Positions 1-64,000 of a DNA stretch of 64,000 nucleotides are shown one piece after another; position 1 is the first letter of the stretch, and every line of letters begins with the position of its first letter. The stretch comes from Rhizobium sp. TH2. GTDB taxonomy: Bacteria > Pseudomonadota > Alphaproteobacteria > Rhizobiales > Rhizobiaceae. The notes beneath the pieces are model-generated. The model did no database searches. It worked only from the letters and a program-made list of their open reading frames with translations, and had not been told where the DNA came from. The stretch lies in NCBI RefSeq assembly GCF_024707525.1, contig NZ_CP062231.1:3038001-3102000 (forward strand). The letters are read 5' to 3'. The position numbers and the translations under genes are program-made.

Positions 1-395
1 GGAAACCTTCAATCAATGACCCCGTGGCGCTGAAGTCATGGCTGATAGCCCAAACACTCAAACTGAGGATACGTCACCGTGAGCTCTTCACCTTTGGTGA
101 GTATATTCCAATCGACGTTGGGGGTCTGAGAAGCGACAAGATCCTTGCATTCGAACGACGCCATGCCGGTATATCAGCAATCATTGCCGTGCCGCGCCTG
201 ATCCTCGATGCCGTGGCCGGTGGCAAACATCTCTCCCGGGATTACTGGGATGATACATCACTGACGATCCCGGCCGGCGTCTCCCATGTCAGCGATGCCT
301 TCGGAGACGGTGATGAGACCTTCGGCTGCGACGTTCCCATAGCCCGGATTTTCAGCCGGCGGCCGTTTGCGCTCCTGATGACGCCGCACCACTGA
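1..395 (+). CDS. treY: Malto-oligosyltrehalose synthase, C-terminal part (cut by window edge)
   Basis: The reading frame is open from the first bases to a TGA at 393-395 and encodes about 130 residues, so only the tail of the gene is in the window. The segment has the closing region of TreY: WLIAQTLKLR, a LFTFGEYIPI strand and a final WDDTSLTIP motif. TreY converts the reducing end of a maltodextrin into a trehalose unit, which TreZ then releases. treZ lies nearby at 3038-4816 on the other strand, which supports the call. No frameshift is visible here. The internal GTG at 24 is not a believable start, because family similarity continues across it. Confidence 0.8.
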   Translation, partial: KPSINDPVALKSWLIAQTLKLRIRHRELFTFGEYIPIDVGGLRSDKILAFERRHAGISAIIAVPRLILDAVAGGKHLSRDYWDDTSLTIPAGVSHVSDAFGDGDETFGCDVPIARIFSRRPFALLMTPHH

Positions 396-539
396 ACGAG
401 GACATCGCACGTCGAACCTTGAACGGCCCGGCCGGATCGACTAAATAGCGGCCATCGACCACACCAACAGGATGGTGCCCCATGGAATTCAACCCGAACG
501 CAACGCCGCCTTGCCTTGCCAATCGGGAATATCGAATCC

Positions 540-2150
540 ATGCCTGCATCCATTACGCTTTCCAATCTTTCGTGGTCCACGCCTGAGGGTCGCCCTCTTT
601 TCACCAATCTCGACCTGAGCTTCGGGCCGGAGCGCACGGCGCTCATCGGCCGCAATGGCGTCGGCAAATCTGTGGTGCTCAGGCTGATCACGGACGAACT
701 TGTTCCGGCGACCGGAACGGTCTCCGTCAGCGGCAGCATCGGCACGCTCGATCAGCGTGTCCAGATCACGCCTGACGAGACCATCGCCACCCTCTTCGGC
801 GCGGAAACGCCCCTTGCCACACTCCAGCGAGCGGAAGCCGGCGAAGCGACAACCGAGGAACTAGCATCGGCCGACTGGACGCTCGAAGCCCGGATGGCCG
901 CGGCATTGGCTCGCGCCGGACTGAATGCGGATACCGCTACCCCGCTCGCTGCACTGTCGGGCGGACAGCGCACACGTGCAGCGCTCGCCGCGCTGGTGTT
1001 CAAGGAGCCGGACTTCCTGCTGCTCGACGAGCCCACCAACAATCTCGACCGCGAAGGACGTGCCGCGGTGATCGACCTGCTTGCAGGCTGGAAGGGCGGC
1101 GCGGTCGTTGTCAGCCACGACCGTGAACTGCTCGAAACCGTCGATGTTATCGTTGAACTCACAACGCTGGGCGCCACGCGTTATGGCGGCAACTGGACGC
1201 AATACCGCGCCCGCAAGGCACTCGAACTGGCCGCCGCCGAACACGACCTCGCCGATGCCGAAAAACGGCTGACCGAGGTGGCGCGCGGCGCGCAGGCGAC
1301 GGCCGAGCGCAAGGCCCGCAAGGACTCAACCGGCAAGCGGGCCGCCGCCAAGGGCGACATGCCGCGAATTCTGATTGGCGCGCGCAAGGAGCATAGCGAG
1401 AACACCAGCGGCGGCAATGCCCGACTGACGGAACGGCTTCGCAGCGAGGCAGAGACTGATCTCGCCGCCGCCCGCGAGAGGATCGAAAGGCTTCGGGAAT
1501 TGTCGGTCACGCTGCCATCGACGGGTCTACCGGCCGGAAGACTCGTATTGCGCCTCGATGGGGTAACCGGCGGCTTTGATCCTGGCCAACCCATAATCGA
1601 GAACCTGTCTTTCGACATCAGGGGGCCGGATCGCATAGCCGTGACCGGCCCCAACGGATCAGGCAAATCCACACTGCTCGCTCTGATCACGGGTGCTCTT
1701 CGACCCTGGTCGGGAACAGTTCGCGCCGCAACGCCTTTTGCCATGCTCGACCAGCAGGTGAGCATCCTCGATCCGAAGACATCGATCCGCGACAATTTTC
1801 TGCGGATCAATCCGCATTCCTGCGAAAATGCCTGCCGCGCCGCGCTGGCCCGCTTCATGTTCCGGGCCGATGCGGCACTCCAGCAGGTCTCGACGTTGAG
1901 CGGCGGGCAATTGCTGCGTGCCGGCCTTGCCTGCGTACTTGGTGGCGCGAAGCCACCCTCCCTGCTCATTCTCGACGAACCGACCAACCATCTCGATATC
2001 GATTCCATCGCGGCCGTCGAGGCGGGTTTGCAGGCCTATGACGGTGCCCTGCTGATTGTCAGCCATGACGAGGTCTTCCTGGATGCGGTCGGCATGACCC
2101 GCAGACTTGAAATTCCAAACGAGGAACTCCCGACCGCCCCGCCGGGTTAA
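540..2150 (+). CDS. ABC-F family ATPase (Uup/EttA-like)
   Basis: A soluble protein of 536 residues with two ATP-binding cassettes and no membrane segment, which is the ABC-F arrangement. The first cassette has Walker A GRNGVGKS (residues 37-44), signature LSGGQ and Walker B LLLDEPTNNLD. The second has GPNGSGKS, LSGGQ and LILDEPTNHLD. A charged, Lys/Arg-rich linker of roughly 90 residues joins them. Members act on ribosomes, as translation factors or antibiotic protection proteins, or on branched DNA; nothing here decides which. I chose ATG 540 because the upstream TTG at 516 adds an unrelated tail. The cysteine hydrolase follows after 27 bases and may share the transcript. Confidence 0.85.
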   Translation: MPASITLSNLSWSTPEGRPLFTNLDLSFGPERTALIGRNGVGKSVVLRLITDELVPATGTVSVSGSIGTLDQRVQITPDETIATLFGAETPLATLQRAEAGEATTEELASADWTLEARMAAALARAGLNADTATPLAALSGGQRTRAALAALVFKEPDFLLLDEPTNNLDREGRAAVIDLLAGWKGGAVVVSHDRELLETVDVIVELTTLGATRYGGNWTQYRARKALELAAAEHDLADAEKRLTEVARGAQATAERKARKDSTGKRAAAKGDMPRILIGARKEHSENTSGGNARLTERLRSEAETDLAAARERIERLRELSVTLPSTGLPAGRLVLRLDGVTGGFDPGQPIIENLSFDIRGPDRIAVTGPNGSGKSTLLALITGALRPWSGTVRAATPFAMLDQQVSILDPKTSIRDNFLRINPHSCENACRAALARFMFRADAALQQVSTLSGGQLLRAGLACVLGGAKPPSLLILDEPTNHLDIDSIAAVEAGLQAYDGALLIVSHDEVFLDAVGMTRRLEIPNEELPTAPPG

Positions 2151-2177
2151 TCACGCACGAAATGGAGGGCCGCGCAA

Positions 2178-2768
2178 TTGCAGAACTGGCGTCATATTTG
2201 CATCGACATGCAACGTCTCTTCGCTGAGAAGACACCTTGGCACGTCGAATGGATGGATCGGGTCTCACCGCAGGTCTCGGAAATCGCCGGACGTTTTGCC
2301 AATTCCACCATATTCACGAGATTCGTGCCACCAAACCACGCCAGCGATCTGCCCGGCAAATGGCAGGATTACTACAAGAAATGGCGGATGATGACAGGTG
2401 AATACTTGCCGCCGGAACTCATAGATCTGATAGCCCCCCTCAAGCAATTCGTGCCGCCTGCCCGCATCTTCGACAAGTTCACCTATTCGCCTTGGCACGG
2501 CGGACATCTTCATCAGCGACTGACCGCAGAGCACGTGACCCAACTCGTCATCAGCGGGGGAGAAACGGATGTCTGCGTGCTCGCCACGGTGCTGGGAGCG
2601 ATCGACCATGGCTACGATGTCATTCTGCTGGAAGACGCCGTCTGCGGCAGCGCGGACGAAACCCACGAAGCGTCGCTCACGCTCCTGCGAAACCGGTTTT
2701 CCGTGCAGTTGTCCGTCGTGACGACGGACGAGTTTCTGTCTCAGGCGACCATGCCGGCCGGCGGATGA
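2178..2768 (+). CDS. Cysteine hydrolase of the isochorismatase family
   Basis: A 196-residue protein with the isochorismatase-like catalytic triad in order: Asp10 (CIDMQ), Lys100 (FDKFTYSPW) and Cys133 (GGETDVCVLA). The family hydrolyses amides and related compounds such as nicotinamide, N-carbamoyl compounds and isochorismate. The substrate cannot be read from the sequence. The start is a TTG at 2178 with a strong GGAGGG ribosome site 8 bases upstream. The next ATG (2208-2210) falls inside the catalytic CIDMQ motif, so it cannot be the start. It lies directly behind the ABC-F gene. It ends one base before the stop of the small gene on the other strand. Confidence 0.8.
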   Translation: MQNWRHICIDMQRLFAEKTPWHVEWMDRVSPQVSEIAGRFANSTIFTRFVPPNHASDLPGKWQDYYKKWRMMTGEYLPPELIDLIAPLKQFVPPARIFDKFTYSPWHGGHLHQRLTAEHVTQLVISGGETDVCVLATVLGAIDHGYDVILLEDAVCGSADETHEASLTLLRNRFSVQLSVVTTDEFLSQATMPAGG

Positions 2769-2769
2769 A

Positions 2770-2973
2770 CTATTGATCTTCCCTGGTCTTGAACGCATCC
2801 GAGACATTGCGCTTGCGAGGATCGCGGAGATTTTCGCCGGCCGCGTCGCGGTCATGCTCCGGATCATCCTTGGCGGGCAGATAGCCGCGCGGTCTGGTGC
2901 TTTCAGGTCCTTCCCACCGCGGTGACTGTTCGGTGGTTCCGGGGGCGCCGTTCTTGGGACTGTTGATTGCCAT
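2770..2973 (-). CDS. Small charged hypothetical protein
   Basis: A 67-residue protein rich in Pro, Asp, Glu, Arg and Lys, with no hydrophobic segment, probably unfolded on its own. I do not recognise a family. The ATG at 2973 has a very good ribosome site (AAGGAG, 7-8 bases upstream), which supports a real gene. It lies downstream of treZ on the same strand with a 64-base gap. A GGAAC at 3021-3025 (minus strand) is followed after 16 bases by CATT, one base off the general-stress promoter form, so it could be stress-induced. That is a weak inference. Confidence 0.6.
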   Translation of the reverse strand: MAINSPKNGAPGTTEQSPRWEGPESTRPRGYLPAKDDPEHDRDAAGENLRDPRKRNVSDAFKTREDQ

Positions 2974-3037
2974 GATTTGTCTCCTTTCGGTCATAAAAGA
3001 AATGACGGCAAATCCGGATGGTTCCATGCCGCACGCG

Positions 3038-4816
3038 TCAGGGCTCGGTGAACCAGATCATCGTCCAAGGCGACATCCACGATACGGAAACGTCACCTCG
3101 GGGGTAGAAGACGTTGGCCTTCGGCGGCACATCCATTTGCACGTCTCTATCGCCGAAATTTGCCATCAGCGTCAGCCTGCGCTCACCCTCGGCAAACCAG
3201 GTGACACGGACGACGCCCTCGCCGACCTCATATGCCGCAGGGCGAGTTCCGAGCGTGTCCAGCAAGGGCTGAACATGGATACAGCGAAGCTCAAGCAGGG
3301 ATTTGTAGAATGCCAGCCGTGCGGTGCCTGCAGGCGTGTCGCGCTTTTCCCAGCGAAGCTTTGCCGACAGGAATGTCTCCAGTTGGGTCGGATCGGGGGC
3401 ATCGTCGGCATCGCCCGCAAAACCCGGCATGCGCGCAAGCTCGCTCTTCCGACCTTCGCGCACGGCGGCATTGAGTTCGTCATCGAAGTCGCAGAAGAAG
3501 GGAAAGGGCTCCAGCGCCCCCCATTCCTCGCCCATGAAAAGCATGGGGATCTGCGGAGCAAGCAGATAGATCGCCGCAAGCGCCCGCAGCCGGATGGAGT
3601 CGATCGAAGCGGATAACCGGTCGCCATAGGCCCGATTGCCGATCTGGTCATGGTTCTGGATGAAGGCGATGAAAGCCGTCGGCGGCAGATGCGCGCTCGC
3701 GGCGCCGCGTGGCGTCCCACGGAAGGGCATCACTTCGCCCTGGTAGACGAAGCCCTCGGCCAGCGCCAGCGCCAGCTTTTTCAAGTCACCGGCATAGTCC
3801 GCATAATAGCCGATGTGTTCGCCAGTGGCCGCCACGTGCAGCACGTGATGCATGTCATCGTTCCATTGGGCGGTGAAATGCTTCGGCTTTCCTTGCGGGG
3901 CACGCTCGAGCAGGGATGCCTCGTTCTCCTCGTTCTCGAGGATCAGATGGATATGCCGGCCGTTGGTTTCCTCCCGGATACGGCGCGATATCTCATGCAT
4001 GATGTGTTCGTCGCTATCGTCCGTGATGGCGTGGACCGCATCGAAGCGCAGGCCGTCAAATCTGAATTCATGGAGCCAGTAGAGCGCATTCTCGATGAAG
4101 AAATCCCGTACGGCGCGCGAACCATCCCCATCGAAATTGATGCCAGCGCCCCATGGGCTGCGGTGCCGTTCAGTGAAAATCGGCGCATAGAGCGGAAGAT
4201 AGTTTCCGTCCGGGCCGAGGTGATTATAGACGACATCGAGAAACACCGACATCGACCGCAGATGCGCTTCGTCGATCAATGCGCGCAGGTCTTCGGGATG
4301 GCCGTAGCTCGAATCCGGCGCATAGGGCAGCACGCCATCATAGCCCCAATTCCGGCTCCCACGAAAATCCGCGAGCGGCATGATCTGGATTGCGGTGATG
4401 CCAAGTTCGTTGAGATGATCGAGCTTTTCGATCGCCGCCCCGAATGTGCCCGCCTCGGTGAACGTCCCCATATGCAGTTCGTAGATCACCGTCTCGGCCC
4501 ATGGACGGCCCGCCCAATCGGGGCTTTTCCATTGATATGCCTTGGCATCGATGACCACGGATGGGCCGTGGATATCGTTCGGCTGATAGCGCGAGGCAGG
4601 ATCGGGCACCTCGGTTTCGTCCTCGAGGACAAAACAGTATCGTGTTCCCGCGCCGGCATCGGCGAGATCAAGGATGTGCCAGCCGTTTTCGTCGCGGCGC
4701 ATCGGCTCAGGGCTGCGACCTTCAATCAGGATGTCGATGCGACCCTGCTTCGGCGCCCAAAGCCGGAATGTCGTGGAATGATCGCCGAGGACCGGTCCAA
4801 AGCTGTAGAATGCCAA
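3038..4816 (-). CDS. treZ: Malto-oligosyltrehalose trehalohydrolase
   Basis: A 592-residue GH13 enzyme that cuts trehalose from the end of maltooligosyl-trehalose, the second step of the TreYZ route from glycogen or maltodextrin. An N-terminal beta domain (FRLWAPKQ, residues 17-24) precedes the GH13 barrel. The catalytic residues are visible: nucleophile Asp259 (GLRFDA), acid/base Glu294 (LILENEE) and the later Asp of FIQNHDQIGN. The length is normal for the family. The start is a TTG at 4816 that gives the usual AFYSFGPVL opening. The upstream gap holds a good EcfG-type stress promoter (4847-4872), in keeping with trehalose as a stress protectant. Confidence 0.92.
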   Translation of the reverse strand: MAFYSFGPVLGDHSTTFRLWAPKQGRIDILIEGRSPEPMRRDENGWHILDLADAGAGTRYCFVLEDETEVPDPASRYQPNDIHGPSVVIDAKAYQWKSPDWAGRPWAETVIYELHMGTFTEAGTFGAAIEKLDHLNELGITAIQIMPLADFRGSRNWGYDGVLPYAPDSSYGHPEDLRALIDEAHLRSMSVFLDVVYNHLGPDGNYLPLYAPIFTERHRSPWGAGINFDGDGSRAVRDFFIENALYWLHEFRFDGLRFDAVHAITDDSDEHIMHEISRRIREETNGRHIHLILENEENEASLLERAPQGKPKHFTAQWNDDMHHVLHVAATGEHIGYYADYAGDLKKLALALAEGFVYQGEVMPFRGTPRGAASAHLPPTAFIAFIQNHDQIGNRAYGDRLSASIDSIRLRALAAIYLLAPQIPMLFMGEEWGALEPFPFFCDFDDELNAAVREGRKSELARMPGFAGDADDAPDPTQLETFLSAKLRWEKRDTPAGTARLAFYKSLLELRCIHVQPLLDTLGTRPAAYEVGEGVVRVTWFAEGERRLTLMANFGDRDVQMDVPPKANVFYPRGDVSVSWMSPWTMIWFTEP

Positions 4817-4846
4817 CGCTCGCCCTCGCTGCTGATCACCTGATCG

Positions 4847-4872
4847 AACGAGAGAAACCGCGTGAACGTTCC
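4847..4872 (-). promoter_or_regulatory. EcfG (general stress) promoter of treZ
   Basis: Read on the minus strand, GGAAC (4872-4868) is followed by 17 bases and CGTT (4850-4847). This matches the consensus GGAAC-N16/17-CGTT recognised by the alphaproteobacterial general stress sigma factor EcfG/RpoE2. It lies about 30 bases before the treZ start, a suitable distance. The match is read directly; use by EcfG is inferred. Confidence 0.65.
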
Positions 4873-4885
4873 AAATTTTCTTCGG

Positions 4886-5527
4886 TTAATCCGCGGGCCG
4901 CACGGCATCGGGATGCGCTGCGGCAAAGGCGGGAAGCGCCCGGCAGCGCTCGGCGATTTCAAGCAACCGTTTGCAGCCCGACACATCCGCCCCCCAGCGT
5001 TCGGCGTTGTAGACCTGCGGCACGAGGCAGAAATCGGCCATTCCAGGTGAATCTGCATGGCAGAACGCACCTGTCGCGGGATCATCGAGCATCGCCTCGA
5101 AAGCCTTTAGCCCCTGCCCGATGAACCGCCGCATCCATTCCGGCCGCGCCTCGTCCCGGCCGGTCAGCTCGACGACATGCGCGGCCACGTGGCTGTTGCA
5201 GATCGGATGGATGTCCATCGCGATAGCATAGGACAGCGCGCGGACACGATGCCGGCCGAGCGGATCGGCAGGCAGGATATGCGCCTCTGGATGCATCTCG
5301 GCGAGATACTCGATGATCGCCAGCGATTGGGTCATTTTCTGCCCATCAAGCTCCAGCGTCGGGAGAAGACCCTGCGGGTTGAGATCGAGATAGGCGCCCT
5401 GCCTATGCTCGCCCTTCAGGATATCGACCGGCACGGACTCATGTTTCAGCCCGACCGCATTGAGAGCGATGCGCACCCGATAACTGGCGGACGACCGCCA
5501 GTAGTCGTGGAGGACGACCTCGCTCAT
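4886..5527 (-). CDS. maiA: Maleylacetoacetate isomerase (zeta-class glutathione S-transferase)
   Basis: A 213-residue cytosolic protein with the zeta GST signature SSASYRVRIALN near residues 12-23, including the catalytic Ser pair. The helical C-terminal domain follows (YAIAMDIHPICN region). It isomerises maleylacetoacetate to fumarylacetoacetate with glutathione, the fifth step of tyrosine degradation. Its ATG overlaps the stop codon of fahA by four bases (5524-5527), so the two are translationally coupled. It is the last gene of the hmgA-fahA-maiA operon. treZ lies 69 bases further on, with its own promoter candidate. Confidence 0.92.
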   Translation of the reverse strand: MSEVVLHDYWRSSASYRVRIALNAVGLKHESVPVDILKGEHRQGAYLDLNPQGLLPTLELDGQKMTQSLAIIEYLAEMHPEAHILPADPLGRHRVRALSYAIAMDIHPICNSHVAAHVVELTGRDEARPEWMRRFIGQGLKAFEAMLDDPATGAFCHADSPGMADFCLVPQVYNAERWGADVSGCKRLLEIAERCRALPAFAAAHPDAVRPAD

Positions 5528-6549
5528 GCGGCAGCGGACCCGCCCGCTTCGGTGACCGTCTGCTCGATCGCACCGAATATCGAGTGGCCCGTGCGGTCCT
5601 TCATCTCGATGCGGACGGTGTCGCCGAATTTCAGGAACGGCGTCTTTGCCGCCCCGGTTTCGATCTTCTCGATGGTGCGGATTTCAGCGATGCAGGAATA
5701 TCCGTCGCCGCCATCGGCGATCGATTTGCCGTGGCCGCCGTCGCGCTTGTTGGACACTGTGCCCGAGCCGATGATCGATCCGGCCGAAAGGCTGCGGGTC
5801 TTCGCGGCATGCGCAATGAGCTGGCCGAAATCGAAGATCATGTCCACGCCGGCATTGGCCTTGCCGAATGCCTTGCCGTTGCAGCTGACCAGCAGCGGCA
5901 GATGCAGCTTGCCGTCTTTCCAGGCGTCACCCAGTTCGTCGGGCGTGACCGCCGCAGGCGAGAAGGCGGAGGCGGGCTTCGATTGGAAAAAACCAAAACC
6001 CTTGGCGAGTTCATTCGGCACCAAATGCCTAAGCGACACATCATTGACCAGCATGACCAGCCGGATCGCGTCGCGCGCCTGTTCCGGCGTGGCACCCATC
6101 GGCACGTCATCGACGATCACCGCCACCTCGCCTTCCATGTCGATGCCGTAGCCCTCGTCGGCCGCGACGATGGGGTCGCGCGGGCCGATGAAGCTGTCGG
6201 AGCCTCCCTGGTACATCAGCGGATCGGTCCAGAAGCTCTCCGGCATCTCGCCATCGCGCGCCTTTCGAACCAGCTCGACGTGATTGACATAGGCCGAACC
6301 ATCCGCCCATTGATAGGCGCGCGGCAAAGGCGACGATGCATCATGCTCATGAAAGCGCATCGATGGCTGCGAACCAATCTCCAGCCCCTCGGCGACTCGC
6401 TCCAGACGTGGACCGACATGGGCCCAGTCGTCGAGTGCCGCCTGCAGCGTGCGCGCGATATGCCCGACTTCCGAGCAGAGCGTCAGATCCTTGGACACGA
6501 CCACCAGCCGGCCGTCGCGCGTGGAATCCTTCAGTGTCGCCAATTTCAT
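5524..6549 (-). CDS. fahA: Fumarylacetoacetase / fumarylacetoacetate hydrolase family protein
   Basis: A 341-residue member of the FAH superfamily. The metal-binding segment appears as the acidic run around MEGEVAVIVDDVP, followed by RLVMLVNDVSLR and later the GSGTV strand and the AEIRTIE segment. It is expected to split fumarylacetoacetate into fumarate and acetoacetate. The bacterial form is shorter than the animal enzyme, which is normal for this family in Proteobacteria. I chose ATG 6549, which has a GGGAGG site about 8 bases upstream, over a longer frame that runs into hmgA. Its position between hmgA and maiA fixes the role. Confidence 0.9.
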   Translation of the reverse strand: MKLATLKDSTRDGRLVVVSKDLTLCSEVGHIARTLQAALDDWAHVGPRLERVAEGLEIGSQPSMRFHEHDASSPLPRAYQWADGSAYVNHVELVRKARDGEMPESFWTDPLMYQGGSDSFIGPRDPIVAADEGYGIDMEGEVAVIVDDVPMGATPEQARDAIRLVMLVNDVSLRHLVPNELAKGFGFFQSKPASAFSPAAVTPDELGDAWKDGKLHLPLLVSCNGKAFGKANAGVDMIFDFGQLIAHAAKTRSLSAGSIIGSGTVSNKRDGGHGKSIADGGDGYSCIAEIRTIEKIETGAAKTPFLKFGDTVRIEMKDRTGHSIFGAIEQTVTEAGGSAAA

Positions 6550-6592
6550 GAGCCGTCTGCCTCCCGTTTTGATTCTTCTCCCGGATACAAGC

Positions 6593-7954
6593 CTACTTGA
6601 TGCCGGGCGTCCCGTCGAATTTCCTTTCGAGCCCATCCCAGCACTCGAGATAGTCGTCCTGCAGCGTCTCCAGTTCGGCCGCATACCGGGTCAATTGCTG
6701 AGGGTAGCGGGTCTCGAACATGAAAGCCATCGTATGATCGAGCTTGACCGGCTTGAGTTCGGAATTCGATGCCTTCTCGAATCCTGACGCGTCCGGTCCA
6801 TGCGGCAGCATCATGTTGTGCAGGCTGACACCGCCCGGCACGAACCCTTCTTCCTTGGCGTCGTACTGGCCATGGATCAGGCCCATGAATTCGCTCATGA
6901 TGTTGCGATGGTACCAGGGCGGTCGGAACGTATGTTCCGCCACCAGCCATCGCGGCGGGAAGATGACGAAATCGACATTCGCCGTCCCCGCCTCTTCGGT
7001 CGGCGCGGTCAGGACCGTGAAAATCGAGGGATCCGGATGGTCGAACAGGATCGCGCCGACGGGCGAAAATGTCCTGAGATCGTATTTGAACGGCGTGTAG
7101 TTGCCGTGCCAGGCGACGACATCGAGCGGCGAGTGGCCGATCTCGGTGACATAGAACTTGCCGCACCATTTCACATGCACGCGGCACGGCGTTTCCTTGT
7201 CCTCGTAGGCGGCGACCGGCGTCTTGAAGTCGCGCGGATTGGCAAGACAATTGGCGCCGATCGGACCGCGATCCGGCATGGTGAACTTGGCGCCATAATT
7301 CTCGCAGATATAGCCGCGCCAGCCGTCGCCTTCGCCGAGCCGGCTGACCTTGAACATCATGCCGCGCGGCACGAGGCAGATTTCCAGCGGCTCGACATCC
7401 ATGATGCCCATCTCGGTGAAAACCCGGATCGCCCCGACCTGCGGCACGATCAACAGCTCACCATCGGCATCGAAGAAATAGTCGTCCACCATGTCGTCGT
7501 TGAGGACATAGACGTGTGCGGCCATGCCGACCTGGGTCATGACGTCGCCGGCGGCCGTCATCGTGCGCATGCCCTGGAGAAAGTTCGTCGGCTCTGACGG
7601 CATGGGGGTTGGGCCCCAGCGCAATTGACCGAGCGGAAGTGAGTGATCATCCAGACATGGCGCGGATTTCCACTGGGGATAGCTGGCATTCGAAAAGCGC
7701 CGTGTATGCCGAACGCTCGGCCGGATGCGATAGAGCCACGAGCGCTCGTTGGTCCCACGCGGCGCGGTGAACGGCGAGCCCGAAAGCTGCTCGGCATAGA
7801 GGCCGTAATTGCATTTCTGCGGACTGTTCTGGCCCTGCGGCAGCGCACCCTGCAGCGACTCGGTCTCGAAGTCGTTGCCGAAGCCCGGCATATAGGCGGG
7901 CTGGTTGCTGGTCTGTGCGGTTATGGCGGAATATCCCTCGGTGCCGACGTCCAT
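6593..7954 (-). CDS. hmgA: Homogentisate 1,2-dioxygenase
   Basis: A 453-residue non-haem iron dioxygenase that opens the ring of homogentisate to maleylacetoacetate. The opening [20 protein letters not shown] is typical. The C-terminal iron site is visible in [18 protein letters not shown] (His and Glu ligands) and [12 protein letters not shown]. The start is ATG 7954, which has GGAGG 7 bases upstream; a frame five codons longer is possible but poorly supported. It heads the hmgA-fahA-maiA operon and is transcribed away from the MarR-type gene at 8031. The 76-base gap between them carries a clear inverted repeat. Confidence 0.95.
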
Positions 7955-7989
7955 GACGGTTCCTCCCATTGCAGGATTGCGTGATATTG

Positions 7990-8018
7990 GTTACATCGGT
8001 AACTGTTGAAAATGTAAC
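7990..8018. promoter_or_regulatory. Inverted repeat between hmgA and marR (probable operator)
   Basis: GTTACAT (7990-7996) and ATGTAAC (8012-8018) form perfect 7-bp arms across a 15-base spacer. A second overlapping near-palindrome, GTTAC-ATCG-GTAAC, sits at 7990-8003. It lies in the short divergent gap, where a MarR-type repressor could control both its own gene and hmgA. Binding is inferred. Confidence 0.55.
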
Positions 8019-8030
8019 TATCAAGGCGCT

Positions 8031-8483
8031 ATGGCCGATCAATTCGAACTTGAACACTTCCTGCCCTATCGGCTAAACCGTGCAGCCGAGGCCGTCAGCC
8101 TGAGTTTTTCACGCATCTATAAATCGCGCTACGACATGACGCGCCCGGAATGGCGGACGCTCGCGGCCCTCGGCGCCGTTGGCCGCATGACGGCAACGGC
8201 GATCGGCGCGCATTCCAGCATGCACAAGACCAAGGTCAGCCGCGCGATCAGTGCGCTCGAGGAGCGCCGCTGGATCAAGCGGACGGAAGCTGAGAACGAC
8301 CGCCGCGTCGAGCATATCGAACTCACTCCACACGGTCGCAAGGCCTATGAGGATCTCGCCGAACACGCCCGTGCCTATCAGTCTCAACTTACTGCAATAC
8401 TTGGCCGCAAGGGATTGAAATCATTCGAAGACGGATTGGATTCCGTAGAGTCGGCCATCCGCCAGGGCAAGCTGCCGGGTTAA
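8031..8483 (+). CDS. MarR family regulator of homogentisate genes (HmgR-like)
   Basis: A 150-residue winged-helix protein. The recognition region MTATAIGAHSSMHKTKVSRAISALEERRWIKR (residues ~58-89) and the wing RRVEHIELTPHGR are standard for MarR. Members are dimers released from DNA by small aromatic acids. It is divergent from hmgA across a 76-base gap with an inverted repeat, so it probably represses the homogentisate operon and responds to homogentisate or a related acid; that ligand is inferred. Its stop overlaps the stop of the convergent Lrp gene by four bases. Confidence 0.85.
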   Translation: MADQFELEHFLPYRLNRAAEAVSLSFSRIYKSRYDMTRPEWRTLAALGAVGRMTATAIGAHSSMHKTKVSRAISALEERRWIKRTEAENDRRVEHIELTPHGRKAYEDLAEHARAYQSQLTAILGRKGLKSFEDGLDSVESAIRQGKLPG

Positions 8484-8953
8484 CGGATTTCGGGCAGCGG
8501 CAGCGCGCCGTCACGCTTCAGCGTATTGAGCACGATCGAAGTCTTCACATGCTGAACCGATTCGTGGGGCAGTAGTACGTCGTTGACGAATTCCGAGAGG
8601 CCATTCAGGTCCCGCGCCGCGATCTTGAGGTGGTAGTCCATCTCGCCAGTGAGCGCGAAGGCCTCGAGCACTTCGGGCAATGAATTCACCAACTGGGCGA
8701 ACCGCCGCGCATTATCCCTGTTGTGGGTGGCGAGCGTCACCGAGATCACCACCAGCAGGCCGAGCCCGATCTTCGCCGGATCGAGGCTCGCCCGGTAGCC
8801 GCTGATCACACCTTCCGCTTCCAGCCGCGCCCGCCGGCGCGAGCACTGCGATGCAGACAGCGCAATCCGCTCCGAGAGTTCGATATTCGTGAGCCTGCCG
8901 TCAGCCTGCAGTGCGTGAAGAATCTTGAGATCGAATCCATCGAGTTGCGTCAT
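8480..8953 (-). CDS. Lrp/AsnC family regulator
   Basis: A 157-residue protein with an N-terminal helix-turn-helix (LKILHALQADGRLTNIELSE, ALSASQCSRRRARLEAEGVI) and a C-terminal RAM ligand-binding domain (LEAFALTGEMDYHLKI region). Lrp-type regulators bind amino acids. Divergence from hppD suggests that it senses tyrosine, phenylalanine or a keto-acid and controls 4-hydroxyphenylpyruvate oxidation. I chose ATG 8953; the GTG directly before it (8956) fits the upstream GGAGG equally well. It converges with the MarR gene. Confidence 0.85.
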   Translation of the reverse strand: MTQLDGFDLKILHALQADGRLTNIELSERIALSASQCSRRRARLEAEGVISGYRASLDPAKIGLGLLVVISVTLATHNRDNARRFAQLVNSLPEVLEAFALTGEMDYHLKIAARDLNGLSEFVNDVLLPHESVQHVKTSIVLNTLKRDGALPLPEIR

Positions 8954-8993
8954 CACGCAAAAATCCTCCAATCCATGCACGTTTCACGCATAG

Positions 8994-9005
8994 ATTGGCG
9001 CCAAT
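8994..9005. promoter_or_regulatory. 12-bp palindrome between lrp and hppD
   Basis: ATTGGCGCCAAT is a perfect palindrome in the 126-base divergent gap between the Lrp-type gene and hppD. It could be an operator for the Lrp-type protein. The evidence is position and symmetry only. Confidence 0.35.
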
Positions 9006-9079
9006 GACGTCCGAATGCAAGCACATTGCGCCGCTGACGTGGCATCATGCGCATTACCATTTGAGACGAGGAGAAAACG

Positions 9080-10195
9080 ATGGGCCCCTTTCCGCACGAC
9101 GCACCGCCGGCAGAGATTTCAGCCGACAACCCGGCCGGTACCGACGGCTTCGAATTCGTCGAATTTGCTCATCCCGAGCCGGAAAAGCTGAGCGAGCTTT
9201 TCACCCGTATGGGCTATTCCGCCGTCGCCAGGCACAAGACCAAGAACATCACCGTCTGGCGCCAGGGCGACATCAATTATGTGCTGAATGCCGAGCCCGG
9301 CAGCCATGCCATGCGCTTTGTCGATGCCCATGGTCCATGTGCGCCGTCGATGGCCTGGCGCGTGGTCGATGCAAAATACGCGTTCGAGCACGCCGTCTCG
9401 AAGGGCGCCACGCCTTACACCGGCGATGACAAGGCTTTGGACGTTCCCGCCATATCAGGCATCGGCGGCTCGTTGCTCTATTTCGTCGAGCGCTATGGCG
9501 CGAAGGGCTCGGCTTATGAGACCGAATTCAATTGGGTCGGCGAAGCCGATCCCCGGCCGGCCGGCGTCGGCTTCTACTACCTCGACCACCTTACCCACAA
9601 CGTATTCCGGGGCAACATGGACAAATGGTGGGATTTTTACCGTGACCTGTTCGGCTTCAAGCAGATCCATTTCTTCGACATCGACGGCCGCATCACCGGC
9701 CTGACGAGCCGGGCGATCACCTCGCCCTGCGGCAAGATCCGCATCCCGCTCAACGAGTCGAAGGATGAGACCAGCCAGATCGAGGAATTCCTCAAGAAGT
9801 ACAAGGGCGAAGGCATCCAGCACATCGCCGTCGGCAGCGATGGCATCTACGACGCCACCGATCGCCTTGCCGCCAATGGCCTGAAATTCATGCCCGGCCC
9901 GCCGGATACCTATTACGAACGGTCGCGCGGCCGGGTGAACGGCCATGACGAGCCGATCGATCGCATGAAGCAGCACGGCATCCTCATCGATGGCGAGGGC
10001 GTGGTGAATGGCGGCACGACCAAGATCCTGCTGCAGATTTTCTCCAAGACCGTGATCGGCCCGATCTTCTTCGAGTTCATCCAGCGCAAGGGCGACGAAG
10101 GCTTTGGCGAGGGCAATTTCCGCGCGCTCTTCGAGTCTATCGAGGAAGATCAGATCCGGCGCGGCGTGATCAAGCCGGCCGAAGCGGCGGAATAG
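9080..10195 (+). CDS. hppD: 4-Hydroxyphenylpyruvate dioxygenase
   Basis: A 371-residue two-domain VOC-fold dioxygenase that converts 4-hydroxyphenylpyruvate to homogentisate, the substrate of HmgA. The iron ligands of the C-terminal domain are visible as His in YLDHLTHNVF, His in EGIQHIAVGS and Glu in GPIFFEFIQRKG. The length matches bacterial HPPD. ATG 9080 follows a GACGAGGAG ribosome site. It is monocistronic, is followed by a long hairpin at 10213-10246 and is transcribed away from the Lrp gene. With hmgA, fahA and maiA it completes tyrosine degradation from the keto-acid. No tyrosine aminotransferase is in the window. Confidence 0.95.
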   Translation: MGPFPHDAPPAEISADNPAGTDGFEFVEFAHPEPEKLSELFTRMGYSAVARHKTKNITVWRQGDINYVLNAEPGSHAMRFVDAHGPCAPSMAWRVVDAKYAFEHAVSKGATPYTGDDKALDVPAISGIGGSLLYFVERYGAKGSAYETEFNWVGEADPRPAGVGFYYLDHLTHNVFRGNMDKWWDFYRDLFGFKQIHFFDIDGRITGLTSRAITSPCGKIRIPLNESKDETSQIEEFLKKYKGEGIQHIAVGSDGIYDATDRLAANGLKFMPGPPDTYYERSRGRVNGHDEPIDRMKQHGILIDGEGVVNGGTTKILLQIFSKTVIGPIFFEFIQRKGDEGFGEGNFRALFESIEEDQIRRGVIKPAEAAE

Positions 10196-10212
10196 GATAA
10201 CCAGCGGGGAAA

Positions 10213-10246
10213 CCGGAGCGGCGCCTGCCAGCCAGGCCCGCTCCGG
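10213..10246. terminator. Hairpin between hppD and the DCC-family gene
   Basis: CCGGAGCGG (10213-10221) pairs exactly with CCGCTCCGG (10238-10246), and the loop can fold further (GCCTG with CAGGC). It lies between two convergent genes. There is no clear T-run, so it may be a Rho-assisted or mRNA-end hairpin rather than a classic terminator. Confidence 0.5.
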
Positions 10247-10251
10247 ATAAT

Positions 10252-10698
10252 TCAGGCGATGAAGCGGGCGCGATCTTCCGGCGTCGGCACGTAGCAAGTC
10301 TCCATCCGGCCAGCCAGGCGGAAACGGTTTCGGGCGATGAACTCATAGAAGCGGTCCAGCAAACCGCGCGGCACGAGGCCGAAAATTTTCAGCAACGACC
10401 AGGGAAAACCGAGCCCTGCCACCATGAGGATCGAGCCTTCCGAACGGAAATAGGGCCGCCCGTTCATGAGCAGCATATTCGTTTCATAGTCACGATCATC
10501 AAGCCCGTAGTGGCGATAGAGTGCGGCACCCATAGCGGATTGCGCGGTCATGAAACGATAAGCCTTGCGCTTGTCCCGCTTCAGCGCGAACTTCACCCAG
10601 CCCGAACAGAATACGCATTGCCCGTCGAAGATGATAATCGGTCTGTCGTCCTGAAACGACGGCACTTCAGGATCTCGGCGGTAGCTATAGTCTTCCAT
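10252..10698 (-). CDS. DCC-family thiol-disulfide oxidoreductase-like protein (DUF393)
   Basis: A 148-residue protein with the family signature IIIFDGQCVFCSGWVKF, carrying a CxxC pair near residues 28-31. Family members are predicted to be thioredoxin-like proteins, sometimes linked to membranes or respiratory functions, but the role is not established. ATG 10698 has GAGG about 8 bases upstream and gives the normal short N-terminal region. It follows the ProC-like gene on the same strand after 56 bases and may share its transcript. The function beyond the family name is unknown. Confidence 0.75.
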   Translation of the reverse strand: MEDYSYRRDPEVPSFQDDRPIIIFDGQCVFCSGWVKFALKRDKRKAYRFMTAQSAMGAALYRHYGLDDRDYETNMLLMNGRPYFRSEGSILMVAGLGFPWSLLKIFGLVPRGLLDRFYEFIARNRFRLAGRMETCYVPTPEDRARFIA

Positions 10699-10754
10699 CG
10701 AACTGCCTCGCATGCCTAACATATAGGTGTCCGGCCGTCGTGGTGCCAGCGCCC

Positions 10755-11543
10755 TCACCCACCGGCTATGCGCTTGAACACCGCATCGAGCGCCTTCTCC
10801 AGTGCGACATTGCCGCCTTCGCGGGCGAAATCGCGATGCACCTGTTCATTCAACCCGCCCTTGGTGGAATATCCGTCTCGCAATTCGCCGAACCGCTTGC
10901 CGCCCGTGTCGCCCGCAGCCTGCCCGAGACCTGCGAAAAGCTGGCCGAGATAGGCGCCGCCCTTCTCATAGGGCAGTCCTTGACGTTCCAGCCAAACGGT
11001 CAGCGTATCAAGCATGCCGAAATAGGTGCCCATGACGGCACCGGCAGCGGCAAGCGCATCATACTCGTGCTTGTTGTCCACCTCGACCGCCTTGCCCAGC
11101 CGCGAGAAGATCGCAGCCGAGATCTCATCCCGCGGATGGACGGCCGTAGCGCCATTCAGCCCTGCCACGAAAGGCAGCGGGATCGCCTGGCTGAGCGACA
11201 CCGGCTGGCCGATCCATTCTTTCAGGTTCTCAAGCGACGTCGCGGCGGCGAAGCTGATGACGTGATGATCCGGCCGAAACTTCAGCGCCTTCGTCACTTC
11301 CTCGATGATCTGCGGCAACACCGCGAGCACGACGATATCGGATCGATCCAGCACATCCTGATTATCGGCGCCGATGCTGACATTGCCATGCTTTTCGGCC
11401 AGACGCCCGGCAATCGTCGCATTGCGCGGCGAAACGACGATCGGCATATTGCCGAGGTCGGTCTTGCAGATGCCAGTTATCACAGCCTCGACAATATCGC
11501 CTGTGCCCACGAAGCCGAGACGCTTGCCTGTCAAATCCACCAT
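10755..11543 (-). CDS. Pyrroline-5-carboxylate reductase-like NAD(P)-dependent oxidoreductase
   Basis: A 262-residue protein with an N-terminal Rossmann fold (RLGFVGTGDIVEAVITGI) and a C-terminal helical domain ending in the ProC-like GYSTKGGLNEQ motif. True ProC enzymes reduce pyrroline-5-carboxylate to proline, but this copy has a catabolic setting and a diverged sequence. I therefore call the family, not the reaction. ATG 11543 has an AAGGA site. It is divergent from the SDR at 11638 across 94 bases, so the two may be co-regulated. It could instead act on another cyclic imine. Confidence 0.7.
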   Translation of the reverse strand: MVDLTGKRLGFVGTGDIVEAVITGICKTDLGNMPIVVSPRNATIAGRLAEKHGNVSIGADNQDVLDRSDIVVLAVLPQIIEEVTKALKFRPDHHVISFAAATSLENLKEWIGQPVSLSQAIPLPFVAGLNGATAVHPRDEISAAIFSRLGKAVEVDNKHEYDALAAAGAVMGTYFGMLDTLTVWLERQGLPYEKGGAYLGQLFAGLGQAAGDTGGKRFGELRDGYSTKGGLNEQVHRDFAREGGNVALEKALDAVFKRIAGG

Positions 11544-11637
11544 GTCATGTCCTTTATGCTTTACCAGCTTCCGCCTGATGGCTCCGGCATGCCAATATCG
11601 GCCGGATGAATCAATCATGCAATGAAAGGAAATGCTC

Positions 11638-12342
11638 ATGTCGTCAGGCAAAGTCGCAATCGTCACCGCTGGAGGCAGCGGCATGGGGGCAGCAGCGGCC
11701 AAGAGGCTCGCAGCCGACGGCTATCAGGTCGCCATCCTGTCGTCATCCGGCAAGGGCGAGGCGCTCGCCAAGGAACTCGGCGGCCTCGGCGTGACCGGCT
11801 CCAACCAGTCGAATGATGACCTGAAGCGTCTGGTCGATGCCACGATGGAAAAATGGGGTCGCATCGACGTCCTCGTCAACAGCGCCGGCCATGGTCCGCG
11901 CGCCCAGATCATTGAGATATCAGACGAGGACTGGCACAAGGGAATGGAAGTCTACCTGATGAATGTGATCCGGCCGGTACGGTTGGTGGCACCCATCATG
12001 CAGGCGCAGAAATCCGGTTCGATCATCAATATCTCGACGGCCTGGGTGTTCGAACCCTCGGAGATGTTCCCGACCTCGGCCGTATTCCGCGCCGGCCTCG
12101 CCTCCTACACCAAGATTTTCGCCGACACCTATGCCAAGCACAATGTGCGGATCAACAACGTGCTGCCCGGCTGGATCGATAGCCTGCCAGCGACCGATGC
12201 AAGGCGCGATAGCGTGCCGATGGGACGCTACGGCACCAGCGAGGAGATCGCAGCGACGATCGCCTTCCTCGCCTCAGATGGCGCGGGCTACATCACCGGT
12301 CAGAACATCAAGGTCGATGGCGGCCTCACTCGCCACGTGTGA
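11638..12342 (+). CDS. Short-chain dehydrogenase/reductase with altered active site
   Basis: A 234-residue Rossmann protein. The cofactor loop TAGGSGMGAA (residues 10-19), the NSAG motif (81-84) and the NIS strand with Ser133 are all present. At the position of the catalytic YxxxK pair it reads S147-A-V-F-R151, so both Tyr and Lys appear replaced. The following AGLA and the closing NNVLPGW and GQNIKVDGG segments are normal. It may be a reductase with a shifted catalytic residue or a non-classical member. ATG 11638 is better spaced from AAAGGA than the ATG two codons earlier. It is divergent from the ProC-like gene. Confidence 0.8.
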   Translation: MSSGKVAIVTAGGSGMGAAAAKRLAADGYQVAILSSSGKGEALAKELGGLGVTGSNQSNDDLKRLVDATMEKWGRIDVLVNSAGHGPRAQIIEISDEDWHKGMEVYLMNVIRPVRLVAPIMQAQKSGSIINISTAWVFEPSEMFPTSAVFRAGLASYTKIFADTYAKHNVRINNVLPGWIDSLPATDARRDSVPMGRYGTSEEIAATIAFLASDGAGYITGQNIKVDGGLTRHV

Positions 12343-12353
12343 CGAAAGCAATC

Positions 12354-12372
12354 GGGGCGCCACCGGCGCCCC
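12354..12372. terminator. Hairpin terminator between the SDR gene and dctM
   Basis: GGGGCGCC (12354-12361) and GGCGCCCC (12365-12372) are perfect arms around a 3-base loop. A T-rich stretch follows on the plus strand (ATTTTCTCTT). It lies in the 41-base convergent gap, so it can end the SDR transcript and perhaps the TRAP operon too. Confidence 0.6.
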
Positions 12373-12383
12373 GCAATTTTCTC

Positions 12384-13664
12384 TTACTTGAACGCAGCCG
12401 GCAGCCAGAGCGACAGCGCCGGGATGTAGGTCACCAGCAGCAGCACCGCGACGCTGGCGCCGAAGAATGGCCAGATCGTCTTCATCGCCTCGCGAATCGT
12501 GATCTTGCCGACCGCGCAGCCGACGAAGAGCACGGTGCCGACCGGCGGCGTGTTGAGACCGATACCGGCATTCAGGATCATGATCACGCCGAAATGGACG
12601 GGATCGATGCCGAACGCCTTGACCACCGGGAGCAGGACCGGGGTCGCGATGATCACCATCGGCGCCATATCCATGAAAGTGCCGAGCAGCAGCAGGATCA
12701 CGTTGATCATCAGCAGCACGATGATCGGATTTTCCGAGACCGAGCCGATGGCGGCGACAATATATTGCTGCACTTGCAGGAAGGCCATAAGCCAGCCGAA
12801 GGAGGCCGCCGTGCCGATGACGAGCAGCACCATCGCCGTCGTGCGCACTGCCTGTAGCACCGCCTCGACAAAGCCGCTCCAGTTCAGTTCGCGATAGACG
12901 AAGAGCGCCACCACCAGCGCGTAGAGCACCGCGATACATGAGCTTTCGGTCGCGGTGAAGACTCCGGAGCGGACGCCGCCGAAGATGATCGCGATCAGCA
13001 GCAACCCGGGCACGGAAACCAGAAGATAATAGCCGAGCTTGCTGAAGCCCGGAAACGGCTCCGACGGATAACCGCGCCGGCGCGCGACGATATAGGCGGT
13101 TACCATCAAGGCCGCCGCCAGCAGCAGGCCGGGAACGATACCGGCCGTGAACAGATCCGCCACCGACACCGTGCCGCCCGCCGCGATCGAATAAAGGATC
13201 ATGTTGTGCGATGGCGGGATCATCAGCGCGATGATCGCCGCATTGACCGTGACGTTGACCGCATAGCTGCGGTCATATCCGCGCGCCGCCATCTGGGGGA
13301 TCATCAAGCCGCCGACGGCCGAGGCATCGGCGACGGCAGAGCCGGAAATGCCGCCGAACAGCGTCGATGCCACGACATTGACCTGGCCAAGGCCGCCGCG
13401 CATGTGGCCGACAAGGCCGGCCGCAAAGCGTATCAGCCGCTCGGCAATGCCGCCGCGCACCATCAGGTCGCCCGCGAAGATGAAGAACGGGATCGCCATC
13501 ATGGCGAAGACATTCATGCCGGAATTCATCTGCTGGAAGACGACGATCGGCGGCAGGCCCATATAGAGCACCGTGGCGACCGAGGCGATGCCGAGGCAAA
13601 ACGCGATCGGCATGCCGATCAGCATCAGAAGGGTGAAGGCACCGAAGAGAATAAGATAAGCCAT
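12384..13664 (-). CDS. dctM: TRAP transporter large permease subunit
   Basis: A 426-residue integral membrane protein with about a dozen hydrophobic segments, typical of DctM, the ion-coupled channel subunit of TRAP importers. The LFGGISGSAVADASAVG segment and the PPSHNMILYS segment are family hallmarks. It is the last gene of the kdgD-gci-gli-dctP-dctQ-dctM operon, and its ATG follows the dctQ stop with no gap (13664/13665). The context suggests uptake of galacturonate, glucuronate or an aldaric acid. Confidence 0.92.
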   Translation of the reverse strand: MAYLILFGAFTLLMLIGMPIAFCLGIASVATVLYMGLPPIVVFQQMNSGMNVFAMMAIPFFIFAGDLMVRGGIAERLIRFAAGLVGHMRGGLGQVNVVASTLFGGISGSAVADASAVGGLMIPQMAARGYDRSYAVNVTVNAAIIALMIPPSHNMILYSIAAGGTVSVADLFTAGIVPGLLLAAALMVTAYIVARRRGYPSEPFPGFSKLGYYLLVSVPGLLLIAIIFGGVRSGVFTATESSCIAVLYALVVALFVYRELNWSGFVEAVLQAVRTTAMVLLVIGTAASFGWLMAFLQVQQYIVAAIGSVSENPIIVLLMINVILLLLGTFMDMAPMVIIATPVLLPVVKAFGIDPVHFGVIMILNAGIGLNTPPVGTVLFVGCAVGKITIREAMKTIWPFFGASVAVLLLVTYIPALSLWLPAAFK

Positions 13665-14186
13665 TTACGCCACTTCCTGCACGATCACGTCAGCTGCAAT
13701 CTGTTCATCGAGCGCCACATCGACGAAGCGCTCGAACGCAAAAATCGTGATCATCACACCACCTGCGATCATCGGAATGAAATCCACCCCGCCCGGCCAG
13801 CCGAGCACGGGAATGGTCGCCGACCAGGTTCCGGCCGCGAGCAGCGTCGAGTAAAAGGCCATGGCCATGCCGAAGAGCACGATCAGCCCGAGGCTCACCA
13901 GGTCCATCAGCTTCTGGATCGAAGGCGGCATGGCGTAGCGGACGATATCGAGCCCGAGATGGACGCTTTCGCGCACCCCGACGGCCGCGCCGAGCAGGAT
14001 GAACCAGAGCATGAGGAAGAGCGACAGCGGCTCGGACCAGCTTGGCGTGTTGTTGAGCACATAGCGGGCGAAAACCTGCCAGCCGATGACCACGGTCATC
14101 AACACCATGCCGATCCCGGCGATATAGAGCGAGACTAGGCTGAGCCATGTCAGCCCGGGCCGTATGGCCAGCATGAATTGCCGCAT
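13665..14186 (-). CDS. dctQ: TRAP transporter small permease subunit
   Basis: A 173-residue membrane protein with four hydrophobic segments. The second half holds the usual PSWSEPLSLFLMLWFILLG motif and the RESVHLGLD motif that follows. It pairs with DctM to form the membrane part of the TRAP importer. I chose ATG 14186, with GGAGG about 11 bases upstream; the next in-frame Met four codons on is possible. A strong hairpin terminator (14237-14260) separates it from dctP, so its expression is probably lower than that of the binding protein. Confidence 0.9.
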   Translation of the reverse strand: MRQFMLAIRPGLTWLSLVSLYIAGIGMVLMTVVIGWQVFARYVLNNTPSWSEPLSLFLMLWFILLGAAVGVRESVHLGLDIVRYAMPPSIQKLMDLVSLGLIVLFGMAMAFYSTLLAAGTWSATIPVLGWPGGVDFIPMIAGGVMITIFAFERFVDVALDEQIAADVIVQEVA

Positions 14187-14236
14187 GTCGAAAATTCCTC
14201 CAGACGTCCTGCCCGCGAGTTGCGCGGGAGCGAAAA

Positions 14237-14260
14237 GAGCCGGTCCCAGTGGACCGGCTC
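14237..14260 (-). terminator. Terminator/attenuator between dctP and dctQ
   Basis: GAGCCGGTCC (14237-14246) pairs perfectly with GGACCGGCTC (14251-14260) around a 4-base loop. On the minus strand the stem is followed by TTTT. This is a good intrinsic terminator inside the operon. It would let many transcripts stop after dctP and so make more binding protein than permease. Confidence 0.75.
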
Positions 14261-14273
14261 TCATGTCAGATTT

Positions 14274-15248
14274 TTATTGTACCGCCTGCACGCGTGCCAG
14301 CAGGTCCTTCTGCTTGGGATCGGTGACGAACTTGTCATAGACCGGCTTCATCGCGTCGGAGAATTCCTTCTTGTCGACCTCGATGATCTTGTTACCGGCA
14401 GCGCGGACCTTTTCCTCGGATGCCTTTTCACGGGCGACCCAGAGCTCGCGCATCTTGATCGTCGATTCCTTGGCGGCCTGCCTCAGGATCTTCTGGTCGT
14501 CGGGCGAGAGCTTGTCCCAGGAGATCTTGGAGATAACCAGGATTTCCGGGTTCAGCGAATGCTGGGTCAGAGTGTAGTTCTTCGCGATCTCGTAGTGGCG
14601 GGCCGATTCATAGGATGGCCAGTTGTTCTCCGCGCCATCGACCACGCCGGTCTCCAGCGACGAATAGACTTCGCCCATCGGCATCGGCGTCGGGTTGGCG
14701 CCGAAGGCTTCCATCATGGCGATCCAGAGGTCGGACTGCTGGACGCGGATCTTCATGCCCTTGAGGTCGGCCAGTTTCTCGACCGGCTTCTTGGTCGTGT
14801 AGAAGGACCGCGCGCCGGAGTCATAGAAGGTGAGGCCGATAAGGCCATGCGGTTCGAAGGCTGCCAGCACTTCACCGCCGATCGGCCCATCGACCGTATG
14901 ATGCATATGCTCGGTCGAGCGGAACAGGAACGGCAGGCCGAGAACCGTGGTTTCCGCCACGAGGTTGTTGAACGGCGCGGCGTTGACGCGGTTCATGTCG
15001 ATGACGCCGAAGCGCGTCTGCTCGATCGTGTCCTTCTCATTGCCGAGAACGGCATTGTTCATGACTTCGATCTTGATGCGGCCATTGGTGCGCTCGGAAA
15101 CGAGCTGGCCCATGAATTTGACCGCTTCGACCGTCGGATAGCCATCCGGATGGATATCGGCCGAGCGAAGGGTGATCTCCTGGGCCGAGACGGCGCCGGC
15201 GGCGAGCGTTAAACCGAATGCCAGGGAAAATGCGGGTAGAATTCTCAT
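14274..15248 (-). CDS. dctP: TRAP transporter substrate-binding protein
   Basis: A 324-residue periplasmic protein. A signal peptide covers residues 1-22 (LAFGLTLAAGAVSAQE, cleavage after AQ or SA). The DctP body follows with MKIRVQQSDLWIAMMEAFGANPTPMP, including the Arg that binds the carboxylate of the ligand, and SLETGVVDGAENN. ATG 15248 has an excellent AAGGAGGAG site. The gene lies 51 bases after gli in an operon for uronate/aldarate oxidation, so the ligand is probably a uronic or aldaric acid. Confidence 0.92.
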   Translation of the reverse strand: MRILPAFSLAFGLTLAAGAVSAQEITLRSADIHPDGYPTVEAVKFMGQLVSERTNGRIKIEVMNNAVLGNEKDTIEQTRFGVIDMNRVNAAPFNNLVAETTVLGLPFLFRSTEHMHHTVDGPIGGEVLAAFEPHGLIGLTFYDSGARSFYTTKKPVEKLADLKGMKIRVQQSDLWIAMMEAFGANPTPMPMGEVYSSLETGVVDGAENNWPSYESARHYEIAKNYTLTQHSLNPEILVISKISWDKLSPDDQKILRQAAKESTIKMRELWVAREKASEEKVRAAGNKIIEVDKKEFSDAMKPVYDKFVTDPKQKDLLARVQAVQ

Positions 15249-15299
15249 AGTCTCCTCCTTGTTGAAATTTGCCGGGGTCTCCCGCCCCGGAGCATGCAC

Positions 15300-16181
15300 T
15301 CAGTCTTCCACGCCCCCGAACGGGGGTAGTCCAAACAGCTTCTCGGGATTTTCGACCAGCGCCAGATGGCGCGCGCGATCATCCAGCAGCCAATCGAGTA
15401 TCGTGTCCGTCAGCGCGGCATCGTCGGGATAGTCCGCCGTTATGCGCGCCAGATTGTGGGGCCAGTTGGTGCCCCAGACGATCCGCTCGCGTGCGTGCGA
15501 GGCGATTGCTCGCGAGACGGCGCCGACATCCTCGTAGGTCAGACCGCCCGATTTCGAGGATTCGTAAGCGCCGGCGAACTTGAACCAGCAGTTGCCGGTG
15601 TCGATCAACCGCTTGACCGCCGCGACTTCGGGACCGTCCGGCGCCACACCCCCAAAGAACTTGCCGTGATGGTCGAACACCCAGCGGGACTTGATCCCTC
15701 GCAGCCGCGCTTCATGCTCTAGTATTTTCGTGCCGTCGAACTGCACGGCAATCATCCAGCCACGCGCCGCAGCCTTGGCATCGATCGCCTCAAGTTCGCT
15801 CAGGCCAACTGCACCTCCGGGCAGATCCATGATACGCGCACCGACCACACCGCGATGGGAGAGCCGGTCCAGCTCCGCATCGCTTGTCGTGCTGTCGATG
15901 ACGCCCACGCCGCGCCCGACATCGCCCATTTCGCCAAGGCAGGCCACAAGATTGGAATTGTCGCGCTGATGCGCGTTGCCCTGGGTGACGATGACCCGAT
16001 CTATACCCAGCCAGCACATGACGCTCCGATATTGCCCGGCATCCGGTAAGGCGCCGGCCGGCAGGTCCGGGCCACCGGGTTGGGCAGGAAAACCGGGCAG
16101 ATACATATGCATCTGCGCATCGACCGCACCGCGCGGCAGCTTTGTCTTGGGAGGATGGCCGGTGACGGTTCGGACGATCAT
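15300..16181 (-). CDS. gli: D-galactarolactone isomerase-like amidohydrolase
   Basis: A 293-residue TIM-barrel protein of the amidohydrolase superfamily, in the group of LigI-type lactonases. It opens with LPRGAVDAQMHMYLPGFPAQ, in which the usual HxH metal pair is QMH. It ends with WGTNWPHN, carrying the barrel Asn/His near residue 240. In Agrobacterium the equivalent protein interconverts the 1,5- and 1,4-lactones of galactarate, feeding Gci. The gene sits one base after gci, the same neighbour as in the Agrobacterium cluster. The gene symbol rests on that context and overall likeness. Confidence 0.82.
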   Translation of the reverse strand: MIVRTVTGHPPKTKLPRGAVDAQMHMYLPGFPAQPGGPDLPAGALPDAGQYRSVMCWLGIDRVIVTQGNAHQRDNSNLVACLGEMGDVGRGVGVIDSTTSDAELDRLSHRGVVGARIMDLPGGAVGLSELEAIDAKAAARGWMIAVQFDGTKILEHEARLRGIKSRWVFDHHGKFFGGVAPDGPEVAAVKRLIDTGNCWFKFAGAYESSKSGGLTYEDVGAVSRAIASHARERIVWGTNWPHNLARITADYPDDAALTDTILDWLLDDRARHLALVENPEKLFGLPPFGGVED

Positions 16182-16182
16182 C

Positions 16183-17319
16183 TCAATCGTCCTTCATGCG
16201 GAATTCGGCGAGCGCATCGCGGTTGATCTCAATGCCAAGCCCCGGCCCATTGGGAATTTGGACCACCCCGTTCGTATGCTCGATCGGCGATTTGACCACC
16301 GCCTGCCGGAAGGGGTTGTCCGTGCGATCGAATTCCAGGATCGGCTCGACGGGATTGACGCGCACCGGGTTGGGCACCATGGCCGCCATGAACTGCAATG
16401 CGGCGGCCAGATGCACCGCCGTGCCCCAGACATGCGGCACGAGGCGAATGCCGTGAAGGGCAGCCATATCGGCAACGCGCTTGGCCTCGGTGAAGCCGCC
16501 CACGCCGCAGAGATCTGGCTGGATGATATCGACCGCGCGTGTTTCCAGCGGTTCCTTCATGCCCCAGCGGCTATGCCAGGTCTCGCCGCCCGCGACCGGG
16601 ATCGGCTGCGACGCCTTGATCTCACGATAGGCGCCGAGTTGCTCCGGTACCGCCGGCTCCTCGAACCAGTCGATGCCGAGCTCGGCCGCAGCCCTTCCGA
16701 AACGCACTGCCTCGATGACGTCGTAGCCGTGATTGGCATCGATCATCAGCCGCATATCCGGACCGATCGCCTCGCGGACTGCGCGTGCGACGCGGAGGTC
16801 TTCCTCGACACCGAAGCCGATCTTGATCTTGCAGGCGTGAAAACCCTCGGCGCAGTAACGCGCCGTTTCAAGAGCATTGTCCTCGACCCGGTCGACGCCG
16901 TCGCGTTTGAAGCTGCCGGTAGCGTAGGCCCGGATGCTTTCGCGAAAGCGGCCACCGAGCAGCGTCGAGATCGACGCGCCGAAATGCTTGCCCTTGATGT
17001 CCCAGAGCGCGATGTCGATGCCCGACAGCGCGGTTAGCGTCAGGCCCCGCTGGCCCTGGTCGCGCAGGGCATTGTAAAGCCGCGCCCAGATTTTCTCGTT
17101 TTCGAGCGGGTTTTCGCCGATCAGCCAGTTCCTGTAGGCCCCGACCACCGCCGCATTTGGCCGTGCAGGCCCCAGGCACTCGCCCCAGCCGACCGTGCCG
17201 TCATCGCACTCGATCTCGACCAGCACATGGGCGCGGCGATCAAAGCGCATGGATGCGCTTTCGAACGGCACACTCAGCCGATGTTCGAGGAGATGGGTCC
17301 GGACTGCGGCGATTTTCAT
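16183..17319 (-). CDS. gci: D-galactarolactone cycloisomerase
   Basis: A 378-residue enolase-superfamily enzyme that opens D-galactaro-1,4-lactone to 3-deoxy-2-keto-hexarate. The metal ligands are Asp194 (MIDANHG), Glu220 (WFEEP) and Glu246 (GGETW). The bases are Lys164/Lys166 (CKIKIG) and His296 (VPHVWG). Length and residue spacing fit the Agrobacterium Gci. It starts one base after the kdgD stop and ends one base before gli, so the three are co-translated. It completes the step between Udh/Gli and KdgD. Confidence 0.9.
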   Translation of the reverse strand: MKIAAVRTHLLEHRLSVPFESASMRFDRRAHVLVEIECDDGTVGWGECLGPARPNAAVVGAYRNWLIGENPLENEKIWARLYNALRDQGQRGLTLTALSGIDIALWDIKGKHFGASISTLLGGRFRESIRAYATGSFKRDGVDRVEDNALETARYCAEGFHACKIKIGFGVEEDLRVARAVREAIGPDMRLMIDANHGYDVIEAVRFGRAAAELGIDWFEEPAVPEQLGAYREIKASQPIPVAGGETWHSRWGMKEPLETRAVDIIQPDLCGVGGFTEAKRVADMAALHGIRLVPHVWGTAVHLAAALQFMAAMVPNPVRVNPVEPILEFDRTDNPFRQAVVKSPIEHTNGVVQIPNGPGLGIEINRDALAEFRMKDD

Positions 17320-17320
17320 C

Positions 17321-18293
<973 letters not shown>

Positions 18294-18294
18294 G

Positions 18295-18312
18295 AACTTA
18301 TCATACAGGTTG
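18295..18312. promoter_or_regulatory. 18-bp operator, kdgD copy
   Basis: AACTTATCATACAGGTTG here is the exact reverse complement of 19149-19166 before udh. It overlaps the last codons and stop of the gntR gene and lies directly upstream of the kdgD promoter. It is the probable binding site of the GntR protein encoded between the two copies. Confidence 0.7.
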
Positions 18313-19044
18313 ACGCTGCTCCCTCAGAAGCGCCCGGTAGCGCGCCTGGCTGCCGCGCAGATGCCGGCGCATCGCCTCGCGCGCAGCCTCCTCGTCGCCA
18401 TTGGAAATGGCCGCGACGATCGCGTCGTGTTCCTGGTCGATGAGCTTGATATAGGCGGATTGATCGCTATCGCCGTCGTCGGCCCGCAGTGCCGCGCGCG
18501 GAATCACATTCTTGCCGATCATCGCCAGGAATTCTCGGAAACGTGGATTGTTGGTCGCGTCGGCGATCGCCAGATGCAGCGCGAAATCCGCCTCGATCGT
18601 CGAGTCGCCCGCTTCGAGACAGGCGCGCACGGCATAGTGCTGGTCAAGTATCGCCTCTTCCTGGGCCGGCGACCTGCGCAACGCCGCCAATCCAGCCGCT
18701 TCGACCTCGACGGCCGTACGCAGTTCGAGCATCTCGATCATCGAGGAAACCCGGTCCGGGTCAACATTCCGCACCGACAACAGGCCGGCAGGTGCCACAC
18801 CAGGCGTTTCGAGCACGAAGACGCCCGCTCCCTGTCGGGCCTCAACGAGACGGTCGGCGCGCAGCGCGGCAATGGCTTCGCGCACCACGGTGCGGCTCAC
18901 GCCATGCGCCTCGCTCAATTGCGCTTCGCTGGGCAATTTGCTCCCTGGGGGAAACTGCCCGGATGAAAGCGAGCGTCGGAGATTGTCGGCTAGGCGCGCC
19001 GTCAACGTGCTGGAACTCTGCTCCGGTCTCGGCTGCACGCGCAT
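18301..19044 (-). CDS. GntR/FadR family regulator of uronate catabolism
   Basis: A 247-residue regulator. The winged helix has GSKLPSEAQLSEAHGVSRTVVREAIAALRADRLVEAR near residues 34-69. The helical FCD ligand domain follows, with metal-ligand-like Asp/His residues in FALHLAIADATNN. ATG 19044 has GAGGAG upstream. The gene lies between kdgD and udh, and the two ends of this stretch carry identical 18-bp sites. It probably represses both transcription units and responds to a uronate or aldarate; binding and ligand are inferred. Confidence 0.85.
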   Translation of the reverse strand: MRVQPRPEQSSSTLTARLADNLRRSLSSGQFPPGSKLPSEAQLSEAHGVSRTVVREAIAALRADRLVEARQGAGVFVLETPGVAPAGLLSVRNVDPDRVSSMIEMLELRTAVEVEAAGLAALRRSPAQEEAILDQHYAVRACLEAGDSTIEADFALHLAIADATNNPRFREFLAMIGKNVIPRAALRADDGDSDQSAYIKLIDQEHDAIVAAISNGDEEAAREAMRRHLRGSQARYRALLREQRQPV

Positions 19045-19133
19045 GAATGTCTCCTCATCCCACTCACCGGAGCACCACCATGCGCCAGCTTGCCTGTCAA
19101 GCTCCCATAATTGCGATACACATATCCGACTTG

Positions 19134-19161
19134 TTGACGCAAATCCACCAACCTGTATGAT
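19134..19161 (+). promoter_or_regulatory. Promoter of udh
   Basis: TTGACG (19134-19139) and TATGAT (19156-19161) are 16 bases apart. The -10 box lies inside the 18-bp operator copy at 19149-19166, so a bound regulator would block RNA polymerase directly. Confidence 0.65.
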
Positions 19162-19166
19162 AAGTT
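19149..19166. promoter_or_regulatory. 18-bp operator, udh copy
   Basis: CAACCTGTATGATAAGTT, an exact inverted copy of 18295-18312. It covers the -10 box of the udh promoter. An identity of 18 out of 18 at two control points of one pathway is very unlikely to be chance. Confidence 0.75.
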
Positions 19167-19192
19167 GAAAATATTTGCATATGGAGGATTCC

Positions 19193-19990
19193 TTGAAACG
19201 ATTGTTGATGACCGGCGCGGCTGGCGGTCTGGGCCAGGCGATGCGCCAGCGCATGGCACGGCATGCCGACGCGGTGCGTCTGTCCGACATCACGCACCTG
19301 GGTGACGCAGCGCCGAACGAGGAAATCATTCAATGCGACCTGGGTGACGCGGATGCCGTCATGAAGCTCGTCGAGGGTTGCGATGGCATTCTCCACCTCG
19401 GGGGCATTTCGGTGGAGGATAAATTCTCCAAGATCCTCAACGCCAATCTCCTGGGTCTCTACAATCTCTACGAGGCAGCCCGCGCCCACGGCCATCCCAG
19501 GATTATTTTCGCCAGTTCCAACCACACGATCGGCTTCTACCGCCAGGACCAGCATATCGATGTCACGGCGCCCATGCGGCCGGACGGACTCTATGGCGTA
19601 TCAAAGTGCTTCGGCGAGGCCCTCGCCCGTATGTATTTCGAGAAATTCGGCCAGGAATCGGCGCTCGTCCGCATCGGCAGCTGCCTGGAGAAGCCCAAGA
19701 ACCATCGCATGCTCTCGACCTGGATGTCCTACGACGATTTCGATTCGATGATCGAATGCGTCTTCCGGGCGCCGATGCTCGGCTGCCCGATCATTTGGGG
19801 GGTATCCGACAATGACAGCAGGTGGTGGGACAATTCGCACGCCGCCTATCTCGGCTGGCGCCCCAGGGATAATGCCGAACGCTTCCGCGCCGAACTCGAT
19901 GCAGCGGTGGAAAGACCCGGACCCAAGGCAGCGCTTTCGCTCTATCAAGGCGGCGCATTCGTGGAAGATCCGATTTTCTCCGAGGATTAA
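19193..19990 (+). CDS. udh: Uronate dehydrogenase
   Basis: A 265-residue NAD-dependent SDR-superfamily enzyme that oxidises D-galacturonate or D-glucuronate to the 1,5-lactone, the first step of the pathway. The sequence has TGAAGGLG (residues 7-14), HLGGISVE, FASSNHTIG and the catalytic Tyr134-xxx-Lys138 in YGVSK. It resembles the Agrobacterium enzyme along its whole length. I chose TTG 19193 because GGAGG lies 5 bases before it and the protein then begins MKRLLMTGAAG with the family's length. The ATG at 19181 overlaps that ribosome site. Confidence 0.93.
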   Translation: MKRLLMTGAAGGLGQAMRQRMARHADAVRLSDITHLGDAAPNEEIIQCDLGDADAVMKLVEGCDGILHLGGISVEDKFSKILNANLLGLYNLYEAARAHGHPRIIFASSNHTIGFYRQDQHIDVTAPMRPDGLYGVSKCFGEALARMYFEKFGQESALVRIGSCLEKPKNHRMLSTWMSYDDFDSMIECVFRAPMLGCPIIWGVSDNDSRWWDNSHAAYLGWRPRDNAERFRAELDAAVERPGPKAALSLYQGGAFVEDPIFSED

Positions 19991-20004
19991 TGATCTGGGT
20001 CGGC

Positions 20005-20784
20005 TCAAGCCGGCTGCATCTCGTTCTCGAAAATCGCACGCAGGAAGGATTCGCTCGGGCGCGGCGCAGCCTGCTCGCTCGATGAGCCTGACACATCCCA
20101 CAGTTCAAGTAACTGGCGGCTGAAGCGGGCGATATGCGCCCGCATCGCTGCGCGCGCCGCATCGCCGTCTCTTGCGGTGAGAGCATCCACGATCCGGCGG
20201 TGATCATCAACGAGCGCGGATTTCATCTCGGCGATCGGCACGCGATGATGCATCGAGGTCCACATCGGCGTCCTCAGGCGTGGCGTCCAGAACTCACGGA
20301 GCGCACGTTCGAGTGCAAGGTTCCCAGCGGCTCGAGCGATCGTCAGATGAAACTGTTCATCAGCATTGTCGCCCCAGAATTGGTCCGGCGTCTCGCGCTC
20401 CATCGCATCGGTCAGATCTCTCAGCTTCGAAATGACCTCCGGTGTCGCACGTGCCGCCGCCATCGAGGCAATCTCGCCTTCCACGATCAGCCTTGCTTCG
20501 AGCAGTTCGAATGGTCCCGGTCCATCAACCTCCTCGATCAGCCCACGCGCAGGCGGCATGGCAGCGACCGTCATCCCGGCTCCGAACCGGTTTTCCACGA
20601 AACCGGTTATCTCAAGCACGATCATCGCTTCACGAATGGTCGCGCGCGAGACATTCAGGCTTTCGCAAAGCTCCCGCTCCGGCGGCATCTTGCTCTCGGG
20701 CAGGAGTTTTCGCGTCGCGATCAGGTCGGCGATCTGGCGCGCCACGAGCTTGTAGAGAGGCGTCTGCTCGACAGACTGAAACAT
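20005..20784 (-). CDS. GntR/FadR family regulator of the larA operon
   Basis: A 259-residue protein with a winged helix (ESKMPPERELCESLNVSRATIREAMIVLEITGFVENR, residues ~31-66) and an FCD domain (EQFHLTIARAAGN). It is divergent from the glycerate kinase-larA-larC-larE-larB operon across 70 bases that contain an inverted repeat. It probably controls that operon and senses its hydroxyacid substrate; this is inferred from position. ATG 20784 gives the normal short N-terminus. It converges with udh, with 14 bases between stops. Confidence 0.85.
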   Translation of the reverse strand: MFQSVEQTPLYKLVARQIADLIATRKLLPESKMPPERELCESLNVSRATIREAMIVLEITGFVENRFGAGMTVAAMPPARGLIEEVDGPGPFELLEARLIVEGEIASMAAARATPEVISKLRDLTDAMERETPDQFWGDNADEQFHLTIARAAGNLALERALREFWTPRLRTPMWTSMHHRVPIAEMKSALVDDHRRIVDALTARDGDAARAAMRAHIARFSRQLLELWDVSGSSSEQAAPRPSESFLRAIFENEMQPA

Positions 20785-20808
20785 GAAATATCCATTGCCA
20801 TTGACAGA

Positions 20809-20827
20809 TTGCCTGACAATAAGGCAA
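20809..20827. promoter_or_regulatory. Inverted repeat between gntR and the larA operon
   Basis: TTGCCT (20809-20814) and AGGCAA (20822-20827) are perfect arms around 7 bases, in the 70-base divergent gap. A TTGACA at 20801-20806 could be a -35 box, but I see no good -10 box. It is a probable operator of the GntR protein. Confidence 0.5.
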
Positions 20828-20854
20828 AGTTTCCAAAATCGCAAGGATGATGGG

Positions 20855-22114
20855 ATGGACATCCAGACAGTACTCAATGACATGTTCGCGGCTGCTCTCA
20901 AGGCTGCCGATCCGTTTCACGCCATTCCGCCGATGCTGCCGGAACGCCCACGCGGCAGGACGGTGGTGCTCGGCGCCGGCAAGGCGTCCGCGCGCATGGC
21001 GCAGGCCGTCGAGGCGGCTTGGGGACCATGCGAAGGGCTGGTCATCGTACCCCACGGCGCGGCATTGCCGACCGAAGGCATCGAACTGATCGAAGCCAGT
21101 CACCCCGTGCCCGATATTAGGTCCGAGACCGGCGCGCGTCGTGTTCTCCAGATGGCGCAGGAACTTGGACCGGACGATCTTGCCCTCTTCTTGATCTCGG
21201 GCGGCGGCTCATCGCTGATGGCACTGCCAGGCGAAGGGCTCACACTGGCCGACAAGCAGGCATTGAACCGTGCGCTTCTGGCGTCGGGGGCGCCGATCAG
21301 CGAGATGAACGTCCTGCGAAAACACCTGTCTGCCATCAAGGGCGGCCGGCTGGCTCTTGCTGCCGCGCCCGCCCGTTGCGTGACGCTGGTGATCAGTGAT
21401 GTGCCGGGCGACGATCTCTCACTGATCGCCTCTGGCCCGACAGTGCCTGATGAAAGCACCACCGCCGATGCCCGCGCCATCGTCGAACGCGCCGGCATAT
21501 TGCTGGCGCCCGCGGCGTCGGCATTCCTGAATTCGCAAGCTTCAGAGACGCCGGGGGCCGACCATCCAGCCTTCGCTCGCACGGAGGCGCATATCGTTGC
21601 CGCGCCACAAGCCTCGCTCGAAGCAGCCGCCGCAATCGCCCGCGTCAATGGCTTCACGCCGATGATCCTCGGCGACGCCATCGAAGGCGAAGCGCGCGAG
21701 GCTGGCCGCGTCATGGCCGGAATCGCGCGCCAGGTCCGCAATCACGGGCAGCCGGGGTCAGCACCTCTGGCAATCATCTCCGGCGGCGAGACGACGGTGA
21801 CCCTGCGCGGCGCGCCCGGAAAGGGAGGACGCTGCAGCGAATTCCTGCTAGGCTTCGCGCTCGCGGCGTGGGATCTACCGGGCGTCAGTGCCCTCTGCTG
21901 CGACACCGATGGCCGCGATGGCTCCGAGCACAATGCAGGGGTTATCTGGGGCTCGGCCCAGCAAGCGAAGGCCGACCGGCGCAAGGCGTTCGATCATCTC
22001 TCGCGCAATGACGCCTACAGCTTCTTCGCCGAAATCGACGGGCTGGTGATGACGGGACCGACGCATACCAATGTCAACGATTTCCGGGTGATCCTCGTGG
22101 AGGCATCGTCATGA
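20855..22114 (+). CDS. Glycerate 2-kinase / MOFRL family protein (TtuD/GckA-like)
   Basis: A 419-residue protein of the class II glycerate kinase family. The N-terminal part has VLGAGKASARMAQAVE and LISGGGSSLMALPGEGLTL. The C-terminal MOFRL domain has IISGGETTVTLRG, CDTDGRDG and DGLVMTGPTHTNVNDF. Members phosphorylate D-glycerate to 2-phosphoglycerate; the older name hydroxypyruvate reductase (TtuD) is often misapplied. ATG 20855 has AAGG 8 bases upstream. Its stop overlaps the larA start (ATGA), which ties it to the nickel-pincer genes. The pathway substrate could be glycerate or a related short hydroxyacid. Confidence 0.85.
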   Translation: MDIQTVLNDMFAAALKAADPFHAIPPMLPERPRGRTVVLGAGKASARMAQAVEAAWGPCEGLVIVPHGAALPTEGIELIEASHPVPDIRSETGARRVLQMAQELGPDDLALFLISGGGSSLMALPGEGLTLADKQALNRALLASGAPISEMNVLRKHLSAIKGGRLALAAAPARCVTLVISDVPGDDLSLIASGPTVPDESTTADARAIVERAGILLAPAASAFLNSQASETPGADHPAFARTEAHIVAAPQASLEAAAAIARVNGFTPMILGDAIEGEAREAGRVMAGIARQVRNHGQPGSAPLAIISGGETTVTLRGAPGKGGRCSEFLLGFALAAWDLPGVSALCCDTDGRDGSEHNAGVIWGSAQQAKADRRKAFDHLSRNDAYSFFAEIDGLVMTGPTHTNVNDFRVILVEASS

Positions 22115-23409
22115 CGATCCATCTTCTCTATGGCCGCGACGGACTGGCGCTCAACCTGCCTCGCGAAGCCCGCCCGCATATGATTGAAAAACCATCCTTC
22201 CCGCCCGCCGGCAGGCCGGAAGCGCTGATCGCATCGGCCCTCGCCCAACCGGTCGGCGGCAAGCCGCTGTCGGAACTGGTGCGCGGTCGTCAGTCAGCCT
22301 GCATACTGATCTGCGATATCACCCGGCCGGTGCCCAATCATCTCTTCCTGCGCCCGATGATCGAGACGATGACGGCGGCCGGCATACCCGCCGACAGGAT
22401 CACCGTCCTGATCGCCACCGGCCTGCACCGGCCGAACGAGGGCGCGGAACTGGAAGAGCTCGTCGGCGATCCCTGGGTGCTCGCCAATGTCAGGGTGGAA
22501 AACCATTTCGCCCAGCGCGACGAGGATCATGTCGATCTGGGCATCACCAAGGGCCGCAGTGTTCCGGTCAAGCTCGATCGCCGGCTGGTCGATGCGGACC
22601 TCAGGATCGCGACAGGTCTGGTCGAGCCGCATTTCATGGCCGGCTATTCCGGCGGCCGCAAGGTCGTGGCGCCGGGTGTCGCCGGCCACGAGACGATCCG
22701 CACCTTTCATTCCGCGCGCTTCATGGAGGACGTGGCGGCGCGCGAATGCAATCTCACCGGCAATCCGCTGCATGAGGAACAGCTCGAAATCGTTCGCATG
22801 CTGGGCGAGGTCTATGCGCTCAACACCGTCATCGACGACAAGCGCCAGCTCGTCTTCGCCTCCTTCGGCGAGATCATCGAGAGCCATCTCGCGGCCGTTG
22901 AATTCGTCCGCGGCTTCACCGAGATTCCGGTCGCGCGCAGGTTCAAGACTGTGGTGACGTCTGCGGCAGGCTATCCACTCGACCAGACTTACTACCAGAC
23001 GGTGAAGGGCATGGTAACGCCGCTCGATATCCTCGAACCCGGCGGCACGCTGATCATCGCCTCGGGTTGTAAGGAGGGGATCGGCTCCAGGCATTTCCGC
23101 GAGGCGCAGGAGCGTCTGATCGCCCTGGGTCCGGATGCTTTTCTCGCGACGCTTGTGGCGAAAACGCTCGCTGATGTCGATGAATGGCAGACAGAAAAAC
23201 AGCTGAAGCCGATGCGCGCAGGCCGCGTCCAGCTCTTCACTGATGGGCTGAGCGAAGCGGACGCGGCGCTTACCGGCGTCGAACGCGTCGGCGACCTTAC
23301 CTCGGCCATATCAGCAGCGATCGCCTACCACGGCGACCCGGATATCGCCGTCATTCCGGAAGGCCCCTATGTCGTGCCGATCTATCATTCCAATGGAGTG
23401 GCCGCATGA
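22111..23409 (+). CDS. larA: LarA-type nickel-pincer-dependent racemase/epimerase
   Basis: A 432-residue member of the lactate racemase family (DUF2088). The residues that hold the nickel-pincer nucleotide in Lactiplantibacillus LarA are at matching places: Lys184 (GYSGGRK, the covalent Lys), His200 (FHS, nickel ligand), and catalytic His106 (GLHRP) and His174 (EPHFMAGYSGG). Gln296 and Lys299 lie where the substrate carboxylate is bound. It should invert a 2-hydroxyacid centre. The substrate is not known: the neighbouring kinase argues for glycerate or a sugar acid, not lactate. Four-base overlaps join it to genes on both sides. Confidence 0.88.
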   Translation: MTIHLLYGRDGLALNLPREARPHMIEKPSFPPAGRPEALIASALAQPVGGKPLSELVRGRQSACILICDITRPVPNHLFLRPMIETMTAAGIPADRITVLIATGLHRPNEGAELEELVGDPWVLANVRVENHFAQRDEDHVDLGITKGRSVPVKLDRRLVDADLRIATGLVEPHFMAGYSGGRKVVAPGVAGHETIRTFHSARFMEDVAARECNLTGNPLHEEQLEIVRMLGEVYALNTVIDDKRQLVFASFGEIIESHLAAVEFVRGFTEIPVARRFKTVVTSAAGYPLDQTYYQTVKGMVTPLDILEPGGTLIIASGCKEGIGSRHFREAQERLIALGPDAFLATLVAKTLADVDEWQTEKQLKPMRAGRVQLFTDGLSEADAALTGVERVGDLTSAISAAIAYHGDPDIAVIPEGPYVVPIYHSNGVAA

Positions 23410-24572
23410 GCGTGCATGTCCATATGGATGCGCCGGGCGGCGTTGCAGGCGATATGTTCCTCGCCGCGATGCTGGATGCTTTTCCTGATCTTGAGCACGC
23501 GTTGCGCCAAGATCTCGCAGATGCCGGTATATCGGAACATGCAAGACTTGAATGGAAGCCGATCCTGAAATCGGGATTTGCTGCCCGTCATGTCCGCTTC
23601 GACATCGACAAGTCCGCACCACCGACGCGGCATTGGCGCGACATAAGGGAAATGCTGACGCGTTCCCGGCTCGAACCCAAGGTTCGCGACAAGGCACTGG
23701 CCATGTTCGTCCACCTCGCCGAGGCCGAGGCGGCGAGCCATGCGATCCCCATCGATGATGTCCACTTCCACGAACTGGCCGACTGGGATTCGCTCGGCGA
23801 TTTCGTCGGTGCCGCTTCGCTCATCGTCCGAAGCGAGGTGACGAGCTGGAGCTGCGGTGCCATCCCTCTCGGATCGGGATTCGTCCAGACCGAGCATGGG
23901 CGCCTGCCCGTTCCTGTGCCGGCCGTGACCGCACTGCTCAAGGGCTTTCCGCTCGCACAGGATGATGCCGCCGGCGAACGCGTGACACCCACCGGCGCGG
24001 CCATCCTCAAGGAATTGATCACCAAGCCAGGCGGTCGCGCGCCCGCCGGCCGGCTGCTCGCCAATGGCACGGGTGCCGGCACACGGCAACTGGCTGGCGT
24101 GCCAAATATCTTTCGCGTGCTTGTGCTTGAGACAGAAGAGAAGGCACCCGAACTCGTGTCGGATCAGGTGCAGCGCATCACCTTCGAGATCGACGACATG
24201 ACGCCAGAGGAAATGGGCGTTGCGCTCGACCTGATCCGCGCCGACGCCGCCGTACTCGATGCCGGCTTCACGCTCGGATTCGGCAAGAAGGGACGGCCGC
24301 GCTTTGCCGTGGACGTCATCGCGAAGGCAGGCGGCGCCGAGCATGCGGCGCAGGTCTGTTTTCGCGAAACCTCGACGATCGGCTTGCGCATCACCGATGT
24401 CGAGCGGCGCGTACTGCCTCGGGTGGAGACCACCGTCGGACTGCTTCGGACCAAACAGTCCGACCGGCTCGGCGTCGTCACCACCAAGGTCGAAAGCGAT
24501 GATCTCGCCGGCATCTCCTCGCTGGCGGAACGTCGCAGGCACGCGCGGAACGCGGAGCAATGCGATGATTGA
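23406..24572 (+). CDS. larC: Nickel insertion protein LarC (cyclometallase)
   Basis: A 388-residue protein with the LarC/DUF111 opening DAPGGVAGDMFLAAMLDAF (residues ~8-26) and the C-terminal region with EIDDMTPEEMGVALD and ETSTIGLRI. LarC inserts nickel into pyridinium-3,5-bisthiocarboxylic acid mononucleotide in a CTP-dependent reaction, the last cofactor step. It is a single continuous frame here, whereas some lactobacilli need a programmed frameshift (larC1/larC2). Its start overlaps larA by 4 bases and its end overlaps larE by 8, so the set is made together. Confidence 0.9.
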   Translation: MSVHVHMDAPGGVAGDMFLAAMLDAFPDLEHALRQDLADAGISEHARLEWKPILKSGFAARHVRFDIDKSAPPTRHWRDIREMLTRSRLEPKVRDKALAMFVHLAEAEAASHAIPIDDVHFHELADWDSLGDFVGAASLIVRSEVTSWSCGAIPLGSGFVQTEHGRLPVPVPAVTALLKGFPLAQDDAAGERVTPTGAAILKELITKPGGRAPAGRLLANGTGAGTRQLAGVPNIFRVLVLETEEKAPELVSDQVQRITFEIDDMTPEEMGVALDLIRADAAVLDAGFTLGFGKKGRPRFAVDVIAKAGGAEHAAQVCFRETSTIGLRITDVERRVLPRVETTVGLLRTKQSDRLGVVTTKVESDDLAGISSLAERRRHARNAEQCDD

Positions 24573-25338
24573 CCCGACCACGCGGCTCGAGCATGTGCTG
24601 GCGCGTTTTCCGCGCCTCGCGGTGGCGGTTAGCGGCGGTGTGGACAGCCTCACATTGGCGACGATTGCCGCACACACCGTGCCGGATTTCGTTGCGGTCC
24701 ATGCGGTCTCACCCGCGGTGCCGGTGCGCGCATCGGAGCGCGTGCGGGAAATAGCCCATCAGCGGAACTGGCGCCTGATCGAGATCCGCGCCGGGGAATT
24801 CGCCGATGCGGACTATCTCAGCAATCCGGTCAACCGCTGTTATTTCTGCAAGAGCAATCTCTACAAGCGAATCCGCCAGGTGACCGACTTTCCGATCGCT
24901 GCCGGGACGAATCTTGATGACCTCTCGGATTTCAGGCCGGGACTGACGGCTGCAGGCGAAAACGGCGTCGTTCACCCCTTCGTCGAAGCCCAGATTGACA
25001 AGAAGACGCTCCGCGAAATCGCCGCACGCGCCGGCCTCGGCAGCGTCGCCTCCCTGCCCGCGCAGCCGTGTCTTTCCAGCCGCGTGGAGACCGGCATCCG
25101 GATTTCGGAGCGCGATCTCGATTTCATCGACCGGGTCGAGCGGCTGGCTGAAGCGTCGCTGGGACCGGTCACGCTGCGCTGCCGGATCACCAGTGGCGGT
25201 GTCCGGATCGAAACCGATGTCGGGCTTCCAATGGCACTCGCCGACAATATCCGGGAGCTCTGTGACGCGGAAAGCCGTCCCTTCCTCGGCATCGCGGCGT
25301 ACAGGCAAGGCAGCGCTTTCGTGGGTGTGAAAGCATGA
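24565..25338 (+). CDS. larE: ATP-dependent sulfur transferase LarE
   Basis: A 257-residue PP-loop enzyme. The ATP site is SGGVDS (residues 23-28). A CYFC pair (Cys92, Cys95) and Cys169 in AQPCLSSR follow. LarE adenylates the carboxylates of the biscarboxylated nicotinic acid mononucleotide and sulfurates them. In the lactobacillal enzyme the Cys of PCLSSR is sacrificed, while other members carry three Cys that can hold an iron-sulfur cluster. The three Cys seen here fit the second type, so this LarE may be catalytic. ATG 24565 overlaps the larC end; the frame upstream of it is shadow. Confidence 0.9.
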   Translation: MIDPTTRLEHVLARFPRLAVAVSGGVDSLTLATIAAHTVPDFVAVHAVSPAVPVRASERVREIAHQRNWRLIEIRAGEFADADYLSNPVNRCYFCKSNLYKRIRQVTDFPIAAGTNLDDLSDFRPGLTAAGENGVVHPFVEAQIDKKTLREIAARAGLGSVASLPAQPCLSSRVETGIRISERDLDFIDRVERLAEASLGPVTLRCRITSGGVRIETDVGLPMALADNIRELCDAESRPFLGIAAYRQGSAFVGVKA

Positions 25339-26012
25339 AGGCGCATACGATGTTCGACTGGACGCGAGGCGACCGCACCGGCGTACCGGAGGTGGTGCTC
25401 GCCGAGCACAAGAGTATTGAGCAGCTCTCCGACATCGCCACGGACGCGATCGATCGCGGGTGCCCGCTCCTCATGACGCGCCTGACGCCAGCGCAGATCG
25501 AGGGGCTCACACATCTGCCGCTGTCGTTCGATCCGCTCGCCAGAACTGCGACACTGAATGCCCCATCGCCCACGGCAGACGCCTGCGCGGTGGGGATCGT
25601 CACCGCTGGAACGTCCGATCTCCCCGTGGCCATGGAGGCCGCAAACAGCGCCGCTTTTCTCGGCCTCAAGCCAAGAGTGTTTGCCGATGTCGGCGTTGCC
25701 GGGCTTTGGCGGCTTCAGGGCGTCATCGCCGAAATCCGGACATTCCCGGTCCTCATTGCCGTGGCGGGCATGGAAGGCGCGTTGTTCTCGGTTCTTGCCG
25801 GGCTGGTCCGCGCGCCAGTAATCGCCGTGCCCACCTCGGTCGGCTATGGCGTAGCCCAAGGCGGACACGCAGCGCTTCACTCTGCCCTCGCGAGCTGCTC
25901 GCCCGGTCTCGTTGTGGTCAATATCGACAATGGCTTTGGCGCGGCGGCGGCGGCGCGCAAGATCGCCCTGAGCTTCAAGCAGTTCCAGGCGCTGTCCGAC
26001 GCGCCGGAATAG
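25335..26012 (+). CDS. larB: Nicotinic acid adenine dinucleotide carboxylase LarB
   Basis: A 225-residue protein related to PurE-type AIR carboxylases. The C-terminal domain has GIVTAGTSDLPVA, VAGMEGALFSVL, PTSVGYG and SPGLVVVNIDNGFGAA. Cys188 (ALASCSPG) is at the place of the Cys that adds to the pyridinium ring. LarB carboxylates and cleaves NaAD, the first step to the nickel-pincer nucleotide. It overlaps larE by four bases and closes the operon, so all cofactor genes (B, C, E) are present. It ends 4 bases before the convergent betaine permease. Confidence 0.9.
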   Translation: MKAHTMFDWTRGDRTGVPEVVLAEHKSIEQLSDIATDAIDRGCPLLMTRLTPAQIEGLTHLPLSFDPLARTATLNAPSPTADACAVGIVTAGTSDLPVAMEAANSAAFLGLKPRVFADVGVAGLWRLQGVIAEIRTFPVLIAVAGMEGALFSVLAGLVRAPVIAVPTSVGYGVAQGGHAALHSALASCSPGLVVVNIDNGFGAAAAARKIALSFKQFQALSDAPE

Positions 26013-26016
26013 TGGC

Positions 26017-27507
26017 TCACTCTCGCCGCCCCTGCACGATCCGGTCGATGATCATTGCGCAAAGCAGAATCGCGAGGCCTGCGAGCAGTCCCTGGCCCAC
26101 TGCTGCATATTGCAGTGCATTGAGAACATCCTCGCCCAAACCCTTGGCACCAATCAAGGAAGCGATGACGACCATGGAAAGGCACATCAGGATCGTCTGG
26201 TTGATGCCGGCCATGATCGACGGCATCGCCAACGGCAGGTCGATCCGCGTCAGCAGGAACCAGCGCGTCGCGCCATAGGCTTCCGCCGCCTCGCGCACCG
26301 CCGCCGGCACGCCCTGGATGCCAAGCGCCGTCAGCCGCACCACCGGCGGCGTGCCGAAGATCAGCGTGGCGATCACACCCGGCGGCTTGCCGATGCCGAA
26401 CAGCGCGATGACAGGGATCAGATAGACGAAAGCGGGCATGGTCTGCATGAAATCAAGCACCGGCCGGATCGCCGTGTAGGCATTCGGCCGCCGGCCACAC
26501 CAGATGCCGAGCGGAATGCCGATCAAGAGACAGAGCACCGCGGACGTGCCGAGCAGCGCCACGGTTTCCAGGCTTTTCTCCCAGAAGCCGAGCACAGCGA
26601 GATAGATGAGTGCCGCGGTCGTGAAGATCGCGACACGGACACCGGCCAACTGCCACGCCAGGATGACGATGACCGCCATCGATACCGGCCACGGCGTTGT
26701 CGTGAGCCCATAGGCCACGCCGTCGAGCACCGCATTGATTAGCCCAGTGATCGCCGTGAACACCGCGTCGCCGGATTTCGACAGCGCCTCCAGCGCCCGA
26801 TCGAGCATGCCCGCGACGTTCGCCTGCCAGTCACGATTTACGGGTGCCGCGATCAGCCAGTCCGGCGGCGATTGCGCCGCGACGCGCCGCGCGGTCAGGC
26901 CATAGGCAAGGATGCAAAACAATGCCGCGAGCGCCGCCGTGGGATAATGAAAACCGCTCCGCAGCCGGCGGTCCGACCGCCAGCGCGTGAAGCGCCGCTG
27001 CAGCATAGGGTTGGCAAGAATACCGATCAGCAGCTTGCCGATCAGCAGCGTCGCCAAGCCTGATCCGACTAGCATCGGCCCGCGCAGTTCGGCGGCTTCG
27101 GCCTGCTTGCGAGCGTTGTCGGCGGCGCGCTGCAACCCGTCGGCGGACCGCATCATGCTGTCGGCACTCGCCTCGCCAGCATCTTTCGCCTTCTGTGCCT
27201 CGATCCGCCGTTCCGCCACCTGCTTGTCGAGACGCTGGGCGCGCACGCGCTGTTCGCCGCCGAGATTGCCGGCAAGGCCGGTCGCGAGCTGGGCCACCGC
27301 CAGCGTCTCCAGGAAGAACGCGAGCCAGAACAGGACCGGCATGGCGCGCGCCGCAGCCCAGATGGGACCAAGAATGGCGGCAGCGGGATTGAACGACCAG
27401 GTGAATCCGGCATGGCTGCGGATGCGGCTGAAGACACCAGTGTAGTACCCGCCATTCTGCTGCGCGAACGCCTGGACGAGATCATTTTCGGAAGAAGGCT
27501 CGCTCAT
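26017..27507 (-). CDS. Betaine/proline-type ABC permease with long N-terminal extension
   Basis: A 496-residue membrane protein. The last ~200 residues are a ProW/OpuAB permease domain, with the EAA loop EAAEAYGATRWFLLTRIDLPLAMPSI. Before it lies an unusual extension. A hydrophobic segment at about 55-80 comes first, then a charged, probably coiled-coil stretch at about 84-144 rich in Arg, Glu, Lys, Ala and Gln, then further membrane segments. The extension may be a regulatory or periplasmic element. The gene starts inside the end of the ATPase gene (4-base overlap). With its SBP and ATPase it forms a quaternary amine importer. Confidence 0.85.
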   Translation of the reverse strand: MSEPSSENDLVQAFAQQNGGYYTGVFSRIRSHAGFTWSFNPAAAILGPIWAAARAMPVLFWLAFFLETLAVAQLATGLAGNLGGEQRVRAQRLDKQVAERRIEAQKAKDAGEASADSMMRSADGLQRAADNARKQAEAAELRGPMLVGSGLATLLIGKLLIGILANPMLQRRFTRWRSDRRLRSGFHYPTAALAALFCILAYGLTARRVAAQSPPDWLIAAPVNRDWQANVAGMLDRALEALSKSGDAVFTAITGLINAVLDGVAYGLTTTPWPVSMAVIVILAWQLAGVRVAIFTTAALIYLAVLGFWEKSLETVALLGTSAVLCLLIGIPLGIWCGRRPNAYTAIRPVLDFMQTMPAFVYLIPVIALFGIGKPPGVIATLIFGTPPVVRLTALGIQGVPAAVREAAEAYGATRWFLLTRIDLPLAMPSIMAGINQTILMCLSMVVIASLIGAKGLGEDVLNALQYAAVGQGLLAGLAILLCAMIIDRIVQGRRE

Positions 27508-28601
27508 GCCGCGTCCTTCCGCTTCAACGCATTCAGGATCGCCGCCGTATCGACAATACCGACAACCACATCCCCGCTCCGCACGGCAATCGGCCCGGCT
27601 TGCCCGGCTGCGATATCCACGAGGTCAGCCAAAACCTGATCTGTGCGTACGCTCGGCAAGGCGGAGAGATCGCGCTCGGGATAGCGCGCCATATTGCCGC
27701 CAACGGGCTCCATGATACTGCCGGCCGTCAGAATGTTGAGCCGCGAAATCTCCGCCACGAACCTCGCGACATACTCGTGCTGCGGCTTGGTCACGACCTC
27801 TTCGGGCGTTCCCGTTTGCAAAATCACGCCGTCCTTCATGACAGCGATGCGATCGCCGATGCGCACCGCCTCTTCGAGATCATGCGTGATGAACACCACG
27901 GTCTTGCCCATGGCCTCCGAGAGCGACAGGAACTCATCCTGCAACTGGCGCCGGATCAATGGATCGAGCGCGCTGAACGGCTCGTCCATCAACAGGATCG
28001 CTGGATCGGCGGCGAGAGCGCGGGCAAGCCCAACGCGCTGCTGCATGCCGCCGGAGAGCTCGTGACAATAGCGATCACCCCAGCCCGTGAGATTGACCTT
28101 GGCCAGCGCGGATTCGGCGATATCGAAACGGCTCTGGCGCGAGGCGCGTTGGATTTCGAGCGGCAGAGCCACATTGTCCCGCACCGTGCGATGCGGCAAC
28201 AGCCCGAAATTCTGGAACACCATGCCGATCTTGTGGGAGCGGAGAGAACGCAGCTCCGCCGGCGATTTCGCCATCACGTTTTCGCCATCGACAAGTATCT
28301 CGCCGGCCGTCGGTTCAAGCAGCCGGTTGACGTGACGCACGAGCGTCGACTTGCCGCTGCCCGACAGGCCCATGATGCAGAATATCTCGCCACAATTGAC
28401 CGAGAGGTGGACATCGGCGACGCCGACGACGCAGTCATAGCGCTCGGCAATGTCCTGCTTGCCGAGCCCCGCCCTTTGCACCGCCGCGAGAGCCTCCTGC
28501 TGGCGCGCGCCAAAAATCTTCCAGACACCCTTCATCACGATCAGCGGCTCGCCGCCAATCGTGAGGTCCTGGGCGATTGGCACCGGACGCGCGTCAGCCA
28601 C
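27504..28601 (-). CDS. Betaine/proline-type ABC transporter ATPase
   Basis: A 365-residue ProV/OpuAA-like ATPase. Walker A GLSGSGKST, signature LSGGMQQRVGLARAL, Walker B LLMDEPFSALD and the H-loop FITHDLEEA are all intact. Residues from about 290 look like a short CBS region (VRTDQVLADLVDIA), as in osmoregulated betaine importers. The insertion before Walker A (QEALAAVQRAGLGKQDIAERYDC) is also usual in ProV. It lies between the binding protein (12 bases) and the permease (overlap). The setting points to uptake of betaine for growth rather than only osmoprotection. Confidence 0.9.
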   Translation of the reverse strand: MADARPVPIAQDLTIGGEPLIVMKGVWKIFGARQQEALAAVQRAGLGKQDIAERYDCVVGVADVHLSVNCGEIFCIMGLSGSGKSTLVRHVNRLLEPTAGEILVDGENVMAKSPAELRSLRSHKIGMVFQNFGLLPHRTVRDNVALPLEIQRASRQSRFDIAESALAKVNLTGWGDRYCHELSGGMQQRVGLARALAADPAILLMDEPFSALDPLIRRQLQDEFLSLSEAMGKTVVFITHDLEEAVRIGDRIAVMKDGVILQTGTPEEVVTKPQHEYVARFVAEISRLNILTAGSIMEPVGGNMARYPERDLSALPSVRTDQVLADLVDIAAGQAGPIAVRSGDVVVGIVDTAAILNALKRKDAA

Positions 28602-28613
28602 TGGCCGAGCCTC

Positions 28614-29579
28614 TCAGTGGCCGAACCACTTCGAGACGTCTTGCTGGTTTGCCTTCACCCATTCCTTGGCGACATCGGCCGCCGGCTTCTTGTTGACGAT
28701 AATCTCGAAGGCCATCTTGCTGACGTCCTCGGGCTTGAGGCTGATCTTCTCAAGCGCGGCGGCTAGGTCTGGCTGGCGCTCGGCAAGCGAAGCGGCATAG
28801 GCGATATGTACGGTCGTGGTCGCATAACCCGATGCGACCTTGGACTTGTTGTACCAGTCCGGATCGTCGTTCGGCTGGACCACCACGAACTTCGCAGGGT
28901 CGTTCTTCGGCTCTTCGAGCATGGCAAGATCATAGCGCGCGAAATTCTGGTGCGGACCGTAGCAATAGCCGATCCAGGGCTTCTTTTCCTTGGCGGCCTT
29001 GTCGAGCGCCGCATTCGCGACCGCCTCGTCGATCACCTGGAGATCGAAGAATTCGGCGAAGCCATAGTCGCGAGCCTTCACCTTCTCGATATTGGTGGAC
29101 TGCCAGCCCGATGCACCCATCCAGATCTCGCCCTTGCCATCGCCATTGGTGTCGAACAGCTTGGCATTCTCGGGATTGGCGAGGTCATAGACGCTCTTGA
29201 TATTGTGGTCTGTGACGGTGTTCTTGGTGACGCAGTAGCCCTGCACCGCCTCGTAGCCGTTGGCGGCGAGCTTCACTGTCTTGCTGCCTTTGACATATTT
29301 GTCGACCAGGCCATTCTGATTGGGCAGCCAGACGTCCGGCCAGATATCGACCTCGCCCTTGTTGCGGTCCATGGCTTCCCAGATCACCGGAACCGCTGTG
29401 GTCGTGACGGTCGATACTTCGAGGCCGAGTTCCTGTTCGGCTGCGGCCTTGATGACGTTCATCACGGCGGTCGCGGTAGCGTAATTCGGGTCGGGCATGG
29501 TCACATCGGCAGCAAATGCCGAGGCGCAACCGGCGCCGGTGAATGCGAGGAATGTGGTGGCAAGCATATACGATTTCAT
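28614..29579 (-). CDS. Glycine betaine/quaternary amine binding protein
   Basis: A 321-residue periplasmic protein with a signal peptide (residues 1-23, LAFTGAGCASAFA). The OpuAC-like body includes VIWEAMDRNKGEVDIWPDVW, GYCVTKNT and KPWIGYCYGPH, rich in Trp and Tyr residues that can cage a trimethylammonium group. A Cys at 18 lies within the leader, but the AFA site fits signal peptidase I better than a lipobox. The gene follows the MttB gene by 100 bases, where a 14-bp direct repeat suggests an extra control point. The exact ligand (glycine betaine, proline betaine, carnitine) is open. Confidence 0.9.
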   Translation of the reverse strand: MKSYMLATTFLAFTGAGCASAFAADVTMPDPNYATATAVMNVIKAAAEQELGLEVSTVTTTAVPVIWEAMDRNKGEVDIWPDVWLPNQNGLVDKYVKGSKTVKLAANGYEAVQGYCVTKNTVTDHNIKSVYDLANPENAKLFDTNGDGKGEIWMGASGWQSTNIEKVKARDYGFAEFFDLQVIDEAVANAALDKAAKEKKPWIGYCYGPHQNFARYDLAMLEEPKNDPAKFVVVQPNDDPDWYNKSKVASGYATTTVHIAYAASLAERQPDLAAALEKISLKPEDVSKMAFEIIVNKKPAADVAKEWVKANQQDVSKWFGH

Positions 29580-29639
29580 ATCGATCCCCCTTTTTGGTTA
29601 CATGTAGAGTGAGAGAAAATTTGCTCCCGATCCATTGGA

Positions 29640-29675
29640 ATCAGGGGCATTAGGAAAAGTGATCGGGGGCATTAG
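29640..29675. repeat. Two direct repeats 22 bp apart before the betaine-binding protein gene
   Basis: ATCAGGGGCATTAG (29640-29653) and ATCGGGGGCATTAG (29662-29675) differ at one base and start 22 bases apart, two helix turns. They lie in the 100-base gap between the MttB gene and the binding-protein gene. This layout suits an activator dimer of the AraC type, such as GbdR. No such regulator is in the window. Confidence 0.5.
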
Positions 29676-29679
29676 AGCG

Positions 29680-31254
29680 TCAATAATAGTCCTGATCCGG
29701 CTTGCTGGCCTTGCGCTTGGCAACGTATTCGCGAAGCGCTTCATCGATCGCCGGATCAAGGCCGGGATCCTGATAATCGGCGAGCAACTGCTTCCATTGC
29801 TTGTTGGCGCGCTGGGCGGCGTCGAGCCCACCTTCGGCGCTCCACTGCTCGAACGAATTGTTGTCGGCGATCGGCGAGCGATAGAAGGCGGAGAGGAAAT
29901 TCGCCTGCGTATGGGCGCTGCCGAGAAAGTGCGAACCCGGGCCAACATCGGCGATAGCATCGAGCGCCTGGGCATTTTCCGAAAGATCGATGCCATCGAA
30001 GAAGCTCGCAATCTTGCCGCAGAGATCGGCATCGATGATCGTCTTCTCAAAACCGGTCACCAGCCCGCCTTCGAGCCAGCCGGTGGCGTGGTTGATGAGG
30101 TTAGCGCCCGCAAGCATCGACATCATCAGCCCCCAGGTCGCCTCCTGTTCTGCCTGCGCATCCGGCAGTTTGGAGGCCGAGAGCGTGCCCACGGTATGGA
30201 ACGGCACGCCAAGCCTGCGCGCCAATTGTCCGCAGGCGAGCACCATCTTGCCGGCCTCAGGCGTGCCGAATGTCGGCGCCCCCGATTGCATCGAGATCGT
30301 GCTGGCAAAGCTGCCCATCATGCAGGGCGCACCGGGATTGATGAGCTGTACGAGCGTGATTGTCGCCAGGGCCTCGGCAAGCACCTGCGCCACTGTCCCG
30401 GCGACCGTCACCGGGCTCATCGCGCCGGCCAGCGTCCATGGCGTGCAGGCGACCGGCTGGTTGTTGCGCGCATAGACCTTCAGCGAACCGGACATATTGG
30501 CATCCAGCACCAGCGGCGCATTGGTATTGCTGACATTATAGAGCACGGCATTGTTGGCGACGAAGTCGTCGCCGAACACGATCTTGGCCATGTCGACCGC
30601 ATCCTGCGCCCGCTCACCGCCGATGAACGCGCCCATGAAGCAGCGGTCGGAATAGCGGATATGGGCATAGAGCATATCGAGATGCCGCTTGTTGGCGGGC
30701 AGATCGACCGGCTCGCATACCACACCGCCGGAATGGTGCAGGTGCGGAATCATCTGGTGGATCTTGATGAGATCCTGGAAGTCGGCATAGGTCGCATAAC
30801 GCCGGCCGCGATCGAGATCATGCACGAAGGGAGGCCCCCAGGCGGGGCACAGCACCGTGTTGTTGCCGCCGATCGTCACCGTATTGGCGGGATTGCGCGC
30901 GTGCTGCTGGAATTCGCGCGGCGCGCTGGCCTGGATGATCTTGCGGCACATGCCGGGCTCGAACCGCACCCGCGTGCCCTGCACATCGGCGCCGGCATCG
31001 CGGAAAATCTGCAGGATTTCCGGGTCGTCATGAAACTCCATGCCGATCTCTTTCAACAGCTTGTCGGCATTGGCCTCGATCAGGCTGAGGCCTTCCTCGT
31101 TGAGGATTTCGTAAGGCGCGAGCTTGCGGTTGATGTAGGGCCGACGTGGCGCCTCGCTGCTGGCGCGCTGCGCGCCCCGCCCGGCGCGGCCGCCTGTTCG
31201 CGAACGCGTCGGCTCGACTGGCGCTTCCGGCACGTCTTGTTCGGTCACATCCAT
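29680..31254 (-). CDS. Trimethylamine methyltransferase (MttB) family protein, non-pyrrolysine
   Basis: A 524-residue protein of the MttB superfamily, in which non-pyrrolysine members demethylate glycine betaine, proline betaine, carnitine and similar compounds. Landmarks are RYATYADFQDLIKIHQ, LDMLYAHIRYSDR and the barrel segment LLSASKLPDAQAEQEATWGL-like region near residue 365. No in-frame UAG is used. The first 40 residues are Arg/Gly-rich and probably disordered. Known relatives need a corrinoid protein, and none is encoded in this window. The operon partners are two demethylating dehydrogenases and a betaine importer. The methyl acceptor is therefore open. Confidence 0.85.
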   Translation of the reverse strand: MDVTEQDVPEAPVEPTRSRTGGRAGRGAQRASSEAPRRPYINRKLAPYEILNEEGLSLIEANADKLLKEIGMEFHDDPEILQIFRDAGADVQGTRVRFEPGMCRKIIQASAPREFQQHARNPANTVTIGGNNTVLCPAWGPPFVHDLDRGRRYATYADFQDLIKIHQMIPHLHHSGGVVCEPVDLPANKRHLDMLYAHIRYSDRCFMGAFIGGERAQDAVDMAKIVFGDDFVANNAVLYNVSNTNAPLVLDANMSGSLKVYARNNQPVACTPWTLAGAMSPVTVAGTVAQVLAEALATITLVQLINPGAPCMMGSFASTISMQSGAPTFGTPEAGKMVLACGQLARRLGVPFHTVGTLSASKLPDAQAEQEATWGLMMSMLAGANLINHATGWLEGGLVTGFEKTIIDADLCGKIASFFDGIDLSENAQALDAIADVGPGSHFLGSAHTQANFLSAFYRSPIADNNSFEQWSAEGGLDAAQRANKQWKQLLADYQDPGLDPAIDEALREYVAKRKASKPDQDYY

Positions 31255-31257
31255 GAT

Positions 31258-33717
31258 TCAGCCCACCTTCGATGCTTGCTGGATTTGCGCCACGACACCG
31301 CGTGGCTTGAGGTTCTGTGGATCGTAAGGCACGTCCAGGAGTTCGGTGATCTTCAGGTCGCGATCGATGACACGAATGCTCATCGGCGCGTCGCTGGCCT
31401 TTGGCGCGAGGTAGGCCAGCACCAGCGGCATGCGGGCGCGGAAGCCATAGGCGCCCGAGGTCACGACACCGACCGCCTTGCCGTCCTGCCAGACCGTGTG
31501 ATTGTAGAAGGGCAGCGAGACGCCATCGTCCTCGACGCTGAACAGTGCCATCCGCCAGGCCGTGTCGGCAGCGTCACGCTCCAGCATGGCCTCGCGGCCG
31601 ATGAAGGACCGGCCATCCGTCCTGACCAGCGCTTCCAGCCCGGATTCAAGTGGCGTTCGTTCTGTCGTCAGATCCGAACCCCAGCCGCGATAGCCCTTTT
31701 CGAGCCGCATCGCATTGACGGCGTAGATGCCGAAGGGTGCGTGGCCGAACGGTTTTCCCGCCTCCGCTACGGCAGCGTAGACGTCACCGAAGCGGTCGAG
31801 ATCGACATGCAGTTCCCAGCCAAGCTCGCCGACATAGGAGACGCGCAAGGCGAGGACAGGAATGCCGGCAACGGTAATGGTGCGCGCCGAAAGCCATGGA
31901 AACGTCGCATCGGACAGATTGTCCTGTGTTAGCGTTTCCAGCAGGTCGCGCGACCTCGGCCCCATGACGCCAAGAATGCCGCGCCGCTCGGCGAGATTGG
32001 TGATGGTCACGCCGTTGCTCGCCCGTGACCGCAGAATGTCCTCGTCATGGCGTTCCGCAAAGGCCGCGCTGGTCAGATAATAACGATCTTCCGCTAGCCG
32101 CGTGATGGTGAATTCGGACGCGACGCCGCCACGGTTGGTGAGCACATGCATCAACCCAATGCGGCCATCGCGGACGGGCGGCCTGTTCGAACCGAGTGAG
32201 GCCATGAAATCCGCGGCACCCGGTCCGCTGACTTCGAACTTCGAGAAAGCCGAGAGATCGACGCTGCCGACATTGTCGCGCACATTCAGGCATTCGCGGC
32301 CAACAGCATCCAACCAGCCCGGGCGGCGGAACGTCAGTTCCACGTCCCGCGTGTCACCCTTGGCAAACCAGTTCGGTCGCTCCCAGCCATAGGCGGCACC
32401 CAGCACCGCGCCCTCGGCGCGCTGCTGTCCAAGCGCCGGCGTCACTCGACGCGGGCGGCCTGCCTCGCGCTCCTCGAACGGGAAATGCACCCCGAACTGC
32501 AGGCCGAAACATTCCACCGCCTTGTCGATACGATAGTCGCGATCGGCGAAATTGCCGAAGCGGCGAGCGTCGATCGCCAGCGCATCGCGAGGCGGCGCGC
32601 CATCGACGATCCAGTCGGCGAGGAAGGCACCCGCACCGCCACCCTCCATCACACCCATGCTCGAGCCAGTGAGCAGCCAGCCGTTCGCCATGCCGAAGGC
32701 CGGGCCGACCATGGGATTGGCGTCGGGCGTGAACGTGATCGGACCGTTGACCACGGTCTTGATGCCGGCATTCGCCAGCGCCGGCACCCGCTCCATCGCC
32801 ATTGCGATGATGTGCTCGATCGAGTCGAGATCGGGCGGCATCAGCTCCATGCCGAAGGCCGGCGGAATACCGTCCGCACCCCACGGATGCCCGGTTTTCT
32901 CGTATGGCCCGACAATATAGCCATTGCGTTCCTGGCGCAGATACCAGCTCTCCTCGGGGTCGCGGATAATCGGCAGTTCAGGTGCGCCGGCCGCGATGCG
33001 CTCGGCGATCTCCGGCACCTCGGCCGTGACCACATATTGATGCAGCATGGGTACGACGGGCAGGTCGAGCCCCATCATCGCGCCGATCTCGCGGCACCAG
33101 GTGCCGGCGGCATTGACGACATGCTCGGCGGTGATTGTGCCCTGCTTGGTCTCCACCAGCCACTCACCGGACGCATTCTTTGACAGCGACAGAACGGGAT
33201 TGTGACGAACGATCTCGGCGCCGAGATTGCGCGCGGCCGTCGCCATGGCATTGGTCGCCAGCGTCGGATCGACATGGCCGTCATTCGGCTCGTGGATCGC
33301 GCCGATAATGCCGTCGAGCTCAACCAGCGGGTAGATATCCTTGATCTGCTTCGGAGTGAGAATATTGAATTCATGGCCAACGAAATCGCCGATGCCCTGC
33401 ACATGCCGGAACTCGTTCATCCGCTCCTCGGAGCGCGTAATGCGCAACGCGCCGCTCGGATGAAAGCCGGTCGGCAATCCGGTTTCGGCCGTCAGCCCTT
33501 CGCGGTACATGCGGATCGAATGCGCCCGCATTTCCATGATTGTAGCGTTGTGGGCAAAATGGGTGCAGAGGCCTGCGGCATGCCATGTCGAGCCGGCCGT
33601 CAACTCGGTCTTCTCGACCAGCATTACATCCGACCAGCTGCGCTTGGCGAGATGGTAGAGCAGCGACACACCCATCGCGCCACCGCCGATCACAACCACT
33701 CTTGCATGTTCCTTCAT
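31258..33717 (-). CDS. Dimethylglycine/sarcosine dehydrogenase-like FAD and folate protein (copy 1)
   Basis: An 819-residue protein. The N-terminal half is a DAO-type FAD domain with VVVIGGGAMGVSLLYHLAKR (residues 7-26) and GSTWHAAGL, whose His is the covalent FAD site in dimethylglycine dehydrogenase. The C-terminal half is a GCV_T/aminomethyltransferase domain that passes the methyl carbon to tetrahydrofolate (SYVGELGWELHVDLD, EKGYRGWGSDL). It should oxidise an N-methyl group and form methylene-THF. It lies 3 bases upstream of the MttB gene and 3 bases after copy 2. The two copies are about the same size but clearly diverged, so they may take successive methyl groups. Confidence 0.88.
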   Translation of the reverse strand: MKEHARVVVIGGGAMGVSLLYHLAKRSWSDVMLVEKTELTAGSTWHAAGLCTHFAHNATIMEMRAHSIRMYREGLTAETGLPTGFHPSGALRITRSEERMNEFRHVQGIGDFVGHEFNILTPKQIKDIYPLVELDGIIGAIHEPNDGHVDPTLATNAMATAARNLGAEIVRHNPVLSLSKNASGEWLVETKQGTITAEHVVNAAGTWCREIGAMMGLDLPVVPMLHQYVVTAEVPEIAERIAAGAPELPIIRDPEESWYLRQERNGYIVGPYEKTGHPWGADGIPPAFGMELMPPDLDSIEHIIAMAMERVPALANAGIKTVVNGPITFTPDANPMVGPAFGMANGWLLTGSSMGVMEGGGAGAFLADWIVDGAPPRDALAIDARRFGNFADRDYRIDKAVECFGLQFGVHFPFEEREAGRPRRVTPALGQQRAEGAVLGAAYGWERPNWFAKGDTRDVELTFRRPGWLDAVGRECLNVRDNVGSVDLSAFSKFEVSGPGAADFMASLGSNRPPVRDGRIGLMHVLTNRGGVASEFTITRLAEDRYYLTSAAFAERHDEDILRSRASNGVTITNLAERRGILGVMGPRSRDLLETLTQDNLSDATFPWLSARTITVAGIPVLALRVSYVGELGWELHVDLDRFGDVYAAVAEAGKPFGHAPFGIYAVNAMRLEKGYRGWGSDLTTERTPLESGLEALVRTDGRSFIGREAMLERDAADTAWRMALFSVEDDGVSLPFYNHTVWQDGKAVGVVTSGAYGFRARMPLVLAYLAPKASDAPMSIRVIDRDLKITELLDVPYDPQNLKPRGVVAQIQQASKVG

Positions 33718-33720
33718 ATT

Positions 33721-36159
33721 CTAACTCCTCAGCCGGCTGCCGGCGGCATCATAGGGCGGCTGCGCCAGCGGCTTCAGCCGATAACGCTCACCGGCCACGG
33801 CGATTTCGTATTGGCATGACAAAAGCTGGTCGCGGCTCTCGCCCGGTTCGCAGGCGATGTAGCCGAGGCAGAGCGCGAGCCCCGTGCGGAATCCCTGCCC
33901 GCCCGAGGTCGTCAAGCCGGCATAATTCCCGTCGCGGTAGATGGGTTCATCATGCAGCAGCAACGGATGGGCGCCTTCGACGGCGAAATGCATCAGGCGC
34001 TTGGTGACGCCGTCTGTCTTCTGCTGCCGCAAAACATCTTCGCCGAGAAAGCCCGTCTTCTTCCAGGCAACGGCGAAGCCCAATCCGGCTTCGAGCGGCG
34101 TTTCCTTGGGGCCGATATCATGACCCCAGTGCTTGTATCCTTTCTCCAGCCGACAGCCATCCAGCGCAAAGTGTCCGCATTGGACGAGACCGAACGACGG
34201 ACCCGCCTCGATAATCGCCGCTAGCAGCCTCTCGGCAAGTTCTGTCGCCACATAAAGTTCGAAACCCAACTCGCCGACAAAACTTACGCGTGTCCCCCGC
34301 ACATTCGCCGGGCCGATATCGATCAGTTGCGACGTGGAAAACGGAAGAGCTGCATCTGACAGATCGGCATCGGTCAGGCTCTGCAGCAGTTCGCGCGCGA
34401 GCGGCCCCATGACCGCCAGCACCGCCTCGGACGAAGTGACATCGGACACCACGACCTCCAGGCCGCGATCCTCGGCATGCCGCTTGATCCACGCGAGATC
34501 CTTCTGCCGCGTCGCCGCCCCGCTGGTCACGCGGAAATGCGTCGCGTCGAACCGCGTCACCGTCACATCGGCCTCGATGCCGCCACGCGCATTCAGCATC
34601 TGCGTATAGACTGCCTTGCCGACGGGCACATCGATCTCGTTGGCTGAGAGATACTGCAGCAGCGCCAGCGCGTCGCGGCCCTGCACGTCGATCTTGGTGA
34701 AGGGCGAAAGCTCGAACAGTCCAACACTCTCGGCCATGGCCTTGGCTTCCCGCTCTGCGGCCGCCCACCAATGTTGCCGGCCCATCGCATAGTGAAATTC
34801 GCGCTCGTCGTCGGTTTGAGCGAACCACAAAGGCCGCTCCCAGCCGGTCGGCGCACCGAATACCGCACCAGCCTCAGCGAACTGCCGGTGGAAGGCCGAG
34901 CGCCTGGCGTCACGCCCTGCCTTGGATTGTTTGTAGGGCCAGTGCATGCGGAAGAGATCGGCGACCGACTCCTCCATCCGAGCGCCTACGAAATATTTCG
35001 AGCTCGCCGAGCGGTCGAAACGGGCGATATCGAGCGCCCAGAGATCGAGCCCCGGCTCGCCATCGACGACCCATTCCGCCATGGCCTTGCCCGCACCGGC
35101 GGACGACATCATGCCGGTGGAATTGAAGCCGGCGGCGACGAAGAAGCCGCGCAAGTAGGGCGACTCACCCATCAGCGGCCGCGTGTCGGGCGTAAAGCTT
35201 TCCGGTCCGTTCATGAAATGCCGGATACCGATCTCGCCGAGAACAGGCACGAGATTAAGCCCCGCCGTCATGAAGGGCTCGAACTGCTCCCAGTCCTCCG
35301 GCAGTTCGAGGAACGGCCGGTTACCCTCTACGCTCTTCGTATGGAAAAGCTTCGCATGCGGCTCGAAGCCGCCAAGCACCAGCTTGCCGGAATCCCCCTT
35401 GATATAGATGCCCTCATCTAGATCGCGAACGATGGGAAACGGTTGTTCAAGGCCCGGGATCGCCTCGGTCACCACATACATATGCTCGACAGCCTGCAGC
35501 GGCACCGGCACCCCCGCGAGCGCGCCGATATCCCGCGCCCAGGCACCGCCGGCATTGATGACGGTCTCGCAGCGGATGGTCTCACCGGTCGAAAGCTTGA
35601 CGCCCGCGACGCGGCCTTCTTTGATCTCGAAACCTGCGCAACCGACGCCTTCCATGATCCGGATACCGGCTGTCTTCGCCCGCTTGGCATAAGCGGCGCA
35701 AATATCCACTGGATTGGCCTGGCCGTCCTCATCGACCCAAAGCGCGCCAACCAGCCCTTCGACCGACAGGCTCGGCACGCGCTCGGCGATCTTTGCCGGT
35801 GCAATCATCTCGACATGCATGCCCGTCACCTCACCCATATGGGCGATGCGGTGCAGTTCGACCATGCGGTCATCATTGCGGGCGAGCCACAGGCCGCCGG
35901 TCCGCTGGTAGCCCGAAGTCTGTCCCGTCTTCGCTTCAAGCTCGGGGAAAAGCTCCGTCGCATAACGGGCGAGATGCGTGAGATTGAGGCTGGCACGCAA
36001 AGGCCCGACAATGCCCGCCGCATGCCAGGAGGTGCCCGATGTGAGCTGGTTGCGCTCAATCAGGATGACATCGGTCACGCCCAGCTCTGCCAGATGATAG
36101 GCGATGCCGAGGCCGATGACCCCACCACCTATGATCACGATCCGTGCACTCTCCGCCAC
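33721..36159 (-). CDS. Dimethylglycine/sarcosine dehydrogenase-like FAD and folate protein (copy 2)
   Basis: An 812-residue protein with the same two-domain plan as its neighbour. The FAD part has IVIIGGGVIGLGIAYHLAEL and GTSWHAAGI with the covalent-FAD His. The GCV_T part has SFVGELGFELYVATEL and EKGYKHWGHDIGPKETPLEAGL, closest in pattern to sarcosine and dimethylglycine dehydrogenases. It is the first gene of the operon running to 26017. It is divergent from a LysR gene, with a perfect 11-bp inverted repeat in the 118-base gap. It probably removes methyl groups from dimethylglycine or sarcosine formed by the MttB step. Confidence 0.88.
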   Translation of the reverse strand: MAESARIVIIGGGVIGLGIAYHLAELGVTDVILIERNQLTSGTSWHAAGIVGPLRASLNLTHLARYATELFPELEAKTGQTSGYQRTGGLWLARNDDRMVELHRIAHMGEVTGMHVEMIAPAKIAERVPSLSVEGLVGALWVDEDGQANPVDICAAYAKRAKTAGIRIMEGVGCAGFEIKEGRVAGVKLSTGETIRCETVINAGGAWARDIGALAGVPVPLQAVEHMYVVTEAIPGLEQPFPIVRDLDEGIYIKGDSGKLVLGGFEPHAKLFHTKSVEGNRPFLELPEDWEQFEPFMTAGLNLVPVLGEIGIRHFMNGPESFTPDTRPLMGESPYLRGFFVAAGFNSTGMMSSAGAGKAMAEWVVDGEPGLDLWALDIARFDRSASSKYFVGARMEESVADLFRMHWPYKQSKAGRDARRSAFHRQFAEAGAVFGAPTGWERPLWFAQTDDEREFHYAMGRQHWWAAAEREAKAMAESVGLFELSPFTKIDVQGRDALALLQYLSANEIDVPVGKAVYTQMLNARGGIEADVTVTRFDATHFRVTSGAATRQKDLAWIKRHAEDRGLEVVVSDVTSSEAVLAVMGPLARELLQSLTDADLSDAALPFSTSQLIDIGPANVRGTRVSFVGELGFELYVATELAERLLAAIIEAGPSFGLVQCGHFALDGCRLEKGYKHWGHDIGPKETPLEAGLGFAVAWKKTGFLGEDVLRQQKTDGVTKRLMHFAVEGAHPLLLHDEPIYRDGNYAGLTTSGGQGFRTGLALCLGYIACEPGESRDQLLSCQYEIAVAGERYRLKPLAQPPYDAAGSRLRS

Positions 36160-36230
36160 CCGCTGGCACCCCTCATCCGAAACAACCTGGCTTCAGAATT
36201 CATCGAAAGGGGACTTGCGTTCAACTCGAT

Positions 36231-36263
36231 TTTCACATCATTAGCAAAACTGATGATGTGAAA
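36231..36263. promoter_or_regulatory. LysR operator between the betaine operon and the lysR gene
   Basis: TTTCACATCAT (36231-36241) and ATGATGTGAAA (36253-36263) are perfect 11-bp arms around 11 bases. The inner bases make the T-N11-A pattern of LysR-type sites. It is 15 bases before the LysR start, suited to autoregulation and control of the divergent operon. Confidence 0.7.
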
Positions 36264-36277
36264 TACATGATGGCACC

Positions 36278-37240
36278 ATGCTCAAGGGCAGCTTCGACTT
36301 CAATCTCTTCCGCGCTATCGAAGTCTTTGCAGCGGTCGTCGAAACCCGGCATGTGACGCAGGCCGCGCAGATGCTGGGCATGACCCAATCCGCTGCATCC
36401 CAGCACCTCAAGAACCTCGAAACCGCGCTCGGCGTCAGCCTGATCGACCGCAACATTCGCCCCATCGAACTCACACGCGCCGGCGTCGCCTTGCATCGCC
36501 GCTCAATCGCCATCCTCGCCGAGGTCGATGGCCTGCGCACCGACGTCCGGCACCTCAGCTCCGCGCCGCTGCCGTTGCTTCGCATCGCCATGCTGGCCTC
36601 GATCGCGACCACCCTTGCGCCAGCGCTGTCGGTCCTGGCCCGGGATGGTTTCAATGTTCCCGAACTCAGCCTCTATGCCGGCCTGGCCACCGACCACATC
36701 AACCTGTTGCGTGCCCGCAAGGCCGACCTCGCCGTCACCTCGAGCGAGATGTTCGAGGTCGAAGGGTTGACCCGCTTTCCCATCATGACCGAGAAATTCC
36801 TGCTGGTGACGCCGAAAGGCTATTCCGGCGATGTCGGTGACATCAACAAGCTCTCGAAGAAGCTCGCCTTCGTCCGCTTCAGTCGGGAAACTCCGGTCGG
36901 CATGCGCATCGACCAGCATCTCAGCCGCCTCAGGATCGAAATCCCGCGCGGCATGGATGGGGACCGTTCGAGTGTGGTGATGGCGCCGGTCGCCGCCGGC
37001 ATGGGCTTCACGATCCTCAGCCCGACTCTGCTGATCGACGGCCTGGTCGAAGGCATGAAGATCGACGTCCATCCCTTGCCCTTCGCCGGTTTTTCCCGCA
37101 GCCTGAAGCTGGTCGCCCGCGAGCGCGAACTCGGAAACATCCCCGAGGCATTCGCCAAACGTTCGGCGGAGGTCCTCGCCGAGTCGATCGCCCGCTGTCT
37201 GCCGGACCTGTCCCCGGATCACTATCAGATTGAAATCTGA
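36278..37240 (+). CDS. LysR family regulator
   Basis: A 320-residue protein. The N-terminal HTH is clear (AAVVETRHVTQAAQMLGMTQSAASQHLKNLETALGVSLIDR, residues ~18-58), followed by a periplasmic-binding-like effector domain. It sits between the divergent betaine operon and the co-directional aminotransferase gene. Both flanking gaps have T-N11-A inverted repeats, so it likely controls both units. The effector is unknown, probably a betaine or a methylated glycine. ATG 36278 lies just after the first repeat. Confidence 0.87.
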   Translation: MLKGSFDFNLFRAIEVFAAVVETRHVTQAAQMLGMTQSAASQHLKNLETALGVSLIDRNIRPIELTRAGVALHRRSIAILAEVDGLRTDVRHLSSAPLPLLRIAMLASIATTLAPALSVLARDGFNVPELSLYAGLATDHINLLRARKADLAVTSSEMFEVEGLTRFPIMTEKFLLVTPKGYSGDVGDINKLSKKLAFVRFSRETPVGMRIDQHLSRLRIEIPRGMDGDRSSVVMAPVAAGMGFTILSPTLLIDGLVEGMKIDVHPLPFAGFSRSLKLVARERELGNIPEAFAKRSAEVLAESIARCLPDLSPDHYQIEI

Positions 37241-37255
37241 CGCCGCTAATCCGCT

Positions 37256-37274
37256 GCATCAGTTTCTCTGATGC
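37256..37274. promoter_or_regulatory. LysR-type site before the aminotransferase gene
   Basis: GCATCAG (37256-37262) and CTGATGC (37268-37274) are perfect arms around TTTCT, again T-N11-A in form. A T6 run follows 5 bases later, so the same hairpin might also end the lysR transcript. Operator and terminator are both possible. Confidence 0.5.
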
Positions 37275-37341
37275 TGCAGTTTTTTGGTGCAAATCCATGC
37301 GTTTCGGTGGTTTGATCCGGTCAGATCATCAGGAGCGCATC

Positions 37342-38670
37342 ATGAACCAGGCCCATATCCCGCCCGCCATGGAAATCGATTGGTCGACCGAAGGCATCGT
37401 CGGGCGCCGCGAGCGCTATTATGCGGCCTCTCAGCGCAAGTTCGTGCCGTTCAAGGATCCGCTGATCATCAAGCGCGGGCGCGGCCAGTATGTCTGGGAT
37501 GAGAACGACCGAAAATATATCGACCTGCTCGGGATGAATCTTTGCATCTCGGTGGGCCACGCCCATCCGGAAGTCGTGCGCGCCACGACGGCGCAGATCG
37601 CCGATCTTACCCATTGCACCACGATGTTCTATCACCCTGTGCCGGCGCATTATGCAGAGGAACTCGCCGCAACCATGCCCGCCGACCACGACTGGGTCGT
37701 CCATTTCACCAATTCCGGCGCCGAAGCCATCGATCTCGCGCTACTGATGGCGCGGTCGCATACCGGCAATATCGACATGCTGGCGCTCAGGTCGAGCTAC
37801 CATGGCGCGACCTTCGGCGCCCAGGCGCTGACCGGCATCGCGGGCTTCCGCCACAATGTGCCGCAGCTCGGCGGCGTGACCTTCGTGGCCGAACCCAATC
37901 AGTATCGCGGCATCTATGGCGAAGGCGTCGAGCCCTACCTCGCCGAGATCAAACGCGCCATCGACTATTCCACCAGTGGACGCCTCGCAGGCATGATCAT
38001 CGAGCCAGTGCAGGGCTATGGCGGCATCGTGCCGATGCCGAAGGGCTACATAAAGGGCGCTTTCGAACAGGTCCGTGCTGCCGGCGGCATCTGCATCATC
38101 GATGAAGTACAGGCCGGCGTCGGTCGCACCGGCGAGGCCTTCTGGTCCTTCGAAGCCCACGACGTTGTGCCCGATGTAGTCGTGGTCGCCAAGGGCGTCG
38201 GCAACGGCATTCCGCTCGGCGCCGTAATCGCCAAGCGCGAGGTGGCGGAATCCATGGCCGACAAGTTCCTGTTCCATACATACGGCGCCAATCCAGTGGC
38301 CTGCGCCGCCGGCCGCGCCGTGCTGAAGGTCATCCGCGAGGAAGGGCTGCAAGAAAATGCCCGTGTCGTCGGCGGGGCGCTGAAAGCGAAACTGACCGGC
38401 CTGATGGATCGCTTCGATCTCGTCGGCGATGTCCGGGGCGCAGGCCTGATGCTGGCGATCGAACTGGTCAAGGACCGCAAGACAAAGGAGCCGGCGCCTG
38501 ATGAGGCGCTCGCCGTCTTCGAAGCAACGCGGAAAAACGGCCTCGTCGCCAGCCGCTCCGGCCCGTATCGCAATGTCATCCGCATGTGTCCGCCGCTCTG
38601 CCTGTCGATGGAGGATGTCGGCGACGTCATGGAGCGGTTCGTGAAGAGCTTCGAGGCGATTACGGCTTAG
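37342..38670 (+). CDS. Class III aminotransferase (alanine-glyoxylate aminotransferase-like)
   Basis: A 442-residue PLP enzyme of the omega-aminotransferase fold. FTNSGAEAIDLALLMAR binds the phosphate, IIDEVQAGVGRTG holds the cofactor Asp, and the Schiff-base Lys is in VVAKGVGNGIPLGAV. Such proteins include AGXT2-type alanine-glyoxylate aminotransferases and 4-aminobutyrate aminotransferases. Next to a dimethylglycine/sarcosine pathway, conversion between glyoxylate and glycine is a sensible guess. ATG 37342 has AGGAG about 7 bases upstream. It is downstream of lysR with a possible LysR site in between. Confidence 0.85.
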   Translation: MNQAHIPPAMEIDWSTEGIVGRRERYYAASQRKFVPFKDPLIIKRGRGQYVWDENDRKYIDLLGMNLCISVGHAHPEVVRATTAQIADLTHCTTMFYHPVPAHYAEELAATMPADHDWVVHFTNSGAEAIDLALLMARSHTGNIDMLALRSSYHGATFGAQALTGIAGFRHNVPQLGGVTFVAEPNQYRGIYGEGVEPYLAEIKRAIDYSTSGRLAGMIIEPVQGYGGIVPMPKGYIKGAFEQVRAAGGICIIDEVQAGVGRTGEAFWSFEAHDVVPDVVVVAKGVGNGIPLGAVIAKREVAESMADKFLFHTYGANPVACAAGRAVLKVIREEGLQENARVVGGALKAKLTGLMDRFDLVGDVRGAGLMLAIELVKDRKTKEPAPDEALAVFEATRKNGLVASRSGPYRNVIRMCPPLCLSMEDVGDVMERFVKSFEAITA

Positions 38671-38796
38671 CAGGAATCGTGAGCGCCGGGTACCTCGCAG
38701 CGCTTGGCGTGCTGATATCCTGGCCAGGTGTTGGATTTGGCTGCGGCGTGAATCGGCCGGTCGCAAAACACCCAAAACAACCAATCCTGAAACAAG

Positions 38797-38856
38797 ATTT
38801 CTCTTGATCGCGTGAAACGGCGAAATTTTCACCACCTCATGCGCAACAAGAGAAAT
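38797..38856. promoter_or_regulatory. Nested inverted repeats in the AT-rich leader of the redoxin operon
   Basis: The 265-base gap 38671-38935 has no gene. ATTTCTCTTG (38797-38806) and CAAGAGAAAT (38847-38856) are perfect 10-bp arms. Inside them GTGAAA (38812-38817) faces TTTCAC (38827-38832). Downstream the DNA is markedly AT-rich, with a TATATT at 38900-38905 that could be a -10 box, although the -35 is poor. Binding sites for a regulator are likely; which one is unknown. Confidence 0.45.
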
Positions 38857-38935
38857 TTTATCCATCATAAAGTCTATTATTTTTATGTACAATATGTACT
38901 ATATTGAGAGGAACTTGAAACCACAGGAGGGTGAC

Positions 38936-39523
38936 ATGCCGCAGACAGAATCCAATCCCATCGCCATCGGGACCAAGGCAGCTGATATCCAACTGCCCGA
39001 TTCCAGGGGGCGCGAACATCATCTCGTCGATTTCGAAAGCAAGCCCGCGCTGCTGGTCGCATTTATTTCCAACCGCTGCCCTTTTGTTATCCTTTTGCGT
39101 GAGGCGCTCGCCCAGTTCGGCCGCGAATACGAGGCCAAGGGCCTGCAGATCATCGCCATCAACAGCAATGACACGGCCGCTCACCCGGAGGAAACGCTCG
39201 CCCGGATCGGCCAGGAGGTCGAGACCTATGGCTACACCTTCCCATACCTAAAGGATGAAACTCAGGAGGTTGCCAAGGCCTATGGCGCCGCCTGCACGCC
39301 GGATTTCTTCCTCTTCGGCGCTGATCGCAAACTCGCTTATCACGGCCAGTTCGACGATGCCCGTCCGGGCAACGGCAAGCCGGTGACGGGTGCGGATCTG
39401 CGCGCCGCAGTCGATGCCGTACTCGCCGGTTCGAAGCCCGCTGCAAGCCAGATCCCGTCGATCGGCTGCAACATCAAGTGGGAGCCCGGCAACGAACCCT
39501 CCTGGTTCTCGAAGGCCGCCTGA
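38936..39523 (+). CDS. Thioredoxin-fold redoxin (peroxiredoxin-like)
   Basis: A 195-residue protein of the AhpC/TSA-Redoxin group. It has FISNRCPFV, with Cys48 where related proteins have NHCPYV, and a second Cys in the AACTPDFFLFGADRKLAYHG segment, so a disulfide cycle is possible. There is no signal peptide. The ATG has a very strong AGGAGG site. It is the first gene of an apparent unit with the AprA-like flavoprotein, ferredoxin and ABC transporter, and may supply or accept electrons or protect the iron-sulfur protein. That role is inferred. Confidence 0.82.
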   Translation: MPQTESNPIAIGTKAADIQLPDSRGREHHLVDFESKPALLVAFISNRCPFVILLREALAQFGREYEAKGLQIIAINSNDTAAHPEETLARIGQEVETYGYTFPYLKDETQEVAKAYGAACTPDFFLFGADRKLAYHGQFDDARPGNGKPVTGADLRAAVDAVLAGSKPAASQIPSIGCNIKWEPGNEPSWFSKAA

Positions 39524-39544
39524 GGGCACGAGAGGACCAAAAGG

Positions 39545-39571
39545 GGCAGCGGCTCGCCATGGGCCGCTGCC
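39545..39571 (+). other. Intercistronic hairpin after the redoxin gene
   Basis: GGCAGCGGC (39545-39553) pairs with GCCGCTGCC (39563-39571) around 9 bases. It lies in the 83-base gap between the redoxin and flavoprotein genes and has no T-run. It may stabilise the upstream mRNA or reduce read-through. Confidence 0.4.
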
Positions 39572-39606
39572 TCCACACACCTGCGGCCGAGATGAGAGGC
39601 GTGAGA

Positions 39607-41241
39607 ATGACTTCCAGCCGAAAAAGCCTCGACACATCAGACATTCTCCATCTCGAAGCCGATGTTCTGGTGATCGGCGGAGGCCCCTCTGGTGCCTGGT
39701 CGGCACTGTCAGCCGCCGAGAATGGCGCCAAGGTCGTGCTGGTCGATAAAGGTTATCTCGGCACATCAGGCACGACCGCACCTTCCAACACAGGCACATG
39801 GTGCGTGGCACCGGGCGAGGATCGCGCCCAGATCGTCGAACGCCGCTGGCAGCGGACGGGCGGGCTTGCCGATCCGCGCTGGATGCTACGCTGCGTCGAC
39901 CGCGCCTATGAAAATCTCCTCAAGCTCGTCGAATGGGGCTATCCCTTTCCGAGCGATGATGACGGCAAGCTCTATATCGCCAATCTGCGCGGCCCCGATT
40001 ACATGGCCTTCATGCGCCGCCGGGTTCTGCTCGCGGGCGTGACCGTGCTCGATCATCACCCGGCTCTGGAACTCTTCTCCGATGGCCAGGCAGTCTCGGG
40101 TGCCGCCGGCGTTGATCGCCAGCGCGGCCGCGACTGGCGAGTCGATGCCAATGCTGTTGTGCTCGCCACCGGCGGCTGCGCCTTCCACGAACGTATCCTC
40201 GGCGCTACCGGCCTGACCGGCGACGGCTACCTGATGGCGGCGGAAGCCGGCGCGATCCTGTCGGGCATGGAATTCACCGGCAAATACACGCTGGCGCCGC
40301 ACGGCTCCTCGCTCAACAAGGGCCTGCCCTTCCGGTGGGCGTCGTTCCATCGTGAGGACGGCACCGCCATCATGAACAGCGACGGCGAGCCCCTGATGAA
40401 TGGGATCGGCGAGCGCGAGAAGGAAATCGCCCGCGCCATGATCGAGGCGCCGGTCTATGCCGTTCTCGATCAGGCCGAACCCGCGCTGCAGGATTGGCTG
40501 CGCCAGGGCCAGCCGAACTGTTTCGTGCCCTACAACCGCATGGGCATCGATCCCTTCAAGGAAATGTTCCGCGTGACCTTCAAGGCCGAAGGCACGGTAC
40601 GTGGCACCGGCGGCATCCGTGTCGCGGGCTCAGACTGTGCCACCGACGTTCCCGGCCTCTATGTCGCAGGCGATGCTGCGAGCCGGGAAAACATGACGGG
40701 CTCGACCTCGGGCGGTGGCGCGGTCAACTCGTCCTGGGCAATCGCTTCGGGCTGGTGGTCGGGGCAAGGCGCCTCGCACTATGCCAAGCGCAACGCTTCG
40801 CGCGGCGCGTTCCGCGCGGTCTCAAAGCCACTCGGCGAGGCAGGCTTGCGCCCTGCCGGCAGCGTCAAATCCGGGCTGACTGCCAAGGATGTCATTTCCT
40901 CGGTCCAAGCTGAAGTTCTGCCGCTCGACAAGAACTATTTCCGCGATGGCAACCGGCTCGAAGCCAGCCGTGAAAAACTCGACGGCCTGTGGAACGACGT
41001 GCGCCATCATTTGGCGGGCGAAGGACCGGAGCGCTTGCCCGCGCGCGAAGCAGCATCGATCGCCGCCGCCGGCCGCTGGTCGCTCAACGCCGCGCTCGCG
41101 CGGCAGGAAAGCCGTGGCATGCACCGCCGCGCCGACTTCAAGGCGACTGACCAGGCCTTCACCCGCGCGGTGCTGGTCTCGGGCGTTGATGACATCCGCA
41201 TCGAGGCCGCCCCCGTCGAAAACCGCAGGGAGCGCGCCTGA
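39607..41241 (+). CDS. AprA/fumarate reductase-like FAD oxidoreductase
   Basis: A 544-residue flavoprotein. The FAD site is VLVIGGGPSGAWSALSAAENG near residues 20-40. Further landmarks are YLGTSGTTAPSNTGTW, ILGATGLTGDGYLMAAEAGA, the TGGIRV loop and the C-terminal FAD contact GSTSGGGAVNSSWA. The plan matches the fumarate reductase/succinate dehydrogenase/adenylylsulfate reductase alpha family, but it is shorter than AprA. Its stop overlaps the start of a two-cluster ferredoxin gene, which is the AprA-AprB arrangement. The substrate is unknown; the sulfonate-type transporter downstream points to an organic or inorganic sulfur compound. Confidence 0.8.
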   Translation: MTSSRKSLDTSDILHLEADVLVIGGGPSGAWSALSAAENGAKVVLVDKGYLGTSGTTAPSNTGTWCVAPGEDRAQIVERRWQRTGGLADPRWMLRCVDRAYENLLKLVEWGYPFPSDDDGKLYIANLRGPDYMAFMRRRVLLAGVTVLDHHPALELFSDGQAVSGAAGVDRQRGRDWRVDANAVVLATGGCAFHERILGATGLTGDGYLMAAEAGAILSGMEFTGKYTLAPHGSSLNKGLPFRWASFHREDGTAIMNSDGEPLMNGIGEREKEIARAMIEAPVYAVLDQAEPALQDWLRQGQPNCFVPYNRMGIDPFKEMFRVTFKAEGTVRGTGGIRVAGSDCATDVPGLYVAGDAASRENMTGSTSGGGAVNSSWAIASGWWSGQGASHYAKRNASRGAFRAVSKPLGEAGLRPAGSVKSGLTAKDVISSVQAEVLPLDKNYFRDGNRLEASREKLDGLWNDVRHHLAGEGPERLPAREAASIAAAGRWSLNAALARQESRGMHRRADFKATDQAFTRAVLVSGVDDIRIEAAPVENRRERA

Positions 41242-41567
41242 TGATCGAAGTCATCTCCGAAACCCGCTGCATCGAATGCGACATCTGCGTCAAGGTCTGC
41301 CCGGCCAATGTCTTCGACAAGACATCCGGCGCACCCGTCATCGCGCGCCAGGACGACTGCCAGACCTGTTTTCTCTGCGAGATCTACTGCCCGACCGACG
41401 CGCTCTATGTCGCGGAATTCGCCGATGGACCAACCGCCATCACTGAAGCCGAGGTCGAGAACCGCAAACTCTTCGGCAGCTATTCGCGCGCGCTGGGCTG
41501 GAAGCGCGGCAAGCCCAACGGCACCCAATTCGACCCAACGCACCGCATCCGCGTCGCTCAGGTCTAG
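41241..41567 (+). CDS. Two-cluster ferredoxin (AprB-like)
   Basis: A 108-residue protein with two [4Fe-4S] motifs: CIECDICVKVCP (residues ~10-21) and CQTCFLCEIYCP (~40-51). A C-terminal tail of about 55 residues follows, with GSYSRALGWKRG. The first base of its ATG is the last base of the flavoprotein stop (41241), so the two are coupled and probably form one electron-transfer complex. AprB of sulfate reducers has the same kind of head and tail, but here the tail is short. It passes electrons to or from the FAD subunit. Confidence 0.88.
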   Translation: MIEVISETRCIECDICVKVCPANVFDKTSGAPVIARQDDCQTCFLCEIYCPTDALYVAEFADGPTAITEAEVENRKLFGSYSRALGWKRGKPNGTQFDPTHRIRVAQV

Positions 41568-41593
41568 GCACGAGACGAGAAGGAGCCATCTCC

Positions 41594-42430
41594 ATGGACC
41601 GCATCACCATATCAGACGTGCAGAAGACGTTCCAGCTCAAGCCCGGCCAGTTCATCAATGTCGATGGCCGGGACACCAATGCGATCACCGTGCTCAACGG
41701 TGTCGACCTCACCATCCGCAAGGGCGAGTTCATCACACTTGTCGGCCCGAGCGGCAGCGGCAAATCGGTCCTTCTCGATATCATCGGCGGCCTGACCGAT
41801 GCCTCGCAAGGCATGGTCAAGATCGACGGCAAGCAGATCGTCAAGCCGGATGCCAAGACCGGCTATGTGTTCCAGCAATATGCGCTGTTTCCCTGGCGCA
41901 CGGCGCTCGACAATATCGAATATGCACTCGAGGTACGCGGCGTGCCGAAGAAGGAACGCAGCGACAAGGCGCGCTACTTCCTGTCGCTCTTCGGGCTCTC
42001 GGGTTTCGAGGATCGCTACCCCAACCAGCTCTCGGGCGGCATGCAGCAGCGGGTGGCGATCGCCCGCGCGCTTTCGACCGATCCGGAAGTGCTGCTGATG
42101 GACGAACCCTTCGCAGCACTCGACGCCCAGACCCGTGAAATCCTCCAGACCGAACTCCTCCGCATCTGGGAAAAGATCAACACGACAGTGGTGTTCGTCA
42201 CTCACTCGATCGACGAAGCGATCTACCTCGCCGACCGCATTGTCGTCATGACCGCCCGCCCCGGCCGGGTGAAGGAGATCATCGAGATCGACCTGCCGCG
42301 TCCGCGCGACGGCGACATCCGTTCCAGCACGGAATTTAACAATCACCGCGGTCGCGTCTGGGAGGCGCTCCGTGACGAAGTGAACAGGGCGCAGAAGGAC
42401 TGGGCGCTGTCGCCCGCCTACGCCGCCTGA
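41594..42430 (+). CDS. SsuB/TauB-type ABC transporter ATPase
   Basis: A 278-residue ATPase with Walker A GPSGSGKS, signature LSGGMQQRVAIARAL, Walker B LLMDEPFAALD and H-loop VTHSIDEA. The closing stretch AARPGRVKEIIEIDLPRPRD-like is typical of the nitrate/sulfonate/taurine class. The 26-base gap after the ferredoxin gene carries a good GAGAAGGAG ribosome site. With the permease and binding protein downstream it makes a complete importer. Confidence 0.9.
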   Translation: MDRITISDVQKTFQLKPGQFINVDGRDTNAITVLNGVDLTIRKGEFITLVGPSGSGKSVLLDIIGGLTDASQGMVKIDGKQIVKPDAKTGYVFQQYALFPWRTALDNIEYALEVRGVPKKERSDKARYFLSLFGLSGFEDRYPNQLSGGMQQRVAIARALSTDPEVLLMDEPFAALDAQTREILQTELLRIWEKINTTVVFVTHSIDEAIYLADRIVVMTARPGRVKEIIEIDLPRPRDGDIRSSTEFNNHRGRVWEALRDEVNRAQKDWALSPAYAA

Positions 42431-42447
42431 TCATCGAGGGAACCATC

Positions 42448-43356
42448 ATGGCCTACGTCACCGACAAAACTGGCTTCGTACCCGGCATCACTGCCCGCCC
42501 GCGGGAGAGTTCACGGACGTTGCCGTCAGCCAGGACAGCGGCCGTCGCCAAGCTCACGACCGAAGCGAAGCCGGCGCGCCGTCCCTTCCAGTTCGGTACT
42601 ATCGGCTATGGCCTGCCATTGCTGGCGCTGTTCTTCCTGCTCTGGGAAGTCGCGCCACGGCTCGGCTGGCTGAATGCGCTGTTCTTTCCGCCGCTTTCCG
42701 AAGTGATGGTTGCCTGGTGGGCGATGCTGCTCGACGGCACGCTGACCGCCAACATCGGCATCAGCCTGCAGCGCGCCTTCATCGGGTTCGGCCTTGCGGT
42801 CATTGTAGCCATTCCGCTCGGCTTCCTGATGGGACGCTACAGCACGTTCGAGAAAGTGTCCGACCTGCTGGTTCAGACGCTGCGCAACACTTCGCAATTC
42901 GCGCTCCTGCCGGTCTTCATCCTGCTGCTCGGCATCGGCGAGGAATCCAAGATCGCCATCACCTTCTATTCCTCGATTTTCTTCCTGCTGATCAACACGA
43001 TCGCGGGCGTGAAGTCAGTCGATCCGCTGCTGCTCAAGGCGGCGCGTTCGATGGGCACGTCCGATCTCGATCTCTTCCGCAAGGTGATCCTGCCGTCGAG
43101 CATTCCCCACATCGTCGCCGGCGCGCGGCTCGCTGTGAAGGCCTCGATCTTCGCCGTGATCGGCGCCGAGATGCTCGCCGCGAAATCCGGCCTCGGCTAC
43201 CTAATCCAGCAGTCGCAACTGATGATGGAGACCGCCGACATGTATGCCGGCATCCTGACGATGACCATCATCGGCCTGTTCGTGAATTACCTGCTCGTCT
43301 GGTTCGAGCGCTGGGCCACGAGCTGGAAAGGCCCCTCCGACAGCATGACGCACTGA
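42448..43356 (+). CDS. SsuC/TauC-type ABC permease
   Basis: A 302-residue membrane protein. The first 45 residues are polar and rich in Arg/Thr/Ala. About six hydrophobic segments follow, with the EAA-like loop LLKAARSMGTSDLDLFRKVILPSSIPHIVAG, as in sulfonate, taurine and nitrate importers. It lies 17 bases after the ATPase gene. No SsuD or TauD oxygenase is nearby, so the imported compound may be handled by the flavoprotein and ferredoxin. Confidence 0.9.
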   Translation: MAYVTDKTGFVPGITARPRESSRTLPSARTAAVAKLTTEAKPARRPFQFGTIGYGLPLLALFFLLWEVAPRLGWLNALFFPPLSEVMVAWWAMLLDGTLTANIGISLQRAFIGFGLAVIVAIPLGFLMGRYSTFEKVSDLLVQTLRNTSQFALLPVFILLLGIGEESKIAITFYSSIFFLLINTIAGVKSVDPLLLKAARSMGTSDLDLFRKVILPSSIPHIVAGARLAVKASIFAVIGAEMLAAKSGLGYLIQQSQLMMETADMYAGILTMTIIGLFVNYLLVWFERWATSWKGPSDSMTH

Positions 43357-43400
43357 CATCATGATGCCTGCACATTAAGTTCAACAAAGGATCCTAACCC

Positions 43401-44426
43401 ATGACAAAGACTCTCACATTGCTCCGCCGGAGCGTGATCAGAGGCCTGACGGCCGCAGCCCTTGGCATCGCAGCTTTTGGCGCTGTGGCGCACGCCGAAG
43501 ACAAACCCGAAGTGCTACGCATCGGCACCACCGCGCCGGGCCACCTGAAGTTCATCCTCGCCCGCCACAATCGCGCGTTCGAGAAGGAATTTGCCAAGGA
43601 CGGCATCAAGGTCGAGCTCGTCGCCTTCACCAATGGCGGCGGCGAAGCGCTGACCGCGCTGGCGACGGGTGCGATCGAAGTCACCTATACCGGCAATAAC
43701 CCAGCGCTTCGCGCCGCCGCCAAGGGCGCAGACGTCAAGGCTGTCGGCCTGTCGAGTTTCACCAAGAATTCCTCGACCACGATCATCGTGCTGAAGGATT
43801 CGCCGATCAAGACGCTTGAGGATCTCAAGGGCAAGAAGGTCGCCTACCTGCCCGGCACGGTGCGCCACTCGGTGTTCTCCAAGGCGCTCAAGCTCGCCAA
43901 CCTCACGACCGATGATGTCGATTCCCTCAATCTCGATTTTGCCGCGTCCGGCCCAGCGCTGATCCGCGGCGATGTCGATGCCATCGTCGAGTCCGACAGT
44001 TCGACCTCCAAGCTGATCGAAAGCGGCCAGGCGCGCGTCCTCCTCGACAGCAACAAATATCCCGAGTGGTCGGCGCCCTATATCATCTCGGTCAACGGCG
44101 AATATGCCGGGAAATACCCTGATATCATCAAGCGCCTGCTGAAGGTTGATATCCAGCTCGCCCGCTGGGCCGATGCCAATCCGGAAGAGACGATCAAGAT
44201 TTTTGTCGAGGAAACCAAGACCTCGGAAAAATCCGTCCGCTCGACCTATGAAGGCGGCAAGTTCTACCAGGACCCAAAGATCACGCCAGAAGCGCTCGCT
44301 GCGCTGAAGGATGAGGAAACCTTCATGAAGGAAGCCAAGCTGCTCAAGGGCGCGGTCAACTACGACACCTGGGTCGATACGAGCTATCTTGACAAGGCCT
44401 ACAAGGAAGTTGACGCAAACCAGTAA
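43401..44426 (+). CDS. SsuA-type ABC substrate-binding protein
   Basis: A 341-residue periplasmic protein with a twin-Arg-like start (LLRRSVIRG) and signal peptide to about residue 31 (IAAFGAVAHAED). The body has LVAFTNGGGEALTALATGAIEVTYTGNNPA and KVAYLPGTVRHSVFSKAL, the pattern of aliphatic sulfonate and nitrate/taurine binding proteins. The family name does not fix the ligand. It is the last gene of the unit that begins at the redoxin, and a terminator follows at 44448. Confidence 0.9.
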   Translation: MTKTLTLLRRSVIRGLTAAALGIAAFGAVAHAEDKPEVLRIGTTAPGHLKFILARHNRAFEKEFAKDGIKVELVAFTNGGGEALTALATGAIEVTYTGNNPALRAAAKGADVKAVGLSSFTKNSSTTIIVLKDSPIKTLEDLKGKKVAYLPGTVRHSVFSKALKLANLTTDDVDSLNLDFAASGPALIRGDVDAIVESDSSTSKLIESGQARVLLDSNKYPEWSAPYIISVNGEYAGKYPDIIKRLLKVDIQLARWADANPEETIKIFVEETKTSEKSVRSTYEGGKFYQDPKITPEALAALKDEETFMKEAKLLKGAVNYDTWVDTSYLDKAYKEVDANQ

Positions 44427-44447
44427 AGCTTGCACCGCATACCCAAG

Positions 44448-44482
44448 CCGCCGGGTTTCGGTTCAAGGACCAGACCCGGCGG
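44448..44482 (+). terminator. Terminator after the SsuA-type gene
   Basis: CCGCCGGGT (44448-44456) pairs with ACCCGGCGG (44474-44482) across a 17-base loop. TTATCGTTTT follows. The stem is strong and the T-tract fair, 22 bases after the stop codon. Confidence 0.6.
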
Positions 44483-44539
44483 TTATCGTTTTGCTGTGGG
44501 TCTCGTGCCAGCCCCCCACAAGACAAGTAAGCACCCTTC

Positions 44540-44558
44540 ATATCGGACATTCCGATAT
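44540..44558. promoter_or_regulatory. 19-bp palindrome before the arabinofuranosidase operon
   Basis: ATATCGGA-CAT-TCCGATAT is a perfect inverted repeat, 51 bases upstream of the -35 box at 44609. It lies in the otherwise gene-free gap 44427-44696. Its form suits a LacI- or GntR-type operator, or an activator site. No regulator gene is next to it. Confidence 0.55.
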
Positions 44559-44608
44559 TCAACTTATCCCCAATCTTCCCGATTGATCGCCATCCGTGGA
44601 TAAACCAC

Positions 44609-44639
44609 TTGACGGACCGTACCTCCGCGCGCTTATTAT
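44609..44639 (+). promoter_or_regulatory. Promoter of the arabinofuranosidase operon
   Basis: TTGACG (44609-44614) and TATTAT (44634-44639) are 19 bases apart, or 18 if TTATTA is taken. The spacing is slightly long. It lies about 60 bases before the GH51 start, between two inverted repeats. Confidence 0.5.
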
Positions 44640-44655
44640 GCCGTGCAAATGGATA

Positions 44656-44676
44656 TGTACCGGAATATCAGGTACA
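44656..44676. promoter_or_regulatory. 21-bp inverted repeat in the arabinofuranosidase leader
   Basis: TGTACC (44656-44661) and GGTACA (44671-44676) are perfect arms around GGAATATCA. It lies just downstream of the likely transcription start, a good position for a repressor. The core CGGAATATC resembles the minus-strand reading CGGAATGTC of the palindrome at 44540. Confidence 0.45.
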
Positions 44677-44696
44677 AAGGCTTCGTGGGGAGGAAC

Positions 44697-46205
44697 ATGG
44701 AAGCTCGGGTCACGGCACACGCACGCTATACGATCGCCGACATCGATAAAAGGCTCTACGGTTCGTTTCTCGAGCATCTCGGGCGCGCCGTCTATACCGG
44801 AATATATGAACCTGGTCATTCGACCGCCGACGCAAACGGCATGCGCGGTGACGTCCTGGATCTGGTTCGGGAACTGAACACTCCCGTCTGCCGCTATCCC
44901 GGCGGCAATTTCGTTTCCGCCTACAATTGGGAAGATGGCATCGGGCCTAAGGATCAGCGTCCGACCCGCCTCGATCTCGCCTGGCGGACGTCGGAATCAA
45001 ACCATGTCGGTATCCACGAATTCGCCAAATGGGCCGAAGCCGCCAATACGGAAATGATGCTGGCGGTCAATCTCGGCTCGCGCGGCCTGGATTCGGCCCG
45101 CAGCTTCGTCGAATACACCAACCATCCTGGCGGGACTTACTGGTCGGACCTTCGCAAGAAGAACGGCCGGGCGGAACCCTGGGATGTCAGGCTCTGGTGC
45201 CTCGGCAACGAGATGGACGGCCCCTGGCAGGTCGGCCACAAGACGGCCGCCGAATATGGCCATCTTGCCAACGAGACCGCCAAGGCCATGCGCGCTTTTG
45301 ACGACAAGCTCGAACTCATCGTCTGCGGTTCGTCGCATTCGGAAATGCCGTCCTATCCGCAATGGGAAGCGACGGTTCTCGAGGAGACCTATGAACAGGT
45401 CGACTACATCTCGCTTCATATGTATTTCGAGAACTACGAGAAGAACACTGCCGAATTCCTGGCCCTGCCTGAGAAACTCGACCGCTATATCGGCACCGTC
45501 GGCGGCGTGATCGACTACGTCAAGGCGAAGAAGCGCTCCAAGAAGGACGTCAAGATTTCCTTCGACGAGTGGAACGTCTGGTATCACGAGCGCCGCAGCG
45601 ATTCCAAGCGCATGAAGGAATGGGACTGGCCGCATGCGCCGGTGCTGCTGGAAGACATCTACAATTTTGAGGACGTGCTACAGGTCGGCTGCATCCTCAA
45701 CACCTTCATCCGCCGCTCCGATGTCGTGCGCATCGCCTGCATCGCCCAGCTCGTCAATGTCATCGCCCCGATCATGACCGCGCCGGGTGGCGCTGCCTGG
45801 CGGCAGACGATCTACTACCCCTTCAAATTTGCATCGCTTCATGGCCGTGGCACGGCGCTTCATCTCGACGTGACCTGCCCCAGCTATGTGTCGAATGTGT
45901 CGCCCAGCGTGTCCTATCTCGACATTGCGGGCGTGCATGATGGCGATGCCGGCACCCTTACCTTCTTCGCCGTCAACCGGCATGGCAGTGAGCCGATGGC
46001 GGTCGATATCTCGCTCGAAGGGTTCGGAGCGGCCAAGTCGGTCGAGCACACCCTGATCAAACACCAGGATTTGGAGGCCAAGAACACCAAGGAGAACCCG
46101 GACAATGTGAAGCCTGTCAGCACGTCTGGCGCGGTCCTCAGGGATAATGCGTTACAGGTAACCGTGCCGCCCTATTCCTACTCGATGATCAGAGTACGCT
46201 TGTAG
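44697..46205 (+). CDS. abfA: GH51 alpha-L-arabinofuranosidase
   Basis: A 502-residue enzyme without a signal peptide, so it acts in the cytosol on imported oligosaccharides. The acid/base is Glu172 in CLGNEMDGPWQ, and the nucleophile is Glu291 in SFDEWNVW. The family opening GSFLEHLGRAVYTGIYEPGH and CRYPGGNFVS are also present. It releases L-arabinose from arabino-oligosaccharides of pectin or arabinoxylan. ATG 44697 has GGGGAGG 5 bases upstream; the earlier in-frame ATG lacks one. It heads an operon with a sugar-binding protein and two permeases. Confidence 0.92.
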   Translation: MEARVTAHARYTIADIDKRLYGSFLEHLGRAVYTGIYEPGHSTADANGMRGDVLDLVRELNTPVCRYPGGNFVSAYNWEDGIGPKDQRPTRLDLAWRTSESNHVGIHEFAKWAEAANTEMMLAVNLGSRGLDSARSFVEYTNHPGGTYWSDLRKKNGRAEPWDVRLWCLGNEMDGPWQVGHKTAAEYGHLANETAKAMRAFDDKLELIVCGSSHSEMPSYPQWEATVLEETYEQVDYISLHMYFENYEKNTAEFLALPEKLDRYIGTVGGVIDYVKAKKRSKKDVKISFDEWNVWYHERRSDSKRMKEWDWPHAPVLLEDIYNFEDVLQVGCILNTFIRRSDVVRIACIAQLVNVIAPIMTAPGGAAWRQTIYYPFKFASLHGRGTALHLDVTCPSYVSNVSPSVSYLDIAGVHDGDAGTLTFFAVNRHGSEPMAVDISLEGFGAAKSVEHTLIKHQDLEAKNTKENPDNVKPVSTSGAVLRDNALQVTVPPYSYSMIRVRL

Positions 46206-46259
46206 ATCAATATCCACGTTGCGGCGGGAGGCCGCATAACAGATGGGAGGAGAATTGAG

Positions 46260-47534
46260 ATGCCGAGACTTATGACTTTGGCGAAGTGCATGGCGTTGGC
46301 TGCGGGGCTGTTCGCATCCGCCGCACATGCCGAGGAAACCGTCGTGTGGTGGGACTTCCTCAGCGGCGGCGACGGCGTCCGGATGAAGCAGTTGCTTTCC
46401 GACTTCAACGCCCAACACCAGGGCAAGATCAAGATCGATGCGACGACGCTGGAATGGGGCACGCCCTTCTACGCCAAGGTCCAGACCTCGGCCGCTGTCG
46501 GCGAAGCTCCTGACATGATGACCTATCATGCCAGCCGGCTGCCGCTGGCGGTGAAGCAGGGCGTCGTCCAGGAAATCACGGCCGATGACTGGAAGACGAT
46601 GGGCATCACCAAGGACGATTATGCGACCGCGACATGGGACGCGGTGACGGTCGATGGCAAGCAATATGCCGTGCCGTTCGATACGCACCCGATCGTGCTC
46701 TATTACAACAAGGACATCCTCAAGAAGGCTGGCCTCCTGACCGACGACGGTAAGCCGAAGGGCATGGAGTCGCGCCAGGCCTTCACCGATACGCTGAAGG
46801 CATTGAAGGCCGCGGGTGTGAAATTCCCGCTCGGTTCCGTGACTGCCGACGGCAACTTCATGTTCCGCACAGTCTATTCGCTGATGGGCCAGCAGGACGG
46901 CGAACTGATGACCGACGGCAAGTTCCTGGTCGGCGACAATGCCAAGAAGCTGGAAAATTCGCTGGCCGTGCTGCAGGAATGGACGAAGGAAGGGCTGCAG
47001 TCGACTTATACCGACTATCCCGCAACCGTCGCGCTGTTCACCTCGGGCGAAGCAGCGATGATGATCAACGGCGTCTGGGAAGTTCCCACGATGACCGACC
47101 TCAAGAAGGACGGCAAGCTGTTCGAATGGGGCGCCGTGGAACTGCCCGTCATCTTCAACCATCCGTCGACATATGCGGATAGCCATACCTTCGCCATCCC
47201 CGCCAACAAGGGCAAGGACATGACGCCGGAGAAGCGCGCGGCCGTGCTCGAGGTCATCAGCTGGATGGATAAGAACTCGCTCTTCTGGGCGACGGCAGGC
47301 CATATCCCGGCCTATGGGCCGGTGACCGCGACGGCGGAGTACAAGGCGATGCAGCCGAACGCGACCTATTCGGTGCTGACATCCAACATGATCTTCGACC
47401 CCAAATCGCCTCTTGCGGGCATTGCCGGTCCGATGTTCGATGTGATGTCGAATTTCTTCGTCCCGACCCTCAACGGCGAAATGGAGCCGGCCAAGGCCGT
47501 CGAGGAGATCAAGGCCGGACTGGACGATCTCTGA
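46260..47534 (+). CDS. Carbohydrate ABC substrate-binding protein (arabinoside-type by context)
   Basis: A 424-residue extracellular solute-binding protein of family 1. A signal peptide covers residues 1-23 (LAAGLFASAAHAEE). The body has VVWWDFLSGGDGVRMKQLLSDF, YAVPFDTHPIVLYYNKDILKKAGL and the Trp/Tyr residues usual for sugar stacking. It lies 54 bases after the arabinofuranosidase gene, with a GGGAGG site, so it probably binds arabino-oligosaccharides. The ligand is inferred from context only. Confidence 0.88.
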   Translation: MPRLMTLAKCMALAAGLFASAAHAEETVVWWDFLSGGDGVRMKQLLSDFNAQHQGKIKIDATTLEWGTPFYAKVQTSAAVGEAPDMMTYHASRLPLAVKQGVVQEITADDWKTMGITKDDYATATWDAVTVDGKQYAVPFDTHPIVLYYNKDILKKAGLLTDDGKPKGMESRQAFTDTLKALKAAGVKFPLGSVTADGNFMFRTVYSLMGQQDGELMTDGKFLVGDNAKKLENSLAVLQEWTKEGLQSTYTDYPATVALFTSGEAAMMINGVWEVPTMTDLKKDGKLFEWGAVELPVIFNHPSTYADSHTFAIPANKGKDMTPEKRAAVLEVISWMDKNSLFWATAGHIPAYGPVTATAEYKAMQPNATYSVLTSNMIFDPKSPLAGIAGPMFDVMSNFFVPTLNGEMEPAKAVEEIKAGLDDL

Positions 47535-47600
47535 TCTGGTTGCCGGGTCGTCGCGATACGGCCCGGCTCGACCTTGGTGAATGCCGGGAGCCTACAGTCC

Positions 47601-48485
47601 ATGCTCAGGAATACGCGCAGCGAAGCGCTCGTCGCATTTATCCTCATCGCGCCCTTCGTCGCCATCTATGGGCTCGTCTTCATCTATCCGCTGGTCAAGC
47701 TCTTCATCATCAGCTTCACCGACGCGCCGCTCATTGGTGACGGCACCTATGTCGGCGTCGAGAATTACACGCGCCTCGTGGGCGACCGGAAGTTCAACAC
47801 GTCGTTCTGGAACACTGCCTATTTCGTGCTGCTGACCGTCGTGCCGGGCACCCTGGTGGCCTTTGGCATAGCGCTCGGCGTCAACCGCCTCTCGGGCAGG
47901 ATACAGGCGCTGGTCCTGTCGCTGTTTTTCCTGCCCTATATCCTGCCGGTCTCCGTCGTCTACTACATCTGGGATTGGACGCTGAACCTTCAGTTCGGCG
48001 TTGCGATGCACGTCTTCGATCTGTTCGGCATTCCCCGCGTGCCGGTTTTCAAATCGACGACCTGGTTCATGCCCGCCGTGGCTGTCGTGACGATCTGGTG
48101 GACCGCGGGCTTTTCCATCTTGCTTTTCCTGGCCGGCCTGCGCGCCATACCGGTCGAGATCTACGAGGCCGCGGCGCTCGACAATGCCGGCATCTGGTCG
48201 GCCTTCCGCCGCATCACCTGGCCGTTGATGTGGCCGATCACTGCGCTGGTTCTGACGATCCAGTTGATCCTGCAGCTCAAGATTTTCGACCAGGTTTATC
48301 TGTTCTCGATCGGGGGACGGGTGAACGACAATCTCGTGATGGTCTATTACATCTTCCAGCGCGCCTTCCAATCCGACCAGGGCGGACGCGCGGCAGCCAT
48401 CGCTGTCGTGCTGTTCTTCATGGTGATTATCGTCTCGGTGCTCAATTTCCAGCTGACCAGGCTCTCGGGAGGGCGCAACCGATGA
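47601..48485 (+). CDS. Sugar ABC permease (MalF type)
   Basis: A 294-residue membrane protein with six hydrophobic segments and the EAA loop EIYEAAALDNAGIWSAFRRITWPLMWP. It is the first of two CUT1-class permeases. I chose ATG 47601 (GGGAG about 10 bases upstream). GTG 47577 is in frame and cannot be excluded. Its stop overlaps the next start (ATGA at 48482), so the two permeases are made together. Confidence 0.88.
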   Translation: MLRNTRSEALVAFILIAPFVAIYGLVFIYPLVKLFIISFTDAPLIGDGTYVGVENYTRLVGDRKFNTSFWNTAYFVLLTVVPGTLVAFGIALGVNRLSGRIQALVLSLFFLPYILPVSVVYYIWDWTLNLQFGVAMHVFDLFGIPRVPVFKSTTWFMPAVAVVTIWWTAGFSILLFLAGLRAIPVEIYEAAALDNAGIWSAFRRITWPLMWPITALVLTIQLILQLKIFDQVYLFSIGGRVNDNLVMVYYIFQRAFQSDQGGRAAAIAVVLFFMVIIVSVLNFQLTRLSGGRNR

Positions 48486-49324
48486 ATGCCGTCACCGCCC
48501 GCCGCCTCAATGTTGCCGGCTTGATCATCACGCTTCTCACTGTCATCTGCGCCGTGCTCTGGGCATTCCCGCTCTATTGGGGCGTGGTCTCGTCGCTGAA
48601 GCCCGAAGATGAAGTGATCAGGCCCTATATCGAACTCTGGCCGGACACGCTGACCTTCTCGCATTACGTCTTCGCGCTGACCGAGACGGAGATCGGCCGC
48701 TGGTACATAAATTCGGTTGTCGTGGCGTTGGCGGTGACATTCCTGACCGTCGGTTCGTCACTTCTCTGCGGCTATGCGATCTCCCAGCTCCATTTCCCGT
48801 TCCGCAATGCGCTCTGGTGGCTGATCCTCGCAAGCTTCATGGTTCCGCTGCAAACCCTGATCGTCAACCATTTCGAACTGGTCGCCAGCCTTGGCCTGCT
48901 CAACACGTGGGCGGGTATCGTGCTGCCGCAGCTCATTCATCCGGTGATCATCATCGTCTACAAGCAGTTCTTCGATAGTGTGCCGAAGGACTTCAGGGAG
49001 GCGGCCGTGATGGACAACGCCTCGGAATGGCGGATCCTGACGCGCGTCTACATCCCGATGAACTGGGGGGTCACCGCAGCGCTGTCGATCGTCTGCTTCA
49101 TCTGGGCCTGGAATGCCTTCCTCTGGCCGTTCCTCGCGGTCACCAAGACCAACATGATGACCATCACCGTCGGCATCACCCAGGTGAACGACGCCTTCGG
49201 CCTTTCCTATGCGCGCCAGCTGGCCGCCGCCGTGCTCGCCGGCATGCCGGTGGCGCTGGCTTATCTGATCTTCCAGCGGCGAGTGACGCAGGCGATTACG
49301 CTTTCGGCGGGCATCAAGGGGTAA
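48482..49324 (+). CDS. Sugar ABC permease (MalG type)
   Basis: A 280-residue membrane protein with six hydrophobic segments. The EAA loop reads DFREAAVMDNASEWRILTRVYIPMNW, and the C-terminal half holds the second-permease pattern FIWAWNAFLWPFLAV. It pairs with the permease just upstream. It ends 6 bases before the convergent ATPase gene at 49331, the only CUT1 ATPase close to it, so the importer genes are split between strands. Confidence 0.9.
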   Translation: MNAVTARRLNVAGLIITLLTVICAVLWAFPLYWGVVSSLKPEDEVIRPYIELWPDTLTFSHYVFALTETEIGRWYINSVVVALAVTFLTVGSSLLCGYAISQLHFPFRNALWWLILASFMVPLQTLIVNHFELVASLGLLNTWAGIVLPQLIHPVIIIVYKQFFDSVPKDFREAAVMDNASEWRILTRVYIPMNWGVTAALSIVCFIWAWNAFLWPFLAVTKTNMMTITVGITQVNDAFGLSYARQLAAAVLAGMPVALAYLIFQRRVTQAITLSAGIKG

Positions 49325-49330
49325 GGCGCC

Positions 49331-50428
49331 CTACCCTTGGTCCTTCGGCTGGGCGTGATAGGCTTTGCCATCGCCGTCGAAGAGATGGACCGACGATGTG
49401 TCGAAGCTGACCGTCACTGTGTCGCCGGTCTGGACCGATGAGCGGCCGTCATCCTGCGCGATCAGTTCGGAGCCATCTTCCAGCGTGCAATAGACCAGCG
49501 TCCGCTCGCCCAACCGCTCGACCACGCCTGCCTTTGCCTTGGCGGTCGCCACTGCGCTGGCCCCACCGGATACGACACGGACCGCCTCGGGCCGGATGCC
49601 GAGTTCATAGGTGCCAGGGCCTGGGTTTGCGATATCGATTTCGAATGGATTGCTGCCCGCGATTCTCACGCTGGCTCTTCCAGTACCCGAGACTTCGGCT
49701 TTCAGGAAGTTCATTCCGGGGCTGCCTACGAAGCCCGCGACAAACCGGGAGGCGGGCCGCAGATACACCTCCATCGGCGTCCCGATCTGCTCGATCCTGC
49801 AATTGTTCAGCACCACGATGCGATCTGCCAACGTCATCGCCTCGGTCTGGTCATGCGTGACATAGATCATCGTCGCCTTCATGCGCAGATGAAGCTGGGC
49901 GAGTTCAACCCGCGTGCGCACGCGAAGCGCCGCATCGAGATTGGACAGAGGCTCGTCGAACAGGAACGCTTTCGGCTCCTTGACGATGGCGCGACCGATC
50001 GCGACCCGCTGGCGCTGGCCACCCGAAAGTTGTGCTGGCCGCCGCTTCAGCAGTGCTTCCATTTCCAGCATGCGGGCAGCTTCGTTTACGCGGCTGTCGA
50101 TATCCTTCTCCGCCATTCCGATATTGCGGAGCCCGAAGGCCATGTTCTCCTGCACCGTCATATGTGGATAAAGCGCGTAGTTCTGGAACACCATGGCGAC
50201 ATTGCGCTGCCCCGGCGCAAGATTTTCGCTGCGCTTGCCGTCGATGGTCAGCGTACCGCCGTCGATCGTTTCGAGGCCGGCGATCATCCGGAGCAATGTC
50301 GATTTCCCTGAACCCGATGGTCCGAGAAACACCATCAACTCGCCGGGATCCACGGCTAGCGAAATGTCATTGATGACATTGACGCTGCCGAAACTCTTCG
50401 ACACGTTGTTGAGCGTAATCTCCGCCAT
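49331..50428 (-). CDS. Sugar ABC ATPase (MalK/UgpC type)
   Basis: A 365-residue ATPase with Walker A GPSGSGKST, signature LSGGQRQRVAIGRAI, Walker B FLFDEPLSNLD and H-loop VTHDQTEA. A C-terminal TOBE/OB region follows (YELGIRPEAV). It probably energises the permeases at 47601-49324, which lack an ATPase in their own operon. It is read from the opposite strand, 97 bases after the M24 gene, so it might be transcribed with that cluster or from its own promoter. Sharing between importers is possible. Confidence 0.9.
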   Translation of the reverse strand: MAEITLNNVSKSFGSVNVINDISLAVDPGELMVFLGPSGSGKSTLLRMIAGLETIDGGTLTIDGKRSENLAPGQRNVAMVFQNYALYPHMTVQENMAFGLRNIGMAEKDIDSRVNEAARMLEMEALLKRRPAQLSGGQRQRVAIGRAIVKEPKAFLFDEPLSNLDAALRVRTRVELAQLHLRMKATMIYVTHDQTEAMTLADRIVVLNNCRIEQIGTPMEVYLRPASRFVAGFVGSPGMNFLKAEVSGTGRASVRIAGSNPFEIDIANPGPGTYELGIRPEAVRVVSGGASAVATAKAKAGVVERLGERTLVYCTLEDGSELIAQDDGRSSVQTGDTVTVSFDTSSVHLFDGDGKAYHAQPKDQG

Positions 50429-50524
50429 GCGATCCTCCCGGCTTTTGATCCATCATTCCCGGTACGTATCGGAAGTCAAGATATAGTTTGCCGGAAGCGA
50501 CCTTCCCACAGGGTTCCGCAGACC

Positions 50525-51712
50525 TCAGACGCCGCCGCGATTCCAGCCCCGGCCGCGTTCGCCGAACATCTCGTAGCCGCCTTCCTTGATCGTCAGCGTA
50601 TCCTCGAGCTTGATGAATCCGCGCTTGGGATGCAGCATCGTGGTTTCCACAGATATGACCATGCCGACGTCGAGCGGCCTATCACCGTCGATGCCTTCAT
50701 AGGCGACCGGATGATTGGTCATCAGGAACGGCGCCTCATGGGTGATGAGCCCCATGCCGTGGCAGAAGAAATCGGTGAAGGCCGCCGAGGGTGACTTCCT
50801 CAGCAGCGTTTCCGCCGCCTCGATCATTTCAGTACCGGGAGCGCCGGCTTTCACTTTCGAAAACGCCGCTTGCTGGATGGCATCGACCTCAGCCAGCAGG
50901 TCCTGCAGTTCCGCGTCGGGTTCGCCCAGCACGCCCATCCGGCAGAGATCGCCGATATAGCCATGGTAATTGCCGCCCGAATCGATCGACAGGATCTCAC
51001 CCTTGGCCCAGGCCTGCGGCGAACGCGCGCGGTTGTGGCTGGCGCCGAGCGTCAGCAGGCAATATTCGAAATGAAGACCGCGATTGGTTTCCTCCCGGCG
51101 CAGATGTTCGATGATCTCGCCCTTGGTCGTGCCTTCACGCGCCGCAGCGATCGTCGCCAGCATGGAATCTGTGATGAGCTCCGAGGCGAGCCTCAGCTTC
51201 TCCAGTTCCGCCGGCGTCTTGATCGAGCGAAACCGTTCGAGCGCGTGGGTCGCATCCACGAACCGTGCGCCGTCGAGACGCGAGCCGATGAAATCGCGCG
51301 CGTCCGACGGCAGGAAGCCCGGCTCTATGCCGATCCGCGCGCCTGATTTGCCGATCTTCTTGATATGCTCGACGGCGAGTGCCGCGGCATCGAGCGTGCC
51401 CCAGGTCGCCGCGTGCACATTGGGCGTCCAGAACGGGTTGTTGTGATGCTCGGAGCCTTCCATCTTGTTGCCGACATAGGCGGCATGATCCGGCGCGCCC
51501 TTCTCATAGACCACGATGGGCAGGTAGCGGCTATGCCCGATCGCATCCATGGCGGCAAAGAAGATGAACTTGTAGCCGCCGAGCAGATATTGAGTATTGT
51601 GCTTGGAGGTCGCCAGCAGCACATCGATGCCCGCCTCCTCCATCAGTCTGTCGAGCCGCGCCGTATCGAAGGGCGGCTCTATGGCGATCGTCTGTCCTGC
51701 ACTGATATTCAT
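50525..51712 (-). CDS. M24-family Xaa-Pro peptidase/creatinase-like protein
   Basis: A 395-residue protein with an N-terminal creatinase-like domain and a C-terminal pita-bread fold. All five metal ligands of M24 peptidases are present: Asp244 (SIDSGGN), Asp255 (IGDLCRM), His318 (FCHGMG), Glu356 (SVETTM) and Glu370 (IKLEDTL). It should therefore be a two-metal hydrolase, not a metal-free creatinase. The substrate is unknown; an X-Pro dipeptide or another amide bond is possible. ATG 51712 has GGGAGG 6 bases upstream. It follows the cupin gene by 31 bases. Confidence 0.85.
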   Translation of the reverse strand: MNISAGQTIAIEPPFDTARLDRLMEEAGIDVLLATSKHNTQYLLGGYKFIFFAAMDAIGHSRYLPIVVYEKGAPDHAAYVGNKMEGSEHHNNPFWTPNVHAATWGTLDAAALAVEHIKKIGKSGARIGIEPGFLPSDARDFIGSRLDGARFVDATHALERFRSIKTPAELEKLRLASELITDSMLATIAAAREGTTKGEIIEHLRREETNRGLHFEYCLLTLGASHNRARSPQAWAKGEILSIDSGGNYHGYIGDLCRMGVLGEPDAELQDLLAEVDAIQQAAFSKVKAGAPGTEMIEAAETLLRKSPSAAFTDFFCHGMGLITHEAPFLMTNHPVAYEGIDGDRPLDVGMVISVETTMLHPKRGFIKLEDTLTIKEGGYEMFGERGRGWNRGGV

Positions 51713-51743
51713 CTCGATCCTCCCAAATCGCGTTTTCCGGACC

Positions 51744-52151
51744 TCATTGACCCGCTGGAATGAGGCGGAAATCCGGCAGTTCGCGTAATCCCAGTTCCGG
51801 ACCTGCCGGTGAATATACGACAAAAAGCTGCATCGGTCCCGCACCGGTATTCCTGGTCGAATGGAAGCGGCTCTCTGGAACGTAGACCGTGCAACCCGGC
51901 CCCACCGTGCGGGTCACCGGATTGCCGCTCTCGTCCTCGACCATCTGCTCGCCCTCGCCCGATATGACGAAGATGATCTCCTCGGCGCCGGGATGATTGT
52001 GGCGGGAATGCCCCTGCCCGCTCGGCAGGTCGACCACGCCGCCGGAAAACCGCGACGCGCCGTTCACTTCGGGCGCCACGGTCAGCGCCAGCCGGCCCCA
52101 ATCGAAGCCGAAACTGTCCACGTCCTTCGGATAGAGAAACAGGTCCTTCAT
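51744..52151 (-). CDS. Single-domain cupin protein
   Basis: A 135-residue beta-barrel protein. The cupin metal motif is GHSRHNHPGAEEIIFVISGEG (His, His, Glu), and the second half carries VYVPESRFHSTRNTG with the last His. It may be a small dioxygenase, isomerase or sensor. It is the third gene of the run Tm-1 N-part, TIM-barrel part, cupin, M24. ATG 52151 has GGAGG about 8 bases upstream. Its role is unknown; it may act on the same compound as its neighbours. Confidence 0.85.
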   Translation of the reverse strand: MKDLFLYPKDVDSFGFDWGRLALTVAPEVNGASRFSGGVVDLPSGQGHSRHNHPGAEEIIFVISGEGEQMVEDESGNPVTRTVGPGCTVYVPESRFHSTRNTGAGPMQLFVVYSPAGPELGLRELPDFRLIPAGQ

Positions 52152-52180
52152 ATCATCGCCTCCACGCATTCTTGATTGCC

Positions 52181-53023
52181 TCAAGCCATCTTGCCGATGG
52201 CCAATCCCTTGAAATCTTCGGTCTGCCTGCGGATCGCCGCCTCGGCCGGCAGCCGCTCCATGGAGCTCGCGCCGTAGAACCCGTTGCAGTCGGCGCAGCG
52301 TTCCAGAATATAGCGCGCGTCATCAGGCATCGAGATCGGGCCGCCGTGGCAAAGCACGATCACATCGCGGCGCACCGAACGGGCCGCCGCCGCAATCGCC
52401 GAAATTTCTCCAACGCAATCATCGAGCGACTTGGCCGAGGTGGCACCGATCGAGCCGCCCGTCGTAACGCCCATATGCGCGACGATAATGTCGGCGCCGG
52501 CCTTCGTCATCGCGATGGCTTCATCGGCGTTGAACACGTAAGGCGTAGTCAGCAGATTGAGGCGGTGGGCTTCGGCAATCATGTCCACTTCGAGACTGTA
52601 GCTCATGCCGGTCTCTTCGAAACTCTGCCGCATCTGGCCGTCGAACAGGCCGATGGTCGGGAAGTTCTGCACACCGGAAAAGCCCATCGCCTGCAACTCG
52701 GCCAGGAATTGCGGCATCAGCACAAACGGATCGGTGCCGTTCACGCCCGCCAGAACCGGTGTCTTCTTGACCACCGGCAGCACCTCCACCGCCATGTCCT
52801 TGACGATCTGGTTGGCATTGCCATAAGCGAGCAGGCCCGCCGCCGAGCCGCGGCCTGCCATGCGATAGCGCCCGGAATTATAGATGATTATCAGGTCGAT
52901 GCCGCCTGCTTCCTCGGCCTTGGCCGAGAGGCCGGTGCCCGCTCCGCCGCCGACGATCGGCTTTCCTGCGGCAATCATGGCATGAAATTTTTCGAGTATG
53001 GCTTTGCGGGCGATCGCAGGCAT
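52181..53023 (-). CDS. TIM-barrel protein of the PEP-hydrolase/Tm-1 C-terminal family
   Basis: A 280-residue protein of the family named phosphoenolpyruvate hydrolase-like (related to PEP mutase barrels). Landmarks are [54 protein letters not shown] and [12 protein letters not shown]. In plants the same domain is the C-terminal half of Tm-1, whose N-terminal half is encoded 6 bases upstream here. The enzymatic role of the pair is not established, and the family name comes from similarity, not from proof of the reaction. Confidence 0.85.
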
Positions 53024-53029
53024 GTCTGT

Positions 53030-54235
53030 TTATCTTTCCCTGGTGTTGGCGATTTCGCGATACGCGGCCACGAGGCCGCCCGCGAATTCGGGATCGTTGA
53101 TGTGATATGGCAGGCGCTGAATGCGGCGGTCGGCCGTGATCTCGACCGTTGCCTCGAGTGCAGCAAAGAGAGCGGCATCCGCCGCCGGGTCGAAAAACTG
53201 GCCGCCCTCGATATCCAGGGCGGAAACACCCTTTTCCGGGATCAGCAGGCGGACTGGGCCACGGCACAGATTGAGCTTCCCGCCGATCCATCGGCCGATG
53301 GCATCGCATTCCCCAGGCGTCGTGCGCATCAGCGTGACATTGGAATTGTGCCGGTAGAAAAGCCGGCCGGCATAGCGCTCCGGCACGGTTTCCGGCGCCC
53401 AGAAATTGACCATGTCGAGCGCACCGACTGAAACGACATAAGGCAGACCTGTTCTTGCAATCGCCCCGAAACGATCCTCGGTCGCAGGAAGCACGCCGCC
53501 GAACAGGAAGTCGCAGACCTCCGTCGTCGTTACATCCAGCACGCCCTCAAGCAGGCCGCTGTCGGCGAGCTTCTCCATGGAGCGGCCGCCGGTACCTGTC
53601 GCATGGAAGACCATGCAGTCGTATTCAGCCTTCAAACGGTCAACGACCGTGGTGACGCAGGTCGTGGTCACACCGAACATGGTGAGGCCAAGAGCTGGCT
53701 TGGATTCGCTCTTCTCCGGCGGGCGACTCGCCATCGCGGCGATCGCCTGCGCCGCATTGTGCAGGATGACGCGGCTGAGGCGGTTGAGCCCCGCCATGTC
53801 GGTCACCGAGGGCACCATCATGATGTCAGACACATCGACATAGGGCGCGACATCACCGGAGGCGAGCGTCGAGACCATGATCTTCGGCACGCCGAGCGGC
53901 AGTTCGCGCATGCCCGACGTGATGATGGATGTGCCACCCCCGCCGCCGATGCCGATCATGCCCGATATGTCGCCCTGCGCTAGGACGTAGCGGCGGAAGG
54001 CTTCCGCCATGGCGGCGACCGCCGTTCCACGATCATCCGTTCCGAGAGTGGCATTCGCCCCCAGCGGATGAAATGCGGCTATCTCCGCTGCCGTCACATC
54101 CGTGGCAACGGTCGCTTCGCGTGTTCCAACATCGACAACGCGAATGGAGCCGCCCGCCGCCCTGATGCGGTCCGCGAGATAGGCAAGCTCTTCTCCCTTC
54201 GTGTCGGCGGTGCCAACGACGTAGACGTAACCCAT
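53030..54235 (-). CDS. Tm-1-like ATP-binding domain protein (UPF0261)
   Basis: A 401-residue protein of the UPF0261 family. It opens with VYVVGTADTKGEELAYLADRI, carries GIGGGGGTSIITSGMRELPLGVPKIMVSTLASGDV at the ATP site region, and holds VFHATGTGGRSMEKLADSG further on. The tomato Tm-1 N-terminal domain, which blocks tobamovirus replication, belongs to this family. In bacteria the natural role is unknown. ATG 54235 has GGGAGGGGG 2-5 bases upstream. It is the first gene of a four-gene run and is divergent from a TetR gene. Confidence 0.87.
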   Translation of the reverse strand: MGYVYVVGTADTKGEELAYLADRIRAAGGSIRVVDVGTREATVATDVTAAEIAAFHPLGANATLGTDDRGTAVAAMAEAFRRYVLAQGDISGMIGIGGGGGTSIITSGMRELPLGVPKIMVSTLASGDVAPYVDVSDIMMVPSVTDMAGLNRLSRVILHNAAQAIAAMASRPPEKSESKPALGLTMFGVTTTCVTTVVDRLKAEYDCMVFHATGTGGRSMEKLADSGLLEGVLDVTTTEVCDFLFGGVLPATEDRFGAIARTGLPYVVSVGALDMVNFWAPETVPERYAGRLFYRHNSNVTLMRTTPGECDAIGRWIGGKLNLCRGPVRLLIPEKGVSALDIEGGQFFDPAADAALFAALEATVEITADRRIQRLPYHINDPEFAGGLVAAYREIANTRER

Positions 54236-54302
54236 GCCCCCTCCCGGAACCATGCATGCAAGGCGTTGATTTGGGCCTTGAAAATTTTCGAGACGGCCGT
54301 AT

Positions 54303-54314
54303 CATATCGATATG
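54303..54314. promoter_or_regulatory. 12-bp palindrome at the tetR start
   Basis: CATATCGATATG is a perfect palindrome that overlaps the tetR start codon, in the 76-base divergent gap with the Tm-1-like gene. A second palindrome, GAAAATTTTC, is at 54280-54289. One or both may bind the TetR protein. Confidence 0.4.
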
Positions 54315-54977
54315 CAGGTCTCAGGTCAACAAATCGAAATGAAGCCGATCAGCGAACGTGGCCCCCGGGCGCGAACACGCCGGTTGATGCTGGAGACAGC
54401 GATCCGCCTCATGCAATCGGGCATAACGCCATCTGTTACGGAAGTGGCCGAGGCTGCCGAAGTATCCCGGGCCACCGCCTATCGCTATTTCCCCAGCCAG
54501 GCAGCGCTCGTGCATGCGGTGGTGGATGAGGCGCTTGGACCCATTCTCCAGTGGAAATCCGGAGAGGCCGATGCCCGGGTGCGCATCAAGGATTTGCTGG
54601 CCACGGCATTGCCGCGGATCGACGAATTCGAGGCCACCTTCAAGGCCGCGCTCAAGCTCTCCATCGAGCAATGGTCACAGCGCCAGGCGGGCACATTGGG
54701 CAGCGAGCCGCAATTCACGCGCGGACATCGTATCGACCTCCTGCGCGATGCGACCTCGCCATTGGAAAACAAGCTCGACGAACCGGCCCGCGAACGATTG
54801 GCGCAAGCCCTATCGCTCGTCTTCGGCGTCGAGACGCTGGTCGTCCTCAAGGATATCTGGGGGCTTTCGGGCGTGCAGGCGCAAGCCGTGGCAGAGTGGG
54901 CGGCAGTCGCCCTTGTAGATGCGGCAATCAACGAAACAGAGGGAATGGACACGGCCAAATCCCCGAGATCTGGTTAG
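54312..54977 (+). CDS. TetR family regulator
   Basis: A 221-residue regulator. The HTH is TPSVTEVAEAAEVSRATAYRYFPSQAALVHAVV (residues ~39-71), and the rest is a helical ligand domain without obvious relatives. It probably controls the divergent Tm-1 operon; the sugar ABC genes downstream are 322 bases away and look separately controlled. The start is uncertain: ATG 54312 lies inside a palindrome, and ATG 54339 is possible. Neither has a good ribosome site, which could mean a leaderless or weakly translated mRNA. Confidence 0.82.
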   Translation: MQVSGQQIEMKPISERGPRARTRRLMLETAIRLMQSGITPSVTEVAEAAEVSRATAYRYFPSQAALVHAVVDEALGPILQWKSGEADARVRIKDLLATALPRIDEFEATFKAALKLSIEQWSQRQAGTLGSEPQFTRGHRIDLLRDATSPLENKLDEPARERLAQALSLVFGVETLVVLKDIWGLSGVQAQAVAEWAAVALVDAAINETEGMDTAKSPRSG

Positions 54978-55163
54978 ACCAGTTATACCAGGACGGATTT
55001 CACTGGTCGTCACACATACGGACGCCAGCAAGGGCCGTCACGGGCTCTACATGCCTTACTATTGAGGCAATTAGGTAAGCATCGACTGAATTTCCGCGTT
55101 TGAAAACAGAGTCATAGAGTTCTTGACATTTTCTTGGTTTGGTAATACCAGACGATCACTGGT
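54970..55163. promoter_or_regulatory. Duplicated operator-like blocks before the second sugar ABC operon
   Basis: Block 1 has CTGGT-TAG-ACCAG (54970-54982), GACCAGTTATACCAG (54977-54991) and TCACTGGT (55000-55007). Block 2 has TGGTA-A-TACCA (55140-55150, perfect) and TCACTGGT (55156-55163), after a TTGACA at 55123. Both contain TWATACCAG followed by TCACTGGT. The TGGTATNACCA form is common for FadR-type GntR proteins, such as the one at 62021. The 322-base gap 54978-55299 holds no gene. Confidence 0.5.
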
Positions 55164-55180
55164 AGGTCGATTGACTTGAA

Positions 55181-55221
55181 CCCTCCAGCGGTGAGCGGAA
55201 GTCGAGGAGGGCTTCCGCTGG
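55181..55221 (+). other. Competing hairpins in the leader of the second sugar ABC operon
   Basis: Three pairings share the same bases and partly exclude each other: CCAGCGG (55185) with CCGCTGG (55215), AGCGGAAG (55194-55201) with CTTCCGCT (55212-55219), and CCCTCC (55181) with GGAGGG (55206). The stretch is 80-120 bases before the binding-protein start. RNA-level control is possible but unproven. Confidence 0.3.
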
Positions 55222-55299
55222 ACATATCCGAAAGGATTGTCGAGTCGGACTTTTTGCCCGTGGGTAGGCGGGCGTTGTGCATATCTGGGAGGAAAAACT

Positions 55300-56610
55300 A
55301 TGCGCAGAACGATAGCCGGCCTTTTGGCCGGGATGAGCATGCTGATCGCACAAGGCACGTACGCACAGGCGGCGGAATTGACGATCTTCTGGGCCGAATG
55401 GGATCCCGCCAACTATCTTCAGGAACTGGTCAACGAGTACGAGAAGGAATCAGGGGTCAAGGTCACTGTCGAGACCACGCCCTGGTCCGATTTCCAGACC
55501 AAGGCATTCACAGAATTCAACGCCAAGGGTTCCGCTTACGATATGGTCGTCGGCGACTCCCAGTGGATTGGCGCCGCCTCCGAGGCAGGTCACTATGTGG
55601 ATCTGACCGACTTCTTCAACAAGCATAAGCTGACTGAAGTCATGGCTCCGGCCACCGTGAAATATTACTCCGAATATCCCTCGGCTTCCGGCAAGTACTG
55701 GTCGGTTCCGGCCGAGGGCGATGCGGTCGGCTGGTCCTATCGCAAGGATTGGTTCGAAGACCCCAAGGAAATGGAAGCCTTCAAGGCGAAGTACGGCTAC
55801 GATCTCGCTCCGCCGAAGACCTGGAAAGAGCTGCGCGACGCCGCCGAATTCTTCCATCGTCCGGATCAGAAGCGCTACGGCGTCGCGATCTACACAGACA
55901 ACTCCTATGACGCGTTGGTTATGGGCGTCGAGAACGCGATCTTCTCCTACGGCGGCGAGCTTGGCGATTATGTCAGCTACAAGGTCGATGGCATCATCAA
56001 CTCCGAGCAGAACGTGAAGGCGCTCGAAGCCTATCGTGAACTCTATGGCTTCACTCCTCCGGGCTGGGCAAAGAGCTTCTTCGTCGAAGACAACCAGGCG
56101 ATCACCGAGAACCTGGCGGCGATGAGCATGAACTACTTCGCCTTCTTCCCCGCGCTGGTGAACGAAGCGTCCAATCCCAACGCCAAGAACACGGGCTTCT
56201 TCGCCAATCCGGCTGGTCCGGGCGGCGCCCAGTTCGCGGCGCTCGGCGGCCAGGGCATCTCGGTCGTCTCCTATTCCGAAAACCAGGAAGAGGCGATGAA
56301 ATTCCTCGAATGGTTCGTGAAGGACTCGACCCAGAAGCGTTGGGCCGAGCTTGGTGGCTACACCGCCAGCGCCAAGGTGCTTGAGTCACCTGAGTTCCAG
56401 AACGCCACACCCTACAACAAGGCTTTTTACGAAACCATGTTCAAGGTGAAGGACTTCTGGGCGACCCCGGAATATGCCGAACTGCTGATCCAGATGAACC
56501 AGCGCGTCTATCCCTATGTAACAGCTGGTCAAGGTACGGCAAAGGAGGCACTCGATGCACTCGCTGCCGACTGGAATGCGACCTTCCAGAAATACGGCCG
56601 CAACAAGTGA
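55300..56610 (+). CDS. Carbohydrate ABC substrate-binding protein
   Basis: A 436-residue extracellular solute-binding protein of family 1. A signal peptide covers residues 1-25 (LLAGMSMLIAQGTYAQAAE). The body has TIFWAEWDPANYLQELVNEYEKESG, YDMVVGDSQWIGAASEAGHYVDL and YWSVPAEGDAVGWSYRKDWFEDP. It is rich in aromatic residues like sugar or polyol binders. ATG 55300 has GGGAGG 7 bases upstream. It is the first gene of a six-gene transport unit; the nearby sugar-acid enzymes suggest a sugar, polyol or sugar acid as ligand. Confidence 0.88.
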   Translation: MRRTIAGLLAGMSMLIAQGTYAQAAELTIFWAEWDPANYLQELVNEYEKESGVKVTVETTPWSDFQTKAFTEFNAKGSAYDMVVGDSQWIGAASEAGHYVDLTDFFNKHKLTEVMAPATVKYYSEYPSASGKYWSVPAEGDAVGWSYRKDWFEDPKEMEAFKAKYGYDLAPPKTWKELRDAAEFFHRPDQKRYGVAIYTDNSYDALVMGVENAIFSYGGELGDYVSYKVDGIINSEQNVKALEAYRELYGFTPPGWAKSFFVEDNQAITENLAAMSMNYFAFFPALVNEASNPNAKNTGFFANPAGPGGAQFAALGGQGISVVSYSENQEEAMKFLEWFVKDSTQKRWAELGGYTASAKVLESPEFQNATPYNKAFYETMFKVKDFWATPEYAELLIQMNQRVYPYVTAGQGTAKEALDALAADWNATFQKYGRNK

Positions 56611-56619
56611 CAGGAAGCC

Positions 56620-56639
56620 GGAGCGGGTCTTTCCGCTCC
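56620..56639 (+). other. Hairpin between binding-protein and permease genes
   Basis: GGAGCGG (56620-56626) pairs with CCGCTCC (56633-56639) around GTCTTT, ten bases after the binding-protein stop, in a 150-base gap. There is no T-run. Such hairpins often protect the binding-protein mRNA and give it higher levels. Confidence 0.45.
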
Positions 56640-56760
56640 AGCTGACATCTGAGGCACAATGGCGCCGCGTCACAAAACGCGGCGCCGACCATGAAGAATG
56701 GGCGCACAGGAAGCTTGAACGCTTCCGAAGTGATGCGCCGGCTGTCGGAGGAATAGCGCT

Positions 56761-57666
56761 TTGGCCATCGCTGTCATGACGTCGCTCGACGCGAGCACCC
56801 GCGCTGCGGCGCGAGGAATGAGCGATATCAAAATTCGCAATCTTTTCATTATCCCTACAATCCTGTTTCTGATCATCTTCAACATTTTTCCGTTGATCTA
56901 TTCGCTGGGATACTCGTTTACCGACTTCAGGGCATCATCCAACGCCCCGGCGAACTTCGTCGGACTGCAGAACTATCGGGAACTTCTGAGCGATCCCTTC
57001 ATCTGGAACAATTTCGCGATCACGGCGAAGTACGTCATCGTATCGGTGACCGGACAGGTCATCGTGGGCTTCGGCACCGCCATGCTGCTCAACCGCGACA
57101 TTCCGTTCAAGGGACTTCTCACCACACTCCTGCTTCTGCCGATGATGCTCTCCATGGCGGTGGTGGGGCTGTTCTGGAAGCTGCTCTATGACCCGTCCTT
57201 CGGCATCATAAACTATGCGCTCGGCCTGGGAACCTTCGAATGGCTCTCCAATCCCGACATGGCGCTCTATGCCGTGGCGCTGACGGATATCTGGATGTGG
57301 TCCCCCTTCGTCATGCTCCTGTCGCTCGCCGGCCTGTCGGCGGTGCCGAAGCATCTCTATGAAGCCGCCGCGATCGACAGGGCCGGACCTTTCTACACCT
57401 TCTTCCGGATAACACTGCCGCTCGTAGCACCGATCCTGATGATCGCGATCATCTTCCGAACCATGGAGGCGTTCAAGACCTTCGACCTCGCCTACATCCT
57501 GACCAGCCAGCCGACGACCGAGGTGATCTCGATCCGGCTCTACAAGATGGCCTTCCAGGAATGGCAGACCGGGCGCTCCTGTGCGCTGGCCTATATCGTG
57601 CTCATCATGGTGCTCGCCATCACCAACATCTACGTGAAGTATCTCAACAAGGTGAAGGAGCGCTGA
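56761..57666 (+). CDS. Sugar ABC permease (first)
   Basis: A 301-residue membrane protein with six hydrophobic segments after a polar N-terminus. The EAA loop is HLYEAAAIDRAGPFYTFFRITLPLVAP. It is CUT1-like, close in plan to polyol permeases. The TTG at 56761 has GGAGG about 8-10 bases upstream and gives MAIAVMTSLD; ATG 56776 is an alternative start with a weaker site. It ends one base before the second permease gene. Confidence 0.87.
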   Translation: MAIAVMTSLDASTRAAARGMSDIKIRNLFIIPTILFLIIFNIFPLIYSLGYSFTDFRASSNAPANFVGLQNYRELLSDPFIWNNFAITAKYVIVSVTGQVIVGFGTAMLLNRDIPFKGLLTTLLLLPMMLSMAVVGLFWKLLYDPSFGIINYALGLGTFEWLSNPDMALYAVALTDIWMWSPFVMLLSLAGLSAVPKHLYEAAAIDRAGPFYTFFRITLPLVAPILMIAIIFRTMEAFKTFDLAYILTSQPTTEVISIRLYKMAFQEWQTGRSCALAYIVLIMVLAITNIYVKYLNKVKER

Positions 57667-57667
57667 A

Positions 57668-58627
57668 ATGGCCCAAGTCACGACCCGCTCCGAACGCGCG
57701 CTGAACCGGGTGGCGATCGCATCGGTACTCGTCATCACGCTGATCTTCCTGGCGCCGATCTACTGGATTACTTCGACGGCATTCAAGCCGCGCAACCTCT
57801 CGACCACCATTCCGCCGACGGTGATGTTCACGCCGGAGATTTCGCCCTTCGTGAAGCTGTTCACCAAGCGGTCGCAGCTTCGTACCCAGCCCACGGCAGA
57901 GGAATACGAGGCGGCGCCCTGGTGGGAACGGTTGGTCTTCGACGGCGGCGAGAAGGTTACCCGGTCCGGCAAGGGCGAGATTCAGCTTTCCGGCTATCCG
58001 AGCCGTTTCATGAACTCACTGATCGTGGCGATCACTTCGACTGTTCTCGCGGTCGGCATGGGAACGTTCACCGCCTATGGCTTCTCACGCTTTCGAGTGA
58101 AAGGCGAGGCAGATCTTCTGTTCTTTATATTGTCGACGCGAATGTTGCCGCCCGTCGTTGTGGCCATTCCGATGTTCCTCATGTATCGCGTCGTTGGCCT
58201 CAACGATACCCATTGGGGGCTCATCATCCTCTATACGGCCTTCAACCTGTCCTTCTCGGTCTGGCTGATGAAAGGCTTCATCGACGAGATCCCCAAGGAA
58301 TACGAAGAGGCGGCGCTGGTCGATGGCTATACCCGCATGCAGGCCTTCTTCAAGATCGTCATACCGGAGGCCGCCACCGGCATCGCAGCCACCGCCGTGT
58401 TCTGTTTCATCACCGCGTGGAACGAATATGCCTTCGCGCTGATCATGACAAACCGCCGTGCGCAAACCGCGCCCCCCTTCATCCCGAGCCAGGTGGGATC
58501 CGGCCTGCAGGACTGGACGGTGATCGCATCCGGCACCTTCCTGTTCCTGCTGCCGGTCGCTATCTTCACCTTCCTGTTGCGCAACCACCTGCTCAGGGGC
58601 ATGTCTTTCGGAGCCATTCGCAAATGA
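57668..58627 (+). CDS. Sugar ABC permease (second) with periplasmic insertion
   Basis: A 319-residue membrane protein. After the first hydrophobic segment there is a polar insertion of about 70 residues (residues ~45-110, with RSQLRTQPTAEEYEAAPWWERL), longer than in most MalG-type permeases. The EAA loop is EYEEAALVDGYTRMQAFFKIVIPEAA. A loop of this kind may touch the binding protein. It overlaps the following small gene by four bases, so the whole unit is tightly coupled. Confidence 0.87.
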   Translation: MAQVTTRSERALNRVAIASVLVITLIFLAPIYWITSTAFKPRNLSTTIPPTVMFTPEISPFVKLFTKRSQLRTQPTAEEYEAAPWWERLVFDGGEKVTRSGKGEIQLSGYPSRFMNSLIVAITSTVLAVGMGTFTAYGFSRFRVKGEADLLFFILSTRMLPPVVVAIPMFLMYRVVGLNDTHWGLIILYTAFNLSFSVWLMKGFIDEIPKEYEEAALVDGYTRMQAFFKIVIPEAATGIAATAVFCFITAWNEYAFALIMTNRRAQTAPPFIPSQVGSGLQDWTVIASGTFLFLLPVAIFTFLLRNHLLRGMSFGAIRK

Positions 58628-58827
58628 CCTTCCGGGCCTTTAACCAGAAATATCTCGAGCCGTTCTTCGAACTCCTGATGATCTTCGGCATCATCGCGCT
58701 CTGCCAGCCGTGGATCGAACCCCTGCATCGCTACGGGTTGACGATCATCCTCATCGGACTGGTCGGCTTCTCGATTGTCATCAAGATACCGCGCGAAGAG
58801 CGGCAGGCGGACGAGGGCAGCCAATGA
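58624..58827 (+). CDS. 67-residue membrane protein in the sugar ABC operon
   Basis: A small protein with two hydrophobic segments at about 14-30 and 38-54 and a charged tail (KIPREERQADEGSQ). It overlaps the permease stop by four bases and the ATPase start by four bases, so it belongs to the operon. I do not recognise a family. Its place between permeases and ATPases, and its coupling, suggest an accessory subunit or stabiliser of the transporter. The polyol importers of rhizobia (Glp type) also have a small membrane protein, but this one does not look alike. Confidence 0.75.
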   Translation: MTFRAFNQKYLEPFFELLMIFGIIALCQPWIEPLHRYGLTIILIGLVGFSIVIKIPREERQADEGSQ

Positions 58828-59933
58828 CGCAGATCGAACTTCGCGGCATCGAAAAGTATTTCGGCGCCGTCCAGGTCATCAAGGACCTCAACCTGTCAAT
58901 CGCGGATGGCGAGTTCATCGTGCTTCTCGGCCAATCCGGCTGCGGCAAGACCACGACGCTTCGTGCCATCGCAGGGCTCGAATCCATCGACGTGGGCGAC
59001 ATCCTCATCGACGGTCAGCCGGTACAGCACTTGAAGGCATCGGATCGCGATATCGCCTTCGTGTTCCAATCCTTCTCGCTTTACCCGCACATGAGCGTCT
59101 ACGAGAACATTGCTTTCCCGCTTCGCGCCACCGGGCGGGATCGTGCCAGCATGGACGAGGAAGTGCGGGCAGTCGCAAAGACACTGCAGATATCGCACCT
59201 TCTATCGAGAAAGCCGTCGGCCCTGTCAGGTGGCGACATGCAGCGCGTGGCGATCGGCCGCGCGCTGGTGCGCCGTCCCAAGGCGATGCTGATGGACGAA
59301 CCGATCGGTGCGCTCGATGCGAAGCTTCGCGAGGAGATGCGCGCCGAAATAAAGCGGCTGCACATCAAGCAGGGCTCGACCACGATCTACGTCACCCACG
59401 ACCAGGTCGAGGCGATGTCCCTCGCCGACCGGATCGTCATCATGCATGAAGGCGTGCTGCAGCAGATCGGCAGCCCGTCCGAGGTCTATGGCCATCCCTC
59501 GAACTTGTTCGTCGCACAGTTCGTCGGAAGCCCGGTCATGAACGTGGCGGAGACCACCGTTTCCGATGAAGGTGGACAATTGAGCGCAAAGCTGCGTGGC
59601 GCCAGCCAGGGGTTCGAACTGCCGTCAGCACTTTCCGGCACGCTTTCAGCGGCCAAGGCCGAGAACGGCAACCTTACGCTCGGGGTCCGCCCCGAGGGCG
59701 TGCTTGTGGCGCGCGAGGCCCGCGAAGGCTTCATTCCCGTCGAGGCGCATATCATCGAGCCCCTCGGCTCGCATGACATCGTCGACCTCAAGCTGGGCGA
59801 CCAGATGCTGCGCGCCCGCACCAAGAGCGGTTTCGTGCCGCAGGCGGGCACCACGGTCTGGGCACGGATCGATCCGGCCCAGGCGCATTTCTTCAATACG
59901 GCGACTGGCATGTCCCTGGGGATCAGACTCTGA
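58824..59933 (+). CDS. Sugar ABC ATPase (first of two)
   Basis: A 369-residue ATPase. Walker A reads GQSGCGKT, with Gln where MalK has Pro. The signature is LSGGDMQRVAIGRAL, Walker B LMDEPIGALD and the H-loop VTHDQVEA. A TOBE region ends it (LGVRPEGVLV). The start overlaps the small membrane protein gene, and the stop overlaps the next ATPase by one base. Two different ATPases for one permease pair point to an asymmetric motor, as in the rhizobial glycerol importer GlpST. Confidence 0.9.
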   Translation: MTQIELRGIEKYFGAVQVIKDLNLSIADGEFIVLLGQSGCGKTTTLRAIAGLESIDVGDILIDGQPVQHLKASDRDIAFVFQSFSLYPHMSVYENIAFPLRATGRDRASMDEEVRAVAKTLQISHLLSRKPSALSGGDMQRVAIGRALVRRPKAMLMDEPIGALDAKLREEMRAEIKRLHIKQGSTTIYVTHDQVEAMSLADRIVIMHEGVLQQIGSPSEVYGHPSNLFVAQFVGSPVMNVAETTVSDEGGQLSAKLRGASQGFELPSALSGTLSAAKAENGNLTLGVRPEGVLVAREAREGFIPVEAHIIEPLGSHDIVDLKLGDQMLRARTKSGFVPQAGTTVWARIDPAQAHFFNTATGMSLGIRL

Positions 59934-61009
59934 TGGCGCATATCGAACTCAAGGGCATAACCAAGACCTTCGGCAACCACACAGCGCTCAAGGACCTGAA
60001 CCTGCAGATCGCCGACGGCGAATTCTTCGTGCTGCTCGGACAGACCGGCGCCGGCAAGACGACGACCTTGCGCCTGGTCGCCGGCCTGGAAAAGCCGACT
60101 GCGGGTACGGTGCTGATCGACGGCAAGGATATGGCCGACTGGGGTCCGGCCGAACGCGACGTGGCACTCGTCCTGCAGCAATATTCGCTCTATCCGCGCT
60201 ATACGGTGCGTGAAAATCTCGAATTTCCGCTCAAGCCCGCCATCCGTCGCGTTCCGCCCGCCGAGATCAAGGAGCGGGTGGACCGCGTCGCCAAAACGCT
60301 CCGCATCGAGCACCTGCTCGACCGCAAGACCGACCGGCTCTCGGGTGGTGAGATGCAGCGCGTCTCGATCGGCCGCGCGATCGTGCGCAAGCCGCGCGTC
60401 TTCCTGATGGACGAACCGCTCTCGGCACTCGACGCCAAGCTGCGCGAGGCGCTCCGGACCGAACTCAAGAACCTGCAGATGAATCTCGGCGCAACCTTCC
60501 TCTTCGTCACCCACGACCAGATCGAAGCGATGTCGATGGGCGACAAGATCGGCGTACTGAACAACGGCCAACTCGTGCAGACGGGCACGCCGCAGGACAT
60601 CTATACCAACCCGGTGAACACCTTCGTCGCGCGCGCCGTCGGCTCGCCGCCGATGAACCTGATCAACGGCTTGCTGTCTGATGGTCTGGCGGTGACGAGC
60701 GAAGGGCTGCGACTGCCGATCGGTTCTGGCCACGCAAAGCCGGTCGATGGCCGTCCCCTCACCTTCGGCATCCGGCCGGAGGATGTGGTGTTGGAAAGCG
60801 GCGGCGCAGGCGAGGCCAGGGTGCATGATATCGAAAATCACGGCGTCGAGAAGATCGTCACGCTGAAAACAGGCTCACAGCATCTGCATGCGACCGTACC
60901 GGCGCAGGTGGACGTCAAGATCGACGATGCGGTGCGCTTTTCGTGGAACCCTGATAAGGTCGTGCTCTTCGATGGCGGCAATGGCGTCAGCCTGCGGCAT
61001 GCCGGGTAA
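59933..61009 (+). CDS. Sugar ABC ATPase (second of two)
   Basis: A 358-residue ATPase. Walker A is GQTGAGKT, the signature LSGGEMQRVSIGRAI, Walker B LMDEPLSALD and the H-loop VTHDQIEA, so both sites look active. The C-terminal TOBE part has FGIRPEDVVL. It shares one base with the upstream ATPase stop (TGATG). It ends 12 bases before the convergent dehydrogenase gene, with no clear terminator between. Confidence 0.9.
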   Translation: MAHIELKGITKTFGNHTALKDLNLQIADGEFFVLLGQTGAGKTTTLRLVAGLEKPTAGTVLIDGKDMADWGPAERDVALVLQQYSLYPRYTVRENLEFPLKPAIRRVPPAEIKERVDRVAKTLRIEHLLDRKTDRLSGGEMQRVSIGRAIVRKPRVFLMDEPLSALDAKLREALRTELKNLQMNLGATFLFVTHDQIEAMSMGDKIGVLNNGQLVQTGTPQDIYTNPVNTFVARAVGSPPMNLINGLLSDGLAVTSEGLRLPIGSGHAKPVDGRPLTFGIRPEDVVLESGGAGEARVHDIENHGVEKIVTLKTGSQHLHATVPAQVDVKIDDAVRFSWNPDKVVLFDGGNGVSLRHAG

Positions 61010-61021
61010 GGTTTTTCGCTG

Positions 61022-61993
61022 TCAGGCGAAGCGGCGGCGGTAGTGCTCGACGGCCTCGGGATTGCGGAGATTGACCGGCAACTCGCCGTTCAGGATGCGG
61101 ATGACTTCGTCCGCCGCACCCAGCCCCATGCGCTTCATGCTCTCCTCCGTGATGCCAGCGAGATGCGGCGTCACGATCACATTGTCGAGATGCAGATAGG
61201 GATGGTCGGCCGGCAGCGGCTGGGTCGAGAAGACATCGAGCGCCGCGCCGCGGATCCTGCCCTCGATGAGCGCCGCGATCAGCGCATCGTCATCCACGAC
61301 CGGTCCGCGTGACACGTTGACGAGGATCGCACTCGGCTTCATTCGGTCGATGCGGCTCTTGTTCATCAGCCCCGTGGTTTCCGGCGTCAGCGGGCAGCAG
61401 AGAACCACGATATCGGCCGTGGCGACGAGATCATCGACATCGAGGAAACGGACGCCCTCTGGAAGGCTCGCGGGCGTCCGGCTATTGGCGACGACATCGA
61501 GGCCGAAGCCATGCTTGCCGATGCGGTAGATCGCCTGACCGACATTGCCCATGCCGATGACGCCGAGAACCCTGCCGCCGAGATCGATCGCCTGATCGCT
61601 ATGGGCACGGCCCGCCGTCCAGCCCTTGGTTCTGAGGTCCCGGTCCATCGGCCTAAACTGCCTGAGCAGCGCGAGCGTCACCATGAAGACATGCTCGGCG
61701 ACCGTCGGCGCATTCACCCCGGGCACGTTGGCGATCAGCACGCCCGCCGCCGTTGCTTCATCGTAGGGGATCATGTCGAGGCCGGCGCCATGGCGCACGG
61801 CGGCGCGCAACTGCGGGGCGTCGGAGAAAAAGGCCGTTGGGATTGGCGCCCGAACGATGACGATATTGGCGCCCCGCCCCTCGCGCAACAAGGTCTCGCC
61901 ATCAGGTGCCGTCGCGATGCGCAGATCGCCCGCGTCTTTCAGCTTGGACTCAGAGACGGGATGAAGCGAATGGGTGGAAAAGATGATGGGCAT
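61022..61993 (-). CDS. D-2-hydroxyacid dehydrogenase family protein
   Basis: A 323-residue NAD-dependent enzyme. The Rossmann motif is GMGNVG (147-152). The catalytic Arg229 (NVSRG) and His277 (TPHLAG) are present. The usual catalytic Glu is Gln258 (DVFSTQP), as in formate dehydrogenases, which may change substrate or pH behaviour. It probably oxidises or reduces a 2-hydroxy/2-keto acid from the sugar-acid route. ATG 61993 has GGAGG 4 bases upstream. It follows the GntR gene on the same strand after 27 bases. Confidence 0.85.
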   Translation of the reverse strand: MPIIFSTHSLHPVSESKLKDAGDLRIATAPDGETLLREGRGANIVIVRAPIPTAFFSDAPQLRAAVRHGAGLDMIPYDEATAAGVLIANVPGVNAPTVAEHVFMVTLALLRQFRPMDRDLRTKGWTAGRAHSDQAIDLGGRVLGVIGMGNVGQAIYRIGKHGFGLDVVANSRTPASLPEGVRFLDVDDLVATADIVVLCCPLTPETTGLMNKSRIDRMKPSAILVNVSRGPVVDDDALIAALIEGRIRGAALDVFSTQPLPADHPYLHLDNVIVTPHLAGITEESMKRMGLGAADEVIRILNGELPVNLRNPEAVEHYRRRFA

Positions 61994-62020
61994 GGCCCCT
62001 CCAGAAGCTGGTGTCGTCAA

Positions 62021-62710
62021 CTACTCTGGCATCGGAGGCCCCCCGATAAGGCCCTTCCAATAGCTTTCCGCCCCCTGCAGGTGCGCGCTCATCAGCGCTT
62101 GGGCAAGGTTGCCATCGCGCGCCACCAGGGCTTCATAGATGCGCAGGTGCTCCTCGTGCGAACGCCGGCTGCGGGCCAAGTCGCCGAAATAGATCGGCAG
62201 CCTCTGCTCACCCATGACGTAATAGACGCTGCACACCCGGAAGAAAACGCTGTTCTTTGTGGCCCGCACGATCTCCAGATGGAAATCCCTGTCTTCGCGG
62301 GCAAGCCCCTCGCCCTGGGCAAGCTTCGCTTCCGAGAGATCGAGGATTTCCCGCAGGCGTGCGTAATTCTCTTCCGTCGCGCGCGCGCAGGCAAGTTCGG
62401 CGGCCTTGATCTCGTGGATCTTCCTTAGCTCCACCGTCTCATAGATCAGGATCGGATCGAGCGGCACACCGGCCTTCGCAAAAAGCGCCATCGCATCGAC
62501 GCTCGCCTCTGTTGTCGTGAGATAAATGCCCGACTTGGCGCGCCGTTCGACGATGCGCATCGCTTCCAGGATGGCCAGCGCCTCGCGGATCAGGCCGCGG
62601 CTGACATTGAAATGCTCCGCCAGCTCCCGCTCCGAAGGCGTGCGCCCGTTGCCGCTCGAATTCGAGAAAAGGTATGCGGCCAAATCCGAGAGGAGACTGT
62701 TTTCTTTCAT
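62021..62710 (-). CDS. GntR/FadR family regulator
   Basis: A 229-residue protein with a winged helix (TPSERELAEHFNVSRGLIREALAILEAMRIVERR, residues ~24-57) and an FCD domain (RDFHLEIVRATKNS). It lies between the enolase-superfamily gene and the dehydrogenase gene in one operon. It is probably the regulator of this operon and of the convergent transport unit, where FadR-like palindromes lie at 54970-55163. I chose ATG 62710; the GTG two codons earlier (62716) overlaps the enolase stop as GTGA and is equally possible. Confidence 0.85.
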   Translation of the reverse strand: MKENSLLSDLAAYLFSNSSGNGRTPSERELAEHFNVSRGLIREALAILEAMRIVERRAKSGIYLTTTEASVDAMALFAKAGVPLDPILIYETVELRKIHEIKAAELACARATEENYARLREILDLSEAKLAQGEGLAREDRDFHLEIVRATKNSVFFRVCSVYYVMGEQRLPIYFGDLARSRRSHEEHLRIYEALVARDGNLAQALMSAHLQGAESYWKGLIGGPPMPE

Positions 62711-62712
62711 CG

Positions 62713-63882
62713 TCACTGTCTTTGCGCGTGGGCCTCCAGAACGCGCTGGTTGATCGTAAAGCCCAGGCCAGGTTTGTCAGGAATCTCTATCATGCCATCC
62801 TTCACCGATATGGTTTCCTCCACGAGCTCATGGATCATCGGGTTCGCGCCGAGCGAATATTCGATGACGAAGCTTGCCGGAGAAGCCGCGCACAGGTGCA
62901 GGCCGGAAAAGAAACACGGTGCACCGGCCCAAAGATGTGGGGCGAAACGGAGATTGAAGGCGCTGGCGATCGTGCTGATGCGCATGGCTTCCGTAATGCC
63001 GCCGCAGAAGGCCGGATCGGGCTGGAATATATCCGCGGCTCGCAGCATGGCAAGGTCGCGGAAGGCGAAACGTGTCGCCTCGCTCTCGCCTGCGGCAATT
63101 GGCACATTGCCCGATGCGCGCACCTCGGCCATGCCCGGCTTGTCGTCGGCAATCACAGGCTCCTCGAACCAGGCGAGGTCGCAATCCTGGATCAGCTGAA
63201 TGAACCTCTTGGCTTCCGAGACGGTGTAGGTTCCGTGCGCATCGACCATGAGCTCGACGGATGGCCCGAGCGATTTCCGCGCCGCCTTGACACGTTCGGC
63301 CGAAACGAGAGGCGCGCCATCCATGGCACCCACCCGCATCTTGACGGATTTGAACCCACCGGCGGCGATATAGGACTGCAGCTGGTCGCCGATTTTCTCC
63401 GCACTTTCCCAGCCGCCCGAGGCATAGGCCGGCAGCCGGTCCGCCTTGCGTCCCCCGAGCAAGGTCCAGACCGGCACGCCGAGCGATTTTCCGAGGATGT
63501 CCCACAGCGCGATATCGACGGCGCTGATCGCGGCCACCGACAGCCCCCGCCGGGACAATTCGGGCATCGCATGCCCTGCCCTCGACGCCGATTCATGGCG
63601 GACGCCGTTATAGAGCATCTCCCAGATATCAGTGATATTCGTGGGGTCGAGCCCGATAAGCTTGGGCGCCACCTCATGATTAATCAGGTGCACGAGACCG
63701 GCATAGGTTCCGGCACTGCCGGCCGCATTCTTGCCCTCGCCCCAGCCAACGATGCCGTCGTCCGTCTCGATGCGCAAGATCGCCGCATCGAACGTCGTCA
63801 GCCGCCCGAAATCGCTGCGGTGCTGGCGACTTGCTTCGATGGGAATGCGAACCCACCAGGCTTGCACGGTCTTGATACGCAT
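62713..63882 (-). CDS. Mandelate racemase/muconate lactonizing-type enolase superfamily enzyme
   Basis: A 389-residue enzyme with the metal ligands Asp214 (MVDAHGTYT), Glu240 (WFEEP) and Glu266 (AGESEA). Lys181-Met-Arg183 stands where mandelate racemase members have KxK, and His316 is in APHLWAG. Together they indicate a sugar-acid dehydratase or racemase. The exact substrate is open; the K-x-R form and the neighbouring hydroxyacid dehydrogenase suggest an aldonate or aldarate. It is distinct from the Gci at 16183. A hairpin lies just before it (63896-63922). Confidence 0.85.
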   Translation of the reverse strand: MRIKTVQAWWVRIPIEASRQHRSDFGRLTTFDAAILRIETDDGIVGWGEGKNAAGSAGTYAGLVHLINHEVAPKLIGLDPTNITDIWEMLYNGVRHESASRAGHAMPELSRRGLSVAAISAVDIALWDILGKSLGVPVWTLLGGRKADRLPAYASGGWESAEKIGDQLQSYIAAGGFKSVKMRVGAMDGAPLVSAERVKAARKSLGPSVELMVDAHGTYTVSEAKRFIQLIQDCDLAWFEEPVIADDKPGMAEVRASGNVPIAAGESEATRFAFRDLAMLRAADIFQPDPAFCGGITEAMRISTIASAFNLRFAPHLWAGAPCFFSGLHLCAASPASFVIEYSLGANPMIHELVEETISVKDGMIEIPDKPGLGFTINQRVLEAHAQRQ

Positions 63883-63895
63883 TTCGGATCCCCTT

Positions 63896-63922
63896 CCCTC
63901 GCAGCATCCACGCCTGCGAGGG
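63896..63922 (-). other. Hairpin between the edge gene and the enolase-superfamily gene
   Basis: CCCTCGCAG (63896-63904) and CTGCGAGGG (63914-63922) are perfect 9-bp arms around 9 bases. It stands between the stop at 63941 and the start at 63882, next to the ribosome site of the latter. It could be a processing or attenuation structure. Confidence 0.45.
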
Positions 63923-63940
63923 CTCGCTCTCAGGCGAAAT

Positions 63941-64000
63941 TCACTTGATCAGCGGAAGGATGGTCTCGGCGGTGATCCGCATCTGATCGTCGTAGAATTT
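63941..64000 (-). CDS. C-terminal end of an unidentified gene (cut by window edge)
   Basis: On the minus strand an open frame runs from the window edge to a TGA at 63941 and encodes only FYDDQMRITAETILPLIK and one residue before it. That is too little for a family call. Because it precedes the enolase-superfamily gene on the same strand by 58 bases, it is probably part of the same operon. Confidence 0.4.
   Translation of the reverse strand, partial: KFYDDQMRITAETILPLIK

Follow-up and report, generated by a model that had tools for sequence, protein, structure and literature searches.

A five-gene operon of Rhizobium sp. TH2, located in the 64,000-nucleotide stretch of DNA analysed here (the window), is interpreted as an L-glycerate salvage module in which L-glycerate would be racemised to D-glycerate by a LarA enzyme and then phosphorylated to 2-phosphoglycerate; a probability of roughly 0.7 is assigned to this reading. 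The nickel-pincer nucleotide (NPN) would be made by LarB, LarE and LarC, and LarA would hold it on Lys184 while L- and D-glycerate are interconverted by proton-coupled hydride transfer between His106 and His174. Phosphorylation by the class II kinase would pull the racemisation forward, and the product of the kinase would enter central metabolism. LarA enzymes are already known to racemise glycerate in vitro, and a dedicated operon for this reaction was not found in the literature searched; the genomic contexts given in Table S1 of PMC7583248 may already include an association with a glycerate kinase. The operon gives a nickel-pincer racemase a concrete, testable physiological role, as the adjoining kinase names the likely substrate; if this is true, nickel-pincer enzymes have a clear function in plant-associated and marine Pseudomonadota.

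Organization of the operon and its cofactor genes

The genes for the kinase, LarA, LarC, LarE and LarB occupy positions 20855–26012 of the forward strand, with successive overlaps of 4, 4, 8 and 4 bases. The coordinates bear out the initial annotation in describing five genes that overlap end to start; however, its word 'fused' was wrong, and a gene fusion was rejected because only overlaps are present. No transporter gene occurs in the kinase–lar operon. The neighbouring cluster is of the hexuronate type and encodes KdgD as well as a TRAP binding protein.

The first gene (20855–22114) encodes a protein with both domains of a class II (MOFRL) glycerate 2-kinase, scoring 273.6 bits for DUF4147 and 107.3 bits for MOFRL, each over the Pfam cut-off. 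It matches PDB entry 2b8n (E = 5e-79), and a Lys and an Arg align with Lys47 and Arg325 of that structure, which we take to be the key residues of TM1585. Membership of the class II family is thus given by the domains, and D-glycerate 2-kinase activity is predicted. The domain pair is shared with TM1585 and with GarK from T. tenax, from which the window kinase differs in lying in the same operon as larACEB. It is the sole class I or class II glycerate kinase found in the genome.

The cofactor genes follow larA. The larC gene (23406–24572), for nickel insertion, exceeds the NCBIfam cut-offs for LarC1 and LarC2 (TIGR00299 and NF052512) within a single open reading frame, as had been noted previously; LarC is also over its Pfam cut-off. 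The larB gene (25335–26012), for the pyridinium carboxylase/hydrolase, is over the cut-off of NF033503, and larE (24565–25338), for the sulfur transferase with an SGGVDS motif, is over that of TIGR00268. LarE was initially credited with three cysteines, a count that holds for the CXXC-C motif (Cys92, Cys95 and Cys169) and not for the whole protein, which has five (92, 95, 169, 206 and 233). The [4Fe-4S]-dependent LarE from Thermotoga maritima likewise combines SGGXDS with CXXC-C, with the cysteines at 92, 95 and 172, but has a fourth Cys near the motif that is not seen in the window LarE, for which a cluster is predicted at most.

LarA family and substrate pocket

The larA gene (22111–23409) encodes a protein in which Lar_N and LarA_C are both over the Pfam cut-off and which matches PDB entry 9eid (E = 3.5e-103). 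The catalytic and NPN-binding set is complete (D69, R72, H106, H174, K184, H200 and K299). The protein is a member of the LarA superfamily by its domains and residues, from which racemase activity and NPN binding are predicted. His174, Lys184 and His200 stand at the numbers given in the initial annotation, to which it is added here that the other catalytic His is residue 106, not 108.

Within the superfamily, the protein is assigned to group 2 (SAR-like), the NPN-dependent 2-hydroxyacid racemases of the Isosphaera pallida type, the signature of which is Leu-Met or Phe-Met following the second catalytic His (PMC7583248); the window pocket, Phe175-Met176-Trp359-Gln360, has Phe-Met at this place. 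In a tree whose three reference chains all have long branches, the window LarA clusters with the I. pallida enzyme rather than with Lactiplantibacillus plantarum LarA (SH-aLRT 100). The placement called for earlier therefore puts the window LarA with the I. pallida type, which has a broad short-chain range (42% identity), and not with that of L. plantarum (30% over the compared part). In addition, the scores are below the curated cut-offs for the lactate racemase equivalog NF033504 (341.3 against 460 bits) and for the malate racemase models LarAH5 and LarAH6 (292.6 and 250.3 against 500 and 462 bits).

The nearest solved relative is this I. pallida enzyme (LarAH2/Sar, LarAIp; PDB entries 9eid and 9eia), which has the same catalytic, NPN-binding and carboxylate-binding residues and the equivalents of the pocket residues Met176, Val298, Trp359 and Gln360, whereas Leu174 replaces Phe175. 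It accepts 14 substrates, including lactate, 2-hydroxybutyrate, glycerate and 2,4-dihydroxybutyrate; L-lactate and 2-hydroxybutyrate are preferred to L-glycerate in vitro, and its pocket is described as hydrophobic, a polar group lowering reactivity. L. plantarum LarA (PDB entry 5huq) shares the family, cofactor and catalytic residues, but its pocket reads Phe-Phe-Trp-Thr. At the position of its Thr359 the window LarA has Gln360 and not the malate-type Lys. LarAH43 from Enterocloster asparagiformis, compared at that position alone, also has Gln there; it prefers glycerate to lactate and, unlike the window LarA, belongs to the LAR group.

The same four pocket residues are found in relatives with other neighbours. 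Phe175, Met176, Trp359 and Gln360 are identical between kinase-linked loci and a clade linked to LutB (six loci, among which two pairs share an identical LarA; the representative scanned, L028, is over the LutB cut-off). None of the 14 listed positions separates the two groups; a separation is seen at 14 other alignment columns, all of which lie elsewhere. On plasmid pSK01 of R. leguminosarum, larA stands among genes resembling a fucose/rhamnose route, which presumably would yield L-lactate. The pocket residues were accordingly rejected as a test of glycerate against lactate, since the same four occur beside genes for L-lactate oxidation or of fucose type and so do not distinguish the two acids. 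These contexts, together with the preference of the I. pallida enzyme for lactate and 2-hydroxybutyrate, speak for a different explanation, namely that LarA is mainly a lactate or general short-chain 2-hydroxyacid racemase and that the co-regulated kinase handles glycerate from another route. They also mean that the earlier wording 'not lactate' is not established, although we regard this explanation as unlikely in view of the kinase linkage described below.

A same-genus LarA, from genome G006, was listed with one internal TGA; its treatment as a pseudogene was rejected, the aligned stretch being free of stops.

Linkage to glycerate kinases and the substrate

Of 104 related loci, 8 have a class II kinase in the neighbourhood of larA, and these kinases belong to several lineages; six of the eight run in the same direction as the lar genes and adjoin them on one side or the other. 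About 0.22 would be expected by chance among the 995 non-lar genes of the flanks, an estimate that assumes one kinase per 4500 genes and applies to loci that are non-independent. On plasmid pRlX3 of R. ruizarguesonis, larACEB is followed by a class II kinase, and in locus L013 the neighbours of the kinase include tartronate semialdehyde reductase, hydroxypyruvate isomerase and a pyruvate kinase. Furthermore, a kinase of the unrelated class I family (PF02595) is near larA in four further loci (L067, L074, L080 and L081), over the Pfam cut-off in all four; a class I kinase is also near larA on a Rhodovastum plasmid, and a KdgT-family permease is found there and in L067.

The linkage anticipated in the initial annotation thus recurs with two unrelated kinase families as a minority pattern (12 of 104 loci). 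Neither class was found in the other 92 within the flanks covered, some of which are short, and among the six closest Rhodobacterales loci, four (L003, L004, L005 and L008) have no kinase. Kinase linkage is barely more clustered on the trees than expected by chance: an equally low value was reached by 109 of 500 shuffles for the LarA tree and by 46 of 500 for the kinase tree. A caution given in the family survey is that LarA activity cannot always be predicted from genomic context.

Recurrent linkage to two unrelated kinase families, together with the conserved regulator and operator-like site described below, supports L-glycerate as the substrate of LarA, and to this extent the initial idea that L-glycerate is racemised to feed the kinase gains partial support. 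The same recurrence beside this LarA subfamily argues against a mainly lactate-directed enzyme. As to the lactate permease and dehydrogenase noted previously as absent nearby, none of the 18 window proteins scanned, which lie between 14 and 36 kb, matched the corresponding models over cut-off. The class II kinase from T. tenax is glycerate-specific (D 100%, L 30%); when assayed with lactate, malate and gluconate, it used none of them.

A second alternative is that the hydroxyacid handled by LarA and the kinase is larger than glycerate or otherwise different, such as 2,4-dihydroxybutyrate or another C4 acid, with the kinase shifted in specificity. Acceptance of 2,4-dihydroxybutyrate by I. pallida LarA and the identity of just 50–53% between the window kinase and kinases of genus relatives would fit such a shift, but it is considered improbable, as the specificity data considered for class II kinases show glycerate alone and the linked class I kinases, of an unrelated family, are also named for glycerate. 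Least of all do we credit a malate, tartrate, 2-hydroxyglutarate or gluconate racemase or epimerase tied to the adjoining hexuronate-type cluster, since the Phe-Met-Trp-Gln pocket is unlike the published signatures for malate (H/Q, K), hydroxyglutarate (Y, F, H/Q, T) and gluconate (E, V, A, H), which disfavours malate as well as the tartrate and gluconate suggested earlier for testing, and since the UDH-like and GntR genes are convergent and the kinase–lar unit has its own conserved site.

Regulator, operator-like site and probable spread

A gene called at 20005–20784 on the reverse strand, with an uncertain start codon, encodes a GntR regulator of the FadR/FCD type (Pfam GntR and FCD) and is divergent from the kinase gene. 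In the intervening region, the hexamer TTGACA (20801–20806, forward strand), which is −35-like and may have a promoter role, stands directly 5' of the near-palindrome GATTGYCTGACAAT (20807–20820, forward strand). The latter is exact in 8 of 190 loci, namely four copies of the window region and L006, L007, L062 and L065, and it precedes the kinase gene in the window and in all four relatives found with the window gene order. L006 and L007 also have the TTGACA hexamer and, upstream of the kinase gene and divergent from it, GntR homologues (55 and 60% identical). In L062 and L065, the gene that diverges from the kinase across the near-palindrome encodes a TRAP binding protein.

Judged from its conservation, the near-palindrome is a probable operator of the GntR protein, which probably represses the operon there; relief would come from a hydroxyacid, probably glycerate. 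Over both strands of the 6.44 Mb genome, the exact sequence occurs once, and two further sites differ by one mismatch, each of these two falling within an open reading frame; a multi-target GntR regulon was rejected on these grounds. Two two-mismatch sites with surroundings inspected are also inside open reading frames.

The kinase–lar unit probably reached Rhizobium horizontally from a Rhodobacterales-like source. Its GC content (0.60–0.66) is not distinct from that of the surroundings, so base composition by itself does not speak for transfer. More broadly, we lean slightly towards the view that a dedicated L-glycerate pathway of nickel-pincer racemase and kinase arose by assembly on several occasions, with kinases of two unrelated families, that one form, self-contained in bringing its own cofactor synthesis, regulator and operator, has moved among Granulosicoccaceae, Rhodobacterales and rhizobia, and that gene context decides whether one and the same racemase pocket serves for lactate or for glycerate. 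Against the glycerate reading, a kinase of the window lineage also occurs in L088, in a genome without a larA match. In the kinase tree, the window groups with L006 and L007 (100/99), L062/L065 and L088 join at 100/99, and the kinases of genus relatives stand apart.

Operon organization and the LarA protein

The five-gene operon proposed in the initial annotation is borne out by the gene coordinates and by the Pfam and NCBIfam names: on the plus strand, a class II (MOFRL) glycerate kinase (20855–22114) is followed by larA (22111–23409), larC (23406–24572), larE (24565–25338) and larB (25335–26012), with the ends of all five genes overlapping. The gene of an FCD-type GntR regulator lies upstream of the kinase in divergent orientation (Pfam, gene calls). 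The LarC1 and LarC2 parts are in one reading frame, as had been noted. LarE has the SGGVDS loop, and its Cys92, Cys95 and Cys169 match the CXXC-C motif. For the [4Fe-4S] LarE of Thermotoga maritima the ligands are given as 92, 95 (96 in one place) and 172 (PMC9283937); the motif is the same, with the third cysteine at 169 here and at 172 there.

In a structure-chain search, the solved protein closest to the window LarA was a broad-spectrum enzyme, Isosphaera pallida LarA (9eid, E 3.5e-103). The two are 42% identical in the aligned region, and identity is about 30% both to L. plantarum LarA and to chain 2yjg, which we take to be from Thermoanaerobacterium thermosaccharolyticum. The catalytic and cofactor residues D69, R72, H106, H174, K184, H200, Y295, Q296 and K299 are retained in the alignment, which confirms the earlier placement of Lys184, His174 and His200, and the pocket is formed by Phe175, Met176, Val298, Trp359 and Gln360. 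Leu-Met or Phe-Met after the second histidine is the mark of group 2, and the discussion in the same source suggests that other LarA homologues may act on glycerate (PMC7583248). The window LarA does not fit the residue signatures defined for malate, hydroxyglutarate and gluconate enzymes in PMC11770544. I. pallida LarA is reported to be best on L-lactate and 2-hydroxybutyrate, with L-glycerate next (PMC11851776), and LarAH43, which has Gln at the position equivalent to Gln360, shows a kcat/KM of 114 x 10^3 for glycerate versus 83 x 10^3 for lactate (PMC11770544).

In vitro, racemization of glycerate is already known. As far as the literature searches reach, no description exists of the operon as a physiological pathway for L-glycerate: in the literature searched, which lay outside subscription papers and supplements, the term 'glycerate racemase' was absent and no paper among the matches listed joined 'glycerate kinase' with 'lactate racemase'. 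A search for larA with glycerate kinase gave no title on LarA racemases among the matches listed. The word kinase is absent from the main text of PMC11770544, as are kinase and operon from the main text of PMC11851776.

Glycerate kinase linkage and the substrate of LarA

The 104 loci compared comprised 80 from named genomes (the best 80 of 562), two from 60 host relatives and 22 from 384 further genomes belonging to the host's class; three further matches from the phylum sample (397 other genomes) were left out. Flank length was uneven, some loci being short, and at least two pairs (L028/L164 and L048/L167) had identical LarA rows and are possible duplicates. With the best 80 of 562 included, a class II kinase was near larA in eight of the 104 loci and a class I kinase (PF02595) in four others (L067, L074, L080 and L081; Pfam over cut-off in 4/4); neither class was found in the available flanks of 92, which counts against the glycerate reading. 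The class II kinase is directly upstream of larA in L006, L007, L062 and L065, as in the window, directly downstream of larB and overlapping it by gene calls in L024 and L052, and on the opposite strand a few kilobases away in L013 and L178. The chance expectation for class II linkage is about 0.22, assuming one copy per 4500 genes and with loci that are not independent. In the same sample, again including the best 80 of 562, larA was without a detected larB, larC or larE in 17 of 104 loci (L008, L022, L031, L038 and 13 others), with the window proteins as the only queries, available flanks only and some contigs short.

Three of eight plasmid matches were examined. In pRlX3 a class II kinase follows larB, and in pSK01 neither kinase class was found. 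In the locus from the Rhodovastum plasmid RHOApc (L187, 2656–9034), larA, larC, larE and larB follow one another directly between a KdgT-family permease and a class I glycerate kinase; the permease may be a glycerate carrier. This gene set adjoins IS elements. Because the kinase classes have separate origins (PMC2063504), linkage to one metabolite has been reached by two unrelated protein families.

To place the class II label on the LarA tree, eight changes are required, at least five of them forced by the starred branches, with gains and losses indistinguishable; there is hardly any clustering of the label (109 of 500 shuffles were as low). In the kinase tree (30 rows, one gene present twice) the linked label needs six changes, at least four of them forced, and 46 of 500 shuffles were as low. 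The window kinase groups with those of L006 and L007 at 100/99, and L062, L065 and L088 join at 100/99. The genome of L088 gave no larA match, which shows that kinases of this lineage also occur outside larA operons.

Also against the glycerate reading, some other larA loci have lactate-type contexts. A LutB-type L-lactate oxidation gene is upstream of the lar genes in six loci of one clade (L028, L040, L047, L048, L164 and L167), of which only L028 was scanned (480.6 bits, cut-off 444.8); the order is larC-larE-larB-larA in all of these except L040. In nine rhizobial loci (representatives scanned) and in pSK01, larA is accompanied by a branched-chain type ABC transporter. The locus from this R. 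leguminosarum plasmid (L185, 1–19272) holds a same-subfamily larA in a cluster resembling a fucose/rhamnose oxidative route, with a hydrolase near the 2,4-didehydro-3-deoxy-L-rhamnonate hydrolase model (414.5 bits, under the cut-off of 500), a GlcD-like oxidase, an amidohydrolase, an MR/MLE enzyme and gloA. Such a route would yield L-lactate, which the pSK01 LarA may racemize. The same type of hydrolase adjoins larB in the kinase-linked L007 (418.5 bits).

Across the loci, including the best 80 of 562, the alignment has Phe175 in 104/104, Met176 in 102/104, Trp359 and Gln360 in all 103 rows reaching those positions, and Val (86) or Ile (17) at position 298; the nine ABC-linked loci are distinguished by Ile298, which L024 and L052 share. 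Since Phe175, Met176, Trp359 and Gln360 are identical in the kinase-linked, LutB-linked and ABC-linked groups and pSK01, the best view of the subfamily is that of a short-chain racemase with its substrate set by its partners. The partner in this operon is a kinase of the class for which glycerate was the only substrate used in T. tenax (PMC2063504). Glycerate, preferred to lactate in the initial annotation, is the best-supported substrate, but on the basis of gene context only.

Control region and origin of the unit

The sequence GATTGCCTGACAAT is at 20807–20820, immediately following TTGACA. The site GATTGYCTGACAAT is exact in eight of 190 loci: four are copies of the window region, and the others are L006, L007, L062 and L065. 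Over both strands together, the host genome contains one exact copy and two one-mismatch sites, both within open reading frames; 0.04 sites with at most one mismatch are expected by chance in the window. Divergent GntR homologues have 55% identity in L006 and 60% in L007, and L062 and L065 have GntR matches of 55% and 50% at the locus edge, about 6 kb away, with TRAP transporter genes (DctP in both, also DctM) between these and the site. The site distribution and the divergent homologues fit a local regulator of one promoter, which we infer to act by repression, with an effector.

In the LarA tree, the window protein clusters with those of Paracoccaceae and Roseobacteraceae (seven rows, support 99), and the LarA from a different genome of the host's genus clusters with rhizobial LarA. 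Identity of the window kinase is 69% to the L006 kinase, 67% to that of L007 and 50–53% to nine kinases from eight genus relatives. Among the host relatives, LarA occurs in 2/60 and a class II kinase in 55/60; in the host genome, a search for classes I and II found no class II kinase other than that of the window, and no class I kinase. The LarA grouping, the kinase identities and the rarity of LarA among relatives together point to horizontal arrival of the kinase–lar unit; base composition gives no support for or against transfer.

Convergent with the operon, the minus strand at 26017–36159 carries choline/betaine-type ABC transporter genes, an MttB-family methyltransferase and two large GcvT/SoxA-like oxidoreductases, with matches mostly below curated cut-offs. 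On the other side, an adjoining hexuronate/aldarate-type cluster (14274–19990) comprises a TRAP solute-binding protein, an MR/MLE-family enzyme, a second GntR regulator, a UDH-like short-chain dehydrogenase and a 5-dehydro-4-deoxyglucarate dehydratase, the last over cut-off.
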